Source: Thioploca sp.
GTDB taxonomy: Bacteria; Pseudomonadota; Gammaproteobacteria; Beggiatoales; Beggiatoaceae
Assembly: GCA_012032555.1 (NCBI GenBank)
Contig: JAAUSR010000014.1
Span: forward strand, 1-64,000
DNA length: 64,000 bases
Direction of reading: 5' to 3'
The notes below the pieces were generated by a model. It ran no database searches and was not told the DNA's origin. It saw only the letters and a list, made by a program, of their open reading frames with translations. Positions within the stretch are counted from its first letter, which is position 1; every line of letters begins with the position of its first letter. Shown here piece by piece: positions 1-64,000 of this stretch. Both the position numbers and the translations under genes were made by a program.

Positions 1-982
1 CGGCCTCGGGTCAGTAGAGAGAATGACCGTGCGCTTATGGGGAGGTGTTGACCCAACAACCCCTCGGCGAGCCGATCACCGGACATACTTATGGAGTTTC
101 CAGCGTTGCCTTCAGTGCCGGTGGCTACATGCTCGCCTCAGGGAGTGATGATAAGACCGTGCGCTTGTGGAACATCAATCCAAACGCTTGGATAAAACAG
201 CTCTGTGCCATTGCTGACCGTAACCTGAGCCATAAAGAATGGCAAAAATATCTCGGCAACCGCCCGCACGAAAAAACCTACCCCGATTTACCGACCGATA
301 CGCTGGGAGCTATTGAACTAGTTAATCAAGGACAAGAACTTGCTAAACAAGGAAAATTAAAAGAGGCCATTTCTCAATTTAAACAGGCACAAAAATGGGA
401 TGCCAAGATGGTTTATTTTGATCCAGAAACTCAAGCTAAGGCAATCTATGCGGTTGAACAAGGAAAAAATTAGTTAAAGAAGGGCAGATTGACAAGGCGT
501 TAGCTCAATTTCAAGCAGCATTGAAACTAGATTCTCATTGGAATTTCGATCCCGAAACCCAAGCCAAGACAATTTACGCTCCGGAATTAGTTGAACAAGG
601 AGAAGGATTAGCCCGAGAAGGTCAGATTGACAAGGCCTTAGCTCAATTTCAAGAAGCATTAGTACTGGATTCGAGTTTAAAAATTTCGGCTGATTCTTGG
701 AATAGACTTTGTTGGAATGGTAGCTTAGATGGATATGCTAATAAAGTGATGAATGCTTGCGAGAGAGCTGTGGAACTTGCGCCTAAAAATGGGCGGATTC
801 GAGATAGCCGTGCTTTGGCAAGGGCTTTAACTGGCGATATTCAAAGTGCGATTGAAGATTTTCAATTCGCTATTGAAAATTATGGTAGCGAGAAATTTAA
901 AAAAGAAAGGCAAGCTTGGGTAGCGGCTCTACAAAGAGGAAAGAATCCGTTTACGAAGGAGGTGCTGGAGGAATTGCGTTGA
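1..982 (+). pseudogene. WD40/TPR repeat protein, 3' part, frameshifted
   Basis: The visible part begins with WD40 blades; two DNA copies of the TVRLW blade end lie at about 26-40 and 156-171. A linker typical of large WD40 (often NACHT-type) proteins follows, with W-x-x-QLC and HKEWQKY at about 190-245, and then TPR-like units (EGQIDKALAQFQ) to 982. The reading frame is broken. The first blade is out of frame with the rest, having two extra bases compared with the second copy. At 464-469 a run of six A ends the upstream frame at TAG 471; one more A would join it to the TPR part, which continues in frame from 470. The 5' end lies outside the window. WD40 proteins are protein-interaction scaffolds and no enzymatic part is visible. 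It may be a decayed gene or an intact one with sequence errors. Confidence 0.7.
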
Positions 983-1007
983 TAATTAATTTTTGAACAA
1001 GATTCCT

Positions 1008-1033
1008 CGTTCCCACGCTCCGGCGTGGGAATG
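1008..1033. repeat. REP-like palindrome
   Basis: Perfect inverted repeat TTCCCACGC / GCGTGGGAA around the loop TCCG, extendable to about 11 pairs. It sits just downstream of the WD40/TPR gene with no T-run, so it looks more like a dispersed palindrome than a terminator. Confidence 0.6.
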
Positions 1034-1167
1034 CATATCCCTATTCTGGAAGCAGCGATCCTAAACAACTCAAACATGAATCAAATACGAATTAGCGGAT
1101 TGTTGGTAGTGCGTCCGTCCTACGCGGGTTGATTCAGGCTATTATCCACTTCATCCTGGAGAACGAT

Positions 1168-1422
1168 ATGAAAAATACGATTTCAATTGAATGTCCGATT
1201 GAATTATTATTGAGTTTACATATCAACATAGAAGATTTTGGTGAATTCATGAAAACCCAAACGGCCATTTCGTTATTTAAAGAAGGCAAAATATCGTCAG
1301 GTATGGCCGCACAATGGCTTAACATACCAAGAGTCAGGTTTCTATTCCAAGCGATGGCTGCCGGTGTGGTTCTATTAGAAGATTCAGAAGATGATTTTAA
1401 TAGAGAAACCACTTTATTATGA
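1168..1422 (+). CDS. UPF0175 family small protein (putative antitoxin)
   Basis: About 84 residues. It resembles UPF0175, a small family usually encoded directly upstream of DUF3368 PIN-like proteins and thought to act as the antitoxin. The visible core is ALSLFKEGKISSGMAA-like (here AISLFKEGKISSGMAAQWL) followed by a hydrophobic helix, the usual UPF0175 helix-turn-helix-like layout. I prefer the ATG at 1168 to the longer form from 1129, because GGAG precedes it at SD spacing and the protein then starts at the conserved strand. Its stop overlaps the start of the next gene (ATGA), so the two are translationally coupled. DNA binding and antitoxin role are inferred from the family. Confidence 0.75.
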   Translation: MKNTISIECPIELLLSLHINIEDFGEFMKTQTAISLFKEGKISSGMAAQWLNIPRVRFLFQAMAAGVVLLEDSEDDFNRETTLL

Positions 1423-1901
1423 TCGTATTTTCTAACACGACACCTATTATAGCTTTATTGAGTATCAATCAATTAAATTTATTACCAACCTTGTTTAATG
1501 AAATTTATGTTGTGGCAGAAGTGGTAGAAGAATGTCTTGAGGGTGGCAAAATTATTGTACCGGATTTAACACAGTTGAGTTGGATAAATGTGGTTCAATC
1601 GCTAAGTACGGTGCTAAACCCTTGTTTAAGAGAACTCGATAAAGGCGAAAAACATACGATCAATATGGCTATGCACAAAAATGCCGATTATGTTATTGTT
1701 GATGAAAAGATGGGTCGTAATATTGCTGAATATTTAGGGCTTTCAGTTATTGGCACTTTAGGTATCTTACTTAAAGCTAAACAGCAAGGAAAAATTGTCT
1801 TATTTTCGACATGTGTAAAGGCTATGCAAGAACAAGGTATCTACTATAATACGGCATTATTGAAAAAATTAGCTTTACAAGTTGGAGAAAATTGGCTCTA
1901 A
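1419..1901 (+). CDS. DUF3368 PIN-like protein (putative toxin)
   Basis: 160 residues. The start MIVFSNTTPII carries the N-terminal acidic-strand pattern of the PIN-like DUF3368 family, although the usual first Asp is replaced by Asn (SNTTP rather than SDTSP). A later block LDKGEKHTINMA gives a conserved acidic residue, and VIVDEKMGRNIA gives another. PIN-like proteins are usually Mg-dependent RNases. The gene overlaps the UPF0175 gene by four bases, the usual arrangement of this toxin-antitoxin-like pair. The D-to-N change at the first catalytic position may mean reduced activity; this is inference. Confidence 0.75.
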   Translation: MIVFSNTTPIIALLSINQLNLLPTLFNEIYVVAEVVEECLEGGKIIVPDLTQLSWINVVQSLSTVLNPCLRELDKGEKHTINMAMHKNADYVIVDEKMGRNIAEYLGLSVIGTLGILLKAKQQGKIVLFSTCVKAMQEQGIYYNTALLKKLALQVGENWL

Positions 1902-1954
1902 ATCATTTCAAAAAATTCGGCTAGCTGCGTAGGATGCGCTGAAAAATTAAATTC

Positions 1955-2030
1955 TAGACGCGGGACGGGGTTTGTAACACTAGACGCAGGACGGGGTTTG
2001 TAACACTAGACGCGGGACGGGGTTTGTAAC
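1955..2030. repeat. 26-bp tandem repeat, about 2.9 copies
   Basis: Three consecutive units beginning TAGACGCGGGACGGGG at 1955, 1981 and 2007, each 26 bp, with a single G/A difference in copy 2. The last unit runs into CCCCGTC, forming a 9-bp stem GACGGGGTT-TGT-AACCCCGTC at 2016-2036. Only the final copy can fold, so the array looks like an expanded left arm of a palindromic intergenic element. Confidence 0.85.
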
Positions 2031-2075
2031 CCCGTCTGGCACGGAGGTTTTTAGACTCATGATAAAGAGAAATAC

Positions 2076-2324
2076 ATGCCAGAAATAGTGCGATTTTACG
2101 GCATAATCATTAAACTGTTTTTTGGAGACCATCCACCACCACATTTTCACGCTGTGTATGGTGAGTATAATGCTATTTTTAATATCGAAACGCTGGAAAT
2201 GATTGAAGGTGATCTACCCAATCGTGCAGTCAAGATGGTTCTTGAATGGGGTTCGGCGCATCAAACCGCGCTGCTTGACATGTGGAATACTCAAAACTTC
2301 CGTAAATTACCACCGTTGCAGTAG
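2076..2324 (+). CDS. DUF4160 domain protein
   Basis: 82 residues, full family length. The diagnostic block is the histidine-rich turn DHPPPHFHAVYGEY at residues 24-37, preceded by IVRFYGIIIKLFF and followed by MIEGDLPNRAVKMV. DUF4160 proteins are small and of unproven biochemistry. They are regularly encoded next to DUF2442, as here with 5 bases between the genes, and the pair is often treated as a candidate toxin-antitoxin module. The conserved histidines could bind metal; that is inference. Confidence 0.85.
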   Translation: MPEIVRFYGIIIKLFFGDHPPPHFHAVYGEYNAIFNIETLEMIEGDLPNRAVKMVLEWGSAHQTALLDMWNTQNFRKLPPLQ

Positions 2325-2329
2325 TTAGT

Positions 2330-2578
2330 ATGTCATATCCGAAAATAAAATCAGCCAGAGCCATTGATGAACATACCTTGTTAGTCGAATTTACCAATGC
2401 TGACAAACGAAAGTATGACGTTACTCCATTGCTTGATAAAGAGCGGTTTTTTCCTCTAAAACAGCGCGGATTTTTTAGAAATTTCCAAATAGATTCAACT
2501 GGATGTGCTCTTATCTGGAACGAAGATATTGATATAAGTGAATATGAAATCTGGCTCCACGGCGTGAAAGAAGTCTAA
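2330..2578 (+). CDS. DUF2442 domain protein
   Basis: 82 residues matching the DUF2442 layout: a strand pair with LLVEFTNADKRKYDVTPLL, then the turn GCALIWNEDIDIS and a terminal amphipathic strand. It is known as a small fold with no established reaction. It follows the DUF4160 gene after five bases and is surely co-transcribed with it. The start ATG is the first after the DUF4160 stop. Confidence 0.85.
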   Translation: MSYPKIKSARAIDEHTLLVEFTNADKRKYDVTPLLDKERFFPLKQRGFFRNFQIDSTGCALIWNEDIDISEYEIWLHGVKEV

Positions 2579-2769
2579 TCAGTCAGGTAGGGTGTGCACC
2601 GCACACCAATAATTATTATTCATAATTCACATTTCTCATAGTGAGCAATGCCCACCCTATCCAAGCTTAAGTAACCTGAATAGTGTCGCGGAAAGAAAGT
2701 ACCCTACTTGACTTCTCAGCTCGTTTAGCTAAGCATTAACATCAATCAACCCACCCGAAGAGAAATGAC
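2579..2769. other. Intergenic region with imperfect GTAGGGTG/CCCACCCTA palindrome
   Basis: TAGGGTG near 2588 and CCCACCCTA near 2650 form a loose inverted repeat of the type also seen near 26225 and common in this window. No gene is evident. Confidence 0.4.
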
Positions 2770-3306
2770 ATGAACGTAATCCTTGACTATGACGAAATCC
2801 TGGCTGAGGAAAAAGAAATGCCATCAAAACGACACAGTTTGGTCCAAACTAATCTCACCGTGTTACTCGGTAATGATGAGCGATTTTCAACATTTGTCGA
2901 GTTAAGTTTAGATACCAGCTCTATCGATTTAAGTCAATTTGGGCTGAAAAACCAAGACGAAATAGTACCTGATCTCAGTATTTACTTTGAATCACCACCG
3001 CTTATTAATGAACCAGGGGAAGATGAAGTGCGTGTCACTAAAATACCTGATTTAACTATCGAAGTGCTTTCGCCTACCCAATCGATTAATGAACTGCTTA
3101 AAAAAATCAAAGCTTATTTTGCTCTTGGGGTTAAATCTTGTTGGTTAGTTATGCCCGCTTTAGAAGAAATACGCGTTTTCTCTTATCAGCTACAGCACTA
3201 TAAGAATTTCGATATTAATCAAGGTGAACCGGTTGACGATGAAGTGATGGATATTCATCTACCTATTCAAAAAGTGTTTAGAAGAGATACCGGAGATCTT
3301 TTCTAG
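2770..3306 (+). CDS. Uma2 family endonuclease-like protein (DUF820)
   Basis: 178 residues of the Uma2 (DUF820) restriction-endonuclease fold. The PD-(D/E)XK elements visible are IVPDLSIYF (Asp of motif II) and LTIEVLSPTQS (Glu and the following strand), then the helix LLKKIKAYFALGVKSCWLV, which is highly characteristic. Members are abundant in cyanobacteria and filamentous sulfur bacteria; their targets are unknown and many are linked to mobile DNA. The Lys usual after the acidic residue is not obvious. A truncated paralogue lies at 25615-26007 on the other strand, about 50% identical by eye over the shared part. Confidence 0.85.
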   Translation: MNVILDYDEILAEEKEMPSKRHSLVQTNLTVLLGNDERFSTFVELSLDTSSIDLSQFGLKNQDEIVPDLSIYFESPPLINEPGEDEVRVTKIPDLTIEVLSPTQSINELLKKIKAYFALGVKSCWLVMPALEEIRVFSYQLQHYKNFDINQGEPVDDEVMDIHLPIQKVFRRDTGDLF

Positions 3307-3402
3307 ACATGACTTCCCCACCAGGGTTGCAAAAGTCAATTCTTAGGGAAATTTTTAGTTAATGAACTATTTAAATTCCCCTATTACTTACATTATCTAT
3401 AG

Positions 3403-5682
3403 TTATTGACTAGAATGAGATGTTGCCGCTGCCGGAGGAGTAATGTTATTTCTGGGTGGCGGTGATTGCGATTTATTAAAACCCAGTTCATTCATAAAGA
3501 TATCTTGCTCATTTAACAAAGCTGTCGTGGCTTGCATCCGTCTAATAAAATCTTGTACGAGTGGACGATTATCGATTTCAGGATTGACAATCTGTGGCAC
3601 AATGAGAAGGACTAATTCAGTACGCGTTTCTGTTTGTGTAGTTGAAGAAAATAAAGTATCCCCCACAATAGGAACATCTTTTAAGATCGGTATTCCGTCT
3701 TTACTGTTATTCTTACGAGTTTCAATCAAACCACCCATCACAATAGCATTGTTATCACGTACCACTACGGAGGTTTCTAGCTTACGTTGGCTAAAAGATT
3801 GTAAATTCTGTGAGGTTCTAGTATCACCCAATTGTGACACTTCTTGACTAATTTTCATGTTAATAATGCCATCTTCGTTAATGCGTGGGGTTACCTTGAG
3901 CGTAATACCAGTGTCTTTGTATTGCACATCTTGAAGAGTAGTACCAAGTGTTGCATCAGTTAGACCACTTGAGCGATTAATCGATCCCAGAATCGGTTCA
4001 CTAGAACCCACATTGATAGAAGCTTCTTCATTATTTCGCACCAGGATAGAGGGACGTGATAAGATACTAACCTTACCAGTTGAAGCAATTATATTTAATA
4101 CCGCATTGAGTCCACCAGATAAATAGCCAAGTGTAAAGCCCTTAAAAGTGGGTACCAATAAATTGTTGTCGGTAATCGAACCTTTACGTGTTGGCGGAAA
4201 ATTACCGTCTGGTATATTTAAATTAGAACCCGCTACAAAGTGTTTATTAAAGAGAGCATACCAATCAATGCCAAAGCTAGTAGCATCTGTCAGGGTCACT
4301 TCCGCAATAACGACATTAACCATCACTTCTTGAGGAACTTGGTCTAAAATGTAAATTGTTTCGAGTAATTGCCGATAATCTCGAGGACTGGCTCGGATTA
4401 GTAAACTATTAGTATTTTCATCCGCTACAATGTTAACTTTGAGTTCAGCAGAAACCGGTAAGGCGCCGGGGGGAACGTTTTGGGGTATGACTGGTTTTTC
4501 TCGTTCTTCTAGAGGATTGGGGGGTTCATTCGGTCGTTGAGTTTCATTGCGTTTCATTTTTTCTTTTTCTTCCGCCTCTTTTCGATCTTCTAGCTTAAAC
4601 ACATCCGATAAAGTGGCAGCGATTTTAGTAGCTTCTAGATTTTTTACTTTATAAATAAATACTTGTTCACCACTATCTTCACTACGCTCATCTAAAATAT
4701 CTACCCATAAAGCAACTTCATTAAAACCGGTGTTAGGTGGTGCGACCACGAGAATGGCATTAATACGTTCTAATGCCACTGACTGATAAGTTGGTGGTGC
4801 ATTACCATACAAAGCTTTGAGTATTTTGTCTAATTCGGTTTGTACATCGGCAGCTTTAGAATTAACTAACCGAAAGAGACGCATTCCCCGATGTAAAAAC
4901 GGATCGGCATCCACGATGTCAAGCAATTTATTAACCCGTTCTAATTGTTGCGGTGTGGTAATAATGCCAATAATATTGAGAGTTGGTAAAGTAATCAGGC
5001 GACCTTTAGGTTGAAGCAATGGTGTTAAAATCGCCTGGGCTGATTCAACCGCAATGAAACGCAATGGGGTAATTTGCATGACCTCAGGTGAATCACTACT
5101 CGTTAATTTTTCTGGTGATAAACTAATATCGCCGGGTAAAGTGGGAGCCATCTTTTTTAAATGGTAAACACCTCCCCGTTTTTCCATCGTAATACCGGCA
5201 TCATTTAACAGCAATTTTAATAATGGCCATAAATCCTTTTTGGTCAATGGTTTATCTGGAGCAGTTCGTAAAGAAACTTTATCACCAATGGTTGGATCAA
5301 TTACCAAACTAATTTTTAGAGAATCGGCTATTATTTCAAGAATTTGCCTCAAATCAGTTTGTTCAAAATCGAGTTGGATTTCATCTCCCTCAGATAGATC
5401 TAAACTACTCGTATCTAAGGTTTGCTCGGTCAAAGTGGTTGTGGTTGGTACTTGTCCCGCTTGGTTAACTTGTTTAAGTGGCTCAGGTTGAGAACGGGGC
5501 AATTCGGTAATCAGTGACTGTGCTAAGGTTGATGATGTCACTGCCGGTGTTGATGGCAGTGAAGTATTGATCATTTCAGGGACTGAGGCTGGTGGTTCAC
5601 GTGTCGGCGGAATAATGGTACACGACGCTACTCCAAGCGTGCCACAGAAACAAATGACTGTTATTCTTATCAAAAGACGCAT
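3403..5682 (-). CDS. gspD: Type II secretion system secretin GspD
   Basis: 759 residues, in the normal GspD range. A lipoprotein-type signal ends at VASC (Cys21), followed by a Pro/Thr/Ser-rich linker. The N0 domain (QTDLRQILEIIADS, about 108-175) is followed by secretin N1-N3 repeats to about 460, interrupted by a highly charged insert at about 360-400. The C-terminal secretin barrel has the VPIVGDTLFSS signature at about 675. It forms the outer-membrane channel of the secretion machine; the lipobox suggests self-targeting by lipidation. It is the last gene of the valS-gspM-gspE-gspF-gspD strip and is separated from gspF by a 147-bp repeat-rich spacer. A type IV pilus PilQ is excluded by the lipobox and neighbours, though a related machine cannot be. 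Confidence 0.9.
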   Translation of the reverse strand: MRLLIRITVICFCGTLGVASCTIIPPTREPPASVPEMINTSLPSTPAVTSSTLAQSLITELPRSQPEPLKQVNQAGQVPTTTTLTEQTLDTSSLDLSEGDEIQLDFEQTDLRQILEIIADSLKISLVIDPTIGDKVSLRTAPDKPLTKKDLWPLLKLLLNDAGITMEKRGGVYHLKKMAPTLPGDISLSPEKLTSSDSPEVMQITPLRFIAVESAQAILTPLLQPKGRLITLPTLNIIGIITTPQQLERVNKLLDIVDADPFLHRGMRLFRLVNSKAADVQTELDKILKALYGNAPPTYQSVALERINAILVVAPPNTGFNEVALWVDILDERSEDSGEQVFIYKVKNLEATKIAATLSDVFKLEDRKEAEEKEKMKRNETQRPNEPPNPLEEREKPVIPQNVPPGALPVSAELKVNIVADENTNSLLIRASPRDYRQLLETIYILDQVPQEVMVNVVIAEVTLTDATSFGIDWYALFNKHFVAGSNLNIPDGNFPPTRKGSITDNNLLVPTFKGFTLGYLSGGLNAVLNIIASTGKVSILSRPSILVRNNEEASINVGSSEPILGSINRSSGLTDATLGTTLQDVQYKDTGITLKVTPRINEDGIINMKISQEVSQLGDTRTSQNLQSFSQRKLETSVVVRDNNAIVMGGLIETRKNNSKDGIPILKDVPIVGDTLFSSTTQTETRTELVLLIVPQIVNPEIDNRPLVQDFIRRMQATTALLNEQDIFMNELGFNKSQSPPPRNNITPPAAATSHSSQ

Positions 5683-5693
5683 AAATTCAGTAA

Positions 5694-5832
5694 TCAGTTA
5701 TCAATTATCAGTAAATAGTTATCATGTCTATTAGCTATTAAGCAATTATTATCAACACCGGTCTGTTAATTATCCAATCATTCAGTTTAAGTTATCATTA
5801 ATAACGGATAACGGTTCACTGATAACTGATTA
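5694..5832. repeat. TTATCAGT-rich inverted repeat element (copy A)
   Basis: The spacer between gspF and gspD starts with repeated AGTTATCA-type words and ends with their complements (ACGGTTCACTGATAACTGAT). The two arms can fold into one long imperfect hairpin. A similarly built element lies between bamA and skp at 52941-53085. Confidence 0.6.
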
Positions 5833-7035
5833 ATATTTCATGTCATTAATGCTAAAAATAGCCGATAACATGGTGATGACAATAGCGCCAACAATGATAC
5901 CTAAAACAACAATCAGGAGTGGCTCTAATAAAGCCACTAATCTTGAAGTTTGTTGCTTAACAGTGGTATCAAAGTTTTCCGCTAATTTATCTAAAATAGG
6001 GGCAGTACGACCGGATTCTTCTCCTACCGTAACTAATTGTGCTAATAACACGGGAAATTTACCTTCGTTAACTAATGCTTTCCCTAAACTGGTGCCACCA
6101 CGCACGGCTTCCTCAACTCGAGCCAAGCTATTAGCCAGAATTTGATTTTCCATAACACCTCTAGCAATATGTAATCCTTTAAGTAACGGAATCCCAGCAC
6201 CTAATAAAGCCCCTAAGGTCCGGCAAAAACGTGATGACTCTGCTTGTAAAATCAAAGTACCTAATAAGGGTAAGGATAACAGAGTTTGATCACGTTGCAA
6301 TCGGCGCTCCGGGGTGGCATCCAATTGCCGCCAACCATACCAGAGCAAGACTGGAATCAACAATAGACTCCAACCATAGCTTCGTAACCACCGGCTCAGC
6401 CCCAATAATAAAGCCGCTGAAGGTGGCATATTGGATCCCATATCTTCAAAAATGGTCGCAAATGAAGGGACTACAAATGCCATTAATAAAACCACACTAC
6501 TTAATCCCACTACCGCTAGAATCGCTGGATAAATTAATGAAGAAATAATATTGCGTTTGGCTTCATCCGCATTTGCTAAGAAATGAGCTAATTTTGGCAA
6601 TAATTGTTCTAAAATACCGCCTTCCTCACCAGCATGTACCATATTAACATAGATTCGGGAAAAGATATCTGTCCGCGTTCGCAAGGCGTCCGCTAAAGTT
6701 TTACCTTCTTTAACTTCACGACGCAAATTTTCAATTAATTCTTGCATAATTTGCTTGTCAGTAATCCCTTGTAGTAACCCTAACGCACGATCCAATGGCA
6801 CATGGGCTTCAATTAAAGTACAAAGTCCATTGGTAAAATCAATGACATCACGATGATTAATGGACTGTCGACCAAATAAACCACCACCTTCGGATTGTTG
6901 TTCAACTTTAAGCGGTATTAATTGTCGACTTTGTAAAATAGCCACAACTTCTTGTTTACTTTCGGCATTCAGTTGCCCATCTTTAATGTTACCGGTAATA
7001 TCACAAGCTTGATAGGTATATTGGTGAATTGGCAA
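5830..7035 (-). CDS. gspF: Type II secretion inner-membrane platform protein GspF
   Basis: 401 residues, usual GspF length. Two T2SF domains are visible, each with a conserved helical core (FTNGLCTLIEAHVPLDRAL near residue 67 and FCRTLGALLGAGIPLLKGL near 270). Hydrophobic membrane segments lie near 170-195, 215-235 and 370-395. GspF is the polytopic platform that couples the GspE ATPase to pseudopilus assembly. It lies 39 bases downstream of gspE and is co-directional. PilC of type IV pili is homologous, but the adjacent secretin and GspE favour the secretion system. Confidence 0.9.
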   Translation of the reverse strand: MPIHQYTYQACDITGNIKDGQLNAESKQEVVAILQSRQLIPLKVEQQSEGGGLFGRQSINHRDVIDFTNGLCTLIEAHVPLDRALGLLQGITDKQIMQELIENLRREVKEGKTLADALRTRTDIFSRIYVNMVHAGEEGGILEQLLPKLAHFLANADEAKRNIISSLIYPAILAVVGLSSVVLLMAFVVPSFATIFEDMGSNMPPSAALLLGLSRWLRSYGWSLLLIPVLLWYGWRQLDATPERRLQRDQTLLSLPLLGTLILQAESSRFCRTLGALLGAGIPLLKGLHIARGVMENQILANSLARVEEAVRGGTSLGKALVNEGKFPVLLAQLVTVGEESGRTAPILDKLAENFDTTVKQQTSRLVALLEPLLIVVLGIIVGAIVITMLSAIFSINDMKY

Positions 7036-7074
7036 AATATTTCCTCTCTAACAAACGCGAATCCATTTTTCTCT

Positions 7075-8538
7075 TTAGGTTGCTCTGGTAACCCGAACAA
7101 TTTCTTCTGGTGTTGTAATTCCTTGATAAAGTTTGTTTAACGCATCTTGTCGCAAGGTTCGCAATCCTTCTTGAATCGCTTGCTGACGAATTGCATTGGC
7201 ATCACCGTTACTATTGATAACATGACGCACTCCGTCTGAAGCAATTAGGAATTCATATAAGCCTAATCGTCCTCGATAACCGGTATTAGCACAACGTTCA
7301 CAACCCATTCCCCGAACAACTTCCGGTAATTGAAACGAATCAATGCCTAATAAACCGGCTTCTTCTTCAGAAAGCAGTTCTTGTTCCGCGCAATCCAGAC
7401 AAATTTTACGCACTAAACGTTGGGCCATTACTGCAATGATACTGGAACTAAGTAGATAAGTATCGATTCCGATATCTTGCAAGCGGGTAATTGCCCCAGC
7501 AGCATCGTTGGTATGTAAGGTTGAAAAAACTAAGTGACCGGTCAGCGCCGATTCAATGGCAATCTCCGCTGTTTCCCGATCCCGAATTTCACCAATCATA
7601 ATAATATCTGGATCTTGCCGAACAATGGAACGCAATCCTGCGGCAAAAGTCAAGCCAATTTTAGAATTGACATGAATTTGAGTAATCCCTTCAAGTTGAT
7701 ATTCGACCGGATCTTCAATAGTGATAATTTTTTGTTGTCCGGTATTAATTTTCTCTAAGGTAGCATACAAAGTGGTCGTTTTACCACTACCAGTCGGTCC
7801 AGTCACCAGCACAATACCGTGCGGTTGATGAATCGCTTGTGAATAGGGTTTAAGGATATCCTGTGGCATTCCCAGTAGATCAAGACTCACCTTAACATCG
7901 CCGCGATCTAAAATACGCAAGACAATGGATTCTCCATGTAGCCCCGGTAAAGTAGATACCCGCATATCCAGCGATCGTTCCCCCATTTGATATTGAATTC
8001 GCCCATCTTGGGGTAGCCGTTTTTCACCAATATCTAAACGCGCCATCAACTTAACTCGAGAGGAAACCGATGGTTGTACTGATGCTGGTAAATGCTCTAA
8101 GTTGACCATCACGCCATCCACTCGACAACGCACTTTAAGATATTTCTCTTCTGGTTCAAAGTGAATATCGCTGGCGTTTAAGTCTAAAGCGCGTTCCATT
8201 AGATGATTAACAATACGAATAATCGGTGCTTCTGAAGCGAGATCTTTGAGATATTCATTATCCAGTTGGTCGATATTTTTATTATCACCGGTACCATCCA
8301 AGTCTGGAGCTAATTTTGCCCGCCAATGCTTTATTAAGCGCTCCACCTGCTCCGGTTTGCCAATTTCAAAGCGAATCTGTGAACCGAGTAAAAAACGAAT
8401 TTTGGCGCGATCTTCAATATCGGGTAAAGCAGTATAGATCAAACAAGGATCGTCTGGAAATTGTTCAACGGGGACAATATTCTTTTTTGATAGAAATTGG
8501 GTAAACAAGGGTAAACTTAGCGTATTCATCGTTATCAT
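7075..8538 (-). CDS. gspE: Type II secretion ATPase GspE
   Basis: 487 residues. An N-terminal GspE domain leads to the ATPase core with Walker A GPTGSGKTTT near residue 248, an Asp box, Walker B IIMIGEIRD near 313, and a His box (HTNDAAGAITRL). Zinc-binding pairs CLDC (near 380) and CERC (near 411) are present, the tetracysteine hallmark that separates GspE from PilT. It powers pseudopilus extension from the cytoplasmic face. The start could be the first ATG (8538) or the ATG three codons later (8529); neither has a strong SD. It precedes gspF and follows the gspM-like gene. Confidence 0.92.
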   Translation of the reverse strand: MITMNTLSLPLFTQFLSKKNIVPVEQFPDDPCLIYTALPDIEDRAKIRFLLGSQIRFEIGKPEQVERLIKHWRAKLAPDLDGTGDNKNIDQLDNEYLKDLASEAPIIRIVNHLMERALDLNASDIHFEPEEKYLKVRCRVDGVMVNLEHLPASVQPSVSSRVKLMARLDIGEKRLPQDGRIQYQMGERSLDMRVSTLPGLHGESIVLRILDRGDVKVSLDLLGMPQDILKPYSQAIHQPHGIVLVTGPTGSGKTTTLYATLEKINTGQQKIITIEDPVEYQLEGITQIHVNSKIGLTFAAGLRSIVRQDPDIIMIGEIRDRETAEIAIESALTGHLVFSTLHTNDAAGAITRLQDIGIDTYLLSSSIIAVMAQRLVRKICLDCAEQELLSEEEAGLLGIDSFQLPEVVRGMGCERCANTGYRGRLGLYEFLIASDGVRHVINSNGDANAIRQQAIQEGLRTLRQDALNKLYQGITTPEEIVRVTRAT

Positions 8539-8565
8539 TCACGAATTAGTGTTTCGATAAAATAA

Positions 8566-9399
8566 TTACTCATGATTCACTTCTTCTGGTGGAATCGCTT
8601 CTTCTGGTGGTATTGAAGATAAATCCTCTTCTTCTAACAACATCACTTCTTCTGGTGATAGAGATAAATCTTCTGACTGAGACGGAATCTCGGGTGCCGG
8701 AGGCGTATTGATGAGTTGTTCCGGCTGTTGAAGTGACGGCGTCGGTAAGTTACTCGGTGGTGCCGGTGACGACGGTTCAGCTTCATTGGGTTGAGGTGGC
8801 GATACTGATTGCTCAGCTGGGTTAGGGGGCGGTGGTATCTCTTCTGGTTTTGATTCAACCGGTGTTGAAATCTGGCTAAAACCAGTTACTTTAATGGTAC
8901 CATTAAGTCTGTCCCGGTAACTGCGAACCTCTAAACTCACCACTTTAAGATTTTCTTTAGCCTTTTCTAAAGCTTGTAAAAATGCCATGAGGGTTTCCGA
9001 GTTAGCTTCAAATTGCATCGACTGAATAACCAATACCCATTCGCCAGAGTTAAAAGCAGTATCTGGCGGTTCCAAAGTTCTAAAGGTAATGCCCGCTTCT
9101 TGAGCCAGTTGTTTGATTAAACCTTGCATTCGCGCACCCACTAATTCACGGGTACGACCGGCTAATAACCCGACTTCAATTTTTTCTTGTTCTTGCTTAG
9201 CCTTTTTATTTTCAGCTTCCCAATATTCTGCTCGTTCACCTAAATCGATTTCACGAACAATCTGTTCAGATAAATTTTCAATAGCGGCTCGATAGTCACG
9301 ATAAATTTTCAGAACGGTTGGTATCAATTGAAACGGTAACATATAGCCCATAAAAATCACGAGTGCAATTCGTAAAAGGCGTTTTTCTTTAGTTGTCAC
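8566..9399 (-). CDS. GspM-like type II secretion protein (PilO fold)
   Basis: 277 residues. There is one N-terminal membrane helix (IALVIFMGYMLPFQLIP), then a coiled coil (about 40-75) and an alpha/beta PilO/GspM-like domain (about 90-180). The tail, about 90 residues long, is very rich in Pro, Glu and Ser and ends in repeated EEAIPPEEV-like acidic runs. The gene order (immediately before gspE and gspF) and the architecture fit the GspMb type of assembly platform protein, which sits under the secretin with GspL. Sequence similarity is too weak for certainty. The long acidic tail is unusual and could be periplasmic. Confidence 0.6.
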   Translation of the reverse strand: MTTKEKRLLRIALVIFMGYMLPFQLIPTVLKIYRDYRAAIENLSEQIVREIDLGERAEYWEAENKKAKQEQEKIEVGLLAGRTRELVGARMQGLIKQLAQEAGITFRTLEPPDTAFNSGEWVLVIQSMQFEANSETLMAFLQALEKAKENLKVVSLEVRSYRDRLNGTIKVTGFSQISTPVESKPEEIPPPPNPAEQSVSPPQPNEAEPSSPAPPSNLPTPSLQQPEQLINTPPAPEIPSQSEDLSLSPEEVMLLEEEDLSSIPPEEAIPPEEVNHE

Positions 9400-9481
9400 T
9401 TAATCTAGCCGTTATTTGCCAATGGATTGAATGGTAATTATTTCATCCCCACTCCGGAGCGGAGATATTTATCCAGGTGAA

Positions 9482-12244
9482 TTAAATTGCCCGAATTCGC
9501 TCAGCCTGTGCATTCAGTTGCTGTAAAGAAGCGTTCATTTCTGCTACGCGTTGCTGTTCTTTATCGATAATCTCTTGAGGTGCACGGGTAAGAAAGTTGG
9601 GATTATTTAATTTATTCTGACACTTTTCCAATTCTTGATGTAATTTCCCCATTTCTTTTTGTAACCGATTGAGTTCTGCATCTTTGTCGATTAATCCAGC
9701 TAAAGGAATAAGAACCCGCAATTCACCGACTAAAGCAATCGCTGATTCGGGTGCGGTAGTATGAACATTTAACCAAGTAATGGTTTCTAAACGTGCTAAC
9801 CGAGTCAATAGGCTGCTATAATCATTCAGTTTACGCTGATCCGCAGCACTACCATTTTGCAGAAGCACCGGCAAAGCTTTACCCGGCGCAATGTCCATCT
9901 CCGCCCGAATTCGCCGCACCCCTAAAATAAATTGTTTAACCCATTCAATTTCTTGAAGGGCTTGATCATCTATTTTAGCAGATTCTGGCTGTGGATAAGG
10001 TTGAAGCATAATCGTTTTACCGCTTTTTCCGGCCAAAGATGCTACTTTTTGCCATAACTCTTCCGTAATAAATGGCATAATGGGATGCAGTAATCGTAAT
10101 AAAGTTTCTAATACGCCAACCAAAGTTTGTCGAGTTCCTCGTTGCGCCGCTGCACTCATATCTGTTTGTAATAACGGTTTAGAAAATTCTAAATACCAAT
10201 CACAATATTCATTCCAGACAAATTCGTATAACGTATTAGCCATCATATCAAAACGATAGATTTTAATCTGTTGATGAACTTGTTCTTCTACTTGTTGTAA
10301 CAATGAAATAATCCACCGGTCGGTTGAAGATAACTCCACCGGTGCTGCTGTTAACCCGGTATCTTGCCCTTCTGTATTCATCAACACATAGCGGGTAGCA
10401 TTCCACAATTTATTACAGAAATGACGATACCCTTCAATTCGTCCCATATCAAAGCGAATATCACGCCCAGTTGAAGCCAGCGCGGTAAACGTAAAACGTA
10501 ATGCATCCGTTCCAAAAGCGGGAATCCCTTGCGGATATTGAGTACGGGTCACTTTTTCAATAGTTGGTGCCATTTCCGGTTGCATTAAGCCGGTGGTTCT
10601 TTTAGCCACGAGTGTTTCTAACTCGACACCATCAATTAAATCTAATGGATCTAAAACATTACCTCGTGACTTCGACATTTTTTGCCCTTGTGCATCACGA
10701 ATGAGACCATGAATATAAATCTCACGGAAAGGGACCTCATTCATAAATTTTAAGCCCATCATAATCATTCGTGCAACCCAAAAGAAAATAATATCAAATC
10801 CAGTAACGAGTACACTGGTTGGATAGAAAGTTTTAAGTCGCTCGGTATTTTCTGGCCAACCTAAAGTGGAAAATGGCCACAATGCGGAAGAAAACCAAGT
10901 ATCTAATACATCCGCATCTTGCTCTAAGGTAACGGTAGCTGGAATTTGATACTTTTCCCGTACTTGTGTTTCACTATAACCGACATATTCTTGACCTTTA
11001 TCATCATACCAAGCTGGAATCCGATGTCCCCACCAAATTTGACGACTGATACACCAATCGTCAATGTGGTACATCCAATCGAAATAAGTTTTTTTCCAAT
11101 TATCCGGAATAAACTGAATTCGCCCTTCTTCAACCGCTTTAATCGCCGCTGCGGCTAAAGGCGCTACTTTGACATACCATTGATCAGTTAAAAAGGGTTC
11201 AAGTATCGCATGACTTCGATCACCTCGTGGTATCATTAATTTATGGTGTTTAACCATGACCAGTAAACCGGCGGTTTCTAAATCAGCTACGACTCGGTAA
11301 CGAGCGGCAATTCGATCTAAGCCACGATAAGCTATTGGAACATTATCATTGAGTTTAGCATCAATAGTGAAAATATTAATCAGTGGTAAATGATGTCGCT
11401 GCCCAATGGCATAGTCATTAAAGTCATGTGCCGGCGTAATTTTGACACAACCAGAGCCAAATTGGGGATCAACATATTCATCGGCAATGATAGGAATCAG
11501 GCGTTCAGTGAGTGGTAAGGCGATGGATTTACCAATTAAATGTTGATAACGCTTGTCTTGTGGATGAACTGCCACGGCGGTATCACCTAACATCGTTTCT
11601 GGACGAGTGGTGGCGACAATGACTTCCTCACTCCCATCCGCTAAATGGTAACGTAAATGCCAGAGAAAACCATCTTCTTCCTGCGATTGTACTTCCAGAT
11701 CAGAAACGGCAGTATGTAAAACCGGATCCCAATTCACTAGCCGTTTACCGCGATAAATTAAACCTTCATCATACAAACGGACAAACACTTCACGTACCGC
11801 ATGAGAAAGACCTTCATCCATTGTAAAGCGCTCATGTGCCCAATCTAGAGAAGCACCCATCCGCCGCAATTGACGAGTGATATGCCCCCCTGATTGGCTC
11901 TGCCATTCCCATACTTGTTTAATAAAAGCTTCTCGTCCTAAATCATGACGAGTTTGTCCACGCGCGGCTAATTGCCGTTCTACCACCATTTGGGTCGCAA
12001 TTCCCGCATGATCAGTACCAGCTTGCCATAACGTACTATCGCCCCTCATCCGATGATAGCGGGTAAGAATATCCATTAGCGTATCTTGAAAGGCATGACC
12101 CATATGTAACGTACCCGTCACATTGGGTGGTGGAATCATAATACAATAAGGACAAGTGGCACTTTGCGGAGCAAAATACCCTTGTTCTTCCCAAAAATTA
12201 TACCAGTGTTGTTCAATTGTGTGAGGATTATACGTTTTTTCCAT
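9482..12244 (-). CDS. valS: Valyl-tRNA synthetase
   Basis: 920 residues, standard bacterial length. Class Ia signature HMGH near residue 47 within [14 protein letters not shown] and KMSKS near 525. The editing domain ([17 protein letters not shown]) is near 214. The C-terminal anticodon-binding helix bundle and the terminal coiled coil ([16 protein letters not shown] onward) are typical of ValS and separate it from IleS and LeuS. It charges tRNA-Val with valine. It lies upstream of and in line with the gspM-like gene, 82 bases away. No leader peptide or T-box was seen in the 400-base upstream region. Confidence 0.97.
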
Positions 12245-12654
12245 GAGCTTGTTTTTCTATAAATAATAAAATGGAGTTCTAACAGATTAAAATTATAATA
12301 ACATTTATCTATAGAATCAGTTAGTAGGTCGTTATCAGTTATTCAGTAGTACGCTTCCAAGTTGAGGTGTTATTACTCAGGTGCATTAAAAATAGTAAAA
12401 ACCGTATTGTAAAACTCATTGAGATATAAATCTTTCTTAGCTTATGTATACGATTACGCCTTATTAAACTAAACTCGAATGCCATTAAGTTAAACGATTT
12501 GAGTTTCCTCTCACCGAGAAAGAGGGTTAGGGTGGGGAAAAATCGGTTGATTTTTCCAAGCGGTTTGAACTTCATTCTTCACTCCTGGCTAAGGAGAAAA
12601 AAGGGGGGGTAAATCAGCTTAACTTAATAGCATTGAGATTATGGGTATAAATTT
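12245..12654. other. Divergent valS/hemW intergenic region
   Basis: About 410 bases with no gene. It contains the second MITE-like element (12478-12634) and must also hold the promoters for valS (minus) and hemW (plus). No strong promoter boxes were recognised. Confidence 0.6.
12478..12634. repeat. MITE-like element, family 2, copy 1
   Basis: Terminal inverted repeats AATGCCATTAAGTTAA (12478-12493) and TTAACTTAATAGCATT (12619-12634), 15 of 16 bases matching, enclose 125 bases with no coding capacity. The interior begins ACGATTTGA, as does the copy at 42036-42122. It lies between valS and hemW. Confidence 0.65.
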
Positions 12655-13836
12655 ATGTTTCATTTTATGAAGTTACCATCTTTAAGTCTTTATATTCATG
12701 TGCCTTGGTGTGTTCACAAGTGTCTTTATTGTGATTTTAATTCACATGCGATACGCTCAACATTACCAGAAGAGAATTATATCACAGCGTTATTAGCTGA
12801 TTTAAATCAAGATTTATCTTGGATTGAATCTCGAACGATTGGCAGTATTTTTATTGGAGGAGGAACGCCAAGTGTATTATCACCAGAGGCAATTGCTCAT
12901 TTATTAACGGAGATAAGAAAGCGGGTGATTTTAAGTGATTCGGTAGAAGTCACTTTAGAAGCGAATCCTGGTACGGTTGATCAGTTACGATTGCAAGAGT
13001 TTCAACAAGCGGGTATTAATCGGTTATCATTAGGTATTCAAAGTTTTAATGATTTGGCTTTAGCCGGTTTAGGTCGCATTCATGGACGCCAATCGGCTAT
13101 TGCAGCAATAGAAGCAACCCAGCAAGCCGGATTAGTCAATTTTAATTTGGACATCTTATTTGGATTACCTCAACAAACCCTGGAGATGGCATTGCAAGAT
13201 TTACAAATGGCATTTAGTTTTCAACCACCTCATTTATCTTGGTATCAATTGACTATAGAGCCTCATACTTGGTTTTATCATCATCCCCCGCCGCTACCAG
13301 ATGAAGATGAATTATGGGAGATTCAAACAGCTGGGCAAAATTATTTGGCAGACCAAGGTTATATTCACTATGAAATATCGGCTTATGCTCAACCACATTG
13401 GCAATGTCAACATAATTTGAATTATTGGCAATTTGGTGATTATTTGGGTATTGGTGCCGGTGCGCATGGTAAAATAACTCATCTGGCTTCGAGAACGATT
13501 ACACGATTATTAAAACAATCTCACCCAGAGACCTATTTACATACGGCTCATACGCCACAGGTCGTTGCGAGTCGAACGATTCTCACCACCACAGAAGCCA
13601 GTTTAGAATTTGTTATGAATGCGTTACGGTTATCTACTGGTTTTACCAGTCGAGAATTTAGGCTAAATACTGGTTTAAGTTTAAGTGATATAGACCAACC
13701 CCTCCAGCAAGCTTGTGAACGGGGCTGGTTGACTTTAAGCATCGCAGATACTGATGAAGAAATACGAATTCAGGCCACTGAGCAAGGCTGGTGTTTTTTA
13801 AATGATTTGTTAGGTTTATTTGTACCAGAGTTATAA
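12655..13836 (+). CDS. hemW: HemW-type radical SAM protein
   Basis: 393 residues, or 389 from the second ATG at 12667. The radical-SAM cluster motif CVHKCLYC (C-x3-C-x2-C) lies near residue 19, followed by the SAM-binding GGGTPS near 69 and the HemN C-terminal domain. The first Cys is preceded by Pro-Trp, as in HemW (formerly annotated as coproporphyrinogen oxidase HemN-like), rather than by the extra residues of true HemN. HemW binds heme and is proposed as a heme chaperone. Start choice is uncertain since neither ATG has a clear SD. The next gene begins one base after its stop, so the two are probably co-transcribed. Confidence 0.9.
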   Translation: MFHFMKLPSLSLYIHVPWCVHKCLYCDFNSHAIRSTLPEENYITALLADLNQDLSWIESRTIGSIFIGGGTPSVLSPEAIAHLLTEIRKRVILSDSVEVTLEANPGTVDQLRLQEFQQAGINRLSLGIQSFNDLALAGLGRIHGRQSAIAAIEATQQAGLVNFNLDILFGLPQQTLEMALQDLQMAFSFQPPHLSWYQLTIEPHTWFYHHPPPLPDEDELWEIQTAGQNYLADQGYIHYEISAYAQPHWQCQHNLNYWQFGDYLGIGAGAHGKITHLASRTITRLLKQSHPETYLHTAHTPQVVASRTILTTTEASLEFVMNALRLSTGFTSREFRLNTGLSLSDIDQPLQQACERGWLTLSIADTDEEIRIQATEQGWCFLNDLLGLFVPEL

Positions 13837-15924
13837 ATGTTTTCAGCAGGCATGAAATGGTTGTTAGTGCTGATGAGTTGTTGGTGGAGTATAGAAACGC
13901 TGGCTTTAGAAGATATGGTACTTAAACTCGGTATTACAACCGGTCATGATTGGCGTGCAGAAGGCGTTATGGTGCAATTACACGGGTTAAATGATGAACA
14001 CCTTTCGTTAACTCTGGACATTGCTTCTTTAAAATTAGCGCCATTGAAAAAACCATTACAAAATTTAAAATTAACTTGTCCACATACTCAATACAATCAC
14101 ATTCAAATTGTTTGTCCTCAGGCTGATTTATATTTAGAACGAGATTTAATGGGTGACTCTCCTTGGCAACTTTCGTTTACTTATCAACTCCTCTCACAGC
14201 AAATCAATTTACGGTTAGAAGCCAAGGCGCTAGCGGGTGGGCAAGTGATTTTGCAAGCTAACACCACCCCCGACGAATGGCAAGCTGATGTCGATATCCA
14301 GGCGGTCAATTTGGAAAAATTATCTAACCAATTCAAGACTTTTATTGACTTACCTTCGTGGATACTCAGTGGTTACTTATATTTGAAAGTGAAATTGCTC
14401 AGTAAAGCGCAACAGTTAACCACTACTTACGCAGGACAAATCCAAGATTTAAATTTTTCTAATGCTGAAGGTAATCAAGCTGGAGAAAAACTCGCGGTGC
14501 AATTGACCATAACAACTCATTCCCCTTCGACTAATACTCAAGCAGCTAGCTCCCATGAAGAACAATTGCAAGTACAAGGCCAAATCATTATCAACAGCGG
14601 TAATGTCTACTTTGCGCCATGGTATGTCGAAGTTAAAAATGACCCGGTCATTTTGGTCACAGATTTTACTTGGCAATCAGCTCGGTTAATCATACATCAT
14701 TTTAGTTATACCCATACTCAAGTACTGTCGTTACGTGGCTATGGTGAATTAACCCCAGCAGAACATTGGGCTATTAAGACGTTATCTTTACGACTTTCAC
14801 CAACTGCTTTTAGCCCATTATATGAGCGTTATTTACAAGCTTGGTTAGGCAATGATAGTCAACTGGGTCAATTAAAGGTGAATGGAACGATTACCGCCCA
14901 ATTTAACCAACAACAAGAAACTCGACAATGGCGGATTGAGTTACAACATGTGAATCTAGAACATCAACAACAACGTTTTGGCTTAATGGATTTGAATGGT
15001 ACGGTACAATGGCATAGTTCTGCGACTCATTTAGCAAGTGATTTAACTTGGCGCAGCGGTTATTTGGCTTCTAACCTTAAACTGGGTGCCAGTCAACTCA
15101 GTTTACAATTAGTGGGTGGACATATTGAATTACTTCAACCTTGGCATCAACCCCTGATGGATAGCATGATACATATTGAACGATTTCAGTTAGATAATTT
15201 AGGTGAGGCACAATTACATTGGCAACTACAAGGCCAATTAGAACCCATTGCTATGCAAACTTTTAGTATGGCGCTCGGTGGCCCAGCTTTTGAGGGACAA
15301 CTCCAGATTAACGAAATAGCGGCTAATTATCATAACCAACAGTTACAAATTGATGCACCACTGCGCCTAGCAGCGTTTGATGGTATGATAACCATATCTC
15401 GCTTCAAGATGGATAAACCTTTCAGTAGCCAACCCACTTTACAAGCTGATTTGGAAATCAGTAAACTTAATTTACAAACTTTAACCAAAATAACCGGATT
15501 TGGAGAAATTCAGGGACAATTGTCTGGTTATGTTAAGGAGTTACAACTGGTTAATTGGCAACCGATTACTTTTAATGCTTATTTTGCAACGCCGTCGGAC
15601 AGTAACTTACCTCACCAAATTAGCCAAAAAGCCATTAATAATTTATCTAACTTAGGAGGTGGAGCAGCCGTTAATGCCATTTCTAAAAGTATATTACGCA
15701 TTTTTGAAAATTTTTCTTATCAACGATTAGGTTGGGGTTGTCATTTAATCAAAGGTGTTTGTCAAATGCGCGGAGTAGAGGCCTTAACTAACGGTTATTA
15801 CCTCGTTAAAGGCGGTGGATTGCCCCGTATTGATGTGATTGGCTACAATAATCAAGTTGATTGGCAAGTTTTAGTTACCCGGCTGCAACGGATTTTTCAT
15901 ACGCAGACACCGGTAACTCACTAA
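13837..15924 (+). CDS. ydbH: YdbH-like AsmA-related envelope protein
   Basis: 695 residues. The N-terminal hydrophobic segment (WLLVLMSCWWSIETLALE) is a signal or anchor, and the rest is almost all beta-strand with alternating hydrophobics. The C-terminal part (NAISKSILRIF-like amphipathic helix, then RGVEALTNGYYLVKGGG) matches the end of the YdbH/dicarboxylate-transport group within the AsmA/TamB superfamily. In E. coli YdbH with YnbE forms a bridge between the two membranes for lipid transport, and YdbL assists. Here the gene abuts hemW at its start and is followed by a YdbL-like gene, which supports the call. It is shorter than E. coli YdbH (about 880). Confidence 0.65.
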   Translation: MFSAGMKWLLVLMSCWWSIETLALEDMVLKLGITTGHDWRAEGVMVQLHGLNDEHLSLTLDIASLKLAPLKKPLQNLKLTCPHTQYNHIQIVCPQADLYLERDLMGDSPWQLSFTYQLLSQQINLRLEAKALAGGQVILQANTTPDEWQADVDIQAVNLEKLSNQFKTFIDLPSWILSGYLYLKVKLLSKAQQLTTTYAGQIQDLNFSNAEGNQAGEKLAVQLTITTHSPSTNTQAASSHEEQLQVQGQIIINSGNVYFAPWYVEVKNDPVILVTDFTWQSARLIIHHFSYTHTQVLSLRGYGELTPAEHWAIKTLSLRLSPTAFSPLYERYLQAWLGNDSQLGQLKVNGTITAQFNQQQETRQWRIELQHVNLEHQQQRFGLMDLNGTVQWHSSATHLASDLTWRSGYLASNLKLGASQLSLQLVGGHIELLQPWHQPLMDSMIHIERFQLDNLGEAQLHWQLQGQLEPIAMQTFSMALGGPAFEGQLQINEIAANYHNQQLQIDAPLRLAAFDGMITISRFKMDKPFSSQPTLQADLEISKLNLQTLTKITGFGEIQGQLSGYVKELQLVNWQPITFNAYFATPSDSNLPHQISQKAINNLSNLGGGAAVNAISKSILRIFENFSYQRLGWGCHLIKGVCQMRGVEALTNGYYLVKGGGLPRIDVIGYNNQVDWQVLVTRLQRIFHTQTPVTH

Positions 15925-15944
15925 TAATTTTAGGAAGAAATAAT

Positions 15945-16544
15945 ATGATAGTACATCGTCCTTATTTATATATGCTGGTTTTATGGCTTACCGGTTGTGT
16001 AGTTGTTAACGTTTATTTTCCGGCGGCAGCAGCGGAAAAAGCAGCGGATCAGATTATTGATCAAATCCAAGGGACTTCATCAGCCACCCAACCGGTTGAT
16101 ACTCAAGAATCACCCAACCCAGTACCGACCCCTTCATTAGAACAGCATGGTAATTCGTTTAATTTATTCATTCCGGTAGCTTTAGCTAATCAAGCTAATG
16201 TAGATATTTCGAGTCCGGCTATTCAAAACCTGATAGTTAAGCAAGCCGAACGCTATAAAAAACTGGAGCCTTTTTACAATAATGGCATGATTGGCTTAAC
16301 CAACGATGGTTTAATTATTTTACGTGAGCCCAATAAAGTCCCGCTGAAGTCTCGTAATGAGGTCAACAGTATGATAACCGCAGAGAATCAAGATCGATTA
16401 GCATTATATCGAGAAATCGCTATTGCTAACCAACATCCAGAATGGGAAAACGATATCCGTCTTACTTTTGCAACTCGGTGGATAGAACGTGCTTTACCAG
16501 GATGGTGGTATCAAGACAGCAAGAAAACTTGGCAACGCAAATAG
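15945..16544 (+). CDS. ydbL: YdbL-like (DUF1318) lipoprotein
   Basis: 199 residues from the ATG at 15945, chosen over an upstream in-frame start because an AGGAAG SD lies about 8 bases before it. A lipobox LTGC near residue 18 predicts lipidation. It is followed by VNVYFPAAAAEKAADQIID and a Pro/Thr/Gln linker, then a C-terminal DUF1318 domain ending ALPGWWYQDSKKTWQRK, which matches the E. coli YdbL end. E. coli YdbL is a soluble periplasmic protein of about 108 residues that assists YdbH-YnbE. Here no separate ynbE is present and the N-terminal lipoprotein strand may supply that part. It is 20 bases downstream of the ydbH-like gene. Confidence 0.75.
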   Translation: MIVHRPYLYMLVLWLTGCVVVNVYFPAAAAEKAADQIIDQIQGTSSATQPVDTQESPNPVPTPSLEQHGNSFNLFIPVALANQANVDISSPAIQNLIVKQAERYKKLEPFYNNGMIGLTNDGLIILREPNKVPLKSRNEVNSMITAENQDRLALYREIAIANQHPEWENDIRLTFATRWIERALPGWWYQDSKKTWQRK

Positions 16545-16550
16545 TTAGTT

Positions 16551-17342
16551 ATGAATGTATTTGTTTTTGACATGGAAACAGTGCCAGATGTTGAAGCCGG
16601 ACGACGGTTATATGGTAATCATTCACAGATGGCTAATCTCAGTGATGAGGAGGTGATCCACGTCATGTATCACTACCATGGCTATCCAGATAATGGTCAA
16701 GATCATCCTAGATTACGCCCTCATTTACAAAAAATAGTAGCAATTGCCGCAGTACTTCGTTCTGGTGAGCGATTACGAATGGATTCACTGGGTACTTTAA
16801 CCGCCACTGAAACTGAAATTATTCAACAATTTTTTAAGTCAATTCAACATTATACACCAACTCTCGTATCATGGGATGGTTATCGGTCAGATTTACCGGT
16901 GCTGCACTATCGCGCTTTATTACACGGAATTAACGCACAACGGTATTGGGATATTCATCAAGAGTTTCGTTTTAATAATTATACTCATCGTTATCATGAT
17001 CGTCACACCGACTTAATGGATGTTATCGCTGGTTATCAACCCAATGCTGGGGTTAATTTAGAGGAAATGAGCCGATTCTTGGAATTACCTAGCCAATCTA
17101 ACCTTAGTAGTAATCAAATCGAGGCACTGTATTTACAAGGTCGTTTAGAGGATATCAGAGCTTACTGTGAAATCAATGCGTTAAATACCTATTTGATTTT
17201 CTTACGGTTTGAGCTAATGCGGGGTCATTTGGGACCGGTTGCTTATGAGCTAGAATGTCACCGGCTTCAGGAATTGTTAACTGGCGAAAATAAACCCCAT
17301 TTGCAATCATTCTCAGCAACTTGGCTTGCCAAAGCCGGCTGA
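16551..17342 (+). CDS. PolB-like predicted 3'-5' exonuclease
   Basis: 263 residues. It has the DEDD-type exonuclease layout: DMETVP with D and E in the first motif near residues 7-9, VSWDGYRSDLPVLHYRAL in the Exo II region near 112, and YCEINALNTYLIFLR (Exo III region, about 206) with C-terminal helices. It matches the family annotated as predicted 3'-5' exonuclease related to the exonuclease domain of PolB. No polymerase domain follows. It starts 6 bases after the ydbL-like stop, so it is likely co-transcribed, although the role is unrelated. The substrate is unknown. Confidence 0.8.
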   Translation: MNVFVFDMETVPDVEAGRRLYGNHSQMANLSDEEVIHVMYHYHGYPDNGQDHPRLRPHLQKIVAIAAVLRSGERLRMDSLGTLTATETEIIQQFFKSIQHYTPTLVSWDGYRSDLPVLHYRALLHGINAQRYWDIHQEFRFNNYTHRYHDRHTDLMDVIAGYQPNAGVNLEEMSRFLELPSQSNLSSNQIEALYLQGRLEDIRAYCEINALNTYLIFLRFELMRGHLGPVAYELECHRLQELLTGENKPHLQSFSATWLAKAG

Positions 17343-17395
17343 TAACCTCAAATACCGCCATTTTTTAAGTAACCTACTGAGTAGAAAATATTCTC

Positions 17396-18913
17396 ATGTT
17401 TGATTTACCATCTATTTTCAAAACACGTTCTAAACCAGAAATTGTTGCCGCTGTTGATTTAGGCTCGAATAGTTTTCATATGATAGTGGCTCGAATTAGT
17501 GATGGTCAGGTTCATATCTTAGATCGTCTCAAAGAAATGGTGCGCTTAGCCGCTGGCTTAGATACCAACCAGATTCTTTCTGCCTCCTCACAACAAAATG
17601 CTTTAGCTTGCTTAGCCCGTTTTGGTCAACGGTTACGTCATATGCCACTAGGAAGTGTCCGGATTGTGGGGACTAATACCCTGCGGCTAGCCGCTAACGC
17701 CAGTCAATTTATAACGGCTGCGGAAGAACAACTGGGACATCCCATTGAAATTATTGCTGGACGTGAAGAAGCCCGGTTAATTTATTTGGGGGTTGCTCAC
17801 ACTTTAGCGAGTACTCAGGAAAAACGGTTGGTTATAGATATTGGTGGTGGTAGCACTGAATTTATTATTGGTCAGGGTTTTGAAACCTTGCAACGTGAAA
17901 GTTTGGAAATGGGTTGTGTCAGATGGAGTCAACGTTATTTTGCTAAAGGGAGCATTACGGTTAAAGCCATGCGTCGCGCTGAAATGGCGGCATTGCTTGA
18001 ATTACAACCGATAGAAGCTTGGTTGCATCAGACCGGTTGGGATGTGGTCATTGGTGCGTCGGGCACTTTACGCAGTGTTGCACGGGTCATTACCCAAATG
18101 GGTTTTGGCAATGAAATTAATTTTTATACCCTACAAAAATTACGTGAAGCTCTATTAGCAGCGGGTCATCTTGATAAAATTAATTTAACGGGTTTAAGTT
18201 CACAACGTACACCCGTTTTTCCGGGCGGTGTTGCCGTATTACTAGGAATTGTCGAGGGTCTCGGTATTCAGCAAATGAGTGTTTCTGAATACGCGTTACG
18301 AGAGGGTTTAGTTTACGACTTGTTAGGTCGCATTGTGGATGAAGATATTCGTGATCACACGATTCAAGCTTTAATGACGCGCTACTGCGTCGATTCACCA
18401 CAAGCTCAACGCGTTGAAAATACCGCTTTATGGTGTTTATCTCAAGTGGCACCGGCCTGGGAATTAGTCGAAGCAGAATATGCTCACCTGCTCAGTTGGG
18501 CGGCACGCTTACATGAAAGCGGGTTAAGTATTTCTCATGATCAATACCACAAACATGGCGCTTATTTGCTAACCTATTCTGATTTGGCCGGTTTTTCTCG
18601 TCAAGAACAAATTTTATTAGCAACCTTGGTACAATCACATCGTCGTAAGCTCTCAACCGATATTTACCATCACTGCTCTCATATCCCCTTAAAAAAATTA
18701 CTTTATCTCTGTGTATTGTTACGATTAGCGGTATTACTGCATCGTAGTCGCAGTCCACAACCCTTACCGCCACTGAGATTAGCAGCGATTAATCGCGGGT
18801 TAGAATTATATTTTCCGCCACATTGGCTAGAACAACACCCACTAACTCAAGCTGACCTACAACAAGAACATGACTATCTACAAAAAATCAAATTAACTTT
18901 ACACTTTGAATAA
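17396..18913 (+). CDS. ppx: Ppx/GppA exopolyphosphatase / guanosine pentaphosphatase
   Basis: 505 residues, the usual length. The ASKHA fold phosphate-binding motif AAVDLGSNSFHMIVAR lies near residue 20, DIGGGSTEFIIG near 149, and the two-domain catalytic core continues to about 310, with the HD-like C-terminal domain after it (MTRYCVDSPQAQRVE and HDQYHKHGAYLL). These enzymes hydrolyse polyphosphate and/or pppGpp. The sequence does not tell Ppx from GppA. A good hairpin terminator follows at 18948. Confidence 0.93.
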   Translation: MFDLPSIFKTRSKPEIVAAVDLGSNSFHMIVARISDGQVHILDRLKEMVRLAAGLDTNQILSASSQQNALACLARFGQRLRHMPLGSVRIVGTNTLRLAANASQFITAAEEQLGHPIEIIAGREEARLIYLGVAHTLASTQEKRLVIDIGGGSTEFIIGQGFETLQRESLEMGCVRWSQRYFAKGSITVKAMRRAEMAALLELQPIEAWLHQTGWDVVIGASGTLRSVARVITQMGFGNEINFYTLQKLREALLAAGHLDKINLTGLSSQRTPVFPGGVAVLLGIVEGLGIQQMSVSEYALREGLVYDLLGRIVDEDIRDHTIQALMTRYCVDSPQAQRVENTALWCLSQVAPAWELVEAEYAHLLSWAARLHESGLSISHDQYHKHGAYLLTYSDLAGFSRQEQILLATLVQSHRRKLSTDIYHHCSHIPLKKLLYLCVLLRLAVLLHRSRSPQPLPPLRLAAINRGLELYFPPHWLEQHPLTQADLQQEHDYLQKIKLTLHFE

Positions 18914-18947
18914 ATTGGCATGGCCTTATTTGTATCTTTTTTACAAC

Positions 18948-18970
18948 AAAAAGCCGGTTGTGGTTTTTTT
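18948..18970 (+). terminator. Rho-independent terminator after ppx
   Basis: Stem AAAAAGCC / GGTTTTTTT around the 6-base loop GGTTGT, ending directly in a T run. It starts 35 bases after the ppx stop and separates ppx from the porin transcript. Confidence 0.6.
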
Positions 18971-19157
18971 GTAGACAACATGTTGCATTTTTCTGCTTGT
19001 TGCGTTAAGGTTTACACGTGAGCTTATCACTTCAGCATCCGTTTTAGTCTGTTTGGATTGTTTATAAGATAAATTAATAAGTTGTTATGAATACCTTACC
19101 TCTGTCATTCTCAAACTGCAGAGGAGTTGTTTTAAGTCTTAAGTATGGAGAAACTTT
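18971..19157. other. Porin upstream region
   Basis: The region contains an SD (GGAG at 19146-19149) about 7 bases before the porin ATG. TAAGAT-like and TATGAAT words near 19068-19092 could be -10 boxes, but no convincing -35 was seen. Confidence 0.35.
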
Positions 19158-20330
19158 ATGAATCAAAAGTTATTGGTCTTGGCCATAGCGGCGACGTTAG
19201 TCGCTCCTATGGCTGCTGATGCTGACGTAAAACTGTCAGGTACTATTCAAGGTGAAATTACCAGTTCAGAAGTGGGCGATCCGCCTGATGATCAAGATCG
19301 GGAAACTTTAACTAAAGATAAAGAAGGCGCTATTTTTAATGGTGGCTCTAACGCATTGACTTTCGATATTGATGAAAAATTAGGCGGTGGTTTAGCTGCT
19401 TATGCTCGTTATCAAGGCACTTTTAACACCTCTGATAATGAAGGTTTTGGTGGGAAAGAAGCTTACCTCGGTTTAAAAACCTCTAGTTTCTTTCTTCGTT
19501 ATGGAAAACTCACCGGTGCTTATAAATCTTCCCAAAGTTTAGCTGATCCTTGGGCAGGAACTTCCTTGCAAGCCCGTGGTACCGGTGGTGGGATGAGCGG
19601 CAGTAAATATAATAGTGTTACTTGGGATGACGTTAGCAAAACTTTTAACACGACAGCAGCCGCGAATACCAACGATGCGGGCAAAGGACTTAGTCATAGT
19701 GGTTACATCGAAGGTGCCTTAGAAGCGGGTATGAAGATGGCTGGATTTACCGGTCGAATTCAAGGTGTGGTTGATGATCGTTCCGATATGGATGGTGCTG
19801 GCTTGTTAGAATTACTTTACAGCGCACCTAATGAGACATTCACCATGTGGTTGTCAGGCGCTTACACTGACTTAGATTTAAAAGATACGGTTAATGATGC
19901 GGTTGATAGCGCTACCGGTGAGGAAAAAAATGATAATACCGATGACGGATTGGGTAACTGGAAAATCGGTGGTCAATTTAAACTGGGTCCGGCTTTAACT
20001 TTGGGCTTACAATATGAAGATGCTGAACTCGGTGCCTTTGATAATAACCCAGATGGTGGTAATTATATCATTGGTTCGGTTGATTTCATGATGAATAATT
20101 TTAGCTTAGCCGCTTGGGTTGGTGGTTATCTCTCTGATATTGAGGATAATGCCAAATTGAGAGATGATCAGGGTAACGTGATAGATGAAGACGCTTTAAG
20201 TTGGGCATTAGGTGGTAAATACCTCTTTAGCAAACGGACTATGGTTTATGCCGGCTATCGTCAAACGGATAGTGATAACGACTACCGTGATGAAGATGTC
20301 TTTGCGTTAGGATTAAAACACAGCTTCTAA
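19158..20330 (+). CDS. Gram-negative porin
   Basis: 390 residues. A 22-residue signal peptide (cleavage after ADA, mature start DVKLSG) is followed by alternating short strands: YARYQGTF, GFGGKEAYLGLKT and FFLRYGKLTG. These match the general porin (Porin_4) family of 16-stranded trimers, and the protein ends in F as outer-membrane barrels do. An acidic loop-rich middle (about 245-270) is likely an extracellular or constriction loop. It is probably the major porin in this outer membrane. It is separated from its neighbours by an upstream gap and a downstream bidirectional hairpin. Confidence 0.88.
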   Translation: MNQKLLVLAIAATLVAPMAADADVKLSGTIQGEITSSEVGDPPDDQDRETLTKDKEGAIFNGGSNALTFDIDEKLGGGLAAYARYQGTFNTSDNEGFGGKEAYLGLKTSSFFLRYGKLTGAYKSSQSLADPWAGTSLQARGTGGGMSGSKYNSVTWDDVSKTFNTTAAANTNDAGKGLSHSGYIEGALEAGMKMAGFTGRIQGVVDDRSDMDGAGLLELLYSAPNETFTMWLSGAYTDLDLKDTVNDAVDSATGEEKNDNTDDGLGNWKIGGQFKLGPALTLGLQYEDAELGAFDNNPDGGNYIIGSVDFMMNNFSLAAWVGGYLSDIEDNAKLRDDQGNVIDEDALSWALGGKYLFSKRTMVYAGYRQTDSDNDYRDEDVFALGLKHSF

Positions 20331-20356
20331 TCAGTTTTATTCTTCTCTCTACGCCT

Positions 20357-20395
20357 AACATACCCTCTCTTCACTCGCTGGGGAGAGGGTATGTT
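20357..20395. terminator. Bidirectional hairpin between porin and hemH
   Basis: Perfect 13-bp inverted repeat AACATACCCTCTC / GAGAGGGTATGTT (20357-20369 and 20383-20395) with a 13-base loop. It lies between the convergent porin and hemH genes and includes the first two bases of the hemH stop codon. There is a weak T-rich flank on either side, so intrinsic termination is likely only partly efficient. Confidence 0.6.
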
Positions 20396-21425
20396 ATTTA
20401 ACGGGGATATTCCAACCTTGGGTATGTTGTATCACCAATTCTAATAAAGCTTGAATATGCTCACTGGTCACATTTAATGCCGGGATATAATGAAATTCTT
20501 GTCCGCCAGCTTGTAAAAAATAGTGACGATTCTCTTGAGCAATTTCCATTAAAGTTTCTAAACAATCCGCCGCAAAACCGGGACAAATTACATCCACCCG
20601 TTTGGTTCCCGCCTTTCCTAATAATTTTAAAGTGTCATCGGTGTAAGGTTTAATCCATTCTTCTCGACCAAAGCGGGATTGGAAAACGGTTTGCCACTGT
20701 TGTTCAGACAAATTTAATTGTTCTGCTACCAATTGAGCCGTTTTATAACACTCATCCGGGTAAGGGTCACCCGCTAGGAAAAATCGTTTAGGAATACCAT
20801 GAAAAGAAAATAATAATTTATCGGGTTTACCGTGATGATCCCAATCCTGTTGAATCTGTGTAGTTAGAGCATGAATATAGGCTGGATGATCATGATAGTG
20901 AGAAATAAAATGTACTGTTGGTATCCACCGCCAGCGCTTAAGTACTTCAGCAACCGCTTCAAAAGTCGAACCGGTGGTAGCTGAAGCATATTGAGGATAT
21001 AAGGGTAATATCAAGAGATTAGTAACTTCAGCTTGGCGTAATTGTTCTAAACCACTAGCGATACTCGGTTGACCATAACGCATAGCTAAAACTACCGTAA
21101 TGGGGAGATTAAAATGGAGAGTTACGGCTTGTTGGAATGCTTGACACTGTGCTTGACTAATTGCGAGTAAGGGTGAACCGGCCGCCGTCCAAATTTGTTG
21201 ATAACTTTGCGCCACCCGATGAGGACGAACTCGCAGAATAATGCCATGTAAAATCAGCCACCATAACCAACGTGGCATTTCGGTAATCCGTGGATCGGCC
21301 AAAAATTCTCCTAAATACCGCCGCACTGCTGCTGGCGTAGGCGCAGCCGGTGTTCCCAAATTAACGAGTAGAATACCGAGAGTCGGTAAACTTTGATGAT
21401 AATCAAAAGAATTATAAGAATGAAT
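20394..21425 (-). CDS. hemH: Ferrochelatase HemH, probable ATT start
   Basis: The obvious protein (ferrochelatase inserting Fe into protoporphyrin IX, membrane-associated) starts at TTG 21359 only if residues LGILLVN before the conserved LGTPAAPTP are left out. In frame upstream, codons run back to a TAA near 21455 with no ATG, GTG or TTG. They encode a sequence fitting ferrochelatase N-termini (SLPTLGILLVNLGTP). An ATT codon at 21425-21423 lies 8 bases after a GAGG (21437-21434), the ideal SD distance, giving 343 residues. Active-site features are visible: SFHGIPKRF (His) and PGFAADCLETLMEI (Glu). An ATT start as in infC, or a sequence error in an ATG, are the two readings. It is convergent with the porin. 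Confidence 0.9.
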   Translation of the reverse strand: MHSYNSFDYHQSLPTLGILLVNLGTPAAPTPAAVRRYLGEFLADPRITEMPRWLWWLILHGIILRVRPHRVAQSYQQIWTAAGSPLLAISQAQCQAFQQAVTLHFNLPITVVLAMRYGQPSIASGLEQLRQAEVTNLLILPLYPQYASATTGSTFEAVAEVLKRWRWIPTVHFISHYHDHPAYIHALTTQIQQDWDHHGKPDKLLFSFHGIPKRFFLAGDPYPDECYKTAQLVAEQLNLSEQQWQTVFQSRFGREEWIKPYTDDTLKLLGKAGTKRVDVICPGFAADCLETLMEIAQENRHYFLQAGGQEFHYIPALNVTSEHIQALLELVIQHTQGWNIPVK

Positions 21426-21433
21426 GGGTAATA

Positions 21434-21437
21434 CCTC
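21434..21437 (-). promoter_or_regulatory. Shine-Dalgarno of hemH
   Basis: GAGG on the minus strand, 8 bases before the ATT at 21425. It is the best SD in the open frame and decides the proposed non-canonical start. Confidence 0.6.
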
Positions 21438-21650
21438 AAAATTAAAAATGATTTATTCCTGAACCACCAAAATCTATAACCATTTAAAAATAGTAACTAT
21501 CTGCTGTTACGCGTTAATCTCTTGTTATTATAATCTTAATTATCAAATATTTAATCATTTTTGACCGTAGTATCAAATTGATTATTTTCTAATTTATTTA
21601 GATAGTTGCAATATTTCACTTTTAGATTACATGGATAATAGTGTAACGAA

Positions 21651-21668
21651 TTTGACAGAAGTGTCAAA
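21651..21668. repeat. 18-bp palindrome TTTGACA-GAAG-TGTCAAA
   Basis: Perfect 7-bp arms with a 4-base spacer at 21651-21668. It lies between hemH (minus) and the IS1634-type element, 215 bases upstream of the hemH start. It is either an operator-like site or a scar of insertion. Confidence 0.5.
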
Positions 21669-21720
21669 TTTGGTTTTTGTCAAGCGGGTTCTAGTGTCTA
21701 GTCAAGGATAAAAAGTCGTA

Positions 21721-23206
21721 TTAAATCAGCAGATGAGTCCCGGAGAAAAATTGGAAAATCCAACGTGCGGTTGGAGAGGTAATGGATTGGCCTGTTTGAT
21801 TAGGAAAGGTTTGGTGATGTGTCTTCAAGGTCTGGCGGATGCGGTGCTCCAGTGCCGCGTAAACCAGCAAGCTTAGAGTCATTACCATCATAAGCGCCAT
21901 AATGCGTTGAGGTGATTTGAGAAACCGTGTTGAGGCCATAAACATCGGAGCTTTAAGAAAACGAAAACCACATTCAACTTTCTGCTGATTTTTATAGGCT
22001 GCTATGAGTTCTTGGTCTGATAAGAGTTTGTGATTAAGTTGGTTGGTAGCTAGGATGAAACCGCTTTTGCGTCCTAAGCGACGTTTTCTTTCTTGGAGGT
22101 TTGATGCCAGTGTACCTTCAATGCGATAACTATAATGGTCCGGTTGGTGTCCTCGGGCGGGACGACCTTTGCCTTTGAAATGAGGAATCCGGTTAACTTT
22201 GATATTATTAATCAAGCTGATTTTGAGTTGGTTCTCAAATTTGACCAAGGTGTTACGTGCATCAACCTCACAAGCAATATCGTGTTGACAAAGTTTACTA
22301 AACTCCTTGCTGTTGGCACTGTTTATCAATCGTTTTTTGGACACGCTGGTAAGCTTCTGGTGAAAATATAACCACCCAACGCTGTTTGACTTCTCCGTAT
22401 TGGGTTTCAAGGCGACGGCATTGGGATTGGCTTAGAGCACACATCAGTTGGGGTGCCCATTCATCAAGGGTATCACTAGCTAGGCGTAAGGTTTCAGGTA
22501 CGCGTGAAATCCACTTCCAAGCGTTCATGAATTTCAAATTTTCAGCACTATACAAGGCACTGTTTGCAATGAGATATTCGAGCTGGAAATCATTACGCAT
22601 CTGCTCGGTGAAATCGCAAATCATCTCACGAAAACTTTCTTTGTCACGGTTATTACCATTCAAAGTCTGCATGAGTAAAGGAATTTCAGCCTGCCGTTCA
22701 CCAAGCCGTTATAAGACAACTTGATTCAGATCCGGACGGGGGTCGCGGCTATAACCTTTGGTCAGGTGAATCACACCGGTTTCTGATTCTTGGTCATATC
22801 GGCCATCAACATGAAAACTAGTCGAGTCCAAGTGTCCGAAACGACTAGATAAACCCAAACGATTGACGGCTTATGAAGCGAATTGCCAATATAACTGTTC
22901 TGGGCCAGATGCGTATATCGTATCTAAAACGCGTCCCAGTACCTCATCATTCAAGTGCTTAGCCTCAATACCTTTGCCTATCAATCGACCCACAGGTTTA
23001 TTACTGAAGAATGGTTCACTCAAATACAAGCTCCGATTAACCAAGCCAAGACCGTTTAAGACCATCGCTTTGACCGCTTGACCAATAGGAACGATTCGTT
23101 TAGTTTGGTCTGGTACTATGTACATTTCAGCAATTAAACCCAAATGGTCAAGTTGTTTGCTTCTGTAGTAGGCTTGGTGAACCTTTATCCCAATAGCCGC
23201 TGTCAT
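21721..23206 (-). mobile_element. IS1634-type insertion sequence, inactivated
   Basis: Transposase remnants in the right order on the minus strand: DUF4277-like N-terminus (22871-23206, with VKAMVLNGLGLVNRSLYLSEPF), a middle part (22298-22672), and a C-terminal part (21721-22410). The C-terminal part carries the DDE-region ILATNQ and the CGFRFLKAP motif, whose Glu (VECGFRF) is the likely third catalytic residue. A degraded stretch between 22673 and 22870 still encodes residues of the family. Frame breaks near 22390 and stops near 22700 and 22865 make it non-functional. Terminal repeats and target duplication were not identified, so the element may extend beyond these limits. Confidence 0.75.
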
Positions 23207-23950
23207 AAGAATCTTTCCGAGGTTGAAAAGATTTTATTATGGGGAGATATCTTCTTTATCTTGGAAGTCTCAGAGTCTTTCTTCCCGTTTTAGGAAATTT
23301 CTGGTTCTATCTGAAGTGTGCGGAATGTCGGATTTAATTCAATGGTGTAAGAAAAACTCTTCTGAGTGATAAGTCAGTATTTGACTTCATCCTTTTTCAA
23401 AAATTTCCAACTTCGACTTTAAATGATATCTCAAAAAATCATATTCTTCTTATTAAATTTATAAAACTGTATTATCATGTAAAAATAAAAACCTAGTCAA
23501 GTGTTTGTAACTACACTTTAATATTAAAAGCAGATCCCATGTTAAGCCGGATTTATCAATATCTTTCCAAAACTGTCCGACCAAAATAAAAATGCTAGAA
23601 TCGACAATTTATTGTAATCGGATTGTTAAATAAATTAATTACCCATTTTGATGAGATGCTGATTAGAAAGTGACGAAATTTGGGTATACACCCTCTTCTA
23701 ACCCCATTGCTCCGGTTATCCTGAATAATGACTTTGGGACGGAAACGGCTCGAGATGAGGCTGGCTTGGGATTTGCCAGCTGGTGTAAAACGTTAGGTGG
23801 TTGCACCAGCCGCTAATGGTTCCGGAGCAAGTGATTATTCTAATTTAATAGAAATACCTCAAGATTAATTAGCGTATTGACCCTAACGAACCGAGTACCC
23901 TCTCCCAAATCGGTAGCGGGTATTCTAGCCAAAAATGGGAGAATCCCAAG
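23207..23950. other. Non-coding region with structured-RNA candidate
   Basis: About 740 bases without a plausible gene. The 5' part probably contains the end of the IS element. The striking part is the palindrome-rich segment at 23707-23830, annotated separately. A GTACCCTCTC / GCGGGTATTC-like imperfect repeat sits at 23897-23926 just before the next gene. Confidence 0.55.
23707..23830. ncRNA. Candidate structured RNA, 124 bases
   Basis: A 9-bp perfect outer stem TTGCTCCGG (23707-23715) / CCGGAGCAA (23822-23830) encloses about 106 bases with competing inner stems: GCTGGC (23760-23765) with GCCAGC (23775-23780), GCTGGTG (23779-23785) with CACCAGC (23804-23810), or GGCTGG (23759-23764) with CCAGCC (23806-23811). 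It lies 120 bases before a plus-strand gene. It could be a cis-regulatory leader, a small RNA, or a mobile-element end. I do not recognise a known family. Confidence 0.3.
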
Positions 23951-24673
23951 ATGTTAGAACTCGACGAACGTGTAGATAATTTAGAAACCATATTTGGACG
24001 CTTTATCATCAATAATGATAAAACCCTGCGTCGTTTAGAACAGATGATGGTCGAAATGCGTCAGCAATCTGCTCAAGACCGTGAGCGAACCGAGCAGATC
24101 TTGGCTGAAATGCGCCAACAGGCGGAACAAGACCGTGAGCGAACCGACCAGAGATTCGCGCAAATGCAACAGCAAGCGGAACGCGACCGCCAGCAAGCCG
24201 AACAAGATCGCCGGGAGTTGAATAAGCAATGGGGGGACTTAGCTAATCGCTTAGGAACAGTTGCAGAAGATATTGTGGCTCCCAATCTCCCCCGCCTTGC
24301 TCAAGAACAGTTTGGTTGTCCTGACGAACCTGATGATTTTATGGTGCGACGTTGGGTGAGACATAAAGTCGATAACAGTAAACGTCGGGAATTTGATGTG
24401 GTGGTGGTTTATCCCCAGACCGTCTTGATTAATGAAACCAAAGCTACCCCGAGACTCAATTATATCGATGATTTCATCGCGGTCATGGCGGATATTCACG
24501 GCTATTTTCCCGAATATCAAGGTAAAACGATCATTCCCATCTTTGCGGGATTATTTATTCCGGACAATCTGCTACATTATTTAACTAAACATAAAATTTA
24601 TGCCTTGGGTATGGGAGAGGACACGATGGAATTATTAAATTTTGAGCAATTAGCCCAAGCTAACATTACTTAG
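23951..24673 (+). CDS. Coiled-coil protein with PD-(D/E)XK nuclease-like domain
   Basis: 240 residues. The first third is an extended coiled coil with repeats of QQAEQDRERT (about 35-95). The C-terminal half resembles the PD-(D/E)XK fold seen in DUF3782-type proteins: REFDVVVVYPQTVLINETK near 146-165, where Asp of FD and E-x-K of NETK are at catalytic spacing, followed by a strand and helix (IIPIFAGLFIPDNLLHYL). Many copies of this type occur in Beggiatoa-like and cyanobacterial genomes. Its role is unknown; a mobile-DNA or defence function is only a guess. The ATG at 23951 follows GGGAG at a plausible distance. Confidence 0.7.
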   Translation: MLELDERVDNLETIFGRFIINNDKTLRRLEQMMVEMRQQSAQDRERTEQILAEMRQQAEQDRERTDQRFAQMQQQAERDRQQAEQDRRELNKQWGDLANRLGTVAEDIVAPNLPRLAQEQFGCPDEPDDFMVRRWVRHKVDNSKRREFDVVVVYPQTVLINETKATPRLNYIDDFIAVMADIHGYFPEYQGKTIIPIFAGLFIPDNLLHYLTKHKIYALGMGEDTMELLNFEQLAQANIT

Positions 24674-25120
24674 CAATGCAAAGGTATCTACACAAAACTG
24701 AAAAAAATGGTAAACCGGTAAGTATGAAAAGAACCTCCCTGACTTAGACAAAAGACATCACATGAAAAACGAGTTTGGGTAAATTATCGTCACCGCTGAT
24801 AAAAGCAAGTGGTGAAGGTATTGAGGAGTACTGTCAAGAGTATGCCTTGGTAGTTCACGATTGAAGTAGTCTCAATTATACCCATCACGATAGCAAAAGA
24901 GATTAAGAAAGTACTACACAATCGTTATGAACCAGGATATGAATTACAAAGCTGTATAGTCCTAAGTGATCGAATCCCATTAGGGAGTACAGAACTTTGC
25001 TCATTACCCAGTTCTACTTGGTAATGCTGGTTTGCCAAGCTTAGCTTGGCGAAGCGGGATCACACGCAAAGCCGAGCTTCGCCCAAAAACACTACCAAGC
25101 AAAGCTTGGTAGCGAGCTAA
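24674..25120. other. Decayed region with hairpin-forming repeats
   Basis: No open gene. Codon-like sequence survives at about 24870-25020 on the plus strand (reading ...VLHNRYEPGYELQSCIVLSDRIPLG...), probably a decayed coding stretch. At 25033-25110 lie two hairpins, GCCAAGC-TTA-GCTTGGC and ACCAAGC-AAA-GCTTGGT, typical of small mobile repeats. Confidence 0.5.
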
Positions 25121-25459
25121 ATATCATCTTGGCAATTCGATTGGATGGTGACAGTTGCTGCATTAGGCTTTGGAGATATTCCAACAACAGTGTTTATTGA
25201 AGCATTTAACCTAATAAAAAGTAGAGGATGAGTCGCATTCAATATCAAAGAGACTTTTCTTGATAACAGCGATAAAACTGGGTTTTCAAAGATGATACGA
25301 ATATTGATATTCTCTGAATATCTCAATATTTATCATATTGAGCGTTACCGGCATAGGCTTTCAATAGAAGGAGAACCGCTTTATTACTTTGCTATATCAG
25401 GACGAAAGAATGGAGACATACCCTTACCATTTTTAGAATCAAAAAATATTTTCACTTAA
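25121..25459 (+). pseudogene. SAM methyltransferase-like remnant
   Basis: An in-frame stretch at 25121-25459 reads DWMVTVAALGFGDIP, then EAFNLIKSRG, then a TGA (25229-25231) in place of the expected Trp, then VAFNIKE and finally YRHRLSIEGEPLYYFAI. The GG-W-V-A-F-N-I-K pattern resembles the strand after motif I of class I SAM-dependent methyltransferases. The 5' half, with the SAM-binding glycine loop, is missing; repeat hairpins lie there. A one-base change (TGG to TGA) would explain the stop. Confidence 0.5.
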
Positions 25460-25614
25460 CAAGCTGATAGTTTCATGGGGCGTTGGTTGTATCTTAATCT
25501 CTGCTCCATGAAATGGGTTATTTTAAGTGTTAATCACGGAATAATTTTGCTTAGTGAACTATAAGGTAGGTTGTTAGTATGGCGTAACCTGTCGCTAACT
25601 GATCAATAGTTCAG

Positions 25615-26007
25615 CTAGTGGTGTGACTTACCAAAAATTTTTTGAGTAGATAGGTGAATGTCCATCATTTCATCAATGACTTCACTGTCGTTGATATCAA
25701 AAGTCTTGTGTTGATTAGGTTGTGAGTAGACAGTAATGGATTTAATCGCTGGTATAACTAACCAACAAGATTTAATTCCCAGGGCAAAATAAGCTTGGAA
25801 TTTGGCTATAATGTCATTCATACTTTGACGTGGTGATAGCACTTCAATCGCTAATGCCGGCATGTTGGTCATTTTCAATTCATCTAGCGGTTCACTTAAA
25901 TCGATTGCTTCCTGATAAATACTGATGTCCGGTATCAGTTCGTCTTTTGTGTTGAGATTAAACTGGTTTAAGTCAATTTGACTGGTATCTAAACTCAGTA
26001 ATGCCAA
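25615..26007 (-). pseudogene. Uma2 family protein, truncated by MITE insertion
   Basis: The remaining 130 residues match the C-terminal two thirds of the Uma2 gene at 2770: LIPDISIYQ (motif Asp), LAIEVLSPRQS and FQAYFALGIKSCWLV. The N-terminal 45 residues or so are gone. The reading frame upstream runs straight into the MITE end at 26000-26012 and uses a TTG inside it as the apparent start, so the insertion removed the native start. The upstream sequence beyond the MITE does not resemble the missing part. It is probably non-functional. Confidence 0.75.
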
Positions 26008-26125
26008 TTAAGTGCTTGTATCTTTGAACTTATTGAAAAATTGGTTAGTTGGGTTTCGCTTCGCTCGACCTAACCTACATAATTTATTGATTTGTAATCT
26101 ACTATTTTATGTCTTAATTCGCATT
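26000..26125. repeat. MITE family 1, copy A (126 bp)
   Basis: TIRs AATGCCAATTAAG (26000-26012) and CTTAATTCGCATT (26113-26125). In the reverse orientation the interior is almost the same as copies B and C, including the GTTGGGTTTCGCTTCGCTC-type hairpin. It cuts into the Uma2 gene. Confidence 0.8.
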
Positions 26126-26224
26126 CTAAACCATAACTTAAATAATACGACATCCTCTATTAACTCAAGCTGGTAACACAACTGTAATAAAGTAGCGTGT
26201 TGGGTGAGGCTATATCAATCCTTT

Positions 26225-26252
26225 GGTGGGCAACGCTGCGCTTTTGCCCACC
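26225..26252. repeat. Hairpin GGTGGGCAA / TTGCCCACC
   Basis: 9-bp perfect stem with a 10-base loop at 26225-26252. It lies 30 bases downstream of the minus-strand DGQHR gene, where it could help to terminate, and belongs to the GTGGGC/GCCCAC type of dispersed palindrome. Confidence 0.5.
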
Positions 26253-26281
26253 CTACCGGAATTAGGTTATTTCAACCAGAA

Positions 26282-28432
26282 TTAAACCGGTAATTTATTG
26301 ATACATACTTGATTTTCCAATGCCAACCAATATTTTCCGGGTTCCTCTTTGACTTCAGTCGATATTGATGGCATCGCATCAATGATGGCTAGATTATTTT
26401 TTAACGCCGCTACTGCAATTTCCACTTCTTGGCTGACATAGTTATCAACTAATTGCTCAAAGCGATTAACGGCATTTAATTTAGTCCGTTTGCCCGCTTT
26501 TACTTCTTGTTGATAACGTTTTTGTTCCGCTTCGGCTTGAGCAAGTTCTTCTCTTTCTTCGCCACTGAGGGATAAATAGAGACGATAATTTGCTTTGAAA
26601 GTTCTTTTACGGGCCATCTTATAGGTTTGGGGAAAAGCTAACAGTGCATTTTGTCCTTGTTGCTGTAACTTTTCTATCCATAATTTACTATCCCGTTTAG
26701 TAATACCCAGTTCGCTGATAATTTGTTTAACATAAAGTGGATTCGCCAAATGAACGAGTAATAATTGTGCTAAAATTTTGCGCGTTTCTTCACGAACGAT
26801 AATTTGAGTGCCTAAAAATACCGTATGTTGCATGTAAGGTTGCTCAAAATTAAAAAATTGTCCCGGTTGATGAAGTGCTAAATTTAACAAGCGGACGAAT
26901 CCTTGAGTGGCTAGCTGAGGTTCGGTGGTCAGGTTCCGCACGGTTTCGACAAATTGCGCCCAGGCTTCTAATAATGCTCTTTGAAAGAGTGCATATTGGA
27001 TTAAGGTAGTAACTTGTTTTTCTTTAGCTTGTTTGATTTTTAATTCCCAATGTCGGTAAAGCAACCGCGTACTTTCAAAAGATTTACCTTCACCAATCGG
27101 CATATAATCCAAAATTTGGTTAATGACTTGTCTTGCTTCATAGGCATCCGGTTGCTCGCTGGCAGCGAGTTCTTTTAGCAATTGGAGTTCTTGTGCAAAT
27201 ATTTCAACCGCAATGATAAATTCATGTGTGGTGAAAAAGATTAACTCGAGGCAAGGCAGCAGATGTTTTTTAACCTGTTCTGCCAAAACACTTTTCTGCG
27301 CGAGAGAAAACTGATTCCATTTGATTAAGGGTGGATAGCAATCCGTTTCAGTTTCTAGATGAGGGGTTGGATAAAGTTTATTTTCAACTTCATCCAGTCG
27401 GAGAATATAGTTCAACAAATTTCTTCGCTTGCCGATACTCTCTTCTAACGCTTTGTTAATAATACCAATACTGGTCAGAGAATAAGGGCGAACAATTTTG
27501 GTTGAATCCTTTTTCGTTGGCGTATTCCATTCAATGACAGCTAATCCTTCAGGACCACGACGGCGTAATATTTCATCACAAAATTGGCGACAAATAATAC
27601 TGCCTAAAGTGTTGTCTGATAACAGAATATTGAAGTGAACCCCGACCGGTTTAGCGGTATTATTGACGTCCACAAATAAATGTCGAAAAACTTCGGGTAC
27701 GGTTGGTATTCTGAGCGGTGCCGTTTCACTATTTTTCTGGCGTGTGGCATGAGGTGCAAAGAGAATACAAACAGGTACACCAAGATTTTCAAGTAATTGC
27801 GGATGTTTATCGTAAACTTTCTTAAGCGTTAATAATCGGTGTTGACCATCAATAATAATGAGACGGGCACCGATTTGATTGCCTTTGGCCAGCCGGATTT
27901 CCAATTGCACCGGTTCACATTGAACCCCAATTTGAGTGAGATTGTCGGTACTCAGTTGAATTTGATAGGCGTGTGGATTGGTGCTGGTAAAATAAGTCAA
28001 TTTAAATAATCCCGGCCATTCCCTGGTGAGATGTTCTTTACCACCGGTTGGGCATTCGACTTGGCTGATTTCATCAGTGTAGTAAGCCGACATGGTTTTA
28101 CCTTGAGTCGGGACAATGGCAGCCAGTAAAGGTGGAAAGAATACTGCCCGGGATTTAATTTCGGCGGCGGTTAGTTGCTTAACGTGTGGATTTAAATAGG
28201 GTTCCATTTCAACCTGAACGCGTTCTTCATCAATATCACGCTGCATCAATAGTTCAAAGTCGATTTGTTCTGGGCGAATATCTCGAGCAAACGTCAATTC
28301 AGCTAATTGCGCAGCGGAAAAAGTAGTCATGATATATTCGATCGGAAAAGAATCGCCGCTATAAAACCGACCAAAGCTACCAATTCGTACCAAGTTATAA
28401 ATTTGTTCTTCACCAAAAGTTTCTAGTAACAT
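26282..28432 (-). CDS. DGQHR-domain protein (DndB-like)
   Basis: 716 residues from the ATG at 28432, which follows GAGGAG by 8 bases (an upstream in-frame GTG at 28441 overlaps the SD and is unlikely). The DGQHR motif lies near residue 195 within RLIIIDGQHRLLTLK, and the FPPLLAAIVPTQG strand is the usual approach to it. The N-terminal 120 and C-terminal 400 residues resemble no family I know. DGQHR proteins include DndB, the regulator of phosphorothioation, but no dndA/C/D/E neighbours are here. It follows a LEA14-like lipoprotein gene after 51 bases. The DGQHR residues suggest nucleotide or DNA binding; the true role is unknown. Confidence 0.7.
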   Translation of the reverse strand: MLLETFGEEQIYNLVRIGSFGRFYSGDSFPIEYIMTTFSAAQLAELTFARDIRPEQIDFELLMQRDIDEERVQVEMEPYLNPHVKQLTAAEIKSRAVFFPPLLAAIVPTQGKTMSAYYTDEISQVECPTGGKEHLTREWPGLFKLTYFTSTNPHAYQIQLSTDNLTQIGVQCEPVQLEIRLAKGNQIGARLIIIDGQHRLLTLKKVYDKHPQLLENLGVPVCILFAPHATRQKNSETAPLRIPTVPEVFRHLFVDVNNTAKPVGVHFNILLSDNTLGSIICRQFCDEILRRRGPEGLAVIEWNTPTKKDSTKIVRPYSLTSIGIINKALEESIGKRRNLLNYILRLDEVENKLYPTPHLETETDCYPPLIKWNQFSLAQKSVLAEQVKKHLLPCLELIFFTTHEFIIAVEIFAQELQLLKELAASEQPDAYEARQVINQILDYMPIGEGKSFESTRLLYRHWELKIKQAKEKQVTTLIQYALFQRALLEAWAQFVETVRNLTTEPQLATQGFVRLLNLALHQPGQFFNFEQPYMQHTVFLGTQIIVREETRKILAQLLLVHLANPLYVKQIISELGITKRDSKLWIEKLQQQGQNALLAFPQTYKMARKRTFKANYRLYLSLSGEEREELAQAEAEQKRYQQEVKAGKRTKLNAVNRFEQLVDNYVSQEVEIAVAALKNNLAIIDAMPSISTEVKEEPGKYWLALENQVCINKLPV

Positions 28433-28483
28433 TGTTACCACTCCTCTAGCAGATGACAGAAAAAATAAGGAATCTTCCAGCGG

Positions 28484-28972
28484 TCATTTCTTCTCATCAG
28501 TTTGGGTTTCTCCCCAAAATAACGCCACTTCACCTTGATAATCAAATGGCAGTTGCGGTGCCCAATCCACTACGTTGACACCACCCACCAATTGATAACG
28601 AAATCGCTGATTAAGTAATGTCTTCCAATCCTGCCATTGCCCTATAAGCCGCATTAGATTACTCGTGACATCAATATCCAAAAATTCTTCACCTAAAGCC
28701 GGAATGGTAATCGCTTGATTATTTTTGCCTTGGGTAAATTCTTGATCATTAATTCGCACTTGGTAATTAAACTGAGTAATCGGCAGTGGAAAAGGATTGG
28801 GGTTGTTGAGACGGAGGCGTAACCGATAATTTTGTTCCAGCAAACCTAAATTGAGCAATCTAAAATCGGTTAAACTGATTTTAGGCGTAGCGGGTTTGAG
28901 AGGTAAATTAGTACAAGCAATAAGTAAAAATATTAAAATCAATAGTGTAAAAGGTTGAATCAGTTTAGACAT
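28484..28972 (-). CDS. LEA14-like (LEA type 2) lipoprotein
   Basis: 162 residues from the ATG at 28972. A lipoprotein signal (LILIFLLIAC) gives Cys20 as the anchor. The mature part has the LEA_2 beta-sandwich: RLRLRLNNPNPFPLPITQFNYQVRIND (about 60-85), with the conserved NPN-P turn. LEA14 proteins in plants bind membranes in dehydration; bacterial lipoprotein members are of unclear role. It lies 125 bases downstream of the AsnB-like gene and 51 upstream of the DGQHR gene, all on the minus strand, suggesting one transcript. Confidence 0.75.
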   Translation of the reverse strand: MSKLIQPFTLLILIFLLIACTNLPLKPATPKISLTDFRLLNLGLLEQNYRLRLRLNNPNPFPLPITQFNYQVRINDQEFTQGKNNQAITIPALGEEFLDIDVTSNLMRLIGQWQDWKTLLNQRFRYQLVGGVNVVDWAPQLPFDYQGEVALFWGETQTDEKK

Positions 28973-29097
28973 AAACGGCTTGTTTCCCAACAATAGGCCA
29001 GTTAGCGTTAAATTTTATCATGAAATGGGCGTTTGTAATTCGTTTAGTTATTTTGGTCAGATTCCATTCTGGAGGTTTCTTGATAGGAAATTGGAAA

Positions 29098-30945
29098 TTA
29101 TTGAGCCATCCCACTCGTTCGTAACCATAATTTCAAGGTTAATAACCGAAAAAATAAGTCACGGCGTTTCGTCCAATCCGCCATCGAAATTTGCCAAGGA
29201 TTATCACCATAGATGGCGGTTAAAATTTCTACTTCGGGTGGTGTAGGTGAATGCCATAATTCTCTCAGTACCTGACTGTGGCCCAGATAATAAGTCCAAT
29301 TCGGCCATGAGCCATCCGTTGTATGAACGGCCGGTCGTTTTTTTAAGCCCAGCAAATAACCGATTTCTCGTTGACTATTAGCCAATAACCATTGAATTAA
29401 TTTGACTTGGGTATGAACGCTTAACCTCGAACCATAATTACTATCAGCTACTGATTTTCCTCTTGATCCCACTATTTTAGCCACTGCTTGTTCAAATACT
29501 GTACTATTAACTTTAGCTAAGGTGGGAAAGCGACCATAGACTTCTAATACCGCCGGATCAGCAAATAGAGTATCCCAGGGTTGAGCTCTGCGTAAAACCA
29601 ACTGCGCCATATTAGCGAATATCCTCGATAAAGGTCTTATTCTTTTTTCTTCTACGGCTAAGGCATTATTTAAATAATCATCTAGTTGGATCCCTAACAG
29701 ACGGTCCTGGATTCGTTCATAAATGACGCGATTAAATTTCTCTGACTTCAAGGTGTAATAAGGTCGGTACCATTGTTTGTTATAACAATCGATTTGCCAC
29801 AAAGGTAATGTTTTACCGAAAAAATGTTGATATTTTTTATTGAACGCCAATCCTTTGAAAAGATAATCAGCGTAACAACCACTTAGTAACACACCCAACC
29901 CCAAGTTGCTAATCTGCTCATCTATTCCGAGAAAATGCCCATGCTGAAACTCAGACATTCCACCAGAAATTCTTACATTGTCTAGAGCGGTGCGGCCATA
30001 GTATTCAAAATCTCTTTGGAAACAATGATGAGTAGCATGGGCTAGTGCCGCTAATTTTTTAGCTGTTTTCAATTCAACATTGGGCTCGTCAAACAACGTG
30101 ATACAATTCACGGCTTGGGGTTGTTCAACACTAAAAAGGATGGCCCTAGAATCCACACCACCACTCAAAAGAATACCCACTTTGCCCAGATGAGATGAGG
30201 TACGGATACGTACTGCCTGGCGAATAGCCTCAGCTAATTCAGTGGCGAGTTCCTCACTATTAGTAGCCGTTGGGGTTTCATCCAGGTAATGGGGATGCCA
30301 ATATTCAACTTGATGTGGCGGTTGGTTGGGTTGGTTTAAATCCCAGGTATAGTGAGTTCCTGGATCTAATTGATAAATTTCTTGGTAATAAGAATGTGGA
30401 TGAGCGCAACGTCCAACAATGATAAATTCGGCCATCGTCACCAAATCAAGGTGAAGTTGATATCTATTTGTAGTTAATAACTGCGCTAGAATATCAGGAT
30501 GGGAACCCAGATAAATACCCCCAACAGTGGATGCAAACAACGGATAAATTCCCATTCTATCCGTGATAACATGTAATTGTTGAGTTTTTTGTTCATAAAT
30601 AACTAGCGTACCGCCATTTAACCAATTAACAATGTTATTTTGGTATTTAAACCATTGAGCTATAACCTGTTTAGCAACTACGCCACCTTCAAAAGGCAGT
30701 TTTTGTGCTGCTTGCCATTCTTGCGCTGGCAGTGCAATTCTACCAATAAACCCCGCCCAGGTACCGGTTTCTTTGTCAATAGCAGCACCCCAGTAATCCA
30801 GCGAGTCAACTCGTACAATACCGGCTTTCAAGGAACTTAAATCATACTGTTGTGGTTTTGCTGCCTTAACAAAGCACAGTTTACTCAGAATATTTTTAAA
30901 ATCTGCAGATGAAAATTCATCTGCAGTGAGAATAATATCCGACAT
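29098..30945 (-). CDS. Asparagine synthetase-like protein without the Cys2 nucleophile
   Basis: 615 residues. A glutaminase-like N-terminal half precedes the ATP-pyrophosphatase motif LLSGGVDSRAIL near residue 262, the clear mark of an AsnB-like synthetase domain. The start MSDIIL lacks the Cys2 that AsnB needs for glutamine hydrolysis, so it may use free ammonia or another nucleophile, or cyclise a substrate as beta-lactam synthetases and lasso-peptide cyclases do. No precursor-peptide gene or lasso protease was seen. Downstream lie a lipoprotein gene and the DGQHR gene. Confidence 0.7.
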   Translation of the reverse strand: MSDIILTADEFSSADFKNILSKLCFVKAAKPQQYDLSSLKAGIVRVDSLDYWGAAIDKETGTWAGFIGRIALPAQEWQAAQKLPFEGGVVAKQVIAQWFKYQNNIVNWLNGGTLVIYEQKTQQLHVITDRMGIYPLFASTVGGIYLGSHPDILAQLLTTNRYQLHLDLVTMAEFIIVGRCAHPHSYYQEIYQLDPGTHYTWDLNQPNQPPHQVEYWHPHYLDETPTATNSEELATELAEAIRQAVRIRTSSHLGKVGILLSGGVDSRAILFSVEQPQAVNCITLFDEPNVELKTAKKLAALAHATHHCFQRDFEYYGRTALDNVRISGGMSEFQHGHFLGIDEQISNLGLGVLLSGCYADYLFKGLAFNKKYQHFFGKTLPLWQIDCYNKQWYRPYYTLKSEKFNRVIYERIQDRLLGIQLDDYLNNALAVEEKRIRPLSRIFANMAQLVLRRAQPWDTLFADPAVLEVYGRFPTLAKVNSTVFEQAVAKIVGSRGKSVADSNYGSRLSVHTQVKLIQWLLANSQREIGYLLGLKKRPAVHTTDGSWPNWTYYLGHSQVLRELWHSPTPPEVEILTAIYGDNPWQISMADWTKRRDLFFRLLTLKLWLRTSGMAQ

Positions 30946-31281
30946 ATCTTAATCACTTTAGTTCAATCTGAACTATTCATGTTATGTTGTCATTATAATT
31001 ATTTACTCGATAATTGAATAAATTATTATGGTTAATAGACGCTGTGTTACCCGTTATTGGTCGTATAGCTAAACGAATAAATAACCTTACAATTTAATTT
31101 TATATTTTAAGCAAGATTAAACGGATTATCAGGTAAGCGGTTGGTACCAAGTAGTTGAAAACAGTTCAAATCAAACGAGATAGAATGAATCCTAATTATC
31201 TGTTAATCCGGTTAATCTTGTCCAAAAGTGAAAGTTAAATTCACCTACTGTATTAGGTAAGATACTTAATTAGCTGTTTTA

Positions 31282-31417
31282 ATGCTATAAGTAAGCATAG
31301 TACAATGAACAAATTCTTATTTCTACAATGTCATCACCAATAATTGATATGTCATCATCCCGTACCATTTGTTTAGCCATAGCTGTAGTTGAAGTGTTAG
31401 CGCCGAGTATAACTTTA
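31282..31417 (+). pseudogene. Glycerate kinase 5' remnant with internal deletion
   Basis: 31282-31380 matches 39120-39219 (upstream region and first 18 or so codons of the glycerate kinase) with about 8 differences. It continues at once with 31381-31417, which matches 39568-39604, an internal part of the same gene, so about 348 bases are missing. The remnant stops at 31417. It is in the same orientation as the intact gene. Confidence 0.8.
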
Positions 31418-31527
31418 TAGATATATCGTTATCATCACTTCTGCGGCGGTGAAGCTTAAATCGGCATAATTTGACATGCGCTGACAATACATCCACAACC
31501 CTTGATAATAAGGCTTGCATATATACA

Positions 31528-31651
31528 AATGCGAATTAAGAGCTAAAATATGAGATTATAAATCAGTAAATTATGTCGGTTAGGTTGAGCGAAGCAAAAC
31601 CCAACTAACCGATTTTTAAATAAGTTAAAGATACCAGACTTAATTGGCATT
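31528..31651. repeat. MITE family 1, copy B (124 bp)
   Basis: TIRs AATGCGAATTAAG (31528-31540) and CTTAATTGGCATT (31639-31651) flanked by AC on both sides, a possible 2-bp target duplication. The interior contains GGTTGAGCGAAGC-like sequence and CCCAACTAACC. A second CTTAATTCGCATT terminus lies at 31776-31788. Confidence 0.8.
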
Positions 31652-31876
31652 ACAAATAAATTGCTATTAATTGTTTTTGCCAGTCCATCGTGTTGCTTTC
31701 CTTAATTGAGATGAGGTTGATTACTTTTCTCATTATTAAGTAGTCGACAGACGGATTAGCTACCCATTTTTAGCTCTTAATTCGCATTTAAATACTTTAC
31801 TTGGTTTATTTTTCTACACTTTATTTTACCTTTACTTTGGCAAAGGTATTATTCACTCTTAAAAGGAGTATTCATT

Positions 31877-34800
31877 ATGTTACCAGAACATATTGAAATT
31901 TGCTTAATTCAACCACGACGAACTCCGCAACCGATTACCATTGAAGCGCTTCGATTCCGTAACTGCCGACGAAATTTCAAGCAAATCCCTAAACTGGCTA
32001 CTTTCCTGGTCAGTTTAACTTTGATATTGCCTTTTGCGGCACGGGCAGCGACCAATTGCGAGACAGTGGGTGAAATTACCACAGTAGAATGTGAAGCCCT
32101 TATTAATCTTTATAATGGTACCGATGGAGAACATTGGTATGACAGTCCTGGAAATAATTGGAATGTGACAAATGAACCCTGTAGTTGGGTAGGAGTTACT
32201 TGTGTTGGTGGACATGTAACTGAAATTAATAGAGAACGGCAAGGGTTATTGGGTACACTTCCCCATTTAGGTGCGTTAAGTTATTTGCGGGTGCTTGATT
32301 TAAGTGGTTGTGGGGGGTGGTTCGACGAATTGAATCAAGACGATAACCTGAATCGAATAAAAGGCTCTATTCTAGGATCACGTTTGCCAACCAGTTTACA
32401 GACACTCGATCTATCTTGCACTAACTTAGAAGGAACTATCTCTGATTTTAGATCCTTAACGGGATTGCAGGTTCTTAATCTATCTTCTAACTTATTTAGA
32501 GGGCCAATTCCAAACCCCAGGTTACACTTCTCAACGAGTTTACGGACTCTCGATCTGTCTTCCAATTCTGGACTAGAACTAGGAATTATTCCTAACTTTA
32601 AAGATTTCACAAATTTACAAGAACTTATATTGTTTTCTACTAATAGAACTGGCCCGATTGAGGTTTCATCTTTTCCAACGAGTTTGCGGGTTCTTTATCT
32701 AGATAACAACCAATTACAGGGAAATATCCCCGATTTCAGACCATTAACTCGGTTGCAGAATCTTAATCTGTCTAATAATCAATTTAGCGGGATCCTTTCA
32801 AGTTCAAATTTTCCAACCAGCTTGCAGACCCTCGATCTCTCTTCTAATTCTGGACTGGAATCTCAAAGTATTCCTAATTTTAATAGATTTAGTCAGTTAC
32901 AAACACTTAATTTGAGTAATACTCGACGAACCGGATCGGTTCAAGGAACTGATTTTCCAAGTCGTTTGCAATGGCTTTCTCTGTCTAGCAACCAATTAAA
33001 CGAAATTGCAGATGATTTCAGTCAACTGAATAGTTTGTCTCATCTCGAGTTAAACTCCAACCAATTTAGTGGTTCTCTTCCCAGTTTACCCTTGCCAACC
33101 AGTTTGCAAACGCTTTATCTAGCGGGTAATCAATTAACCGGGCTCGAACCGGATTTTAGTCAACTGAAGAGTTTGTCTTATCTCGATTTAAGCCAAAACC
33201 AATTCAGTGGTTCTTTTCCCGGCTTACCCTTACCAACCAGTTTGCAAACGCTTTATCTAGCGGGCAACAAAATAGATAAACTTGAAAATGATTTCAGTAA
33301 ACTCAGTAGATTGTCTTATCTTAACCTCAGCCAAAACCAACTCAGCGGCTCTCTTGCTAGCCCCCCTTTTCCAATCGGTTTAGGAGAGCTTTATCTGGCT
33401 GGTAATCAATTAACCGAAATTGACAAAAATTTTAATCGCTTAAATAAGTTGTCTTATCTAGATTTAAGCCGTAATCAACTCACTGGCCCCCTGTTTGGAT
33501 CCAATTTACCAACTAGTTTAGGAAGGCTTTATCTGAATGACAATCAGTTAACCGGAATTGCCGCTTTTAGTCAATTGACCCGTCTAGAGTATCTCGAACT
33601 TAGCCGTAACCAAATCACTGGTTTGCTGTTAGGTGCCGCTTTTCCAACGAGTTTGCAAGAGCTTTATCTGAATGACAATCAATTAACTAAAATTGAAAAC
33701 GATTTCAATAGATTAACTAAGTTAAACTATCTCAACGTCAGTCACAATCAGCTCAGCGGTTCTCTTTCCAAAGCAACCTTTCCGACCAGTTTGGAAACGC
33801 TTCTTCTGAATAACAATCAACTAACGGGTAAGCTACCCAATCTCAGTCGCTTGATTCAGTTACAGTATCTTAACTTAAGTCAAAATCAATTAAAAGGCAT
33901 TCTGCCTGATTTTAGTCAACTCACCCAGTTGAGAACGCTTGATTTATCTCGCAACCAATTCAGTGGAGCTATTCCATCCACATTAACTAGCTTACAGCAA
34001 CTGGGGAGCTTGGATTTAGGTTACAACTATTTAACAACTCCTTATCCAGAAGTACTTAAATTTCTTGAAGCACCTGGAAATAAAGACCCTGATTGGTCCT
34101 ATACTCAGGGTCCACAACTCCAATGTCCTAATGGAGGAAGAGTCAATATTCAACCTTCACCGGTTGATTTTGGAACGGAGGTGATTAACAGTCGCACAGC
34201 AGCAACCGTTTATATGCGATCTCAAAATTGTGATGATATTCAAATCCAAACCATTGAGTTTGGTGGCAGCAATATTGACGAATTTAAGATAACTAGTAGA
34301 AGTTGCAATTCGGGAGGATGGCAGGGAGATAGCTACTCCTCCTGCCAATTTACCATTGAGTTTTCACCCACCGCCGCCGGTATCAAAGAAGGGGCTTCTG
34401 TTAACCTGACCTTCACCGTTCCTAATATGCCAATTTTTTCCATGCCGCTGCAGGCAATAGCAGTTGAATCGGGTGAACCCCAAATTGAGATGTCTTCAAA
34501 CTCATATGATTTTGGAGAAGTTACGCTGGATAACTCCTCAGAATTACAACCATTTACTGTCACTAATACCGGTAACATTAATCTGAAATTTGAGAAGATT
34601 GAGTTAACTGGCACTGCCACCAAAGACTTTAAAGACTATATTTATAGCTGCTTTACTGAAAAAGTATTACTACCTTCAAAACAGTGCTTCATTAATACCC
34701 AGTTCTTTCCCACTTTATCAGCCGGTGTTAAGGAAGCGAAATTGAGCATCACTTCTAATGCCGCTGAGAAGCCGGTAGAAATCCCATTGAATGGAACCGC

Positions 34801-37800
34801 TCTTGAGCCAGAAATGTGTTCAGAAGATAAAATTACGATTGCATCAGTCGGTAATGGTTCATGGAATTCCCCCGCAACTTGGACAGAAAACAAAATTCCC
34901 CTGGAAGAAGATGTCGTGCAAATTAACCAAGGTCACTCGGTCGTCGGTATACCTTATGCCGCAGTGAAAACACTTTGTATTGAAGCCGGTGGCATTTTGA
35001 CCAGTGCCGATAATCAAGGAACGTATTTGATTATTCAAGCTAGTGATTATATTGAAAATAAAGGTAAAATCGTCGGTCAAGATGGCACTCATGAATTAGC
35101 AGCGACGACTTTATGTACCACAGATTACTGGTCTGCAATTGGTAAAGAAAGTTGTGCTCAACCGGGCGCGGCTGTTTATCTATCAGTCGGTGATTGGTCA
35201 GAAACGCGGTTGCGAAATGAAGGTACCATTACTGCGGGTCGCGGTGGGAATGGCAAACAATATAGTGCCTATGGTGGTATTGTTGGAATATATGGCGGTG
35301 GTCTAACTAACACTGCCATTAATGGCAAAAGGGGTACTATTTTAAGTGGTAGCGGCGGTCATATAACTAGTAAACTGACCGGGCAAGCTGGTAATGGCGG
35401 TGATCTCTCCATGTTAGCTAAAGATTACTTACATCATGATGAAGTCATGATTTTTGCTGGGGATGGTGGTAATTGCAATCCAGAAGCGACTGAATCGCAA
35501 TGGGGTGGTAAGGGTGGCGATATCCGCTTCAATGCACCTTTCCGCGTTGATCTAGTGGGAACATTCGGCGCCGGCACCGGTGGAATTCACTGCCAACCAC
35601 CAGAAAACAATGGCCAAGATGGTCAGTTTATCAGTGATCCCGGGATTATTTCTTTGTCAGGTGCTAACACAAAAATTAGCGGTGGTGATATTGCCATTTA
35701 TGGTGGGAAGGACTGGGTATTGGATCTCAGTAATCTCAATGGATTCAAAGGCCCAATTATAACGGCTACCGGCAATATCACTCTCGCGGTGGGTGAAGGC
35801 GAAAAGAGTGCTATTAATCTGAGAGGTAGTAAAGGTCTGCTCTTACAAGCCGCCGGTCAAGTCAATCTCTTTTCTGATCGTATTTTACTGGATGACAAGG
35901 TAGAACTATCAGATATCATTAAAGCGAACAAAATTGTGGTCGGTCCAAGCCAGATTTTGCGCGGTGTGTCTTTGGCAGGGTCCGGTAAATTTTTTGGCAA
36001 GCCTGGAGCCATTTTGCCAATTCGTCTAATTCTCTCTAATAGTGGTCCAGAAAAAGATAGCTATTTTTTAGAAGTGCAAGACTTAGCGGGCTGGAGTTTG
36101 AGCGAATTATCCTCTCCTATTGAAATTTATGGGTTAAACAATGTTTTATTGAACCTGAGTGTTCAGTTACCGACTACCGGTGGTGAAATGAATCTCGTCA
36201 AGGTAACAGCGACTTCGCAAATTGATCCCAAGGTGAAAGCGGTTGCTGAAATACAAATCATCGTGGCCAAACCCAATACCAATGCTGGATCTATCCTGGT
36301 TCCCAAGGAAGTGCCGATCGTTGTTAGCAATGGGGATATGACTACTTCTCCACCGACTACAACTAGCACCATTGAAAATAATACAACCATTCCTCCAATC
36401 ACCGAAGTAACCCCGGTCGATATTGTCCAAGATAGAACGCCTTTTGATGAAGAATTACCACCGACTAGTAAAGAAAATATCACCCTCCCACCCATCGAGA
36501 GTGAAATAGATAATATTGCCTTAGCAGAAATAAGTGCGATTCCTACCACGGTGATTACTTCGGCGTTACCACCCATTCCCAATTGCCCACTGACTGGCAT
36601 TATCGATTGGATGTGTGATAATCACGGACAAGTGATGATCGATGCGACTCTTGAAAGCAATGCTAATGTGGCCGGTGGTGAATTGGCTGGAATGATTAAT
36701 AATCAAGGAATTATCTCCAATGTGACTATTCAACCTGGAACAGAGGTTCATAGCGGTCAATTGACTGGCTACATTAATAACCAAGGTCTTTTAGCTGATT
36801 TTAATTTTGTAGGCGCCTTCGTTAATAATGGTATCTTATCTGGCACGATCACTAACAATACACAAGTAGGTGGTGTCTTCAAAGATGTCCACTTAGCAGC
36901 TAATACCCAGATAACTGGTGGTTATTTGCAAGGTGATATTTTAGGTGATGTGAATGCCCCAGCACATTTGGCAAAGCTTACTGTCAAAGCCGGTAGTCAT
37001 CTATCCAATGTCATTCTCGGTGAAGATGTAAAATTAGCCCCAGGCGTAACCTTCCAAGATGTCCAACTCGTAGCACCTTTGTCCTTCACTGCGGGTAACT
37101 TACAAGGTAATGTTACCGGTGTTAATTTCACCAACGATTTGATGTTCAAAGATATACACCTTGCTGCTCATAGTCAATTAAACGGTGTCCAATTGCAAGG
37201 TAATATTTTGGGTGATATTAATGCGCCAGCGTTATTGGAAAACGTCGAAATCAAAGCCGGCAGTTACCTGACCGGGGTGATACTGGGTAATGGTGTGAAA
37301 CTAGCTGAATCAGTTACTTTTGGAGAAGGTGTCCAAATCGCCTCCTCGAATTCTATCGACTCATCTCCATTACCAGCTCTTGGTGCGATAGCGACTGATC
37401 ACCAAGGAAAAATTATCAACACGGTGGCCATGTTAACTGGAGGTATTTCAGTCAATGGGGCCCCCTTTGATGCTAAAGTGATTACCAAGCCGTCAGATAC
37501 TGTAAACATTAGTGGCCAAATTAACCCCGATCCAAGACATCTTGGACAACAAGCTGAAATCGTTGTCTTGATTACTTATCAATCATTCAATGCGGCTAAA
37601 AATGAACACTCCCTTGATTTGATGTTAGATGCTCATGGTCAAATTTTACCTTGGGATGGAAATAATGCCCATTTAGCATTTTATCAACGGGTTGTTTTAG
37701 AAGCAAATCAACCGGTAGTGCTCTATCAAGGTTCTGTAGATGTATCGGGTAGTTTAGATATTTCTTTCGGATATCGTTTAGAAAACGGCACTATGGTACA

Positions 37801-37840
37801 AAATGCTCAACCGATTGAAATGACTGTGATTAAGGAATAA
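31877..37840 (+). CDS. Giant secreted LRR / G8 / beta-solenoid surface protein
   Basis: 1987 residues. A long signal peptide (about 59 residues, hydrophobic part LATFLVSLTLILPFAARA) is followed by an LRR cap (HWYDSPGNNW..CSWVGVTC) and about 22 plant-type leucine-rich repeats (110-715; L-x-x-L-x-L-S-x-N-x-L-x-G). Two HYDIN-like choice-of-anchor domains come next (about 758-970), then a G8-like domain (GNGSWNSPATWTENKIPLEEDVV, about 990) and a beta-rich, glycine-rich region to about 1300. A NEW3-like Ig domain (about 1375), a Thr/Pro linker, a C-terminal solenoid of GG-x-L-x-G-x-I-x-N repeats (about 1575-1810) and an end domain (ALGAIATD.. to YRLENGT) complete it. The last parts are shared with the protein at 62084. 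The length and LRRs suggest surface adhesion; this is inference. Confidence 0.85.
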   Translation: MLPEHIEICLIQPRRTPQPITIEALRFRNCRRNFKQIPKLATFLVSLTLILPFAARAATNCETVGEITTVECEALINLYNGTDGEHWYDSPGNNWNVTNEPCSWVGVTCVGGHVTEINRERQGLLGTLPHLGALSYLRVLDLSGCGGWFDELNQDDNLNRIKGSILGSRLPTSLQTLDLSCTNLEGTISDFRSLTGLQVLNLSSNLFRGPIPNPRLHFSTSLRTLDLSSNSGLELGIIPNFKDFTNLQELILFSTNRTGPIEVSSFPTSLRVLYLDNNQLQGNIPDFRPLTRLQNLNLSNNQFSGILSSSNFPTSLQTLDLSSNSGLESQSIPNFNRFSQLQTLNLSNTRRTGSVQGTDFPSRLQWLSLSSNQLNEIADDFSQLNSLSHLELNSNQFSGSLPSLPLPTSLQTLYLAGNQLTGLEPDFSQLKSLSYLDLSQNQFSGSFPGLPLPTSLQTLYLAGNKIDKLENDFSKLSRLSYLNLSQNQLSGSLASPPFPIGLGELYLAGNQLTEIDKNFNRLNKLSYLDLSRNQLTGPLFGSNLPTSLGRLYLNDNQLTGIAAFSQLTRLEYLELSRNQITGLLLGAAFPTSLQELYLNDNQLTKIENDFNRLTKLNYLNVSHNQLSGSLSKATFPTSLETLLLNNNQLTGKLPNLSRLIQLQYLNLSQNQLKGILPDFSQLTQLRTLDLSRNQFSGAIPSTLTSLQQLGSLDLGYNYLTTPYPEVLKFLEAPGNKDPDWSYTQGPQLQCPNGGRVNIQPSPVDFGTEVINSRTAATVYMRSQNCDDIQIQTIEFGGSNIDEFKITSRSCNSGGWQGDSYSSCQFTIEFSPTAAGIKEGASVNLTFTVPNMPIFSMPLQAIAVESGEPQIEMSSNSYDFGEVTLDNSSELQPFTVTNTGNINLKFEKIELTGTATKDFKDYIYSCFTEKVLLPSKQCFINTQFFPTLSAGVKEAKLSITSNAAEKPVEIPLNGTALEPEMCSEDKITIASVGNGSWNSPATWTENKIPLEEDVVQINQGHSVVGIPYAAVKTLCIEAGGILTSADNQGTYLIIQASDYIENKGKIVGQDGTHELAATTLCTTDYWSAIGKESCAQPGAAVYLSVGDWSETRLRNEGTITAGRGGNGKQYSAYGGIVGIYGGGLTNTAINGKRGTILSGSGGHITSKLTGQAGNGGDLSMLAKDYLHHDEVMIFAGDGGNCNPEATESQWGGKGGDIRFNAPFRVDLVGTFGAGTGGIHCQPPENNGQDGQFISDPGIISLSGANTKISGGDIAIYGGKDWVLDLSNLNGFKGPIITATGNITLAVGEGEKSAINLRGSKGLLLQAAGQVNLFSDRILLDDKVELSDIIKANKIVVGPSQILRGVSLAGSGKFFGKPGAILPIRLILSNSGPEKDSYFLEVQDLAGWSLSELSSPIEIYGLNNVLLNLSVQLPTTGGEMNLVKVTATSQIDPKVKAVAEIQIIVAKPNTNAGSILVPKEVPIVVSNGDMTTSPPTTTSTIENNTTIPPITEVTPVDIVQDRTPFDEELPPTSKENITLPPIESEIDNIALAEISAIPTTVITSALPPIPNCPLTGIIDWMCDNHGQVMIDATLESNANVAGGELAGMINNQGIISNVTIQPGTEVHSGQLTGYINNQGLLADFNFVGAFVNNGILSGTITNNTQVGGVFKDVHLAANTQITGGYLQGDILGDVNAPAHLAKLTVKAGSHLSNVILGEDVKLAPGVTFQDVQLVAPLSFTAGNLQGNVTGVNFTNDLMFKDIHLAAHSQLNGVQLQGNILGDINAPALLENVEIKAGSYLTGVILGNGVKLAESVTFGEGVQIASSNSIDSSPLPALGAIATDHQGKIINTVAMLTGGISVNGAPFDAKVITKPSDTVNISGQINPDPRHLGQQAEIVVLITYQSFNAAKNEHSLDLMLDAHGQILPWDGNNAHLAFYQRVVLEANQPVVLYQGSVDVSGSLDISFGYRLENGTMVQNAQPIEMTVIKE

Positions 37841-37857
37841 TAGTTACCGGTCGGATA

Positions 37858-37978
37858 GGCTGCATTTTGATGCGGCCCGCCTAACTCACCTTTGTTAAAG
37901 TGGGAAATTAGAGTAACTTGCTTCTCATGGCTCTTTAACCATCTCGGCCCTTGTTTAATTAAGGCGGGGCAGAGGTGG
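37858..37978 (+). terminator. Two hairpins after the giant gene
   Basis: GGCTGCAT-TTTG-ATGCGGCC (37858-37877) and CCATCTC...GAGGTGG (37939-37978) lie just after the 37840 stop. Neither has a long T run. They probably reduce read-through; they might also be palindromic repeats. Confidence 0.4.
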
Positions 37979-38030
37979 TTGTGTGAGGTAAAATTAAATG
38001 AGATAGATCATAATATTTTGATATAAATCT

Positions 38031-39119
38031 TATAGAGTCGAGGAAAACTAAGTTATAATAACCGGTGAATGGTTATGACAATGGGATAACATGGCAAGAA
38101 ATAGAGGTGAGACTGGAGAAATCTGCCGACGTTTGGTAGTCAATTGATTAGATTCTGGAAAAACCCAAGAAGAAGTAGCAAAACTAATCGAGTTGTCTCA
38201 AAGCGCGGTGAGCCAAATCTGGAAACGTTTCCGCGAATCCGGAGAAGAAGGTTTGGCATCTCGTCATTCTCCCGATGCGCCGTCCAAATTAACGACCGAA
38301 CCAAAAGCTATGATACCGGAATTATTAGCGGCTGGCCCTTTGGCATATGGTTTTGAAGACAATCTCTGGACACGTGGTCGTGTTCAAATCGTGATTCAGG
38401 AAACCTTCGGGGTAACTGACTGTGAAAGTCATGTGGGCGTGATTCTCAAAGAGATCGGCTTTTCCCGGCAAAAGCCTCGTCGCCACGATTCGCGGCAAAA
38501 ACCGGAGAAGGTTCGCCAATGGTGCTAAGAAACCCTGTCCGAGTTAAAAACAAGCCTGAGAGGAAGCCAGAATAGTGGTATATATTGATGAGGCCGGTTT
38601 CAATTTAATGCCCTCAAGCGGACATACTTGGAGTCCAGTGAGACAAATCCCGATACGGGAGACGGGCTGCTGCTACCAACCTCTTGCTATGATAAGTGCC
38701 GTGACGGAAACGGGCAGTTTTTATTATGCCATCCAAGAGGAGAGCTTTACTGGCGCAACGGTTACGGACTTTCTGCGTGGTTTGAGCCATTAGATTGACT
38801 ATCCGCTTTTAGTGGTATGGGACAATGCGTCGAGCCACCGAGCCGAAGAAGTCAAAGCCTTTCTCAGTCAAGAAAATACCGGACGTATTCATCTGGCCGC
38901 GCAGCCCAGCTATAGTCCAGAATTGAATGCTGACAAGCTGGCATGGAATTGGTTAAAGTACCACCCATTAAAAAATGTCGGTTGCAAAACCTGGGGAGAT
39001 CTCAAAGAAACGGTTCAAGCAGCGGCTGAAAAACTCAAATCCAGTCCCAAGATTATTCGAGGCTTTTTCTCACATCCGGAGCTGGGCTTTTTTATGATTA
39101 ATTAATCCTCGTGTCTATA
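38031..39119 (+). mobile_element. IS630-family element, inactivated
   Basis: Inverted ends TATAGAGTCGAGGA (38031-38044) and TCCTCGTGTCTATA (39106-39119), 12 of 14 positions matching, with TA at both extremes as expected of IS630/Tc1 target duplication. It encloses a decayed transposase (38091-39105). The right end abuts the 100-base duplicated segment that starts at 39120. Confidence 0.75.
38091..39105 (+). pseudogene. IS630 transposase, multiple stops
   Basis: An HTH region (QEEVAKLIELSQSAVSQIWKRF) is followed by an IS630-type DDE domain: YIDEAGFNL (first D), VVWDNASSHRAEEVKAFL (second D) and QPSYSPELNADKLAWNW, where the third catalytic E should follow P-I or P-A-E but reads AD. Stops at about 38145, 38526 and 38791 and a frameshift between 38528 and 38575 inactivate it. 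Confidence 0.8.
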
Positions 39120-39166
39120 ATGCTTATAAGCAAGCATAGTACAATGAACAAATTCTTATTTCTACC

Positions 39167-40408
39167 ATGTCATCACCAATAATTGATATTTCATTATCCC
39201 GTACCAGTTGTTTAGCCATTTATCACCAAGCCTTAGCAAGGGTTAATGGACGCCAATGTGTAGCTACTTTTCTACGTCAGTATTCTTATAAAACGCCCGT
39301 TGCTCTCATTGCGCTGGGTAAAGCAGCTACTCAAATGGCCGTGGGTGCCTTTGATGTTTTAGGTACGGCGATTTCTCATGCCCTTCTCATCACTAAAGTC
39401 GGACATTTAGATCGACCACTTATTCAAGATTATCCCATAACTTGTCTAGAAGCAGCGCATCCCATACCCGATGAGTCTAGCTTAGCGGCTGGACAAGTTT
39501 TACTCGATTTTATTAACCAGTTACCCCCTGGGTTCCCAATTTTATTGCTGATATCAGGTGGTACTTCAACTGTAGTTGAAGTGTTAGCGCCGAGTATAAC
39601 TTTAAGCGATTTACAAAAAGTTAACCAATGGTTATTGGGTTCCGGTTTAGATATTCACTCCATTAATAAAATTCGTAAAAGTTTATCAGCTATCAAAGGG
39701 GGACGATTAGCGACTTATTTGCTTGGGCATCCTGTCTTGAACTTATTGATTTCTGATGTTCCAGGTAATGATTTATCAGCCATTGGCTCTGGTTTACTTA
39801 CCTATCATGAAAAACAACCGCTACCGGCTTTTCTCCCTGATTGGTTGTACCGTTTAACGACTCAAGTAAGTCCTTTAGCTTCATTTCATCATTTCGAGCA
39901 GATTATTCAATATTTGGTTGCTACGCCAGCATTGGCTCGCCAAGGTGCAAGTGAAATCGCACAATGGCTTAATTATCCTATTTTCAATCATGACGAATTC
40001 ATTGCTGGAGAAGCCTCAATAGCCGGTCGTATTTTAGCGCAACAATTAAGTATCTCAGTGCCGAGTATTCATATCTGGTCTAGTGAAACGACAGTGCATT
40101 TACCACCACAACCAGGCCAAGGGGGACGTTGTCAAAGTTTAGCATTAGCCGCCGCTATTGAACTTGCGGAGCAAAATGATATTTATTTACTCGCTGCCGG
40201 TACTGATGGTAACGATGGTCCCGGGCAAGTGGCGGGTGCATTAATTGATAGCAGAACGATATCACGTGGTAGTCAAGCTGGGTTAAATGCCGCTAGTTGT
40301 TTAGCGCAAGCCGATGCTGGTCGATTTCTAGCCGTTAGTGGTGATCTCATTTATACTGGGCCAACCGGAACCAATGTCATGGATATCATCATCGGTTGGA
40401 AACGATAG
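39167..40408 (+). CDS. Glycerate 2-kinase (DUF4147/MOFRL family)
   Basis: 413 residues. Family landmarks are ALGKAATQMAVGAF near 45, SGGTSTVVEV near 130, SDVPGNDLSAIGSG near 200, and the MOFRL end GTDGNDGP..AGALID and GPTGTNVMD. Enzymes of this type (TtuD/GckA) phosphorylate D-glycerate to 2-phosphoglycerate in glyoxylate and tartrate metabolism. Its 5' end also occurs as a remnant at 31282. The ATG at 39167 is preceded by TTCTACC with no clear SD. It stands alone between the IS630 element and the convergent molybdopterin genes. Confidence 0.9.
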   Translation: MSSPIIDISLSRTSCLAIYHQALARVNGRQCVATFLRQYSYKTPVALIALGKAATQMAVGAFDVLGTAISHALLITKVGHLDRPLIQDYPITCLEAAHPIPDESSLAAGQVLLDFINQLPPGFPILLLISGGTSTVVEVLAPSITLSDLQKVNQWLLGSGLDIHSINKIRKSLSAIKGGRLATYLLGHPVLNLLISDVPGNDLSAIGSGLLTYHEKQPLPAFLPDWLYRLTTQVSPLASFHHFEQIIQYLVATPALARQGASEIAQWLNYPIFNHDEFIAGEASIAGRILAQQLSISVPSIHIWSSETTVHLPPQPGQGGRCQSLALAAAIELAEQNDIYLLAAGTDGNDGPGQVAGALIDSRTISRGSQAGLNAASCLAQADAGRFLAVSGDLIYTGPTGTNVMDIIIGWKR

Positions 40409-40533
40409 AACTCAATACTCACTTAGAAATTTAAGTGCGGTGCATACCCGCTTCACGTGTTAAAGAGCGGGAGTTAAGATCGCCTCTTCAATACTTGGCA
40501 GTAAATTACAATAGCGGCGGTTGTTCTTAGAAG

Positions 40534-40971
40534 TCAGATAGCAGTGTGATTTTCTACCCAGCGACTGCCTTGCTCCAGAGTTTCTTTTTTCCAGAAAGGG
40601 GCACGTGATTTCAATTCTTCAATTAAAAAACGACAGGCTTCCAAAGCCGGCGCGCGATGTCCCGCCCAAGCGGCAACAAGAACTAGCGTATCGCCCGGTT
40701 GGACTGGTCCGACTCGATGAATAATTAAGGTATCAAGAATATCCCACTGGGTTAGCGCATGTTCACTAATCGTCTGCAAATATTTCTCGGTCATTCCAGG
40801 ATAATATTCTAACCACATCGATTTTACAGTATCACCAACATTATAATCACGCATAGTCCCAACAAAATTGGCAACAGCGCCCCATTTACTGCGGGGAATA
40901 GTTAAGGTTTGTTCATAAGCTTGTAGTTGTTCCCAGGGATTGAATGCTGCTGAGACAATTTCAATTTTCAT
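40534..40971 (-). CDS. moaE: Molybdopterin synthase catalytic subunit MoaE
   Basis: 145 residues, usual MoaE length. Key parts are GAVANFVGTMRD near 34, HRVGPVQPGDTLVLVAAWAGHR near 85 and FWKKE near 125 (catalytic Lys). With MoaD it inserts sulfur into precursor Z to form molybdopterin. The ATG at 40971 overlaps the moaD end: moaD's GGA GGA codons serve as its SD (GGAGG at 40981-40977). Confidence 0.95.
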   Translation of the reverse strand: MKIEIVSAAFNPWEQLQAYEQTLTIPRSKWGAVANFVGTMRDYNVGDTVKSMWLEYYPGMTEKYLQTISEHALTQWDILDTLIIHRVGPVQPGDTLVLVAAWAGHRAPALEACRFLIEELKSRAPFWKKETLEQGSRWVENHTAI

Positions 40972-41206
40972 CAGATCCTCCGGTTACCGGTGGAAAAAAG
41001 GCTACTTCATCACCATCTTGTACTAACGTATTCTGCTCAACATAATTCATATTAACCGCTGTCCAGATATGATGAGGTAACGGCACTTCATCGCAAGCCT
41101 GTGCCCAGACTTGGGCAACTGTTAGGGGTTGTTCTGCTTTGATTTTGACTTCATGGTTACCGATTTCTTCACGTAAGCTACCAAAAAACTTGACTACGAT
41201 AGTCAT
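40961..41206 (-). CDS. moaD: Molybdopterin synthase sulfur carrier MoaD with C-terminal extension
   Basis: 81 residues from the ATG at 41206 (MTIVVKFFGSL). The ubiquitin-like fold is clear (GDEVAFFPPVTGG). MoaD must end in Gly-Gly, which becomes the thiocarboxylate, but here four residues, SDEN, follow before the stop at 40963. Either the tail is cut off, or the reading is a sequence error, or it is a different sulfur carrier. The moeB stop and moaD start overlap (ATGA), and moaD overlaps moaE. Confidence 0.85.
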   Translation of the reverse strand: MTIVVKFFGSLREEIGNHEVKIKAEQPLTVAQVWAQACDEVPLPHHIWTAVNMNYVEQNTLVQDGDEVAFFPPVTGGSDEN

Positions 41207-41970
41207 CGTATTTCCCTTATAAAATTGACTGATGAACAGACCAAACAAGCCGGGTCTTTAGGTAATTTTAATGTGCGCCACTGCAAAGTAAAGGTATCTA
41301 ATAATAATAATTTACCACAGAGAGATTCACCGATATTAAGTAGTACTTTAATGACTTCTACTGCTTGGATACTACCTATAATCCCAACAACTGGTGCTAG
41401 TATGCCGGTTTCACTGCATACTTCACCTTCCTCTTCCTGATTAGGATAGAGACAAGCGTAACAAGGACTCTGAGAATAAGTGGGTAAAAATACGGTTACT
41501 TGACCATTCCAACGTTGAACAGCAGCAGATACTAAGGGTATGCCATGACGTACACAAGCAGCATTAATAGCAAAGCGGGTGGTGAAGTTATCACTACAAT
41601 CAACGACGATATCGACGGTAGTTATTAATTGTTGCAATGCTTCCGGTTCAAGACGATAAGAATAGGTGGTCATTTGGATGTCGGGATTAAGTGCTTGTAA
41701 TCGAGTCTGTGCAGAAATAACCTTATCCTGTCCTATTTGAGCAGTGTTATGTACAATTTGCCGCTGTAAATTAGATAAATCGACTTGATCACCATCGACT
41801 AACATTAACTGTCCAATGCCAGCTGCCGCCAAATATAGAGCTACCGGCGAGCCCAGTCCCCCAAGACCAACAATCAGTACCCGAGATTGGGTTAATTTCT
41901 GTTGGCCTATTCTAGTGACCTGGGGTAATGAAATATGACGGCTATAGCGATATAACGAAGAATCATTCAC
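41203..41970 (-). CDS. moeB: MoaD-activating adenylyltransferase MoeB
   Basis: 255 residues of the E1-like ThiF/MoeB family. The nucleotide-binding GLGGLGSPVA lies near 35, followed by DGDQVDLSNLQRQ and zinc ligands CYAC and CLVC. It has no rhodanese domain, so it is MoeB rather than MOCS3-like. It adenylates the MoaD C-terminal Gly. Neighbouring moaD and moaE, in overlapping order, confirm the pathway. Start at 41970 fits the family's SRHI/LPQV beginning. Confidence 0.95.
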   Translation of the reverse strand: MNDSSLYRYSRHISLPQVTRIGQQKLTQSRVLIVGLGGLGSPVALYLAAAGIGQLMLVDGDQVDLSNLQRQIVHNTAQIGQDKVISAQTRLQALNPDIQMTTYSYRLEPEALQQLITTVDIVVDCSDNFTTRFAINAACVRHGIPLVSAAVQRWNGQVTVFLPTYSQSPCYACLYPNQEEEGEVCSETGILAPVVGIIGSIQAVEVIKVLLNIGESLCGKLLLLDTFTLQWRTLKLPKDPACLVCSSVNFIREIR

Positions 41971-42035
41971 AGCTAAAAAAGGTTTATTTGGATATGGTTT
42001 TTCAACTGAAAAAAATATATTCTAACTGATGAGTT

Positions 42036-42122
42036 AATGCCATTAAACGATTTGAAGTTCTTCCTCACCCCTCTCTTTTCAGCGGGAAAGAGTAACTTAT
42101 TCATCAATAACTTAATGGCATT
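42036..42122. repeat. MITE-like element, family 2, copy 2 (87 bp)
   Basis: TIRs AATGCCATTAA (42036-42046) and TTAATGGCATT (42112-42122). Each is part of the 13-base palindrome TTAATGCCATTAA. The interior begins ACGATTTGAAG, as in copy 1. The right end overlaps the map stop codon (42121-42123). Confidence 0.6.
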
Positions 42123-42921
42123 AAACCGATGAATTGGTGGTAATCTTCTCAATCAGCGCTGGTTCATCTTCACGGAGAGTAAGTACCTCAACACCCAATT
42201 CAGTTACTAAAACGGTGTGTTCCCATTGTGCGGATAATTTATGGTCTTTAGTAACCACAGTCCAGCCATCAGGTAATAATTTAACATGTCGCTTACCGGC
42301 GTTAACCATAGGTTCTATTGTGAATATCATCCCCGGTTGTAATTTTATCCCGGTCTGTGGATCACCATAATGTAAGACTTGGGGTTCTTCATGAAATCTT
42401 TGGCCAATACCATGCCCACAGTACTCTCGTACCACCGAAAAATGGTTAGCCTCAGCATAACATTGAATAGCATGACCAATATCACCGAGATAGGCATCAG
42501 GTTTGACTTGATTAATACCAATCCACAAGCATTCATAAGCAATATCTATCAAACGTTTAGCTTGGACACTGGGTTTACCCACAATAAACATTCGACTGGT
42601 ATCACCATGATATCCCCCCTTGATAACAGTGATATCAATATTAAGAATATCTCCATTTTTTAGTTTCTTCTGACTGGGGATACCATGACAGACTTGATGA
42701 TTAACAGAAGTACAAATCGATTTAGGAAACCCGTTGTAATTTAAAGGTGCTGGAATTGCTTTTTGGACATTAACGATATAGTCATAACACAACTGGTCCA
42801 ATTCTTCGGTGGTTATCCCAACCTGGACATAAGGTGTAATCATGTCTAATACTTCAGTGGCGAGACGACCCGCAATACGCATTTTTTCAATTTCTGCAGA
42901 AGTTTTTATAGATACTGCCAT
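42121..42921 (-). CDS. map: Methionine aminopeptidase
   Basis: 266 residues, type I MetAP. Metal ligands and active-site His are visible: DITVIKGGYHGDTSR (Asp pair), CGHGIGQRFHEEP (His), FTIEPMVNAG (Glu) and SAQWEHTVLV (Glu). It removes the initiator Met from nascent proteins. It is divergent from rpsB, as in many gammaproteobacteria. Its stop codon lies in a MITE-like terminal repeat. Confidence 0.96.
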   Translation of the reverse strand: MAVSIKTSAEIEKMRIAGRLATEVLDMITPYVQVGITTEELDQLCYDYIVNVQKAIPAPLNYNGFPKSICTSVNHQVCHGIPSQKKLKNGDILNIDITVIKGGYHGDTSRMFIVGKPSVQAKRLIDIAYECLWIGINQVKPDAYLGDIGHAIQCYAEANHFSVVREYCGHGIGQRFHEEPQVLHYGDPQTGIKLQPGMIFTIEPMVNAGKRHVKLLPDGWTVVTKDHKLSAQWEHTVLVTELGVEVLTLREDEPALIEKITTNSSV

Positions 42922-43161
42922 GATAATAGATTGTTGTGATAAGTCTTTTATGGTATAAAATTCTTTAGTTATCAGTTTGTCAGTTATCCGTTATACCGAT
43001 TAATTAATTTTAAACAAGTATTTGGATGGTTATTTTTTCAAATACTTGAGTGTATATTGGGGTATTTATAAAATAACTTTTTTATAAAACAGAGTATTAG
43101 TAGAATTGTGATTAAGCATTGTACAATAACCGTCTAACTGAATAACTGAAACAATACCACA
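42922..43161. promoter_or_regulatory. Divergent map/rpsB intergenic region
   Basis: It carries a TTATCAGT-type repeat near 42965-42995 and a perfect 10-bp hairpin at 43015-43048. The promoters of both genes should be here. A TATAAAAT-like box was seen near 43070-43090, but no convincing -35 is assigned. Confidence 0.4.
43015..43048. repeat. Hairpin CAAGTATTTG/CAAATACTTG
   Basis: 10-bp perfect inverted repeat with a 14-base T-rich loop, located between the map start (42921) and the rpsB leader. It could be an operator for map or rpsB, or a transcript structure. Confidence 0.55.
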
Positions 43162-43219
43162 CATACATCGTCACGTATATTGGGGTGCTCTTGCCCGGAG
43201 TCAATATACGGGATGTATG
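43162..43219 (+). ncRNA. Probable S2 autoregulatory leader of rpsB
   Basis: Long hairpin directly before rpsB: CATACATC (43162-43169) pairs with GATGTATG (43212-43219), CGTATATTG with CAATATACG, and GGG with CCC around a TGCTCTTG loop. An element of this kind upstream of rpsB is the known S2-binding leader of gammaproteobacteria, by which excess S2 represses translation of rpsB-tsf. The SD-like GAGG lies in the following bases. Confidence 0.65.
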
Positions 43220-43244
43220 GAGGACTAACCCTAACGGAGTAATT

Positions 43245-44054
43245 ATGCCCAGTATTTCGATGCGTCAAATGTTAGAAGCCGGCGTCCATTTTGGACACCA
43301 AACTCGTTATTGGAACCCAATGATGGCTCCTTACATTTTTGGAGAACGCAATAAAATTCATATTATTAACCTCGAAAACACCCTGCCGATGTATAATGAT
43401 GCGGCCAATTTTCTAGGTAAACTCGCGTCCAAAAAAGGGACGGTTTTATTTGTTGGTACCAAACGTGCCGCTCAGGAAGCGATTAAAGAAGCGGCCTTAC
43501 GTTGTAATATGCCCTATGTTAATCGTCGGTGGCTCGGTGGTATGTTAACCAATTATAAAACGGTCAAAGCCTCCATCAAACGCCTTAAAGAATTAGAAAT
43601 TCTTACCCAAGATGGAACCTTACACCGTCTCACTAAAAAAGAAGCGCTATCAATAACTAGAGAATTAGAAAAATTAGAACGGAGTTTAGGTGGGATTAAA
43701 GACATGAATGGTCTACCAGACGCCTTATTCGTGGTCGATGTGGGTCACGAAAAAATTGCGGTGAAAGAAGCTAAAAAATTAGCTATTCCGGTGATTGGTG
43801 TGGTAGATACCAATAACAGCCCGATCAATATCGATTATATTATTCCTGGTAATGATGATGCTATTCGTGCGATTGGCTTGTATGCTAACGGTATAGCAGA
43901 AGCACTTATTGAAGGTCGCCAAGCCAGCTCGCTGCCTATTGGAGATGAGGATGATTTTGTTGAGTTATCAGAAAATGAAGTGGAACCGATTGCCAAACAA
44001 CAAGAAAATCAAGAAGTGACATTATCTACCCATTTTGACGAGGGAAATGAGTAG
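43245..44054 (+). CDS. rpsB: 30S ribosomal protein S2
   Basis: 269 residues. Family start [25 protein letters not shown], core [12 protein letters not shown] and [16 protein letters not shown]. The ATG at 43245 is chosen over a longer frame from 43185 because the S2 N-terminus is conserved there and CGGAG lies 8 bases before it. An acidic C-terminal tail of about 30 residues is added to the core. S2 binds the 30S head with S1. It is followed by tsf, as always in this group. Confidence 0.96.
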
Positions 44055-44140
44055 GTTTCACCGTTGCTTCAGTACTAAAAATTGAGCTATTTTCAATTCA
44101 ATAATTTATCGTATTTAACTATAATACTCATCCCAGTCTA

Positions 44141-44160
44141 GGCCCAATTTTAATTGGGCC
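44141..44160 (+). terminator. rpsB-tsf intergenic hairpin
   Basis: GGCCCAAT-TTTA-ATTGGGCC, a perfect 8-bp stem between rpsB and tsf, resembling the intergenic attenuator in this operon in E. coli. There is no long T run, so termination is presumably partial. Confidence 0.55.
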
Positions 44161-44225
44161 AAAGTAAAGTGTTGTGGTTAAGCAAGCAAAATAGCATTTT
44201 GTTGTATAATTAAGAGGTTAAAATA

Positions 44226-45105
44226 ATGGAAATTACAGCAGCCTTAGTTAAGGAGCTGCGGGAACGCACCGGTGCTGGAATGATGGAATGCAAAAAAGCA
44301 TTGGTAGAAAGTGCCGGTGATATTGAAGTTGCTATTGAAGCCATGCGCAAAGCGGGTATTGCCAAAGCAGCTAAAAAAGCGGGAAGAATAGCCGCAGAAG
44401 GTTTAATTGCTATCCAGCAAAACACTGAGCGGGTTGCTATGGTAGAGATCAATTGTGAAACAGATTTTGTCTCTAAGGGAGAAGATTTTAAAGCTTTTGT
44501 AATACCGTAGCAATGACGGTTTTAGGTGAACAGCCAGCTAACTTGGAACAACTGATGAGCGCCGTTCTACCTGCTGGTAAAACCGTTGAAAATGTTCGTC
44601 AAGAATTAATTGCTAAGTTGGGAGAAAATATTCAGGTACGACGGTTTACCTTGATTAATATTGCACCTGATGGTTGTATTGGCGTTTATTTACATGGTAC
44701 CCGAATTGGGGTCTTAGTCGATATGCGAGGTGGTCAAGCTGAGTTAGCTAAGGATATTGCTATGCACATTGCAGCTAGTCGCCCTTTGTGTGTTTTAGCG
44801 GAACAAGTGGCGCCAGAAATCGTGGCTAAAGAAAAAGAAATTTATCTCGCTCAAGCAGCTGATAGTGGTAAACCATCTCATATCATTGAAAAATGGTAGA
44901 AGGACGCCTCAAGAAGTTTTTAGCCGAAATCACTTTACTGGGACAACCTTTTGTCAAAGATCCAGACCAAACCGTAGAAAAGCTACTCAAAACTAATCAA
45001 GCCCAAGTTGTTCAGTTTGAACGCTTTGAAGTCGGTGAGGGTATTGAAAAGAAGACTGAAAATTTTGCTGAGGAAGTGAGAAAACAAGTAGAAGGATTCG
45101 TTTAA
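44226..45105 (+). CDS. tsf: Elongation factor Ts, interrupted by two one-base deletions
   Basis: EF-Ts (nucleotide exchange for EF-Tu). The frame is broken in two places. Near 44500, GTAATACC should be GTTAATACC, so the first part ends after KGEDFKAFV. At 44889-44893, five A's should be six, to join IIEK to [13 protein letters not shown]. When both are repaired the protein is a normal EF-Ts of about 290 residues: UBA-like start ([19 protein letters not shown]), [16 protein letters not shown], and the final coiled coil and PFVKDP motif. EF-Ts is essential, so errors in the sequence are the likely cause. Confidence 0.85.
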
Positions 45106-45106
45106 A

Positions 45107-45835
45107 ATGTCAGAACTTACCCCCACTTATCGTCGGGTGTTATTAAAATTGAGTGGTGAATCACTCATGGGTAAAGCCAATTTTGGTATTGAGCCACAAT
45201 TTCTAGCTCACTTTGCGCAGGAAATACAGGCTATAGTGAAATTCGGGGTACAATTAGCGGTAGTGATAGGTGGGGGGAATATCTTTCGCGGTGTAGGTTT
45301 AACCGCCAGTGGTATCGATAGAATCTCTGCGGATTACATGGGTATGTTAGCTACCGTCATCAATGGGTTAGCCATACAAGATGCACTCCAAAAAATAGGT
45401 GTCAATGCTCAAGTAATGTCAGCTATTCAGATGGACACCATTTGTGAAACTTATACCCGGCAACGGGCTATGAGCCATTTAGAAAAGGAAAGTGTCGTGA
45501 TTTTCGTTGCGGGTACCGGTCACCCCTTTTTTACCACCGATTCTGCCGCCAGTTTACGTGCAATTGAAATCGGAGCTCACTTAATGATCAAAGCGACTAA
45601 AGTAGACGGTCTCTACAGCGCTGATCCCCTGCGTGATCCGACTGCACAGCGTTTTACACACTTAACTTATGATGAAGTATTAACTCGTCAGTTAGGTGTC
45701 ATGGACCTGACAGCGGTTATCCTGTGTCGTGATAATCGTATCCCCTTGCGAATACTTGATATGGGAAAAAGTGGGGCTTTGATTCGTGCCATTGCCGGTC
45801 AAGATGAAGGAACGCTGATCAACAGTGAGGAATAA
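45107..45835 (+). CDS. pyrH: Uridylate kinase
   Basis: 242 residues, amino-acid-kinase family UMP kinase. Visible parts: RVLLKLSGESLMG, IGGGNIFRG near 55, ADYMGMLATVINGLAIQDAL near 76, and TTDSAASLRAIEI near 145. It makes UDP from UMP. It begins one base after the tsf stop and is co-transcribed with frr. Confidence 0.96.
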   Translation: MSELTPTYRRVLLKLSGESLMGKANFGIEPQFLAHFAQEIQAIVKFGVQLAVVIGGGNIFRGVGLTASGIDRISADYMGMLATVINGLAIQDALQKIGVNAQVMSAIQMDTICETYTRQRAMSHLEKESVVIFVAGTGHPFFTTDSAASLRAIEIGAHLMIKATKVDGLYSADPLRDPTAQRFTHLTYDEVLTRQLGVMDLTAVILCRDNRIPLRILDMGKSGALIRAIAGQDEGTLINSEE

Positions 45836-45840
45836 AGTAA

Positions 45841-46407
45841 ATGAGTGAAATGCTGGCTTTAATTAAAACTGATGCTAAAGAACGCATGCATAAAAGCATA
45901 GAAGCACTTAAAGCGGAGTTTATCAAAATTCGGACCGGGCGAGCTCACCCTAATTTACTTGATCATATTACCGTACCTTATTACGGTAACCTGGTACCGA
46001 TTAATCAAGTCGCTAATATCACAATTCTAGATATACGTGCTTTAGGCGTGACACCGTGGGAAAAAAACATGGTAAGTATAGTCGAAAAGGCGATTCGCGA
46101 TTCTGATTTAGGACTAAACCCGACTAACCTGGGAAATTTATTACGTGTGCCTTTACCACCGATGACCGAAGAGCGGCGTCGTGAATTAGTTAAAGTTGTA
46201 CGTCACGAGGCTGAAGGTGCCAAAATCGCTATCCGCAATATTCGTCGTGATGCGAATCATGAGTTAAAGAAATTATTAAAAGACAAAGAAATCTCTGAAG
46301 ATAATGAACATCGTGTTCAAGAGGAGATTCAAAAGTTAACCGATCAATTTATCACTCAAGTTGATACGGTTTTGGCAACAAAAGAGGCAGAATTAATGGA
46401 AGTTTAA
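45841..46407 (+). CDS. frr: Ribosome recycling factor
   Basis: 188 residues, standard length. [21 protein letters not shown] near 30, then [34 protein letters not shown] near 105-140. It splits post-termination ribosomes with EF-G. It starts 5 bases after pyrH. Confidence 0.97.
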
Positions 46408-46464
46408 TGGCGAGTATTAACCGGATTGGCATGACTCATTGGAAATTTTAGCACTTCAAACCCT

Positions 46465-47202
46465 ATGACTGACATTCCTTCACGTCTACCACGCCATATT
46501 GCCATTATTATGGATGGTAATGGTCGTTGGGCAAAACAGCGACTTTTGCCTCGTTACGCGGGACATAAGGTTGGGATTGAGACAGTACGCCGAGTGATCC
46601 GGCTTTGTGCTGAACATCACATTGAGGTATTAACCTTATTCGCTTTTAGTAGTGAAAATTGGCGGCGACCTCAACAAGAAGTGAGTTTTCTAATGGACTT
46701 GTTTATTACCGCTTTGCAGCAAGAAGTCAACAATTTACACAAAAATCAAGTCCGGTTACGCATTATTGGTGCCCGTGAAGCTTTTCCGCAGAAATTACAA
46801 ACCCTGATTACGGAAGCAGAAGCTTTAACGGCAACGAACTCGGGTTTAACTTTAATTATTGCGGCCAATTATGGTGGACATTGGGATATTATTCAAGCAA
46901 CTAAAAATCTTGCTGAGCAAGTCAAAGCTGGACAATTGCAACTTCAGGAAATTAATGAAACCCTATTTAGAACGCAACTGTGTTTAGCCGATTTACCGGA
47001 ACCCGATTTATTTATTCGCACCGGTGGCGAACAACGGATTAGTAATTTTTTATTGTGGCAATTGGCTTATACAGAAATGTATTTTACGGATACTTTATGG
47101 CCGGATTTTAATAAAGATCATTTTATTCAAGCGCTAAAATCATTTGCTCAGCGGCAACGGCGGTTTGGTCGCACTGGCGATCAGGTAGAAAAAAATGCTT
47201 AA
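46465..47202 (+). CDS. uppS: Undecaprenyl diphosphate synthase
   Basis: 245 residues, cis-prenyltransferase. HIAIIMDGNGRWAK near 10 with the catalytic Asp, FAFSSENWRRP near 68, and the C-terminal RTGGEQRISNFLLWQLAYTEMYF. It makes the C55 lipid carrier for peptidoglycan. It overlaps cdsA by 8 bases. Confidence 0.97.
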   Translation: MTDIPSRLPRHIAIIMDGNGRWAKQRLLPRYAGHKVGIETVRRVIRLCAEHHIEVLTLFAFSSENWRRPQQEVSFLMDLFITALQQEVNNLHKNQVRLRIIGAREAFPQKLQTLITEAEALTATNSGLTLIIAANYGGHWDIIQATKNLAEQVKAGQLQLQEINETLFRTQLCLADLPEPDLFIRTGGEQRISNFLLWQLAYTEMYFTDTLWPDFNKDHFIQALKSFAQRQRRFGRTGDQVEKNA

Positions 47203-48022
47203 CCAACGAGTTATCACTGCTCTGTTGTTAATTCCACTGGTAATATGGGACATTTTAAATTTTTCTTCGCCGACTTTAGCTTGGTTATTAGCTGTTTTTG
47301 TGGTACTGGCTGCTTGGGAATGGGCCGGTATTTGCGGTTGGCATCAATTAAGCTGGCGTAATAGTTATGCCGTAGTCATGGGCTTAACGTTATTCATGAG
47401 TTATGGAAGTTGGCATTACCCCAAGGTAGGTAATCTTTTATTAATCACGGCTTGTTTATGGTGGTTAATTGCGTTTTATTGGGTACTGAATTATCAACGC
47501 AGTTACGATCAATTACCGACTTCGTCTCTCATTAAAGCCTTGTTAGGCTTTTTTATTTTACTCCCAGGGTGGGCAGCACTGTTGATTTTACATGAACATG
47601 ATCATTATGGTAGGTATTGGGTAGTTTTTTTCTTAGTCTTAATCTGGGCCGCAGATAGTGGTGCCTATTTTACCGGTAAACGGTGGGGAAAAATCAAGTT
47701 AGCCGATAAAGTGAGTCCAGGCAAAACTTGGGAAGGTGTTATCGGTGCTTTGTTGATGAGTTTTTTAGTTTCAGCGAGTTACGCTATATTAAACGCCATG
47801 TCACTCATGACAGTCTTATTTTTTATGTTATTATGTTCAATAACGGTAATGGCTTCTATCTTAGGTGATTTATTGGAAAGCGTTTTTAAACGCCAAATGG
47901 GAATTAAAGATAGTAGTCAAATTTTACCCGGTCATGGTGGTGTATTGGATCGGATAGATAGTCTTACTGCAGCGGCACCAATTTTTGTCATGGGTCTCAT
48001 CTTACTAGGAAATCGGCTTTGA
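47195..48022 (+). CDS. cdsA: Phosphatidate cytidylyltransferase
   Basis: 275 residues, with about seven hydrophobic helices and the CDP-alcohol signature near the C-terminus (SILGDLLESVFKRQMGIKDSS). It makes CDP-diacylglycerol for phospholipids in the inner membrane. It overlaps uppS by 8 bases and its stop overlaps the dxr start (TTGA). Confidence 0.95.
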   Translation: MLNQRVITALLLIPLVIWDILNFSSPTLAWLLAVFVVLAAWEWAGICGWHQLSWRNSYAVVMGLTLFMSYGSWHYPKVGNLLLITACLWWLIAFYWVLNYQRSYDQLPTSSLIKALLGFFILLPGWAALLILHEHDHYGRYWVVFFLVLIWAADSGAYFTGKRWGKIKLADKVSPGKTWEGVIGALLMSFLVSASYAILNAMSLMTVLFFMLLCSITVMASILGDLLESVFKRQMGIKDSSQILPGHGGVLDRIDSLTAAAPIFVMGLILLGNRL

Positions 48023-49260
48023 AAGGCATTACGATACTGGGTGCAACTGGCACAATTGGTTTAAATACGCTTGAGGTCATTAAGCAACATCAAGATAAAT
48101 TTAAAGTGATTGCCTTAACGGCTAATCGAGATGTGGATGGTCTGAGTGCTCTGTGTTTAAAATGGTTACCACGCTATGCCGTAATGGCGGATGCTCAAGC
48201 TGCAGAACAATTAGAACAGCGTTTAAAACCGGCCCAATTGCCGATACAAGTTTTAAGTGGCAAAGCCGGTTTAATCAAAGTAGCCAGCTTACCAGAAATC
48301 GAGATAGTGATGGCAGCCATTGTGGGTGGCGCGGGTTTAACATCTACCTTAGCAGCTGCTGAAGCGGGGAAAAGAATTCTATTGGCTAATAAAGAAGCCT
48401 TGGTTATGTCAGGGCAATTGTTGCTGGCCACTGTATTTAAACATGACGCTGAATTATTACCCATTGATAGCGAACATAATGCGGTTTTCCAATGTATACC
48501 CCCATCGCATTTTAACAGCGCTAAAGGGTATGATCATTCTCCGGCTCGAATTAAAACGCCAGCCGCTTTTGTAGACAGTGGTATTAGTCGAATTTTACTA
48601 ACTGCCTCTGGTGGGCCTTTTCGGCATTACTCTGATGAGCAAATGCAAACGGTAACCCCTGAGCAAGCCTGCGCACATCCCAATTGGAAAATGGGTCCTA
48701 AAATCTCAGTTGATTCAGCAACGATGATGAATAAAGGTTTGGAAATCATTGAAGCTTGTTGGTTATTTTCAGTTCAACCCCATCATGTTGAAGTATTATT
48801 GCATCCACAAAGTGTCATCCATTCTTTAGTAGAATATATCGATGGTTCAGTACTGGCGCAACTGGGCAACCCGGACATGCGTACTCCCATTGCACATGCC
48901 CTCGGTTGGCCGGAGCGCATTAGTTCGGGTGTCAAACGTTTAAATCTGGCCGAAATTGGTCAATTACATTTTGAATCGGTTGATTTTAAAAAATTTCCTT
49001 GTTTGCAATTGGCTTATGACGCCATGTTAGCTGGTGGGACCACCACAACGATTTTAAATGCCGCTAATGAAATTGCTGTCCAGGCTTTTTTACAAAAACG
49101 TTTGCGCTTTACTGATATTCCTCGGGTAATTGAAGTCACTTTATCTCACTTAACCGGTCGTGTAGTAACCCAGTTAGATTTAATCTTAGAGGAAGATACT
49201 CGGGCAAGGGAATTCGCTACTGAAATAGTTAACCAGTATTCAACCACTAATTATCATTAA
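48019..49260 (+). CDS. dxr: 1-deoxy-D-xylulose 5-phosphate reductoisomerase
   Basis: 413 residues. NADPH-binding GATGTIGLNTLEV at residue 8, LANKEALVMSG near 123, catalytic LPIDSEHNAVFQ near 150, and KMGPKISVDSATMMNKGLE near 232. It makes MEP in the isoprenoid pathway. Start codon is TTG, overlapping the cdsA stop. A 10- to 20-residue insertion around 168-185 is slightly longer than usual. Confidence 0.95.
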   Translation: MKGITILGATGTIGLNTLEVIKQHQDKFKVIALTANRDVDGLSALCLKWLPRYAVMADAQAAEQLEQRLKPAQLPIQVLSGKAGLIKVASLPEIEIVMAAIVGGAGLTSTLAAAEAGKRILLANKEALVMSGQLLLATVFKHDAELLPIDSEHNAVFQCIPPSHFNSAKGYDHSPARIKTPAAFVDSGISRILLTASGGPFRHYSDEQMQTVTPEQACAHPNWKMGPKISVDSATMMNKGLEIIEACWLFSVQPHHVEVLLHPQSVIHSLVEYIDGSVLAQLGNPDMRTPIAHALGWPERISSGVKRLNLAEIGQLHFESVDFKKFPCLQLAYDAMLAGGTTTTILNAANEIAVQAFLQKRLRFTDIPRVIEVTLSHLTGRVVTQLDLILEEDTRAREFATEIVNQYSTTNYH

Positions 49261-49263
49261 AAA

Positions 49264-50595
49264 ATGACATTTTTATATTACTTAACTGCTTTTATAGTTG
49301 TTATTGGCATCTTAGTGACCGTACATGAATTTGGTCATTACTGGGTTGCCCGGCGTTTAGGAGTGAAAATTATAACTTTTTCAATTGGTTTTGGTAAACC
49401 AATTTGGTCACATCGCTGGGGCAAAGATCAGACTGAATTTGTTATTGCCGCGATTCCACTGGGCGGTTATGTCAAAATGCTGGATGAACATGAGGGCGAA
49501 GTGGCCACCCATGAATTGTCACGTGCCTTCAATCGCCAACCGCTTAAGGTACGATCAGCTGTGGTCGTGGCTGGCCCTTTATTTAATTTCTTATTTGCTA
49601 TTGTCGCTTACACGCTCATGTATATGATGGGTGTGGTGGAGATGACAGCCATAGTAGGAGAAGTTACCCCGCAAAGTTTAGCTGACGAAGCCGGTTTTCG
49701 GCGTGGTGACCAAATCATCGCTGTCAATGAACAACCAACTCAGAGTTGGGAAACGGTAATACAAGCCACCCTGCATCAACTGTTAGATGAACAACCGGTG
49801 ATAACCTATTCAGTTCAAGCGATGCAAAGTGCTCGGCGTGAGTTAGTCGTTAACTTACAGCGTTTATCTATTGACGATATTGCTGAAGGACAGTTGTTCA
49901 ATAAACTGGGGATCCAACCTTCTCGTCCACCTTGGCCCGCTGTTATGGGTACGATTTTACCCCATAGTGCCGCTGAGCAAGCTGGATTACAACTGGGTGA
50001 CAAAATTATCGCCTTGGATAAGCAACCGATTAAAGATTGGCAAGCTTGGGCTTTATATGTCAAACAACGTCCCGGACAGAAAATTCAAGCTGAAATTGAA
50101 CGTCATGGCCAATCATTGGAATTAACTTTGATCCCGCAGACGGTAAATGGAGAAGGTAAAATGGGTGTTTATGCACCTTACATAGTGACAGAACGTTACC
50201 CACTGTGGACCGCTTTTATTAAAGGAGTAGAAAAGACTTGGGAAATTGGCACCTTAACCTTACAACTCATGGTTAAAATGTTAACCTTGCAAATTTCCCA
50301 TGACCATATTAGTGGTCCCATTAGTATTGCGCAATTTGCCGGACAATCTGCTCAACTGGGTTTCAATGCGTTTTTATCTTTTCTTGGCTTAGTCAGTGTC
50401 AGCTTAGGTGTCATTAATTTGCTACCGATTCCTTTATTAGACGGTGGTCATTTATTATTATATTTTATTGAATGGATTAAAGGTAATCCCGTGACCGAAA
50501 GAACTGAATATTTATTACAACGTCTAGGTTTGACATTATTGCTAAGTTTAATGGGATTAGCTTTATTCAATGATCTCGGGCGGTTGCTCAATTAA
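49264..50595 (+). CDS. rseP: Site-2 protease RseP
   Basis: 443 residues. Zinc-binding HEFGH near residue 22, two PDZ domains (about 120-205 and 215-290), LDGGHLL near 390, and four membrane helices. It cuts RseA in the sigma-E envelope stress response. It lies three bases after dxr and before bamA as in E. coli. Confidence 0.96.
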   Translation: MTFLYYLTAFIVVIGILVTVHEFGHYWVARRLGVKIITFSIGFGKPIWSHRWGKDQTEFVIAAIPLGGYVKMLDEHEGEVATHELSRAFNRQPLKVRSAVVVAGPLFNFLFAIVAYTLMYMMGVVEMTAIVGEVTPQSLADEAGFRRGDQIIAVNEQPTQSWETVIQATLHQLLDEQPVITYSVQAMQSARRELVVNLQRLSIDDIAEGQLFNKLGIQPSRPPWPAVMGTILPHSAAEQAGLQLGDKIIALDKQPIKDWQAWALYVKQRPGQKIQAEIERHGQSLELTLIPQTVNGEGKMGVYAPYIVTERYPLWTAFIKGVEKTWEIGTLTLQLMVKMLTLQISHDHISGPISIAQFAGQSAQLGFNAFLSFLGLVSVSLGVINLLPIPLLDGGHLLLYFIEWIKGNPVTERTEYLLQRLGLTLLLSLMGLALFNDLGRLLN

Positions 50596-50621
50596 TAATC
50601 ATAACAATAATACCAACTCAT

Positions 50622-52940
50622 ATGTGGATTCAGCGATATAGTACCGGTTATGCACTAAAATATACCCTGAGACTGCTTGTCTTCAGCAGTATTTTGTTGA
50701 TCAATTTTTCAGCTGATGCGTTTGAAACTTTCCTAATTAAAGATATTCGATTAGACGGATTACGACGCATTTCACCCGGTACGGTATTTAATTATTTACC
50801 GATCAAAGTCGGTGACCGCTTGGATCAAAATAAAGCGAGTAAAGCTATTGCTGCCTTATTTAAAACGGGCTTATTTAAGGACATTCGTTTAGAACAGGAA
50901 GGTAATGTATTAGTGGTTAAATTAGACGAACGTCCGGCGATTGCTAACATTACTTTTACCGGTAATAAAGAAATTGATACGAACAGTTTAATTCAGTCAC
51001 TTAAAAACATTGGTTTTGCCGAAGGACGAGTGTTCAATCGTTCCTTACTAGAAAAAGTAGAATTGGAACTACAACGTCAATATTTTAATCTCGGTAAATA
51101 TGCTGTCCGAATAAAATCAACTGTTACGCCCCTCAACCGTAACCGAGTAGGAATCCAATTGGATATCTCAGAAGGTACCGTCGCACGAATTCAGGCTATT
51201 ACTTTTGTCGGTAACCGGGCATTCAGTGATAAAATCCTGCGTGATGAAATGAAATTAAGTACTGGCGGATTATTTTCATTCTTAACTAAAGATAACCAAT
51301 ATTCTAAGCAAAAATTAGCAGCTGATTTAGAAACACTGCGTTCTTACTATTTAGATCGAGGTTATCTTCAATTCAACCTGGATTCTACTCAAGTCACGAT
51401 TAGCGAAGACAAAAAATCCATCTATATTACCATTAACTTAACCGAAGGCAATAAGTACACTGTATCTGAAATCAAATTAGAAGGTAATTCCATTGTACCC
51501 GTAGCCGAATTGAAAGACAAAATGACCATTAAAACCGGACAAGTTTTCTCACGCAAACAAGTCACGGCGAGTACTGAGGCCATTTTAGAACGAATTGGTG
51601 ATGAAGGCTATGCTTTCGCTAATATTAACCCGGTACCAGAAATCAATTCAAAAAACCAAACCGTCATGTTAAGATTCTTTATTGATCCGGGTAAACGGGT
51701 TTACGTCCGCCGAATCAACTTTAAAGGCAATACCAAAACGCGTGATGAAGTACTCCGCCGCGAAATGCGACAAATGGAAAATGGTTGGATATCAACTAAA
51801 AATGTCAAACGTTCCTTAACCCGCTTAGAACGACTGAATTACTTTGAAGAAGTCAAAGTTGACACCACCGTCGTACCAGATACCACTGATCAAGTCGATT
51901 TGACTTACTCTGTCGTTGAAAGACCATCGGGTAATTTATTAGCCGGTGTGGGTTATTCTCAAACACAGGGTATCTTATTTAACGCCAGTATTATGCAAGA
52001 AAACTTTTTAGGTTCTGGTAAACAATTTGGAGCAACCTTCAACAACAGCAAAGTCAATACCATTTATCGGTTTTCCTACTTTAATCCCTATACTACCATA
52101 GATGAAGTGAGTCGAGGGTTTAACCTATTTTACCGAACCATGGATGCTGAAGAGGCTAACCTAAGCCGCTATACCACGGATGTTTATGGCGCCGGTCTAA
52201 CCTATGGATTGCCTATCAGTGAATTTAACTATATTAAAGTGGGAACCGATTTTGACAATACCTATCTGAAACCAACTACGGCTAGTGCCAATGAAGTATT
52301 TGATTTCATTGAAGCCAATGGAGACCGATATAACTCGTATCGCCTGACCACTAGCTGGGCACGAGATACACGTAACCATCCACTCTTTCCGGAGCGGGGG
52401 TTATTACAATCTTTTAGCGCTGAGGTTGCTTTACCTTTTAGTGACCTGAGTTATTATAAACTGGGTTATCAACATCACTGGTTATACCCGCTGGCTAAAA
52501 ATTATACGCTATTATTAAAAGGACAAATGGCCTATGGGGATGGCTATGGAGAGAATGATGAGTTACCTTTCTTTGAAAACTACACGGCCGGTGGTCCGCG
52601 GACAGTAAGAGGATTTCGTGAAAACACGCTTGGACCACTTGATTCTAAACAACGACCTTTCGGTGGTAATTTAAAAGTCATTGGTAATGCGGAAGTTATT
52701 TTACCGGTTCCTTTCACTAAAAATATCCACTCATTTCGCGTGTCTAGTTTTGTCGATGTTGGTAATGTTTATGGAGTAGATGAAGATTTTACGGTATCAG
52801 AACTTCGTTACTCGGCAGGATTATCTGCTATTTGGTTATCTCCTTTAGGTGTATTGAGTTTTAGTTTAGCTAAACCACTGAATAGTAAAGAAGGTGACCA
52901 AATTCAAATGTTTCAATTTACTATTGGTACCACTTTTTAG
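50622..52940 (+). CDS. bamA: Outer-membrane assembly factor BamA
   Basis: 772 residues. A signal segment, five POTRA domains (about 30-430), then a 16-stranded Omp85 barrel with VRGFRENTLGP, and a C-terminal Phe. It is the central protein of the BAM complex that folds outer-membrane barrels. The TTATCAGT element follows it, then skp. Confidence 0.97.
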   Translation: MWIQRYSTGYALKYTLRLLVFSSILLINFSADAFETFLIKDIRLDGLRRISPGTVFNYLPIKVGDRLDQNKASKAIAALFKTGLFKDIRLEQEGNVLVVKLDERPAIANITFTGNKEIDTNSLIQSLKNIGFAEGRVFNRSLLEKVELELQRQYFNLGKYAVRIKSTVTPLNRNRVGIQLDISEGTVARIQAITFVGNRAFSDKILRDEMKLSTGGLFSFLTKDNQYSKQKLAADLETLRSYYLDRGYLQFNLDSTQVTISEDKKSIYITINLTEGNKYTVSEIKLEGNSIVPVAELKDKMTIKTGQVFSRKQVTASTEAILERIGDEGYAFANINPVPEINSKNQTVMLRFFIDPGKRVYVRRINFKGNTKTRDEVLRREMRQMENGWISTKNVKRSLTRLERLNYFEEVKVDTTVVPDTTDQVDLTYSVVERPSGNLLAGVGYSQTQGILFNASIMQENFLGSGKQFGATFNNSKVNTIYRFSYFNPYTTIDEVSRGFNLFYRTMDAEEANLSRYTTDVYGAGLTYGLPISEFNYIKVGTDFDNTYLKPTTASANEVFDFIEANGDRYNSYRLTTSWARDTRNHPLFPERGLLQSFSAEVALPFSDLSYYKLGYQHHWLYPLAKNYTLLLKGQMAYGDGYGENDELPFFENYTAGGPRTVRGFRENTLGPLDSKQRPFGGNLKVIGNAEVILPVPFTKNIHSFRVSSFVDVGNVYGVDEDFTVSELRYSAGLSAIWLSPLGVLSFSLAKPLNSKEGDQIQMFQFTIGTTF

Positions 52941-53085
52941 TTCAGTTATCAGTTATCAGTTATCAACTAATAGCTTAACTTATGGATAGATATAAACAGA
53001 TATCGGATAGTTAATAAATAACTTACCTCCAACGAATAGTTGATAACTGTTCACTGATAACTGATAATTGATAACTGATAACTGA
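52941..53085. repeat. TTATCAGT-rich inverted repeat element (copy B)
   Basis: Left arm TCAGTTATCAGTTATCAGTTATCA, in three 8-base repeats near 52943-52964; right arm GATAACTGTTCACTGATAACTGATAATTGATAACTGATAACTGA, complementary, near 53041-53084. It lies in the bamA-skp gap and is built like copy A at 5694-5832. Confidence 0.6.
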
Positions 53086-53087
53086 TT

Positions 53088-53630
53088 ATGGAGTTTTCAT
53101 TGAAAAAAACAACACTGTTCTTAATGATAATAACCAGTTTATTTTATGGTTACTCTTTTGCAACTGCCGCTGCAGCAGAACTTAAAATAGGCTTTGTTAA
53201 TGCGATTAAATTAATGGAAACCGCTCCCCAGGTTGAAAACGCCAACCGAAGGTTAGAGCAAGAATTTGCACCTCGACAACGACGATTAGTGAATGCCCAA
53301 CAAGAAATTAAAACCCTAGAAGAACGTTTGGCTAAAAACGAAGCCATTATGAGTGAAACCGAAAGTCGTAAATTGAGACGTGATGTGAGAGAAAAAAAAC
53401 GCGAATTAAGAAATCAAGAAGATGAATTTAAAGAAGATTATAATATTCGTCGTAACGAAGAACTTGAAGCCATTCAACAAACAATTCATAAGGTTATTCA
53501 AACCTTGGCGGAAGAAGAATCTTATGACTTCATTTTGAGCGAGGGTGTCGTTCATGCGAGTAGCCGGGTAGATATTACTGATAAGGTATTAAAGCGTCTC
53601 AGAGAACAATCCGGTAATAGACGACGTTGA
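53088..53630 (+). CDS. skp: Periplasmic chaperone Skp (OmpH)
   Basis: 180 residues. Signal peptide (LMIITSLFYGYSFATAAAA), mature start AELKIGFVNAIKLM, and a coiled-coil tentacle (about 50-130) rich in Lys, Arg and Glu. Skp binds unfolded outer-membrane proteins for BamA. Its place between bamA and lpxD is the standard one. Confidence 0.92.
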   Translation: MEFSLKKTTLFLMIITSLFYGYSFATAAAAELKIGFVNAIKLMETAPQVENANRRLEQEFAPRQRRLVNAQQEIKTLEERLAKNEAIMSETESRKLRRDVREKKRELRNQEDEFKEDYNIRRNEELEAIQQTIHKVIQTLAEEESYDFILSEGVVHASSRVDITDKVLKRLREQSGNRRR

Positions 53631-53753
53631 AACTAAATGAGTGCAATTTGAATGATTCACCATTTATTAAGTGAAAATCTTTCTCGGTATTGAATAATGT
53701 GTTCTTTTATATTAAGCAAAACCGGCTATCGAGTAGCTAAACCTTATAATGAA

Positions 53754-53781
53754 GATGGTACCCATTAGATGGTACCCATTA
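53754..53781 (+). repeat. 14-bp tandem duplication across the lpxD start
   Basis: GATGGTACCCATTA occurs twice in a row (53754-53767, 53768-53781). The second copy carries the lpxD ATG (53769). The first carries an out-of-frame ATG (53755) that would give a 10-residue peptide ending at TAA 53785-53787. Confidence 0.85.
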
Positions 53782-54791
53782 GCTTAACTCAACTTGCAAC
53801 TCATATTAATGCTCAGTTGGTAGCGGCTCCTGATGAAAATTTACTGATTTCCGGGATTACCACCTTAAAAAGAGCAACACCTCAAGAAGTGAGCTTTTTT
53901 TCTAATGGTTTATATCGTGAAGAATTAGCTAAAACCCAAGCAGCAGCGGTTATTCTAGCTAACAAAGATCAACGTTTTTGTAAAGTACCGATGCTTATTA
54001 TGGATAATCCTTATCTGGGTTATGCGCGAGCAGCAACTTGGTTTAATCCGCCAATTCACCAACCCACTGGAATTCATCCCACTGCGTGGGTCAGTTTGGA
54101 AGCGATGATTGATGCTACGGTATCCGTTGGTATACACGCGGTAATTGAAATGGGGGCTCAATTAGGTCGTGAAGTTGAAATTGGCCCCGGCTGTATCATC
54201 GGACCAGGGGTTGAAATCGATGATTACTGCCAAATCATGGCCAATGTAACGCTCTGTCCGGGTACTCGTTTGGGGAAACGAGTCATTATTCATCCCGGTG
54301 CCGTTATTGGTGCTGATGGTTTTGGTAATGCCAATGATGCGGGTAAGTGGGTAAAAGTACCACAAATGGGTGGTGTGGTGATTGGTGATGATGTTGAAAT
54401 CGGTGCTAACACCACGATAGATAAGGGTGCCTTAGAAGATACGGTGATTGGCAATGGCGTTAAACTGGATAACCAAATTCAAATTGGACACAATGTTCAA
54501 ATTGGCGATCATACGGCTATGGCCGGTTGTGTTGGCGTTGCCGGTAGTGCGCGAATAGGACGATATTGTATGATTGGTGGTGGCGTAGGTATCGCCGGAC
54601 ATATTGAAATTGTTGACCACGTCCAAGTGACTGGTGGTTCTATGGTATTTCAATCGATCCGTGAACCAGGTGTCTACTCGTCTGGAATGCCTTTGGACAC
54701 TAATCAGCGTTGGCATAGAAACTACAATCGTTTAAAACAGTTAGATGAATTGGCAAGACGGTTACACATTTTGGAACGTTTGCAAAAATGA
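53769..54791 (+). CDS. lpxD: UDP-3-O-acylglucosamine N-acyltransferase
   Basis: 340 residues. The N-terminal uridine-binding part is followed by a left-handed beta-helix of hexapeptide repeats (about 105-290) with catalytic His in [13 protein letters not shown] near 240, and the C-terminal helices. It adds the second acyl chain in lipid A synthesis. The start at 53769 follows a 14-bp duplication that also copied an ATG. It is followed by fabZ after 54 bases. Confidence 0.95.
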
Positions 54792-54845
54792 AAAAACAAA
54801 TTCGGGTTGCTGGGGTGATGAAGACGAATCGAGTGGGCATCAATT

Positions 54846-55295
54846 ATGAATAGTATGGAAATCTACCAAATTCTTCAACATTTACCACAACGTTATCCTT
54901 TTTTACTAATTGATCGGGTTTTAGATTATACCTTGGGTGAATCCTTAGTGGCGATCAAAAACGTAACCATCAATGAGCCTTTTTTTCAAGGACATTTTCC
55001 GCATCGACCGGTGATGCCGGGCGTGTTAATCATTGAAGCAATGGCTCAAGGAACCGGTATTTTGGCGTTTAAAACCGGTGCCGCTCAACCGGATAATAAT
55101 AGCCTTTATTACCTAGTTGGTGTTGATAATGCGCGTTTTAAACATCCGGTAGAACCAGGCGATCAATTAATTATAGAAGTAAAACTAATACGCACGGCCC
55201 GCGAGGTCTGGAAATATACTGCAACCTCTAAAGTGGATGATAAATTAGTTGCCAGCGCTGACCTGATGTGTATGAGAAGAGAAATCCAGAGTTGA
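54846..55295 (+). CDS. fabZ: 3-hydroxyacyl-ACP dehydratase FabZ
   Basis: 149 residues. Hot-dog fold with the catalytic [19 protein letters not shown] near 50. It dehydrates hydroxyacyl-ACP in fatty acid synthesis. Its stop TGA overlaps the TTG start of lpxA (TTGA at 55292-55295). Confidence 0.97.
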
Positions 55296-56065
55296 TCGAT
55301 GCACATGCTTTGATTGATCCCCAAGCCGAGTTGGATAGTCATGTTGAGGTTGGTCCTTACTCCATTATCGGTGCGAATGTCCAAATTGCAGCAGGCACTT
55401 GGATAGGGCCTCATGTGGTTATTAAAGGTCCAACTCGGATTGGATTTGATAATAAAATTTATCAATTTGCTTCACTGGGTGAAGATCCACAAGATAAGAA
55501 ATATGGTGGTGAACCAGATACACGCTTAGAAATTGGTGATCGGAATGTCATCCGTGAATATTGCACCATGAACCGAGGAACAGAACAAGGGGGTGGTGTC
55601 ACTCACATCGGTGATGATAATTGGATCATGGCCTATACACATTTTGCACATGATTGCCAAGTCGGCAATCAAACTATTTTTGCTAATGGTGCTTCCTTAG
55701 CCGGTCATGTTCGCATTGAAGATTACGTGATTTTAGGTGGTTTTACGTTGGTACATCAATTTTGTGTTATGGGCACACATAGCTTCTCTGGTGCCGGTTC
55801 AGTTATCTTCAAAGATGTACCCCCTTTTGTAACCGTATGGGGTAACCGAGCTGAAGCTTACGGAATTAATAAAGAAGGTTTAAGACGATGCGGTTTTAAT
55901 GCCGATACCATTCGCGCCTTACACCAGGCCTATAAAGTCATTTATAAGCAAAATTTAACGATAGAGCAAGCTATTGAAGAATTGAAAGATCTCAGTGAAC
56001 AATATGAAGAAGTTCGCCAATTGACAACATTCTTACAGCAATCAACTCGCGGTATTGTGCGCTAA
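55292..56065 (+). CDS. lpxA: UDP-N-acetylglucosamine acyltransferase LpxA
   Basis: 257 residues from TTG 55292 (LpxA N-termini read [14 protein letters not shown]); an in-frame ATG at 55268 lies inside fabZ and is unlikely. The left-handed beta-helix of hexapeptide repeats, [11 protein letters not shown] (catalytic His) and the C-terminal helical part are normal. It makes the first lipid A step. It overlaps fabZ by four bases. Confidence 0.95.
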
Positions 56066-56080
56066 GTTGGGAAGGGTTCA

Positions 56081-57238
56081 GTGCGGATTGGAATAGTTGC
56101 CGGTGAACTATCGGGTGACTTGTTAGGTAAGGGACTTATTCAGGTACTAAAAGCCTATCACCCAAATGCCATTATCGAAGGCATTGGTGGTCCTCAAATG
56201 ATTGCTGCCGGTTTTTACAGTCACTATCCCTTAGAAACCCTTTCAGTGATGGGATTGGTTGAAGTCATTAAACATTTTCCCCAACTAAAAAGATGCCGGG
56301 ATCACTTACAGACCTACTTTTTACAACATCCCCCCGATGTTTTTATTGGCATTGATGCCCCTGACTTTAATCTGGGTTTAGAACAGATTCTAAAATCAGC
56401 CGGTATTCCAACGGTACATTATGTTAGCCCTTCAGTGTGGGCTTGGCGACATTACCGCCTTAGTAAAATTGCGCGATCTTGTGATTTGATGCTGACCCTA
56501 TTTCCTTTTGAGGCCGATTATTACCAGCAACACGCTATTTCAGTACGATTTGTTGGACACCCTTTAGCCGACCAAATTCCTTTACAAACTGACCAACAAA
56601 CCGCTAGACAGCAATTAAATTTACCGCCAGCTGAAAAATGGGTCACCCTACTGCCTGGTAGCCGACGACATGAAGTGCTGCAATTAGGAATTCCCTTTTT
56701 ACAAACAGCACAATGGTTATTAACCTACTATCCACAAATGCGTTTCCTGGTACCATTAGCCAGTCATTCACTAAAAGAACTTTTCTGTCAACAATTAGCA
56801 CAAGTGGCTCCTAATCTGCCCCTAACTCTATTGATAGGACAATCTCATGAAGCCATGGCTGCCGCTGATGTCGTATTAACCGCCTCTGGAACCGCAACCT
56901 TAGAAGCCATGCTATTAAAGCGCCCAATGGTAGTGGCTTACCGTTTAGCAACGGTGACCTATTGGCTTGCTCGCTGGCTTGTTCATATTCCTTACTTTTC
57001 CTTACCTAATTTACTCGCTCAAGAGCAATTAGTAGCCGAATTTTTACAAGACCAAGTCACAGCAGAAAATCTAGGAATGGCACTATTATATTGGTTAGAA
57101 AACCCACCGGCGATTGAAACACTGCAAAGTCATTTTACGCAGTTACAGAAGCAATTACGTCTCGATGCCAATCAACAAGCTGCTCAAGCTGTTTTAGCCA
57201 TTATTAATCAAACTAAAATAGCTAAAGTAATTAACTAA
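56081..57238 (+). CDS. lpxB: Lipid-A-disaccharide synthase LpxB
   Basis: 385 residues. RIGIVAGELSGDLLG at the N-terminus, VHYVSPSVWAWRHYRLSKIARSCD near 108, and TASGTATLEAMLLKRPMVVAYR near 268. It joins lipid X and UDP-diacylglucosamine. The GTG start at 56081 follows GGGAAGGG. Its end overlaps the convergent ComEA-like gene by 8 bases. Confidence 0.96.
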   Translation: MRIGIVAGELSGDLLGKGLIQVLKAYHPNAIIEGIGGPQMIAAGFYSHYPLETLSVMGLVEVIKHFPQLKRCRDHLQTYFLQHPPDVFIGIDAPDFNLGLEQILKSAGIPTVHYVSPSVWAWRHYRLSKIARSCDLMLTLFPFEADYYQQHAISVRFVGHPLADQIPLQTDQQTARQQLNLPPAEKWVTLLPGSRRHEVLQLGIPFLQTAQWLLTYYPQMRFLVPLASHSLKELFCQQLAQVAPNLPLTLLIGQSHEAMAAADVVLTASGTATLEAMLLKRPMVVAYRLATVTYWLARWLVHIPYFSLPNLLAQEQLVAEFLQDQVTAENLGMALLYWLENPPAIETLQSHFTQLQKQLRLDANQQAAQAVLAIINQTKIAKVIN

Positions 57239-57761
57239 TCCGTGCGTTTTCCCAAGTTTTTACCATAATCTTGTCTTTTTTAAGACTGACTAACCATGCT
57301 CTTATAAAAATAAATAGACTAATACAAAACAAGGGAAGAATGAGGATGCTATCCCAAAATAGAGAATAGGTTACTAAACGGCGAAACTTTGCTATGGGTG
57401 GCGACAAATCCAGCGGAGGATAATAGGCTTCATGGAGTAAAGCAAGTTGTTGAGAGCTATTATTGCCGATGGCTATTTTTTCCCAATTACGTTCCAGTGT
57501 TTTTGGTCCAATACCATACACTTCTAATAATTGCTCTGGGTACATAAAACGACCTATCTTCTGCCGATATTCAACAATCCGTTGCGCTTTAACTGGGCCC
57601 ACATAAGCTAATTCTCGGGCTAATTCCTCAGCACTAGCGGTATTAATATCAATAGCCAGCCCTAATCGGTAAATGAATAAATTAATGATAATTGCTATCG
57701 AAACTAAAATAAACTGGGTATTTACTATGTACTTGACTATATTTCTAATGGGTTGGCTCAT
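57231..57761 (-). CDS. ComEA-like helix-hairpin-helix membrane protein
   Basis: 176 residues. An N-terminal membrane helix (about 17-36), then a double helix-hairpin-helix region INTASAEELARELAYVGPVKAQRIVEYR and YGIGPKTLERNW, and a second membrane helix (about 137-160). The HhH part matches ComEA/OmpC-like DNA-binding modules. The terminal second membrane segment is not typical of ComEA. It may bind DNA at the envelope. It overlaps the lpxB end by 8 bases, tail to tail. Confidence 0.75.
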   Translation of the reverse strand: MSQPIRNIVKYIVNTQFILVSIAIIINLFIYRLGLAIDINTASAEELARELAYVGPVKAQRIVEYRQKIGRFMYPEQLLEVYGIGPKTLERNWEKIAIGNNSSQQLALLHEAYYPPLDLSPPIAKFRRLVTYSLFWDSILILPLFCISLFIFIRAWLVSLKKDKIMVKTWENARIS

Positions 57762-57832
57762 TTTTAAGTAAAATTTTCTTCACGGGTTAGCGTAGTATAA
57801 TTCACTCTAGCCGCTATAGTTTCTTAGGTGAG

Positions 57833-60105
57833 CTAATTATTGCTTGTTATAGCAACTACTTCAATAATTTGTCCAAAACTGATACTAGCATCATTGGTGG
57901 GTAACTGTTCCATTAAATAAACGCTAAAATCGGCTTCCTCAAGTAATCGCTTTGCCAATTCAGTTAAGCGACGATTTTGAAAAACACCACCACCTAATCC
58001 CACCGGCCCAATAGCATATAAAGTTCGTAGCTGTTTAGCTTGGTTAAGTATGGCGTGTGCTAGACTATTGTGAAAAACGGCTGATTTTTCTGCTATGGAA
58101 TTGCCGCTAGTTAGCAAATACTCGATTACCGGTGACCAATCGGTTTGCCACAAACCGGTTGAATTTAAACTCAAAGGTAATTCAAGGTAAGTAGTTGAAT
58201 CATTACTCGCCGATTCTAACAACATCGGCCCTTGCCCTTCAAAGTTAGCCGTGTGTAATATCCCCGTTAAAGCCGCTGCCGCATCAAATAAGCGTCCTAC
58301 TGCGGTCGTTTGCGGACAATTAAACCGTTGTTGCCAAGCTTGATAAAGTAACTCGGTGTTATCAACGGGAACTTGATGCCAGGAGGAATTCATCTCCCAA
58401 CACAAGGCTAAGGCGCTACGCCAAGGCTCACGTCCGGCTTTCTCACCACCTGGTAAATAAAAAGGGCGTAAACTGGCTAGCCGTTGCCAGTGACCCGGTT
58501 GGCCATATAACGCTTCACCACCCCATAACGTCCCATCGACGCCCAAACCAACGCCATCCCAAGTAAAAATTAACCACGGTTGTTCATGAGGAAATTCTCC
58601 AGCTAAAGCTGAGGCATGCGCATGATGGTGAAAAACGGGTATCACCGGGAGACGACTTTGTTTAGCCCAGCGACTGCTTCCATAGTTGGGATGAGCATCA
58701 CTAGCAACTATTGCTGCTTTGACGCCATAAAGGTTTTGAAAATCGTCAATCAATTGGGTAAATACGTCGAGACTACGAGGTGCGTCTAAATCACCAATAT
58801 GAGGTGATACCACCACGCGATTATCCCAAGCGAGTGCAATTGTATTTTTGAGATGAGAGCCAACGGCTAACACCGGTTGTGGCAAAACGTGTGGCAAATT
58901 CAATTCCACTGGCGCACTACCCCGTCCTAATCGGAGTGGCCGTGGTTTTCCGGCAATGGTTCTATACACCGAATCATCCGCCGGGCGCACGATAGGACGA
59001 TTGTGGTGTAAAAAAGCCTCCGCTACTTGGGATAAATGTTGTTCAACTTCGGCATTAGCCGTTAAAACCGGTTCCCCGCTGAGATTCGCAGAGGTCGCAA
59101 TGACCGGTACCGCCAAATCGTCTAAAAGCAAATGATGTAGCGGACTATACGGTAACATCACGCCAATTTCTGCTAATCCTGGAGCGATTTGGGCGGATAG
59201 CGAATAGTGAGCTTGTTTACGAGCTAGCACAATCGGACGTTGTGGATCTTGCAGTAAAGTGGATTCACCTGCCGTTACTTCGATTCCGACCAACTCGGCG
59301 CTCATTTGCCAAGCCGTTAAAGGTAACATCACCGCTAGCGGTTTAGCTAGACGTGGTTTTTTTTGCCGGAGCCGTAATATCGCTGCCTCATTATCAGCCA
59401 CGCATAGCAATGATAACCACCAATGCCTTTCACTGCGACAATTTGACCGGCTTGCAATGCTTGCACTGCCGCAGTTAACGCCGCAGCGGTATCGCGTATC
59501 TGCGTCGCTTGCTGATGAAAATACAGTTGTGGTCCACAGCGCTGGCAAGCCAGCGGTTGCGCATGAAAGCGACGGTCCACCGGCTGATGATATTCATTAG
59601 CACACTCAGCACATAAAGTAAAATCCGCCATGCTGGTATGAGGACGATCATAAGGCAAATGGTGAATTAAGGTATAACGCGGGCCACATTGAGTACAATT
59701 AATAAACGGATAACGATAACGTCGATCTTGAGGATCATGTAATTCGGCTAGACAATCCTGACAGGTAAAATAATCTGGTGGAACATGAATTTGCTTACCC
59801 TCCGCCACTTCACTGGCGCGAATCGTAAAAGTTGTTAATTCTTCCAGTGGACAAGGACTACAAGATACGATTTGTGGTTGCGCTAATGGTGGTGCTTGAG
59901 GAATTAAATGGGCTAAAAAAGTGTGTACTGCCACAGCCGTGCCTTGTACTCGTATTTCAACCTGTCCTACTTGGTTTTTAACCCAGCCAACTAAGTTACA
60001 TTGCGTTGCTAACCGATAAATATAGGGTCGAAAGCCAACACCTTGCACTCGACCGGTCAGAATCACTTGTTGAGCAATAAATTGATTCACTGCATCAATA
60101 CTCAT
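57833..60105 (-). CDS. hypF: Carbamoyltransferase HypF, one frameshift
   Basis: HypF matures the [NiFe] hydrogenase CN ligands from carbamoyl phosphate. N-terminal acylphosphatase domain (GRVQGVGFRPYIYRLA), zinc fingers CQDC..CTQCGPRYT..CAEC..CQRCGP, a YrdC domain, and a Kae1-like C-terminal with FHHHAHASALAGE and GPVGLGGGVFQN. The N-terminal part (59347-60105) reads GIGGYHC, and the C-terminal part (57833-59548) resumes at LLCVADNEAA. One T missing near 59407-59412 (CATTGC for CATTTGC) accounts for the break. Restoring it gives about 757 residues. It starts 2 bases after the fumarase stop. Confidence 0.85.
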
Positions 60106-60106
60106 T

Positions 60107-61630
60107 TTATTGCGGCAAACGGGTTAACTTCCCTATCTTCCCTCGCCATTCGGCTGGACCGAGTTGGTGAATTGAATGACCCGAGGTGTCTACTGCCACC
60201 ATGACTGGCATCTCTTCGACTTCAAATTCATAGATGGCTTCCATCCCCAAATCAGCAAAAGCCACGACTCGTGCGGAACGAATCGCTTTAGAAACCAGAT
60301 AAGCGGCTCCACCTACTGCGGTTAAATAAACGGCTTGGTATTTTTTAATCACATCAATAGCTTGTTGGCCACGTTCCGCTTTGCCAATCATTCCCATCAG
60401 CTTGGCGGTTCCCAACATGATTTCGGTAAATTTATCCATCCGCGTGGCGGTAGTGGGACCAGCTGGACCAACCACTTCATCCCGCACCGCGTCGACCGGA
60501 CCAACATAGTAAATAAAGCGATTAGTAAAATCCAGACCGGTGGGGAGCGGTTGATGTTGAGCAAACAGATCCGCCAGGCGTTGGTGAGCGGCATCACGAC
60601 CGGTTAATAATTTGCCACTGAGCAATAAACGTTCACCGGGCTGCCATTGAATTATCTCGGCTTTAGTGACCGTATTGAGGTTCACCCGGCGAGTGCTTAA
60701 TCCCTTTTCCCAGGTAACTTGAGGCCAATCTTCTAAACGCGGTGGTGTCAACTGCGCCGGACCACGACCATCCAACACCAAATGCGCATGACGAGTAGCT
60801 GCACAATTCGGAATCATCGCAACGGGTAAAGAAGCCGCATGAGTTGGATAATCCAGGATTTTGACATCAAGCACAGTCGTTAAGCCGCCTAAACCTTGAG
60901 CACCAATCCCCAAAGCATTGACTTTTTCATATAATTCTAAGCGTAGTTCTTCAAGACGGTTGTGGGCACCACGAGTTCGGAGTTCGTGAATATCAATCGG
61001 TGCGAGGAGAGATTCTTTCGCCAATAACATCGCCTTCTCCGCCGTGCCGCCTATCCCAATACCCAAAATTCCCGGTGGGCACCATCCCGCGCCCATTTGT
61101 GGAACTGTTTTCAGAACCCACTCAACGAGGTTATCACTGGGATTTAACATCGCCAATTTGGCTTTATTTTCCGAACCACCGCCTTTCGCCGCTAGGTTAA
61201 TTTCAACAGTATCACCAGGCACCACCTCCATATGAATCACGGCTGGCGTATTATCTTGCGTATTTTGTCGCCTTCCAACCGGATCGGTCAGAATGGAAGC
61301 GCGTAACCGATTATGGGGATCCATATAAGCACGACGCACACCTTCATTGACCATAGCGGTAAGGCTCATGGTGGCTTCCCAATGAACATTCATGCCGATT
61401 TTCAAAAATACCACCGCGATCCCGGTATCCTGACAAAGGGGACGATGTCCCTCGGCACTCATCCGAGAATTCACTAAAATTTGCGCCATCGCTTCTTTAG
61501 CCGCCGCCGAATCCTCCCGCTCATAAGCTTTGCCTAAAGCTTGAATGTAATCGACTGGATGATAATAAGAAATAAACTGAAAAGCCTCAGCAATACTTTG
61601 AATTAAATCGTCTTCACGGATAATGGTCAT
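60107..61630 (-). CDS. Class I (iron-sulfur) fumarate hydratase
   Basis: 507 residues with both alpha and beta parts fused, as in E. coli FumA/FumB. Conserved blocks are RPLCQDTGIAVVFL near 63 (Cys ligand), CPPGILGIGIGGT near 187 (Cys ligand) and AATRHAHLVLDGRGPA with PNCAATRH (Cys ligand). It converts fumarate and malate in the TCA cycle and is oxygen-sensitive. It lies directly upstream of hypF. Confidence 0.93.
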   Translation of the reverse strand: MTIIREDDLIQSIAEAFQFISYYHPVDYIQALGKAYEREDSAAAKEAMAQILVNSRMSAEGHRPLCQDTGIAVVFLKIGMNVHWEATMSLTAMVNEGVRRAYMDPHNRLRASILTDPVGRRQNTQDNTPAVIHMEVVPGDTVEINLAAKGGGSENKAKLAMLNPSDNLVEWVLKTVPQMGAGWCPPGILGIGIGGTAEKAMLLAKESLLAPIDIHELRTRGAHNRLEELRLELYEKVNALGIGAQGLGGLTTVLDVKILDYPTHAASLPVAMIPNCAATRHAHLVLDGRGPAQLTPPRLEDWPQVTWEKGLSTRRVNLNTVTKAEIIQWQPGERLLLSGKLLTGRDAAHQRLADLFAQHQPLPTGLDFTNRFIYYVGPVDAVRDEVVGPAGPTTATRMDKFTEIMLGTAKLMGMIGKAERGQQAIDVIKKYQAVYLTAVGGAAYLVSKAIRSARVVAFADLGMEAIYEFEVEEMPVMVAVDTSGHSIHQLGPAEWRGKIGKLTRLPQ

Positions 61631-61722
61631 AATCTATAGCTCGTTATGGTGATTAACTTATTCAAGAAGATAGTTTGCCTCACTCAACCAGTATAATAAA
61701 ATAAAATAATAAAATTGCGTAG

Positions 61723-61749
61723 GTTGGGTAGAGCGCAGCGAAACCCAAC
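61723..61749. repeat. Isolated hairpin GTTGGGT/ACCCAAC
   Basis: 7-bp perfect stem with an internal GCGCAGCG-type loop, like the core of MITE family 1 but without its TIRs, 80 bases upstream of copy C and about 95 bases upstream of the fumarase start. Confidence 0.5.
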
Positions 61750-61833
61750 ATTGATGGGATGTTTGCTCGGTTGAGGCTAATGTCGGTTACCCGACCATTG
61801 AATTAAAAGACGAGTCAGCTATCAGGTTCTTGT

Positions 61834-61958
61834 AATGCGAATGAAGAGCTAAAATATTAGCCTACCAATCAATAAATTAGGTAGGTTGGGTCGAGCGCAG
61901 CGAAACCCAACAAACTTATTTTTCAATGAGTTAAATATGTTAGCACTTAATTGGCATT
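61834..61958. repeat. MITE family 1, copy C (125 bp)
   Basis: TIRs AATGCGAATGAAG (61834-61846) and CTTAATTGGCATT (61946-61958) flanked by GT on both sides, a possible 2-bp target duplication. The core has the same GTTGGGT...ACCCAAC hairpin as copies A and B. Confidence 0.8.
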
Positions 61959-62024
61959 GTATTTCACTTCGTTACATTCAGGCTACGATTCAATTCCATT
62001 AAGTGAAGTAATAAGTCATGAACA

Positions 62025-62070
62025 CAAAAAATAACGCCCGGTGCGCTAGATCTCAGTCGTAACGCACCGG
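62025..62070 (-). terminator. Rho-independent terminator of the second surface protein
   Basis: On the minus strand the stem CCGGTGCG / CGCACCGG (62063-62070 and 62038-62045) is followed by GCGTTATTTTTTG. It lies 14 bases after the stop codon of the gene at 62084. Confidence 0.75.
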
Positions 62071-62083
62071 TTTGTTTGGTAGA

Positions 62084-64000
62084 TTAATTAGTTATAGCAA
62101 TTTTAATCACTTTATCACTGACAGTGACGGTACCATCCTCCAAACGGTAACCTAGATGAATTTCAATAATGCCGGCTGGAGCGGCTAATTTACCTTGATA
62201 GATTTCCACTGTTTGAATGGGTTCCAAAATATCTTCTTTGAAAGCCAGTAAACTGGTAAAGTTGCCATCCCAAGGTAATACCTGATTGTTAGCGTCTAAT
62301 CTATAGAGAGCTGGCTTACGGTTAGGCGAATCAGCGGACGTATAAGCGACATACACAATAAAACCGGCTAATTGCCCAACTTGTTTGGGATCAACGCAGA
62401 TAGTAGCACGTATCTTCACGGGTTCTGAAGAATTGACAGTGAGTTCTTGCTGGAAAGTCTCTGAAGTAGCGGCAGCACCACCGGCGAGTTGCGCACTCGT
62501 TGCCACGATTTTTCCTTGCGAATCGGTAGCAATGGCGCCAAGTTGGGGAAGTTCAGTGTTGCAAGTCGTAATAACTTCCGTATTCTGAGACATCGTCGCG
62601 TGTTTACTGTCAGTAGCTGTGAGATCGACCTGTCTCGGATCCTCAGCAAAATTGACAAATTGCACCCCGTCACCAAAAGTCACTTGATCTTCAAACTGGA
62701 CATTCTTGCCAATTTTTACATGGGAAAGGTGACTATTAGCTTTAACCGTTAGCTCTTCTAGTAAAGCTGGTGCTGTTGCTTCGCCGACAATTTCTCCCTG
62801 AACATAGCCACCAGTGATGTGGGTATCGGCTGCTAAGTGGACATTGATAAAAGTGCCACCGACTTGACTGTTATTGGTAACGATTCCAGCTAGAGTTCCG
62901 CCATCGACTTGAGCACCCACGAAAGTGAAATCCGCCAGCGTACCTTTATTGACAATATAACCCGTCAGCCTGCCTCCGGTTAACAGCGTATCCGGTTGAA
63001 GGGTTACTTGAGAGACAATTCCTTGGTTGTTAATCACACCGGCTAATTGACCACCGGCTACTTTCGCGTCGGTTCCCAGTGCGGCGTTGGTTAAGGTATG
63101 TCCATTATTTTTACACAGGTAATCAATTTCACCCGTCGGTGGACAAGAAGTTAACCCTGAAATGTTAGAAATTACAGTCGTTTGAGTTACTTCAGGTGGC
63201 GGAACAGCGGGGAATGGCGGAACAACGGGTTCATCTGCTTTTGCCACTGTCGGGGTAGAGATTTCCTGATCGACTATTGGAACCGTCACTGGTGGCGATG
63301 TAGGCATTATCTCTATGGGTTGAGAATCACTCTCGGTATTCTTTCCTGCAACCGTGATGGTGATTGGCAAAACTTTCGTCATGTTAGGATCGTTTTGCGA
63401 AGTTGCTGTGACTGCCAAGGTGTTAGTTGCCCCGGATTCGGTTGATAAAGCAATTTCGAGTGCTACTTTCTTGGTTTCTGATATTTTCACTGGCAGCGGC
63501 ATAGTTGGCAAGCCGTTGACAATTAAATTAGCTGGATTATCAGTCACTTTCAGTTCATAGGTATCCGCATTGGAACCGTTGTTAGTCAGTTCTAATTCCA
63601 GCGGTAAAATAGCGCCGGGTTCGCCGGAAAGTTGTGATGAGGTGGTGGTGAAAGCAAAATCATGTGAAGTAGTTCCCACTGTCAGCAGCATTTCTTCGAT
63701 AACACTCGGATCAACTTGAGAAGTTGCGGTGATAGTCATAACGCTCTTAGCACCCGATTCCGCTGGTAATGTCAGATTTAGGTTTAAATGGGCACTTTCT
63801 AATTTATTCAGTGAAACCGAAGTCGGTAACAGTTCTAAAGCCCAGTTCGCTGAATTACTCGTCTTTAAAGTATAAGTATCTATCTCATTACCTTTATTAG
63901 TTAGGGTTAACGGAATCGATAAAGTCGAACCGGGTTCGCCAAACCATTGATTAGTCTCCGTGGTTAGAGCCACCGCATGTATCGTTGCTTGAGCGACAGC
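62084..64000 (-). CDS. Second surface protein sharing the C-terminal solenoid module (5' end outside window)
   Basis: The frame is open to the window edge (at least 638 residues) and the start is not in the window; the GTG at 63973 is only an internal in-frame codon. Two NEW3-like Ig domains occur (GEPGSTLSIPLTLTNKGNE near 12 and GEPGAILPLELELTNNGS near 120 from that GTG). A Thr/Pro linker follows, then a GG-x-L-x-G-x-I-x-N solenoid (about 275-440) and an end domain with LGAIATDSQGKIVATSAQL and YRLEDGTV. The parts after the Ig domains correspond closely to the last 600 residues of the giant protein at 31877. Presumably exported; a signal peptide would lie outside. Confidence 0.75.
   Translation of the reverse strand, partial: AVAQATIHAVALTTETNQWFGEPGSTLSIPLTLTNKGNEIDTYTLKTSNSANWALELLPTSVSLNKLESAHLNLNLTLPAESGAKSVMTITATSQVDPSVIEEMLLTVGTTSHDFAFTTTSSQLSGEPGAILPLELELTNNGSNADTYELKVTDNPANLIVNGLPTMPLPVKISETKKVALEIALSTESGATNTLAVTATSQNDPNMTKVLPITITVAGKNTESDSQPIEIMPTSPPVTVPIVDQEISTPTVAKADEPVVPPFPAVPPPEVTQTTVISNISGLTSCPPTGEIDYLCKNNGHTLTNAALGTDAKVAGGQLAGVINNQGIVSQVTLQPDTLLTGGRLTGYIVNKGTLADFTFVGAQVDGGTLAGIVTNNSQVGGTFINVHLAADTHITGGYVQGEIVGEATAPALLEELTVKANSHLSHVKIGKNVQFEDQVTFGDGVQFVNFAEDPRQVDLTATDSKHATMSQNTEVITTCNTELPQLGAIATDSQGKIVATSAQLAGGAAATSETFQQELTVNSSEPVKIRATICVDPKQVGQLAGFIVYVAYTSADSPNRKPALYRLDANNQVLPWDGNFTSLLAFKEDILEPIQTVEIYQGKLAAPAGIIEIHLGYRLEDGTVTVSDKVIKIAITN

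Follow-up and report, generated by a model that had tools for sequence, protein, structure and literature searches.

A long DGQHR-domain protein of Thioploca and its putative tie in trans to DNA phosphorothioation

Three neighbouring genes in a Thioploca contig

The window analysed here comprises positions 1-64,000 of the forward strand of contig JAAUSR010000014.1 from Thioploca sp. (GCA_012032555.1), and the locus under study extends from 26282 to 30945. A sequence-only reading had described three same-strand genes separated by gaps of 125 and 51 bases, and this is confirmed: all three open reading frames lie on the minus strand and both gaps are correct if the start of the last gene is placed at ATG 28432. 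The first gene (29098..30945, minus strand) encodes a protein of 615 amino acids which was rightly described as an asparagine-synthetase-like enzyme without Cys2. It scores above the cut-off of PF00733 (37.0 vs 21 bits), and inspection of its sequence shows an SGGVDS motif (residues 261-266), but it stays under the cut-off of TIGR01536 (71.4 vs 267.1 bits). Its N-terminus reads MSDIIL and therefore has no cysteine at position 2, so that the N-terminal nucleophile of glutamine-hydrolysing asparagine synthase is missing; the open frame stops one codon upstream of this start, and of the GATase_7 domain just a sub-threshold remnant is left (22.8 vs 25 bits). The second gene (28484..28972 from its ATG, minus strand) codes for a probable lipoprotein of the LEA14/LEA_2 type, as had been claimed, with a clear match to PF03168 (E=1.9e-16) and a lipobox-like LIAC seen by eye. 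The third (26282..28432, minus strand) encodes the long DGQHR (ParB/DndB-like) protein. Its open reading frame reaches GTG 28441, but the alignment of relatives favours ATG 28432, which yields exactly the 716 residues given previously.

The same three genes had been suggested either to form a new module for modification or defence or to be just neighbours, with co-transcription unproven. Their order is not unique to the Thioploca window genome since it is present, with similarly short gaps, in a sister genome, and purifying selection acts on all of them if these two genomes are compared (dN/dS about 0.12 for the AsnB-like gene, 0.08 for LEA14 and 0.10 for DGQHR). Nevertheless, a co-transcribed module of this kind is very improbable and the suggestion is not borne out by the distribution of its parts. 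The two genomes with this order belong to a single genus, and no others have it. Of 95 genomes, only one besides the window genome contains a close relative (89%) of the AsnB-like gene, the remaining matches showing 22-33% over parts of the protein, and 14 family genomes carry the DGQHR gene without this AsnB. LEA14 occurs in 44 of the 95 genomes, is widespread without DGQHR and lies mostly away from it; among the 16 genomes that carry the DGQHR gene, 6 have LEA14 a short distance upstream of it in the same orientation. The commonest neighbour of the latter is a HIT-domain gene (9/16 carriers). In both genomes of the genus an extended -10-like sequence, recognised by eye, precedes LEA14, which speaks against a single transcript, but such sites are at chance level: a scan of 25900-32000 gave 22 promoter-like sites (18.1 expected) and 5 terminator-like sites (5.3 expected).

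LEA14-(HIT)-DGQHR is thus the older grouping, and the AsnB-like gene is a late arrival next to it, a genus-specific neighbour which is not considered part of the DGQHR system. An old neighbour of the grouping is a glycerate kinase-type gene (DUF4147/MOFRL; 39167..40408, plus strand), which is found near it also in the genomes L065, L066 and L068 and is not part of the mechanism discussed below. Judged by eye from gene names, the surroundings of the DGQHR gene consist of housekeeping genes and do not resemble a defence island. The finding is the long DGQHR protein, not a new three-gene system.

The DGQHR domain and its distant relatives

Three short motifs recorded for DGQHR domains (reported in PMC4619093) are present in the N-terminal part of the protein and remain unchanged in all 17 aligned relatives. 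In the 719-aa numbering these are the QR pair Q67-R68 within QRDIDEER (28238..28243), the DGQHR pentapeptide at residues 198-202 (27836..27850) and the FxxxN motif with invariant F256 and N260 (27662..27676), all on the minus strand. By this N-terminal domain the protein is a member of the DGQHR family. It misses the curated cut-offs for this domain (26.6 vs 58.85 bits for TIGR03187 and 19.9 vs 29.1 for PF14072), and the search with domain models recognised no nuclease domain, HNH included; GmrSD_N stays below its cut-off (E 0.011). In a comparison of profiles, residues ~27-293 match the long DGQHR proteins linked with Ssp (99.3%, E 3.8e-20), while the match to an alignment of two classical DndB proteins is weak (9.3%). 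A ParB/Srx fold is putative: the AlphaFold models are weak (mean pLDDT 72.6 and 60.5) and neither of them, compared with the PDB, nor the first, compared with viral models, found a match at E<=0.001. A search of PDB sequences with the family profile returned nothing credible, and PADLOC, applied to all three proteins of the locus, gave just chance-like matches to the C-terminal helices of the DGQHR protein.

The first pointer to Ssp came from two Asticcacaulis records detected in a plasmid search. Distant long relatives from other classes and phyla adjoin Dnd or Ssp phosphorothioation (PT) genes in 8 of the 9 loci inspected. Dnd-type neighbours are DndB and DndC in L064 and DndC, DndD and DndE in L199; SspA-D-type genes accompany the long DGQHR gene in L081 and, by annotation, in the same order in L082, SspB and SspD in L197, SspD in L117, SspD with a DndA/SspA-type desulfurase in L116, and such a desulfurase together with DndB in L118. 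No PT gene was seen by eye near the gene in L198, where the contig ends on one side. Moreover, in 6 of the 8 distant loci whose upstream side could be read, the gene immediately before the long DGQHR gene is a probable GIY-YIG gene (L064, L081, L082, L116, L117 and L118; not L197 and L199). With the L064 protein as query nothing was found on plasmids or in the viral scan.

Co-occurrence with Dnd genes

Within a sample of 42 family genomes (relatives of Beggiatoa, Thiomargarita, Parabeggiatoa and Marithrix) 16 possess the long DGQHR gene. DndD exceeds its curated cut-off in all 16 carriers and DndC is encoded in 15 of them, as compared with Dnd genes in 4 of the 26 genomes without the DGQHR gene, these four being 85-99% complete. 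Fisher's test gives 2.9e-8 for DndD and 5.4e-7 for DndC; counted by genus the relation is 10/10 versus 0/15 (3.1e-7). The genes are not linked, however. In the window genome dndC and dndD are located on a different contig, in a closed sister genome the dnd genes are 1.8 Mb away, and nowhere in the family genomes was the DGQHR gene seen beside them. Hence the earlier statement that no Dnd genes are near holds for this contig, although the genome has them on another one, and the suspected connection with phosphorothioation is seen across whole genomes, in trans, and through the distant relatives in Dnd and Ssp loci, but not as local linkage.

One explanation is that this tie reflects shared ancestry only and that the present-day role of the protein has nothing to do with phosphorothioation. 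On an RpoB tree covering 38 of these 42, just two changes in Dnd stand against five in DGQHR, and no more than two independent pairs are available; common descent could therefore account for much of the correlation, and the lack of linkage as well as the frequent HIT-domain neighbour would fit with it. Yet the presence of DndD in every carrier, the absence of the DGQHR gene where Dnd is absent (a 15-row clade and five g20 genomes in this tree) and the PT genes next to relatives in other classes and phyla render ancestry alone somewhat unlikely.

Classical DndB (TIGR03233) was found above the cut-off in none of the 42 family genomes. Weak matches occur in four genomes, the window gene not being among them, and the two that were inspected are DGQHR proteins of ~345-348 aa rather than classical DndB; their profile agrees with that of the long family at 29%. 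Among 369 genomes of the class, the family profile detected at E<=1e-8 one only, i.e. the window genome itself, and neither the scan of viral contigs with this profile nor a tblastn search of phages gave a match. In this sample of sulfur bacteria (n=42) every genome with the long DGQHR gene has dnd genes as well.

Putative role in phosphorothioation

The protein is most likely a phosphorothioation-linked NTPase of the ParB/DGQHR type that acts in trans. More specifically, we give an even chance to its being a long-form DGQHR protein of the ParB/Srx superfamily that serves Dnd in trans in place of DndB. Its N-terminal domain would probably bind PT or dnd DNA and might hydrolyse NTP as a switch, and the long C-terminal region that follows is presumably helical and shows no nuclease that could be recognised. 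In this way it could stand in for the classical DndB, which the family genomes lack, and limit or gate Dnd modification, probably working apart from LEA14 and AsnB and not in a common set with them.

DndB (PF14072/TIGR03233) is a reported negative regulator of dnd, and the Salmonella protein is reported to bind the dnd promoter and repress it (PMC4507180). It shares the DGQHR domain and the association with Dnd with the window protein but comprises ~350-390 aa, whereas the latter has 716 aa with a long additional C-terminal region. In contrast with DndB, defined by the TIGR03233 cut-off and adjacency to dndCDE, the window gene lies below that threshold and is unlinked. Both the long form and a true DndB are present in L064 and L118, so that the former does not replace the latter there.

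SspE and DndI (DUF262 + HNH, DGQQR) also possess an N-terminal ParB-like DGQ(Q/H)R domain within a long protein and belong to PT systems, either Ssp or Dnd, as the window protein probably does. They are reported to join a DGQQR NTPase domain with an HNH nuclease, and the arginine of this motif is described as required for PT-stimulated NTP hydrolysis (PMC13251355, PMC11662687). By analogy, the window protein could be an effector rather than a regulator, reading PT marks through its DGQHR domain and teaming up with a nuclease from another locus (in relatives a GIY-YIG protein) to attack DNA that is unmodified or invading. The GIY-YIG genes upstream of its relatives point in this direction, and the restriction model TIGR03237 (dnd_assoc_2) was silent in all 42 family genomes, but so was its control. 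We consider such an effector unlikely, as the protein itself differs from SspE and DndI by having no HNH or other recognised nuclease domain, its gene resides in a housekeeping environment, and the profile of the GIY-YIG partner found nothing at E<=0.001 in the 42 family genomes (two weak matches, 0.0066 and 0.039).

The same long architecture is seen in proteins that are annotated as “DNA sulfur modification protein DndB” and encoded next to ssp genes on plasmids of Asticcacaulis and cyanobacteria. They share the QRD(I/L)D...DGQHR...FxxxN-type block (the profile match of 99.3% mentioned above), but their C-terminal halves do not align with the window protein's family, and they are situated inside PT loci, usually after a probable GIY-YIG gene, while the window gene has neither location. 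Tentatively, and with less confidence than the role in place of DndB, long DGQHR proteins may represent an unrecognised PT-reading component common to Dnd and Ssp, typically accompanied by the GIY-YIG nuclease, the pair then being analogous to SspE/DndI but split into two proteins. In giant and filamentous sulfur bacteria this nuclease would have been lost and the gene moved off dnd, acting in trans as main DGQHR-type partner of Dnd.

In the library searched, no paper on phosphorothioation with Thiomargarita came up, and the two matches for Beggiatoa, judged by titles and beginnings of abstracts, were unrelated. If the proposed role is true, DndB and SspE would be joined by a second, long DGQHR partner of PT systems, used by both Dnd and Ssp, and part of a Dnd system may be chromosomally unlinked and thus invisible to surveys based on gene neighbourhood. 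Giant sulfur bacteria, being heavy handlers of sulfur, would then be a place to ask for the purpose of DNA phosphorothioation.

Gene order around the DGQHR protein

The three same-strand genes described in the sequence-only reading are present, all on the minus strand: an AsnB-like synthetase lacking Cys2 (29098-30945), a probable lipoprotein of LEA_2 type (LEA14, 28484-28972) and a DGQHR protein of 716 amino acids (26282-28432). Comparison with the closed sister genome of the same genus (G001) reveals purifying selection on all three, and they are therefore real genes. Their proposed unity as one modification or defence module does not hold when homologues are sought in 95 genomes, 42 from the same family (Beggiatoaceae) and 53 from other families of the class. 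Only one close relative of the AsnB-like protein turned up (89%, same genus), its remaining relatives sharing 22-33% identity over parts only; LEA14 relatives occur in 44 genomes and the DGQHR protein in 16, all 16 of them among the family's 42.

Clustering of neighbouring ORFs shows an older order in which LEA14 - HIT-domain gene - DGQHR run divergently from a glycerate-kinase gene; it is best preserved in one Thiomargarita and one Parabeggiatoa genome (L066, L068). The HIT (histidine triad) gene adjoins DGQHR in 9 of the 16 genomes, eight in tandem and one divergent (L066, L067, L068, L069, L008, L071, L078, L080, L073; Pfam HIT was run on one of these nine loci). LEA14 lies close upstream of DGQHR on the same strand in six of the 16 (the window's genome G000, G001, G017, G023, G034, G037). 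In the window's genus the HIT gene is missing (tblastn gave no match to it in the window or L065), and the AsnB gene separates LEA14 from the kinase gene. The three-gene order is thus shared with the sister genome but limited to the genus, where it is built on an older pair.

Between the AsnB-like and glycerate-kinase genes the plus strand encodes a leucine-rich-repeat protein of 1987 aa that has a HYDIN-like Ig domain (31877-37840); since the two genes are ~0.2 kb apart in the sister genome, it represents an insertion difference. The gene at 23951-24673 (plus strand), for a coiled-coil-like protein, contains tandem repeats of 54 bases, and its product weakly matches a NERD-like nuclease. EF-Ts (tsf), between rpsB and pyrH, is spread across three reading frames (44060-45106, plus strand; names by eye), and because tsf is essential these breaks are likely sequencing or assembly indels. 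The two frames of a HypF-like carbamoyltransferase (57833-60105, minus strand; name by eye) also suggest an indel.

Dnd genes in the same genomes

The observation that no Dnd genes of DNA phosphorothioation (PT) are near the DGQHR gene is correct for its contig (C42), but the same genome encodes them on contig C130, with DndC and DndD at 13.3-14.6 and 30.1-32.0 kb and DndE at ~35.4 kb. The sister genome has its DGQHR gene at 2.76 Mb, some 1.8 Mb from the dnd genes (4.59-4.60 Mb). Among the 42 family genomes DndC exceeds the cut-off in 19, DndD in 20, and the DGQHR gene occurs in 16. All 16 carriers possess DndD and 15 possess DndC; the exception, G037, has DndD plus a DUF4007/SspB match at 6e-78. 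DndD is also found in four of the 26 non-carriers (G029, G031, G032, G039), each belonging to a genus that contains a carrier.

Fisher tests of this co-occurrence take no account of descent. When 38 family genomes are placed on an RpoB tree (four without usable RpoB were omitted), Dnd needs two changes and DGQHR five. Only two independent pairs differing in Dnd are possible, across which DGQHR is concordant in 1.7 on average and never opposite. The within-family tie is consistent but, given so few independent changes, rests on few events. A PT-independent role of the protein, retained by descent, is less likely than the regulatory reading given below.

The family dnd genes are loosely grouped: the neighbourhoods in which DndC, DndD, DndE and DndA were recognised differ in how complete they are. 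On C130 dndE is immediately preceded by a duplicated piece of the DndD C-terminus (L194 11231-11391, ~35.2-35.4 kb of the contig). Classical DndB (TIGR03233) exceeds the cut-off in none of the 42 genomes. Five weak matches occur in four of them; the two that were read are DGQHR proteins of another sort (~345-348 aa) and were rejected as classical DndB.

Relatives in phosphorothioation loci and a putative nuclease partner

That DGQHR proteins occur in PT systems is already known, and the plasmid relatives carry the record label "DNA sulfur modification protein DndB". The closest relative found outside the family (32%), in a Pseudomonadales MAG (L064), adjoins DndB and DndC. Plasmid searches with the window or Asticcacaulis protein gave matches inside ssp loci of Asticcacaulis (two records), Trichormus, Geminocystis and Cyanobacterium HL-69 and beside DndA and DndB in Nonomuraea; the Nonomuraea protein returned the same seven records. 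A viral collection added two loci: L199, where DndC, DndD and DndE lie upstream of the long DGQHR gene, and L198, which starts inside this gene and where no PT gene was seen by eye. Altogether PT genes adjoin the long DGQHR gene in 8 of 9 inspected loci, a second Trichormus record (H7) standing outside these nine. Profile comparison joins family and Ssp-linked proteins at 99.3% over the N-terminal ~270 residues and does not join the C-terminal halves. In L064 the long DGQHR gene is followed by a gene (5080-6372, plus strand) whose product of 430 aa gives a Csm6/Csx1-type HEPN match. L199 encodes a second DGQHR-motif protein of 567 aa that has no match in Pfam (9777-11480, plus strand), and an HNH gene comes after it.

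In six loci (L064, L081, L082, L116, L117, L118) the gene immediately preceding the long DGQHR gene encodes a protein with G(I/V/L)Y...P(I/L)Y(I/V)G...R...H...E..L...P..GR spacing, which, as assigned with an alignment, is typical of GIY-YIG nucleases; in L117 the annotated gene starts later than the stretch matching L116. Of four tested, one gave a Pfam GIY-YIG match (L118, E 0.015, below cut-off) and L064, L081 and L116 none. The motif spacing makes a GIY-YIG nuclease the probable product. The gene is absent in L197 and replaced in L199 by a GHKL-type ATPase gene, and a search of the window's family detected no such gene at E<=0.001. Together, GIY-YIG and long DGQHR proteins in Dnd and Ssp loci are a candidate two-gene PT effector. 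No description of this pair, nor of PT in the window's family, was found in the open-licence PMC papers searched, and an earlier description may exist.

Possible role of the long DGQHR protein

The marks of the DGQHR domain given in PMC4619093 (QR, DGQHR, FxxxN) are invariant in all 17 aligned relatives. In SspE and DndI, which contain an HNH nuclease domain, the arginine of the related DGQQR motif is reported as required for GTP or ATP hydrolysis stimulated by PT-DNA (PMC13251355, PMC11662687). In the family's long protein no nuclease domain was found. DndB is reported to bind and regulate the dnd promoter region (PMC4507180). PMC10853773 discusses whether DndB could be an NTPase, a nuclease or a nucleotide-degrading enzyme, and mentions URI/GIY-YIG nucleases at Dnd locus borders. 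For the long DGQHR protein NTP hydrolysis, DNA binding and a ParB/Srx fold are what we infer; two AlphaFold models were both weak and fold searches with them gave no match.

An effector working with a nuclease encoded elsewhere would resemble the paired genes of the distant loci, and in a family where no such partner was detected it appears unlikely. The simplest reading, to which we give an even chance, is a regulatory one, since neither a nuclease domain nor a partner nor a classical DndB was found in the family: the long DGQHR protein of these bacteria may be an NTPase that would read PT- or dnd-DNA and act in trans on Dnd.

Follow-up and report, generated by a model that had tools for sequence, protein, structure and literature searches.

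The 5′ end of a glycerate kinase gene occurs twice in a draft genome of Thioploca sp., on either side of a giant gene and a dead insertion sequence (IS), and the arrangement is probably the outcome of a kinase duplication in this lineage, after which the native left copy (K1) decayed, the right copy (K2) was retained, and ISs came to mark both edges. That much is common to two accounts weighed below, one in which an IS formed the duplication junction and one that starts from a plain tandem duplication. The locus is ordinary genome wear, not a novel mode of transfer for the giant gene. It offers a polarised example, drawn from the comparison of two congeneric species, of an IS, a duplication and later deletions reshaping a locus, together with a caution that a direct repeat around a large gene is not proof of that gene's insertion; as it stands, the locus carries no wider mechanistic consequence. 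The window analysed here is a stretch of 64,000 nucleotides from a genome assembled in 198 contigs (G000). The nearest genome compared (G001) belongs to the same genus, is complete in one contig of 4.81 Mb, and served as the sole same-genus comparison. Coordinates of the features are collected in Table 1.

Table 1. Features of the kinase locus, in order along the window; L049 denotes the corresponding locus of G001.
Feature	Position	Strand	Basis and remarks
Asparagine-synthase/amidotransferase-like gene, conserved left neighbour of the G001 kinase	29098..30945	-	Pfam PF00733; 88.5% nt identity to L049 13347-15212
Dispersed repeat of ~164 bp, probably a MITE	31083..31246	.	Inverted arms 31091-31136 / 31196-31241; alignment gap at L049 15326-15340
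Native kinase upstream sequence, kept only before the left copy	31247..31279	+	Part of an 82% alignment, 31247-31380 to L049 15340-15473
K1, decayed left kinase leader and 5′ end	31280..31417	+	348-bp internal in-frame deletion; 3′ truncated
Truncated relic of a presumed IS982-like element (transposase-gene start and one end with terminal repeat)	31434..31791	-	Interrupted by a MITE; 77-83% matches, in the right order, to a longer copy at C96 (L004)
125-bp MITE nested in the relic	31528..31653	.	TACAAAT on both sides; dispersed in the genome
Giant ORF, 1987 aa	31877..37840	+	Signal-like N end, leucine-rich repeats, choice-of-anchor D domains, hexapeptide-like repeats
Left flank of the IS630 element, 192 bp	37841..38032	.	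Single copy in G000, absent from G001
Dead IS630-family element, 1085 bp, with terminal inverted repeats	38033..39117	+	NF033545 match; end alignment; three-frame translation
K2, intact right copy, glycerate 2-kinase-type gene	39118..40412	+	CDS 39167-40408; PF13660 and PF05161; 85% identity to L049 15372-16666
Rearrangement breakpoint just 3′ of K2	40413..40523	.	Sequence matching neither G001 context

Two copies of the kinase 5′ end

An earlier note on this DNA had reported that 31282-31380 repeats 39120-39219 and continues into 31381-31417, equal to 39568-39604, leaving a 348-base internal deletion in the left copy. Both the repeat and the deletion are confirmed, with the limits of the first match shifted to 31280-31380 and 39118-39219. 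These two stretches are 94% identical (E 1.2e-37 in the window, E 7e-38 genome-wide), and 31383-31417 matches 39570-39604 at 100% over 35 nt (E 1.7e-10 in the window, E 7e-11 in the whole-genome search); the dinucleotide AG at 31381-31382 is the one that G001 has at that place, so the second match between the copies begins at 31381/39568. With G001 as guide, K1 is seen to be missing 39220-39567, a length of 348 bp that is divisible by three, and one T of the leader, and since it consists of two separate kinase segments, the duplicated stretch must have spanned at least 487 bp. The similarity lies far above chance level, a repeat finder and a self-comparison of the window recovered the same repeat, and a whole-genome search with 31200-31500 returned 39118-39219 and 39570-39604 as the only partners of its kinase part. 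Both copies lie within one 103-kb contig, 7.84 kb apart, and the island between them holds the giant ORF and the IS630 relic, in spacing and contents as previously described. The relic at 31434-31791 with its nested MITE, and the exact coincidence of the IS630 end with the start of the right copy, come in addition to what that note recorded.

K2 has 413 intact codons, carries the two domains typical of glycerate 2-kinases, DUF4147 (PF13660, E 2e-49) and MOFRL (PF05161, E 4e-31), and is accordingly predicted to encode a MOFRL-type glycerate 2-kinase; matches to NF041176 and NF040791 fall below cut-off. Its frame is intact and its dN/dS is 0.17 over the whole length, with neighbouring genes at 0.10-0.12; judged by these substitution patterns, K2 is under purifying selection. 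Because K2 stayed a working gene, K1 was free to decay. What is left of K1 includes an open frame of 30 codons at 31328-31420 (MSSPIIDMSSSRTICLAIAVVEVLAPSITL), where the 348-bp deletion preserves the reading frame and the homologous stretch gives way at once to a TAG; this open frame is probably a coincidence. K1 ends at 31417, 17 bases short of the truncated relic, with 16 bp between them, and a search of 31418-31530 for continuing kinase sequence gave nothing above shuffles. A seven-base match, TAGATAT, pairing 31418 with 39648 as a possible kinase continuation, was too short for use.

Native context on the left, foreign DNA on the right

G001 possesses one kinase, directly beside the asparagine-synthase-like gene (L049 15421-16662, plus strand, and 13347-15212, minus strand, ~208 bp apart), and the interval contains no giant gene and no IS. 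Window positions 31247-31380 align to this locus unbroken at 31280, while the right copy aligns only from 39118 on; the left copy has therefore kept its native upstream sequence, and what precedes the right copy is foreign. The suggestion that the kinase was once present on both sides of the island thus gains support from the native upstream sequence and the two gene segments of K1. The segment 31083-31246, between the asparagine-synthase-like gene and K1, is not in G001, and similar pieces occur on contigs C166 and C101. The truncated relic on the other side of K1, which we take to belong to the IS982 family, retains a terminal repeat at 31768-31792 and has its transposase truncated at 31434, on the side facing K1. 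The MITE nested in it has IS982-like ends, and copies stand at 25998-26125, 31528-31653 and 61834-61958 of the window; some 40 matches are found in the genome, partial ones counted, with copies ~80-93% alike.

On the right, K2 begins exactly at the TA of the IS630 element, its native upstream sequence lost. The element has TA on both sides (38031-38032 and 39118-39119), inverted ends of the form TTATAGA-GTCGAGGA-like / TTATAGACACGAGGA, and a transposase broken by stops and a frameshift, the first part of which matches NF033545 (E 9.5e-17; 61.4 bits for this fragment, short of the curated cut-off of 100). The genome has no other long copy of the element, and a partial second one lies at C147. 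The right TA is also the first base pair of the K1/K2 homology, and the native site reads TTT-TA-ATGC. Searches to the left of the element for kinase-upstream or kinase-3′ DNA gave nothing above shuffles, and a second copy of 37838-38036 was found nowhere in the genome. As the left flank is not kinase-upstream DNA, IS630 did not simply insert before an unmoved kinase.

The 3′ side of K2 has been rearranged as well. From 40524 onward the window follows G001 from 2095395 downward (the moaE to bamA region, inverted), whereas an Rpn-family gene and a qmo-like cluster lie downstream of the kinase in G001; in the window's genome both sit on contig C94. The right-side arrangement is compatible with an inversion with an endpoint immediately 3′ of the kinase; C94:73885-81277, the G000 site of the region downstream of the kinase in G001, yielded no kinase remnant. 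Three relatives outside the genus (G007, G011, G015) have no kinase neighbours in common with the window, and in a fourth, the Thiomargarita-like MAG G024, the kinase adjoins rseP, so the position of the kinase is evidently variable in this family. In that MAG the two genes lie directly side by side at L051 7342-9918; rseP of the window is 9 kb from K2. A single scan of genome contigs yielded no further same-genus locus.

Age of the duplication

Across ~139 columns, six substitutions and one 1-base gap separate K1 from K2, a divergence of ~4%, and the two have in common 18 states that differ from G001. Because both copies are ~15-18% divergent from G001, the duplication postdates the separation of the two species, for which dS is ~0.35-0.51 across the kinase and its neighbours. 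With the kinase single-copy in G001, the duplication is most simply derived. Relatives sharing the same arrangement through an ancient tandem duplication, an outcome that the earlier note had named as fatal to its proposal, are not what the one same-genus genome displays: G001 has a single kinase and no island. When the differences between the copies are polarised by G001, four substitutions fall on the K2 branch and none on the K1 branch, to which the gap belongs.

How the locus may have formed

The account that we tentatively prefer, at a level of belief somewhat short of even, is a lineage-specific kinase duplication with IS630 at the join, in the order copy 1, IS, copy 2, followed by decay of copy 1. 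IS630 would have made the join between the first unit and the second kinase copy, and the giant gene would at that joining have sat within, or become attached to, the terminal portion of the first unit rather than having been inserted with a 100-bp target duplication. Deletions and insertions of the IS982 element and the MITE would then have eroded K1, the MITE striking the IS982 copy later, and the 3′ part of K1 and that of the IS982 copy may have disappeared in a single deletion. The rearrangement 3′ of K2 that joined K2 to the moaE region would have eliminated or split off another copy of the downstream unit.

This IS-junction account is consistent with the start of homology at 39118-39119, immediately beyond the IS end at 39117, and with the native upstream context of K1, which aligns to G001 over 31247-31380 and lacks an IS. 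The sequence left of the IS does not recur downstream of K2, however: 37838-38036 is single-copy and a breakpoint follows K2. Since this downstream second copy is missing, the locus resembles a copy-IS-copy duplication but is not a proven member of that class; a complete unit duplication should have given a second 37838-38036, which must have been lost. Also against the IS-junction account is the placing of substitutions on K2 and none on K1, the copy presumed free to change; the simple expectation would be the reverse, although the sites are few. Further counts against it are that Tc1/mariner-like IS630 elements move by cut-and-paste and that other IS families are named in the published copy-IS-copy cases considered here. 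The element itself is IS630-like in its transposase match, terminal inverted repeats, TA target duplication and length of 1085 bp; it departs from the family pattern in its broken transposase and in flanks that do not come from one target site.

A single IS between the two copies of a duplication has been documented directly in laboratory evolution, in cases that name IS families other than IS630 (PMC11708052, PMC13423834). In SBW25-Dup-IS (PMC11708052) and in unflanked IS amplifications (PMC13423834), as here, the IS end coincides with the start of the second copy, the element bridges sequences that had not been adjacent, and the outer flank of the first copy is without an IS. The kinase locus differs in being old and decayed, with the unit whole on neither side, and in carrying IS630 instead of IS1 or IS481. 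K1 for its part resembles a partial-duplication pseudogene in having an internal deletion, no 3′ end, insertions of IS982 and a MITE, and an intact paralogue next door, and differs from one in keeping a 30-codon open frame, because its deletion is a multiple of three.

Alternative explanations

The same anatomy could have arisen if a plain tandem kinase duplication came first, with IS630 landing later before K2 and an adjacent deletion removing the native upstream sequence of K2 and other DNA, the giant gene being independent of these events. Every step would be ordinary, K1 would be redundant and free to gather insertions, and IS ends often suffer deletions beside them (PMC11708052); we nevertheless consider this rather unlikely, as it requires a separate deletion ending exactly at the left end of IS630, to the left of which no trace of kinase-upstream or kinase-downstream DNA remains. 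An improbable alternative is a Campbell-type single crossover, in which the native kinase crossed over with a circle or other donor that carried the 5′ part of the kinase beside IS630 and the giant gene; the product would be a truncated left copy behind its native upstream sequence and an intact right copy behind foreign DNA. One such event predicts exactly the observed left/right asymmetry, and the excess of changes on K2 would fit a slightly diverged donor. It needs, however, an earlier and unseen capture of a kinase fragment beside IS630, no donor copy was found in G000 or G001, and the truncated IS982 relic shows that the left edge was reshaped later.

Mobility of the giant gene itself, by insertion with a long duplicated target, is very doubtful. 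A direct repeat does flank the gene, the site is empty in G001, and the ORF is one of a large family that is dispersed in its own genome and in relatives (best paralogues near 50%) and variable in place. At 18 other giant-gene loci (13 in G000 and 5 in G001), however, not one host-gene repeat spans the gene, and short dispersed repeats only were found, at two loci; the duplicated kinase end is therefore peculiar to this locus. In addition, the edges of the repeat coincide with the IS630 end and the IS982 relic, not with ends common to the family, and the island has no recombinase except the dead IS genes. The earlier proposal that the giant gene arrived by duplication-insertion is not borne out by these data, and nothing suggests that the gene moves via host-gene duplication. 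Scarcely credible is the more elaborate notion that the giant leucine-rich-repeat genes found in these sulfur bacteria are propagated with the help of ISs, part of the adjacent gene being copied on each occasion, and that the 30-codon frame of K1 has been kept as a small gene driven by the native promoter of the kinase. An assembly artefact or a strain mixture might be suspected in so fragmented a draft, and is most improbable here: both junctions lie deep in the contig, IS630 is effectively single-copy and repeat-driven misassembly is thus unlikely, the MITE copies are only ~80-93% alike, and K1 and K2 differ by several substitutions and by deletions.

Other features of the window

Two members of the giant leucine-rich-repeat/choice-of-anchor-D family occur in this one contig, at 31877-37840 and at 62084-64000, the latter running on to contig position ~67.9 kb, and dozens of related stretches are present per genome in this bacterial family. 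An ORF at 26282-28441, with no dnd genes noted alongside, encodes a 719-aa protein that has a weak, below-cut-off DndB-like match and is 93% conserved at the amino acid level in G001. Finally, around 12330-26222 the window is a mosaic relative to G001: 4544-12330 and 26222-31082 follow 2.75-2.765 Mb of that genome, and 12652-21438 follows 4.487-4.496 Mb.

Follow-up and report, generated by a model that had tools for sequence, protein, structure and literature searches.

Several described systems mark exported bacterial proteins at or near their C-terminal end. The C-terminal domain (CTD) of type IX secretion system (T9SS) cargo is a C-terminal Ig-like beta-sandwich (PMC4804311), and the T9SS itself is reported for Bacteroidota (PMC10202324). 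In GlyGly-CTERM, basic residues accompany a motif and a membrane helix (PMC3237569). Cargo of the type II secretion system (T2SS), by comparison, has been described as lacking shared features (PMC10128026). No paper in the literature collection searched connects a C-terminal domain with type II secretion in Beggiatoaceae.

The window analyzed here is a stretch of 64,000 nucleotides from the genome of a Thioploca sp. (G000; 5.55 Mb in 198 contigs). It contains parts or all of two genes for very large exported proteins, referred to by their start positions as 31877 and 62084, which end in a common tail. Iterative HMM searching of loci taken from the same genome divided this tail into S, comprising a cap and a solenoid, and T, the terminal domain. 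The features of the two genes are as follows:

62084 to 64000, minus strand: C-terminal part of the 62084 gene, 638 aa of a 1,960-aa exported LRR/choice-of-anchor D protein
Ending at C42:67966, outside the window (L021:2088-7967): the 62084 gene at full length, 1,960 aa with a signal peptide
63377 to 63955, minus strand: a pair of NEW3/Ig_VWA7-like Ig domains that precede the Thr/Pro linker (Pfam PF23619, E 1e-14; blastp)
62612 to 63184, minus strand: S domain of the 62084 protein, a two-cysteine cap (CPPTGEIDYLC) and a predicted GGxLxGxIxN parallel beta-helix of about five coils
62087 to 62518, minus strand: T domain of the 62084 protein, a predicted Ig-like beta-sandwich whose final strand runs to the protein C-terminus (HMM, AlphaFold2)
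31877 to 37840, plus strand: the 31877 protein, a 1,987-aa exported LRR/choice-of-anchor D protein and full-length paralogue of the 62084 protein
35981 to 36271, plus strand: Ig-like domain preceding the Thr/Pro linker of 31877 (blastp)
36545 to 37381, plus strand: S domain of the 31877 protein, containing a duplicated stretch of solenoid coils
37403 to 37837, plus strand: T domain of the 31877 protein, the copy modelled at pLDDT 94

The initial annotation, made from the window alone, proposed that these two proteins share a C-terminal tail, and the similarity is indeed far beyond chance, with blastp E-values of 4e-69 and 7e-64 and 46% identity across the last ~365-420 residues. The series that it described, running from Ig-like domain(s) through a Thr/Pro linker, a CxxTGxID cap, and a GGxLxGxIxN solenoid to a terminal domain, is found in the same order in both. 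What it took for a protein at 62084 to 64000 lies on the minus strand and is merely the C-terminal third of a longer gene, which extends 3,966 bp beyond the window edge on contig C42. Because the window edge cuts this ORF, the N-terminal parts of the two proteins were called unrelated. The full-length proteins are instead paralogues throughout, aligning at 44% identity over 1,088 columns (E 0) and at 39% over residues 55-604, with LRRs and choice-of-anchor D domains common to both. Unrelated N-terminal parts are nevertheless found genome-wide, where T proteins fall into 21 cargo clusters. Elsewhere in the window, positions 45107 to 52940 hold an ordinary pyrH-frr-uppS-cdsA-dxr-rseP-bamA cluster.

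The tail had also been thought to act as one module; S and T are also found apart, and each can be repeated. HMM searches of the loci from the window's genome place T in 35 ORFs and S in 25, jointly or separately, counts that take in the 62084 gene twice (window copy and L021). S is repeated within 31877, L036, and L037, and up to three tandem copies of T are present per protein.

In AlphaFold2 models of 12 tails, S forms a beta-helix (pLDDT mostly >95), as anticipated for the solenoid, and a disordered linker connects it to a beta-sandwich. Both cap cysteines of S are invariant across the 12 tails. The S model aligns to known beta-helices, including 5dns (Z 10.0) and phage tailspikes (Z 8.8). 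Hexapep is weakly matched by 6 of 17 S members (best 1.5e-6), and the S copy of 62084 matches no Pfam family at E 0.01. T alone, about 140 aa, is modelled as an Ig-like beta-sandwich with pLDDT 94.3. Both folds are predicted with confidence. The structural neighbours of T form a long, flat list of Ig-like chains at Z 8-9 without an outlier, and therefore no function is read from fold matches. Searches of T against Pfam, NCBIfam, and PDB sequences gave nothing convincing; a weak 29-residue match to ETV6 fusions among the PDB sequences (E >= 0.09) was dismissed as chance. A membrane helix, a basic tail, and a conserved cleavage motif are all absent from T sequences. By its sequence, T is an undescribed domain of 140 residues that none of the family libraries searched contains.

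T occurs across the Beggiatoaceae and almost nowhere else. It is present in 36 of 37 Beggiatoaceae genomes with 2-57 matches each (51-55 in the window's genome), the lone exception being 59% complete, and in 0 of 21 genomes of other families in the same genome set. Among 365 genomes of a 369-genome class sample, one credible T genome, G252, lies outside the family; three of the 24 genomes in G252's own family (f98) have T. In a 299-genome phylum sample T is found in none besides the window's genome. A match in G213 (E 5e-4), with four TAA inside, was taken as chance. Genomes reached through BamA add Ca. Parabeggiatoa, Thiomargarita, and two Thiotrichaceae MAGs as carriers, and T is absent from a Methyloprofundus and another gammaproteobacterial MAG reached in the same way. 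A related-locus search with a single tail protein as query found no relative. S occurs in 31 of the 37 Beggiatoaceae genomes and in no outsider; compared with T it is therefore less universal and dispensable. The DUF2202-T proteins of Beggiatoaceae (L187, L188) and of the outlier G252 (L141) are close relatives with 47% identity, which suggests transfer or shared descent.

T is found predominantly at the extreme C-terminus. It ends five residues or fewer from the stop codon in 67 of 74 T ORFs and in 22 of 24 ORFs of short loci from further genomes, a set that overlaps partly with the 74; these counts are not independent trials because T copies are related by descent. ORFs with two or three T copies whose 3' end is covered always have one at the C-terminus or ~25 residues or less from it. 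Whole T genes also stand in tandem arrays, of subtilases at L191:2113-6605 (G028) and of CAP-type proteins at L190:1418-5803 (G007).

The cargo of T is diverse and includes LRR/choice-of-anchor D, cadherin/tandem-95, Calx-beta, Big_1, CAP, BNR/sortilin-like, VWA/lectin, and DUF2202 proteins, subtilases, and an ExeM-family nuclease (E 2.7e-190). T is C-terminal in 17 of the 21 cargo clusters, and small proteins composed of one recognised domain plus T (DUF2202-T, CAP-T) exist. A minority of copies are internal or N-terminal (L036, L037, L038/L170, L135, L142 of G252, and L144), and the extreme C-terminal position is therefore not absolute. In the protein at L038:1262-2959, T lies between a signal peptide and a matrixin-like metalloprotease (HEFGHAIGLRHEH); this N-terminal T is perhaps a pro-domain.

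T proteins appear to be exported. A signal-peptide rule passes 20 of 21 T ORFs from genomes outside the genus, but for the genus itself, represented by two genomes, only 34 of 55; the rule is lenient, passing 74 of 158 background ORFs, and therefore supports export rather than measuring it. Read by eye, some of the misses in the genus have an evident signal peptide overlooked by the rule; in most of the others the gene is frame-broken, and its upstream part continues in a different frame or ahead of one stop. The evidence strongly supports a C-terminal domain common to many exported proteins. Occurrence of the tail in cytosolic proteins, named beforehand as evidence against a surface role, was seen only as apparent gene debris at L040. 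There only positions 25-137 of T follow an Rpn-like start, and the candidate was rejected as a cytosolic T protein. The truncated T at L040:7462-8128, whose start resembles an Rpn-family nuclease by eye, adjoins an adhesin-like frame and is probably a recombination scar.

Many T genes are interrupted, either by a change of frame or by one stop, among them L023, L024, L025, L026, L037, L041, L046, L047, L053, and L059, as well as L155, L162, L169, and L171 in the one-contig genome of a congener (G001). These breaks may reflect decay, phase variation, or sequencing error. In two paralogues, L023 (near position 6283, plus strand) and L024 (minus strand, around position 4060 of the reverse complement), the frame shifts at one and the same motif (AACCAAATTTGGGG). 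The likeliest explanation is a break inherited from a common ancestor; no classic slippery site was recognised there, and programmed frameshifting stays conceivable.

Dozens of unrelated secreted proteins finish with T, which gives it the look of a tag that sorts them for export or for display at the surface. That T is a lineage-specific C-terminal sorting or export domain of some kind is the favoured reading, held tentatively as quite possible but short of probable. The sorting or anchoring tail initially proposed fares accordingly: the extreme C-terminal T on diverse cargo is what such a tail would be expected to look like, but the tail is two domains. In the proposed mechanism, T proteins would cross via Sec using an ordinary N-terminal signal peptide, as their sequences suggest. 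T would then fold in the periplasm as an independent Ig-like beta-sandwich, a fold predicted with high confidence, its last strand finishing on the final residue of the protein. Once folded, it could serve as a common handle that passes unrelated cargo across or onto the outer membrane. In this view the S beta-helix would not be the signal but a rigid, optional spacer that separates T from its cargo. The carrier put forward as most plausible, though tentatively, is a divergent T2SS encoded at 3403-9399 of the window:

3403 to 5682, minus strand: GspD of the divergent T2SS, the window-type secretin (TIGR02517, 381 bits against a cut-off of 351)
5830 to 7035, minus strand: GspF of the divergent T2SS
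7075 to 8538, minus strand: GspE of the divergent T2SS
8566 to 9399, minus strand: GspM (XpsM-like) of the divergent T2SS

These genes do not adjoin either T gene and lie far from both. Beggiatoaceae have several secretin classes; against TIGR02517, window-type GspD scores ~338-408 bits and canonical GspD ~560-600 bits. A window-type match was defined as at least 42% identity and at least 420 bits to the window protein, and other class members score at most 281 bits. Window-type GspD occurs throughout Beggiatoaceae if two genomes are included: G005, in which two contigs each hold part of it, and G035, which is incomplete. Outside the family it is found only in f98, in nine of 24 genomes: G252 and G702 have both T and the secretin, and seven genomes have the secretin without T. 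G694, a 64% complete member of f98, has T without window-type GspD. The canonical T2SS was dropped as the carrier because G003, G023, and G027 keep T with no canonical GspD match.

The link to the local T2SS suggested by the initial annotation therefore gains a family-level co-distribution of T with window-type GspD, but the secretin also occurs without T, and descent confounds the comparison. As both are nearly universal in Beggiatoaceae, their co-distribution has little independent power. The link is compatible with these data and interesting, yet not established, because descent explains most of it. Export of T proteins by the divergent T2SS is accordingly rated doubtful. It is likewise unlikely, on present evidence, that T is the universal C-terminal recognition domain of a divergent, lineage-restricted T2SS, with dozens of unrelated proteins routed by one folded tag. 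If true, the T2SS reading would matter precisely because no shared features have been ascribed to T2SS cargo, and T would be the T2SS counterpart of the type IX CTD. With T and one divergent secretin nearly confined to one family, the question can be tested in culturable Beggiatoa. Apart from any T2SS link, T flags up to tens of proteins in each genome of large sulfur bacteria as exported.

Three other explanations bear on the same observations. T could be a surface-retention domain, with cargo leaving by any route and T binding outer-membrane polysaccharide, sheath, or slime. Many T cargos are adhesin-like (LRR, cadherin, lectin, Big_1), tandem copies would fit avidity, and the Ig-like neighbours of T include a Wzt carbohydrate-binding domain (Z 8.5-8.7) and the biofilm scaffold RbmA (Z 8.1-8.2). 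These matches are middling, however, and since antibodies and T-cell receptors match alike, they show no function. Binding also requires no exact C-terminal position, and enzyme-like cargo (CAP, subtilase) bears T as well. Retention at the surface is an unlikely, if reasonable, account. Large repeat-rich surface proteins are often shuffled out of Ig-like blocks, and T could be an ordinary extracellular block of this type, spread by tail duplication, with its C-terminal position inherited and no role in sorting or anchoring. The internal and N-terminal copies agree with such an origin, as does the largest cargo cluster, which holds 48 of the 76 proteins as one linked group. Against it stand the extreme C-terminal T of 17 cargo clusters, small DUF2202-T and CAP-T proteins among them, and the retention of T in nearly all Beggiatoaceae genomes, even those with two copies. 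An ordinary Ig-like block is given a low probability.

It is very improbable that T is a divergent form of one of the C-terminal sorting families already described, for example GlyGly-CTERM or the type IX CTD. The T9SS CTD is likewise a C-terminal Ig-like beta-sandwich (PMC4804311), and the one T protein of the ExeM family falls in a group whose NCBIfam models include exonuc_ExeM-GG. Yet when 38 T copies were scanned against NCBIfam with E-values as high as 5 allowed, no CTD model (TIGR04183, TIGR04131) and no GlyGly-CTERM model appeared. T sequences have none of the GlyGly-CTERM features, namely its motif, membrane helix, and basic residues (PMC3237569), and end in a beta-strand without a helix or basic cluster. 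The lineage of T is also gammaproteobacterial, whereas the T9SS is reported for Bacteroidota (PMC10202324).

Set beside the known systems, S resembles hexapeptide, pentapeptide, and other beta-helix repeats in being a predicted parallel beta-helix with weak Hexapep matches in some members, but differs from hexapeptide and pentapeptide repeats in its GGxLxGxIxN units behind a two-cysteine cap. T proteins resemble type II secretion substrates in their N-terminal Sec/Tat signal peptide, found in 20 of 21 ORFs outside the genus by the lenient rule with its background of 74 in 158. GlyGly-CTERM/rhombosortase shares with T the arrangement of a homology domain at the C-terminus of numerous exported proteins, some of them T2SS cargo, and an ExeM-family nuclease is among the cargo of both; GlyGly-CTERM is a short motif with a membrane helix and basic cluster (PMC3237569), whereas T is predicted to be a soluble folded domain. 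As predicted for T, the type IX CTD (Por_Secre_tail, for example the RgpB CTD) folds into an Ig-like beta-sandwich, and like T it occupies the extreme C-terminus of many Sec-exported proteins that are otherwise unrelated but belong to one lineage (PMC4804311). T differs in its length of about 140 aa, its lack of a match to the NCBIfam CTD models, and its occurrence in Gammaproteobacteria; the likeness is one of kind, not of sequence. T is judged most likely to be a C-terminal sorting domain that functions in the manner of the type IX CTD without being one.
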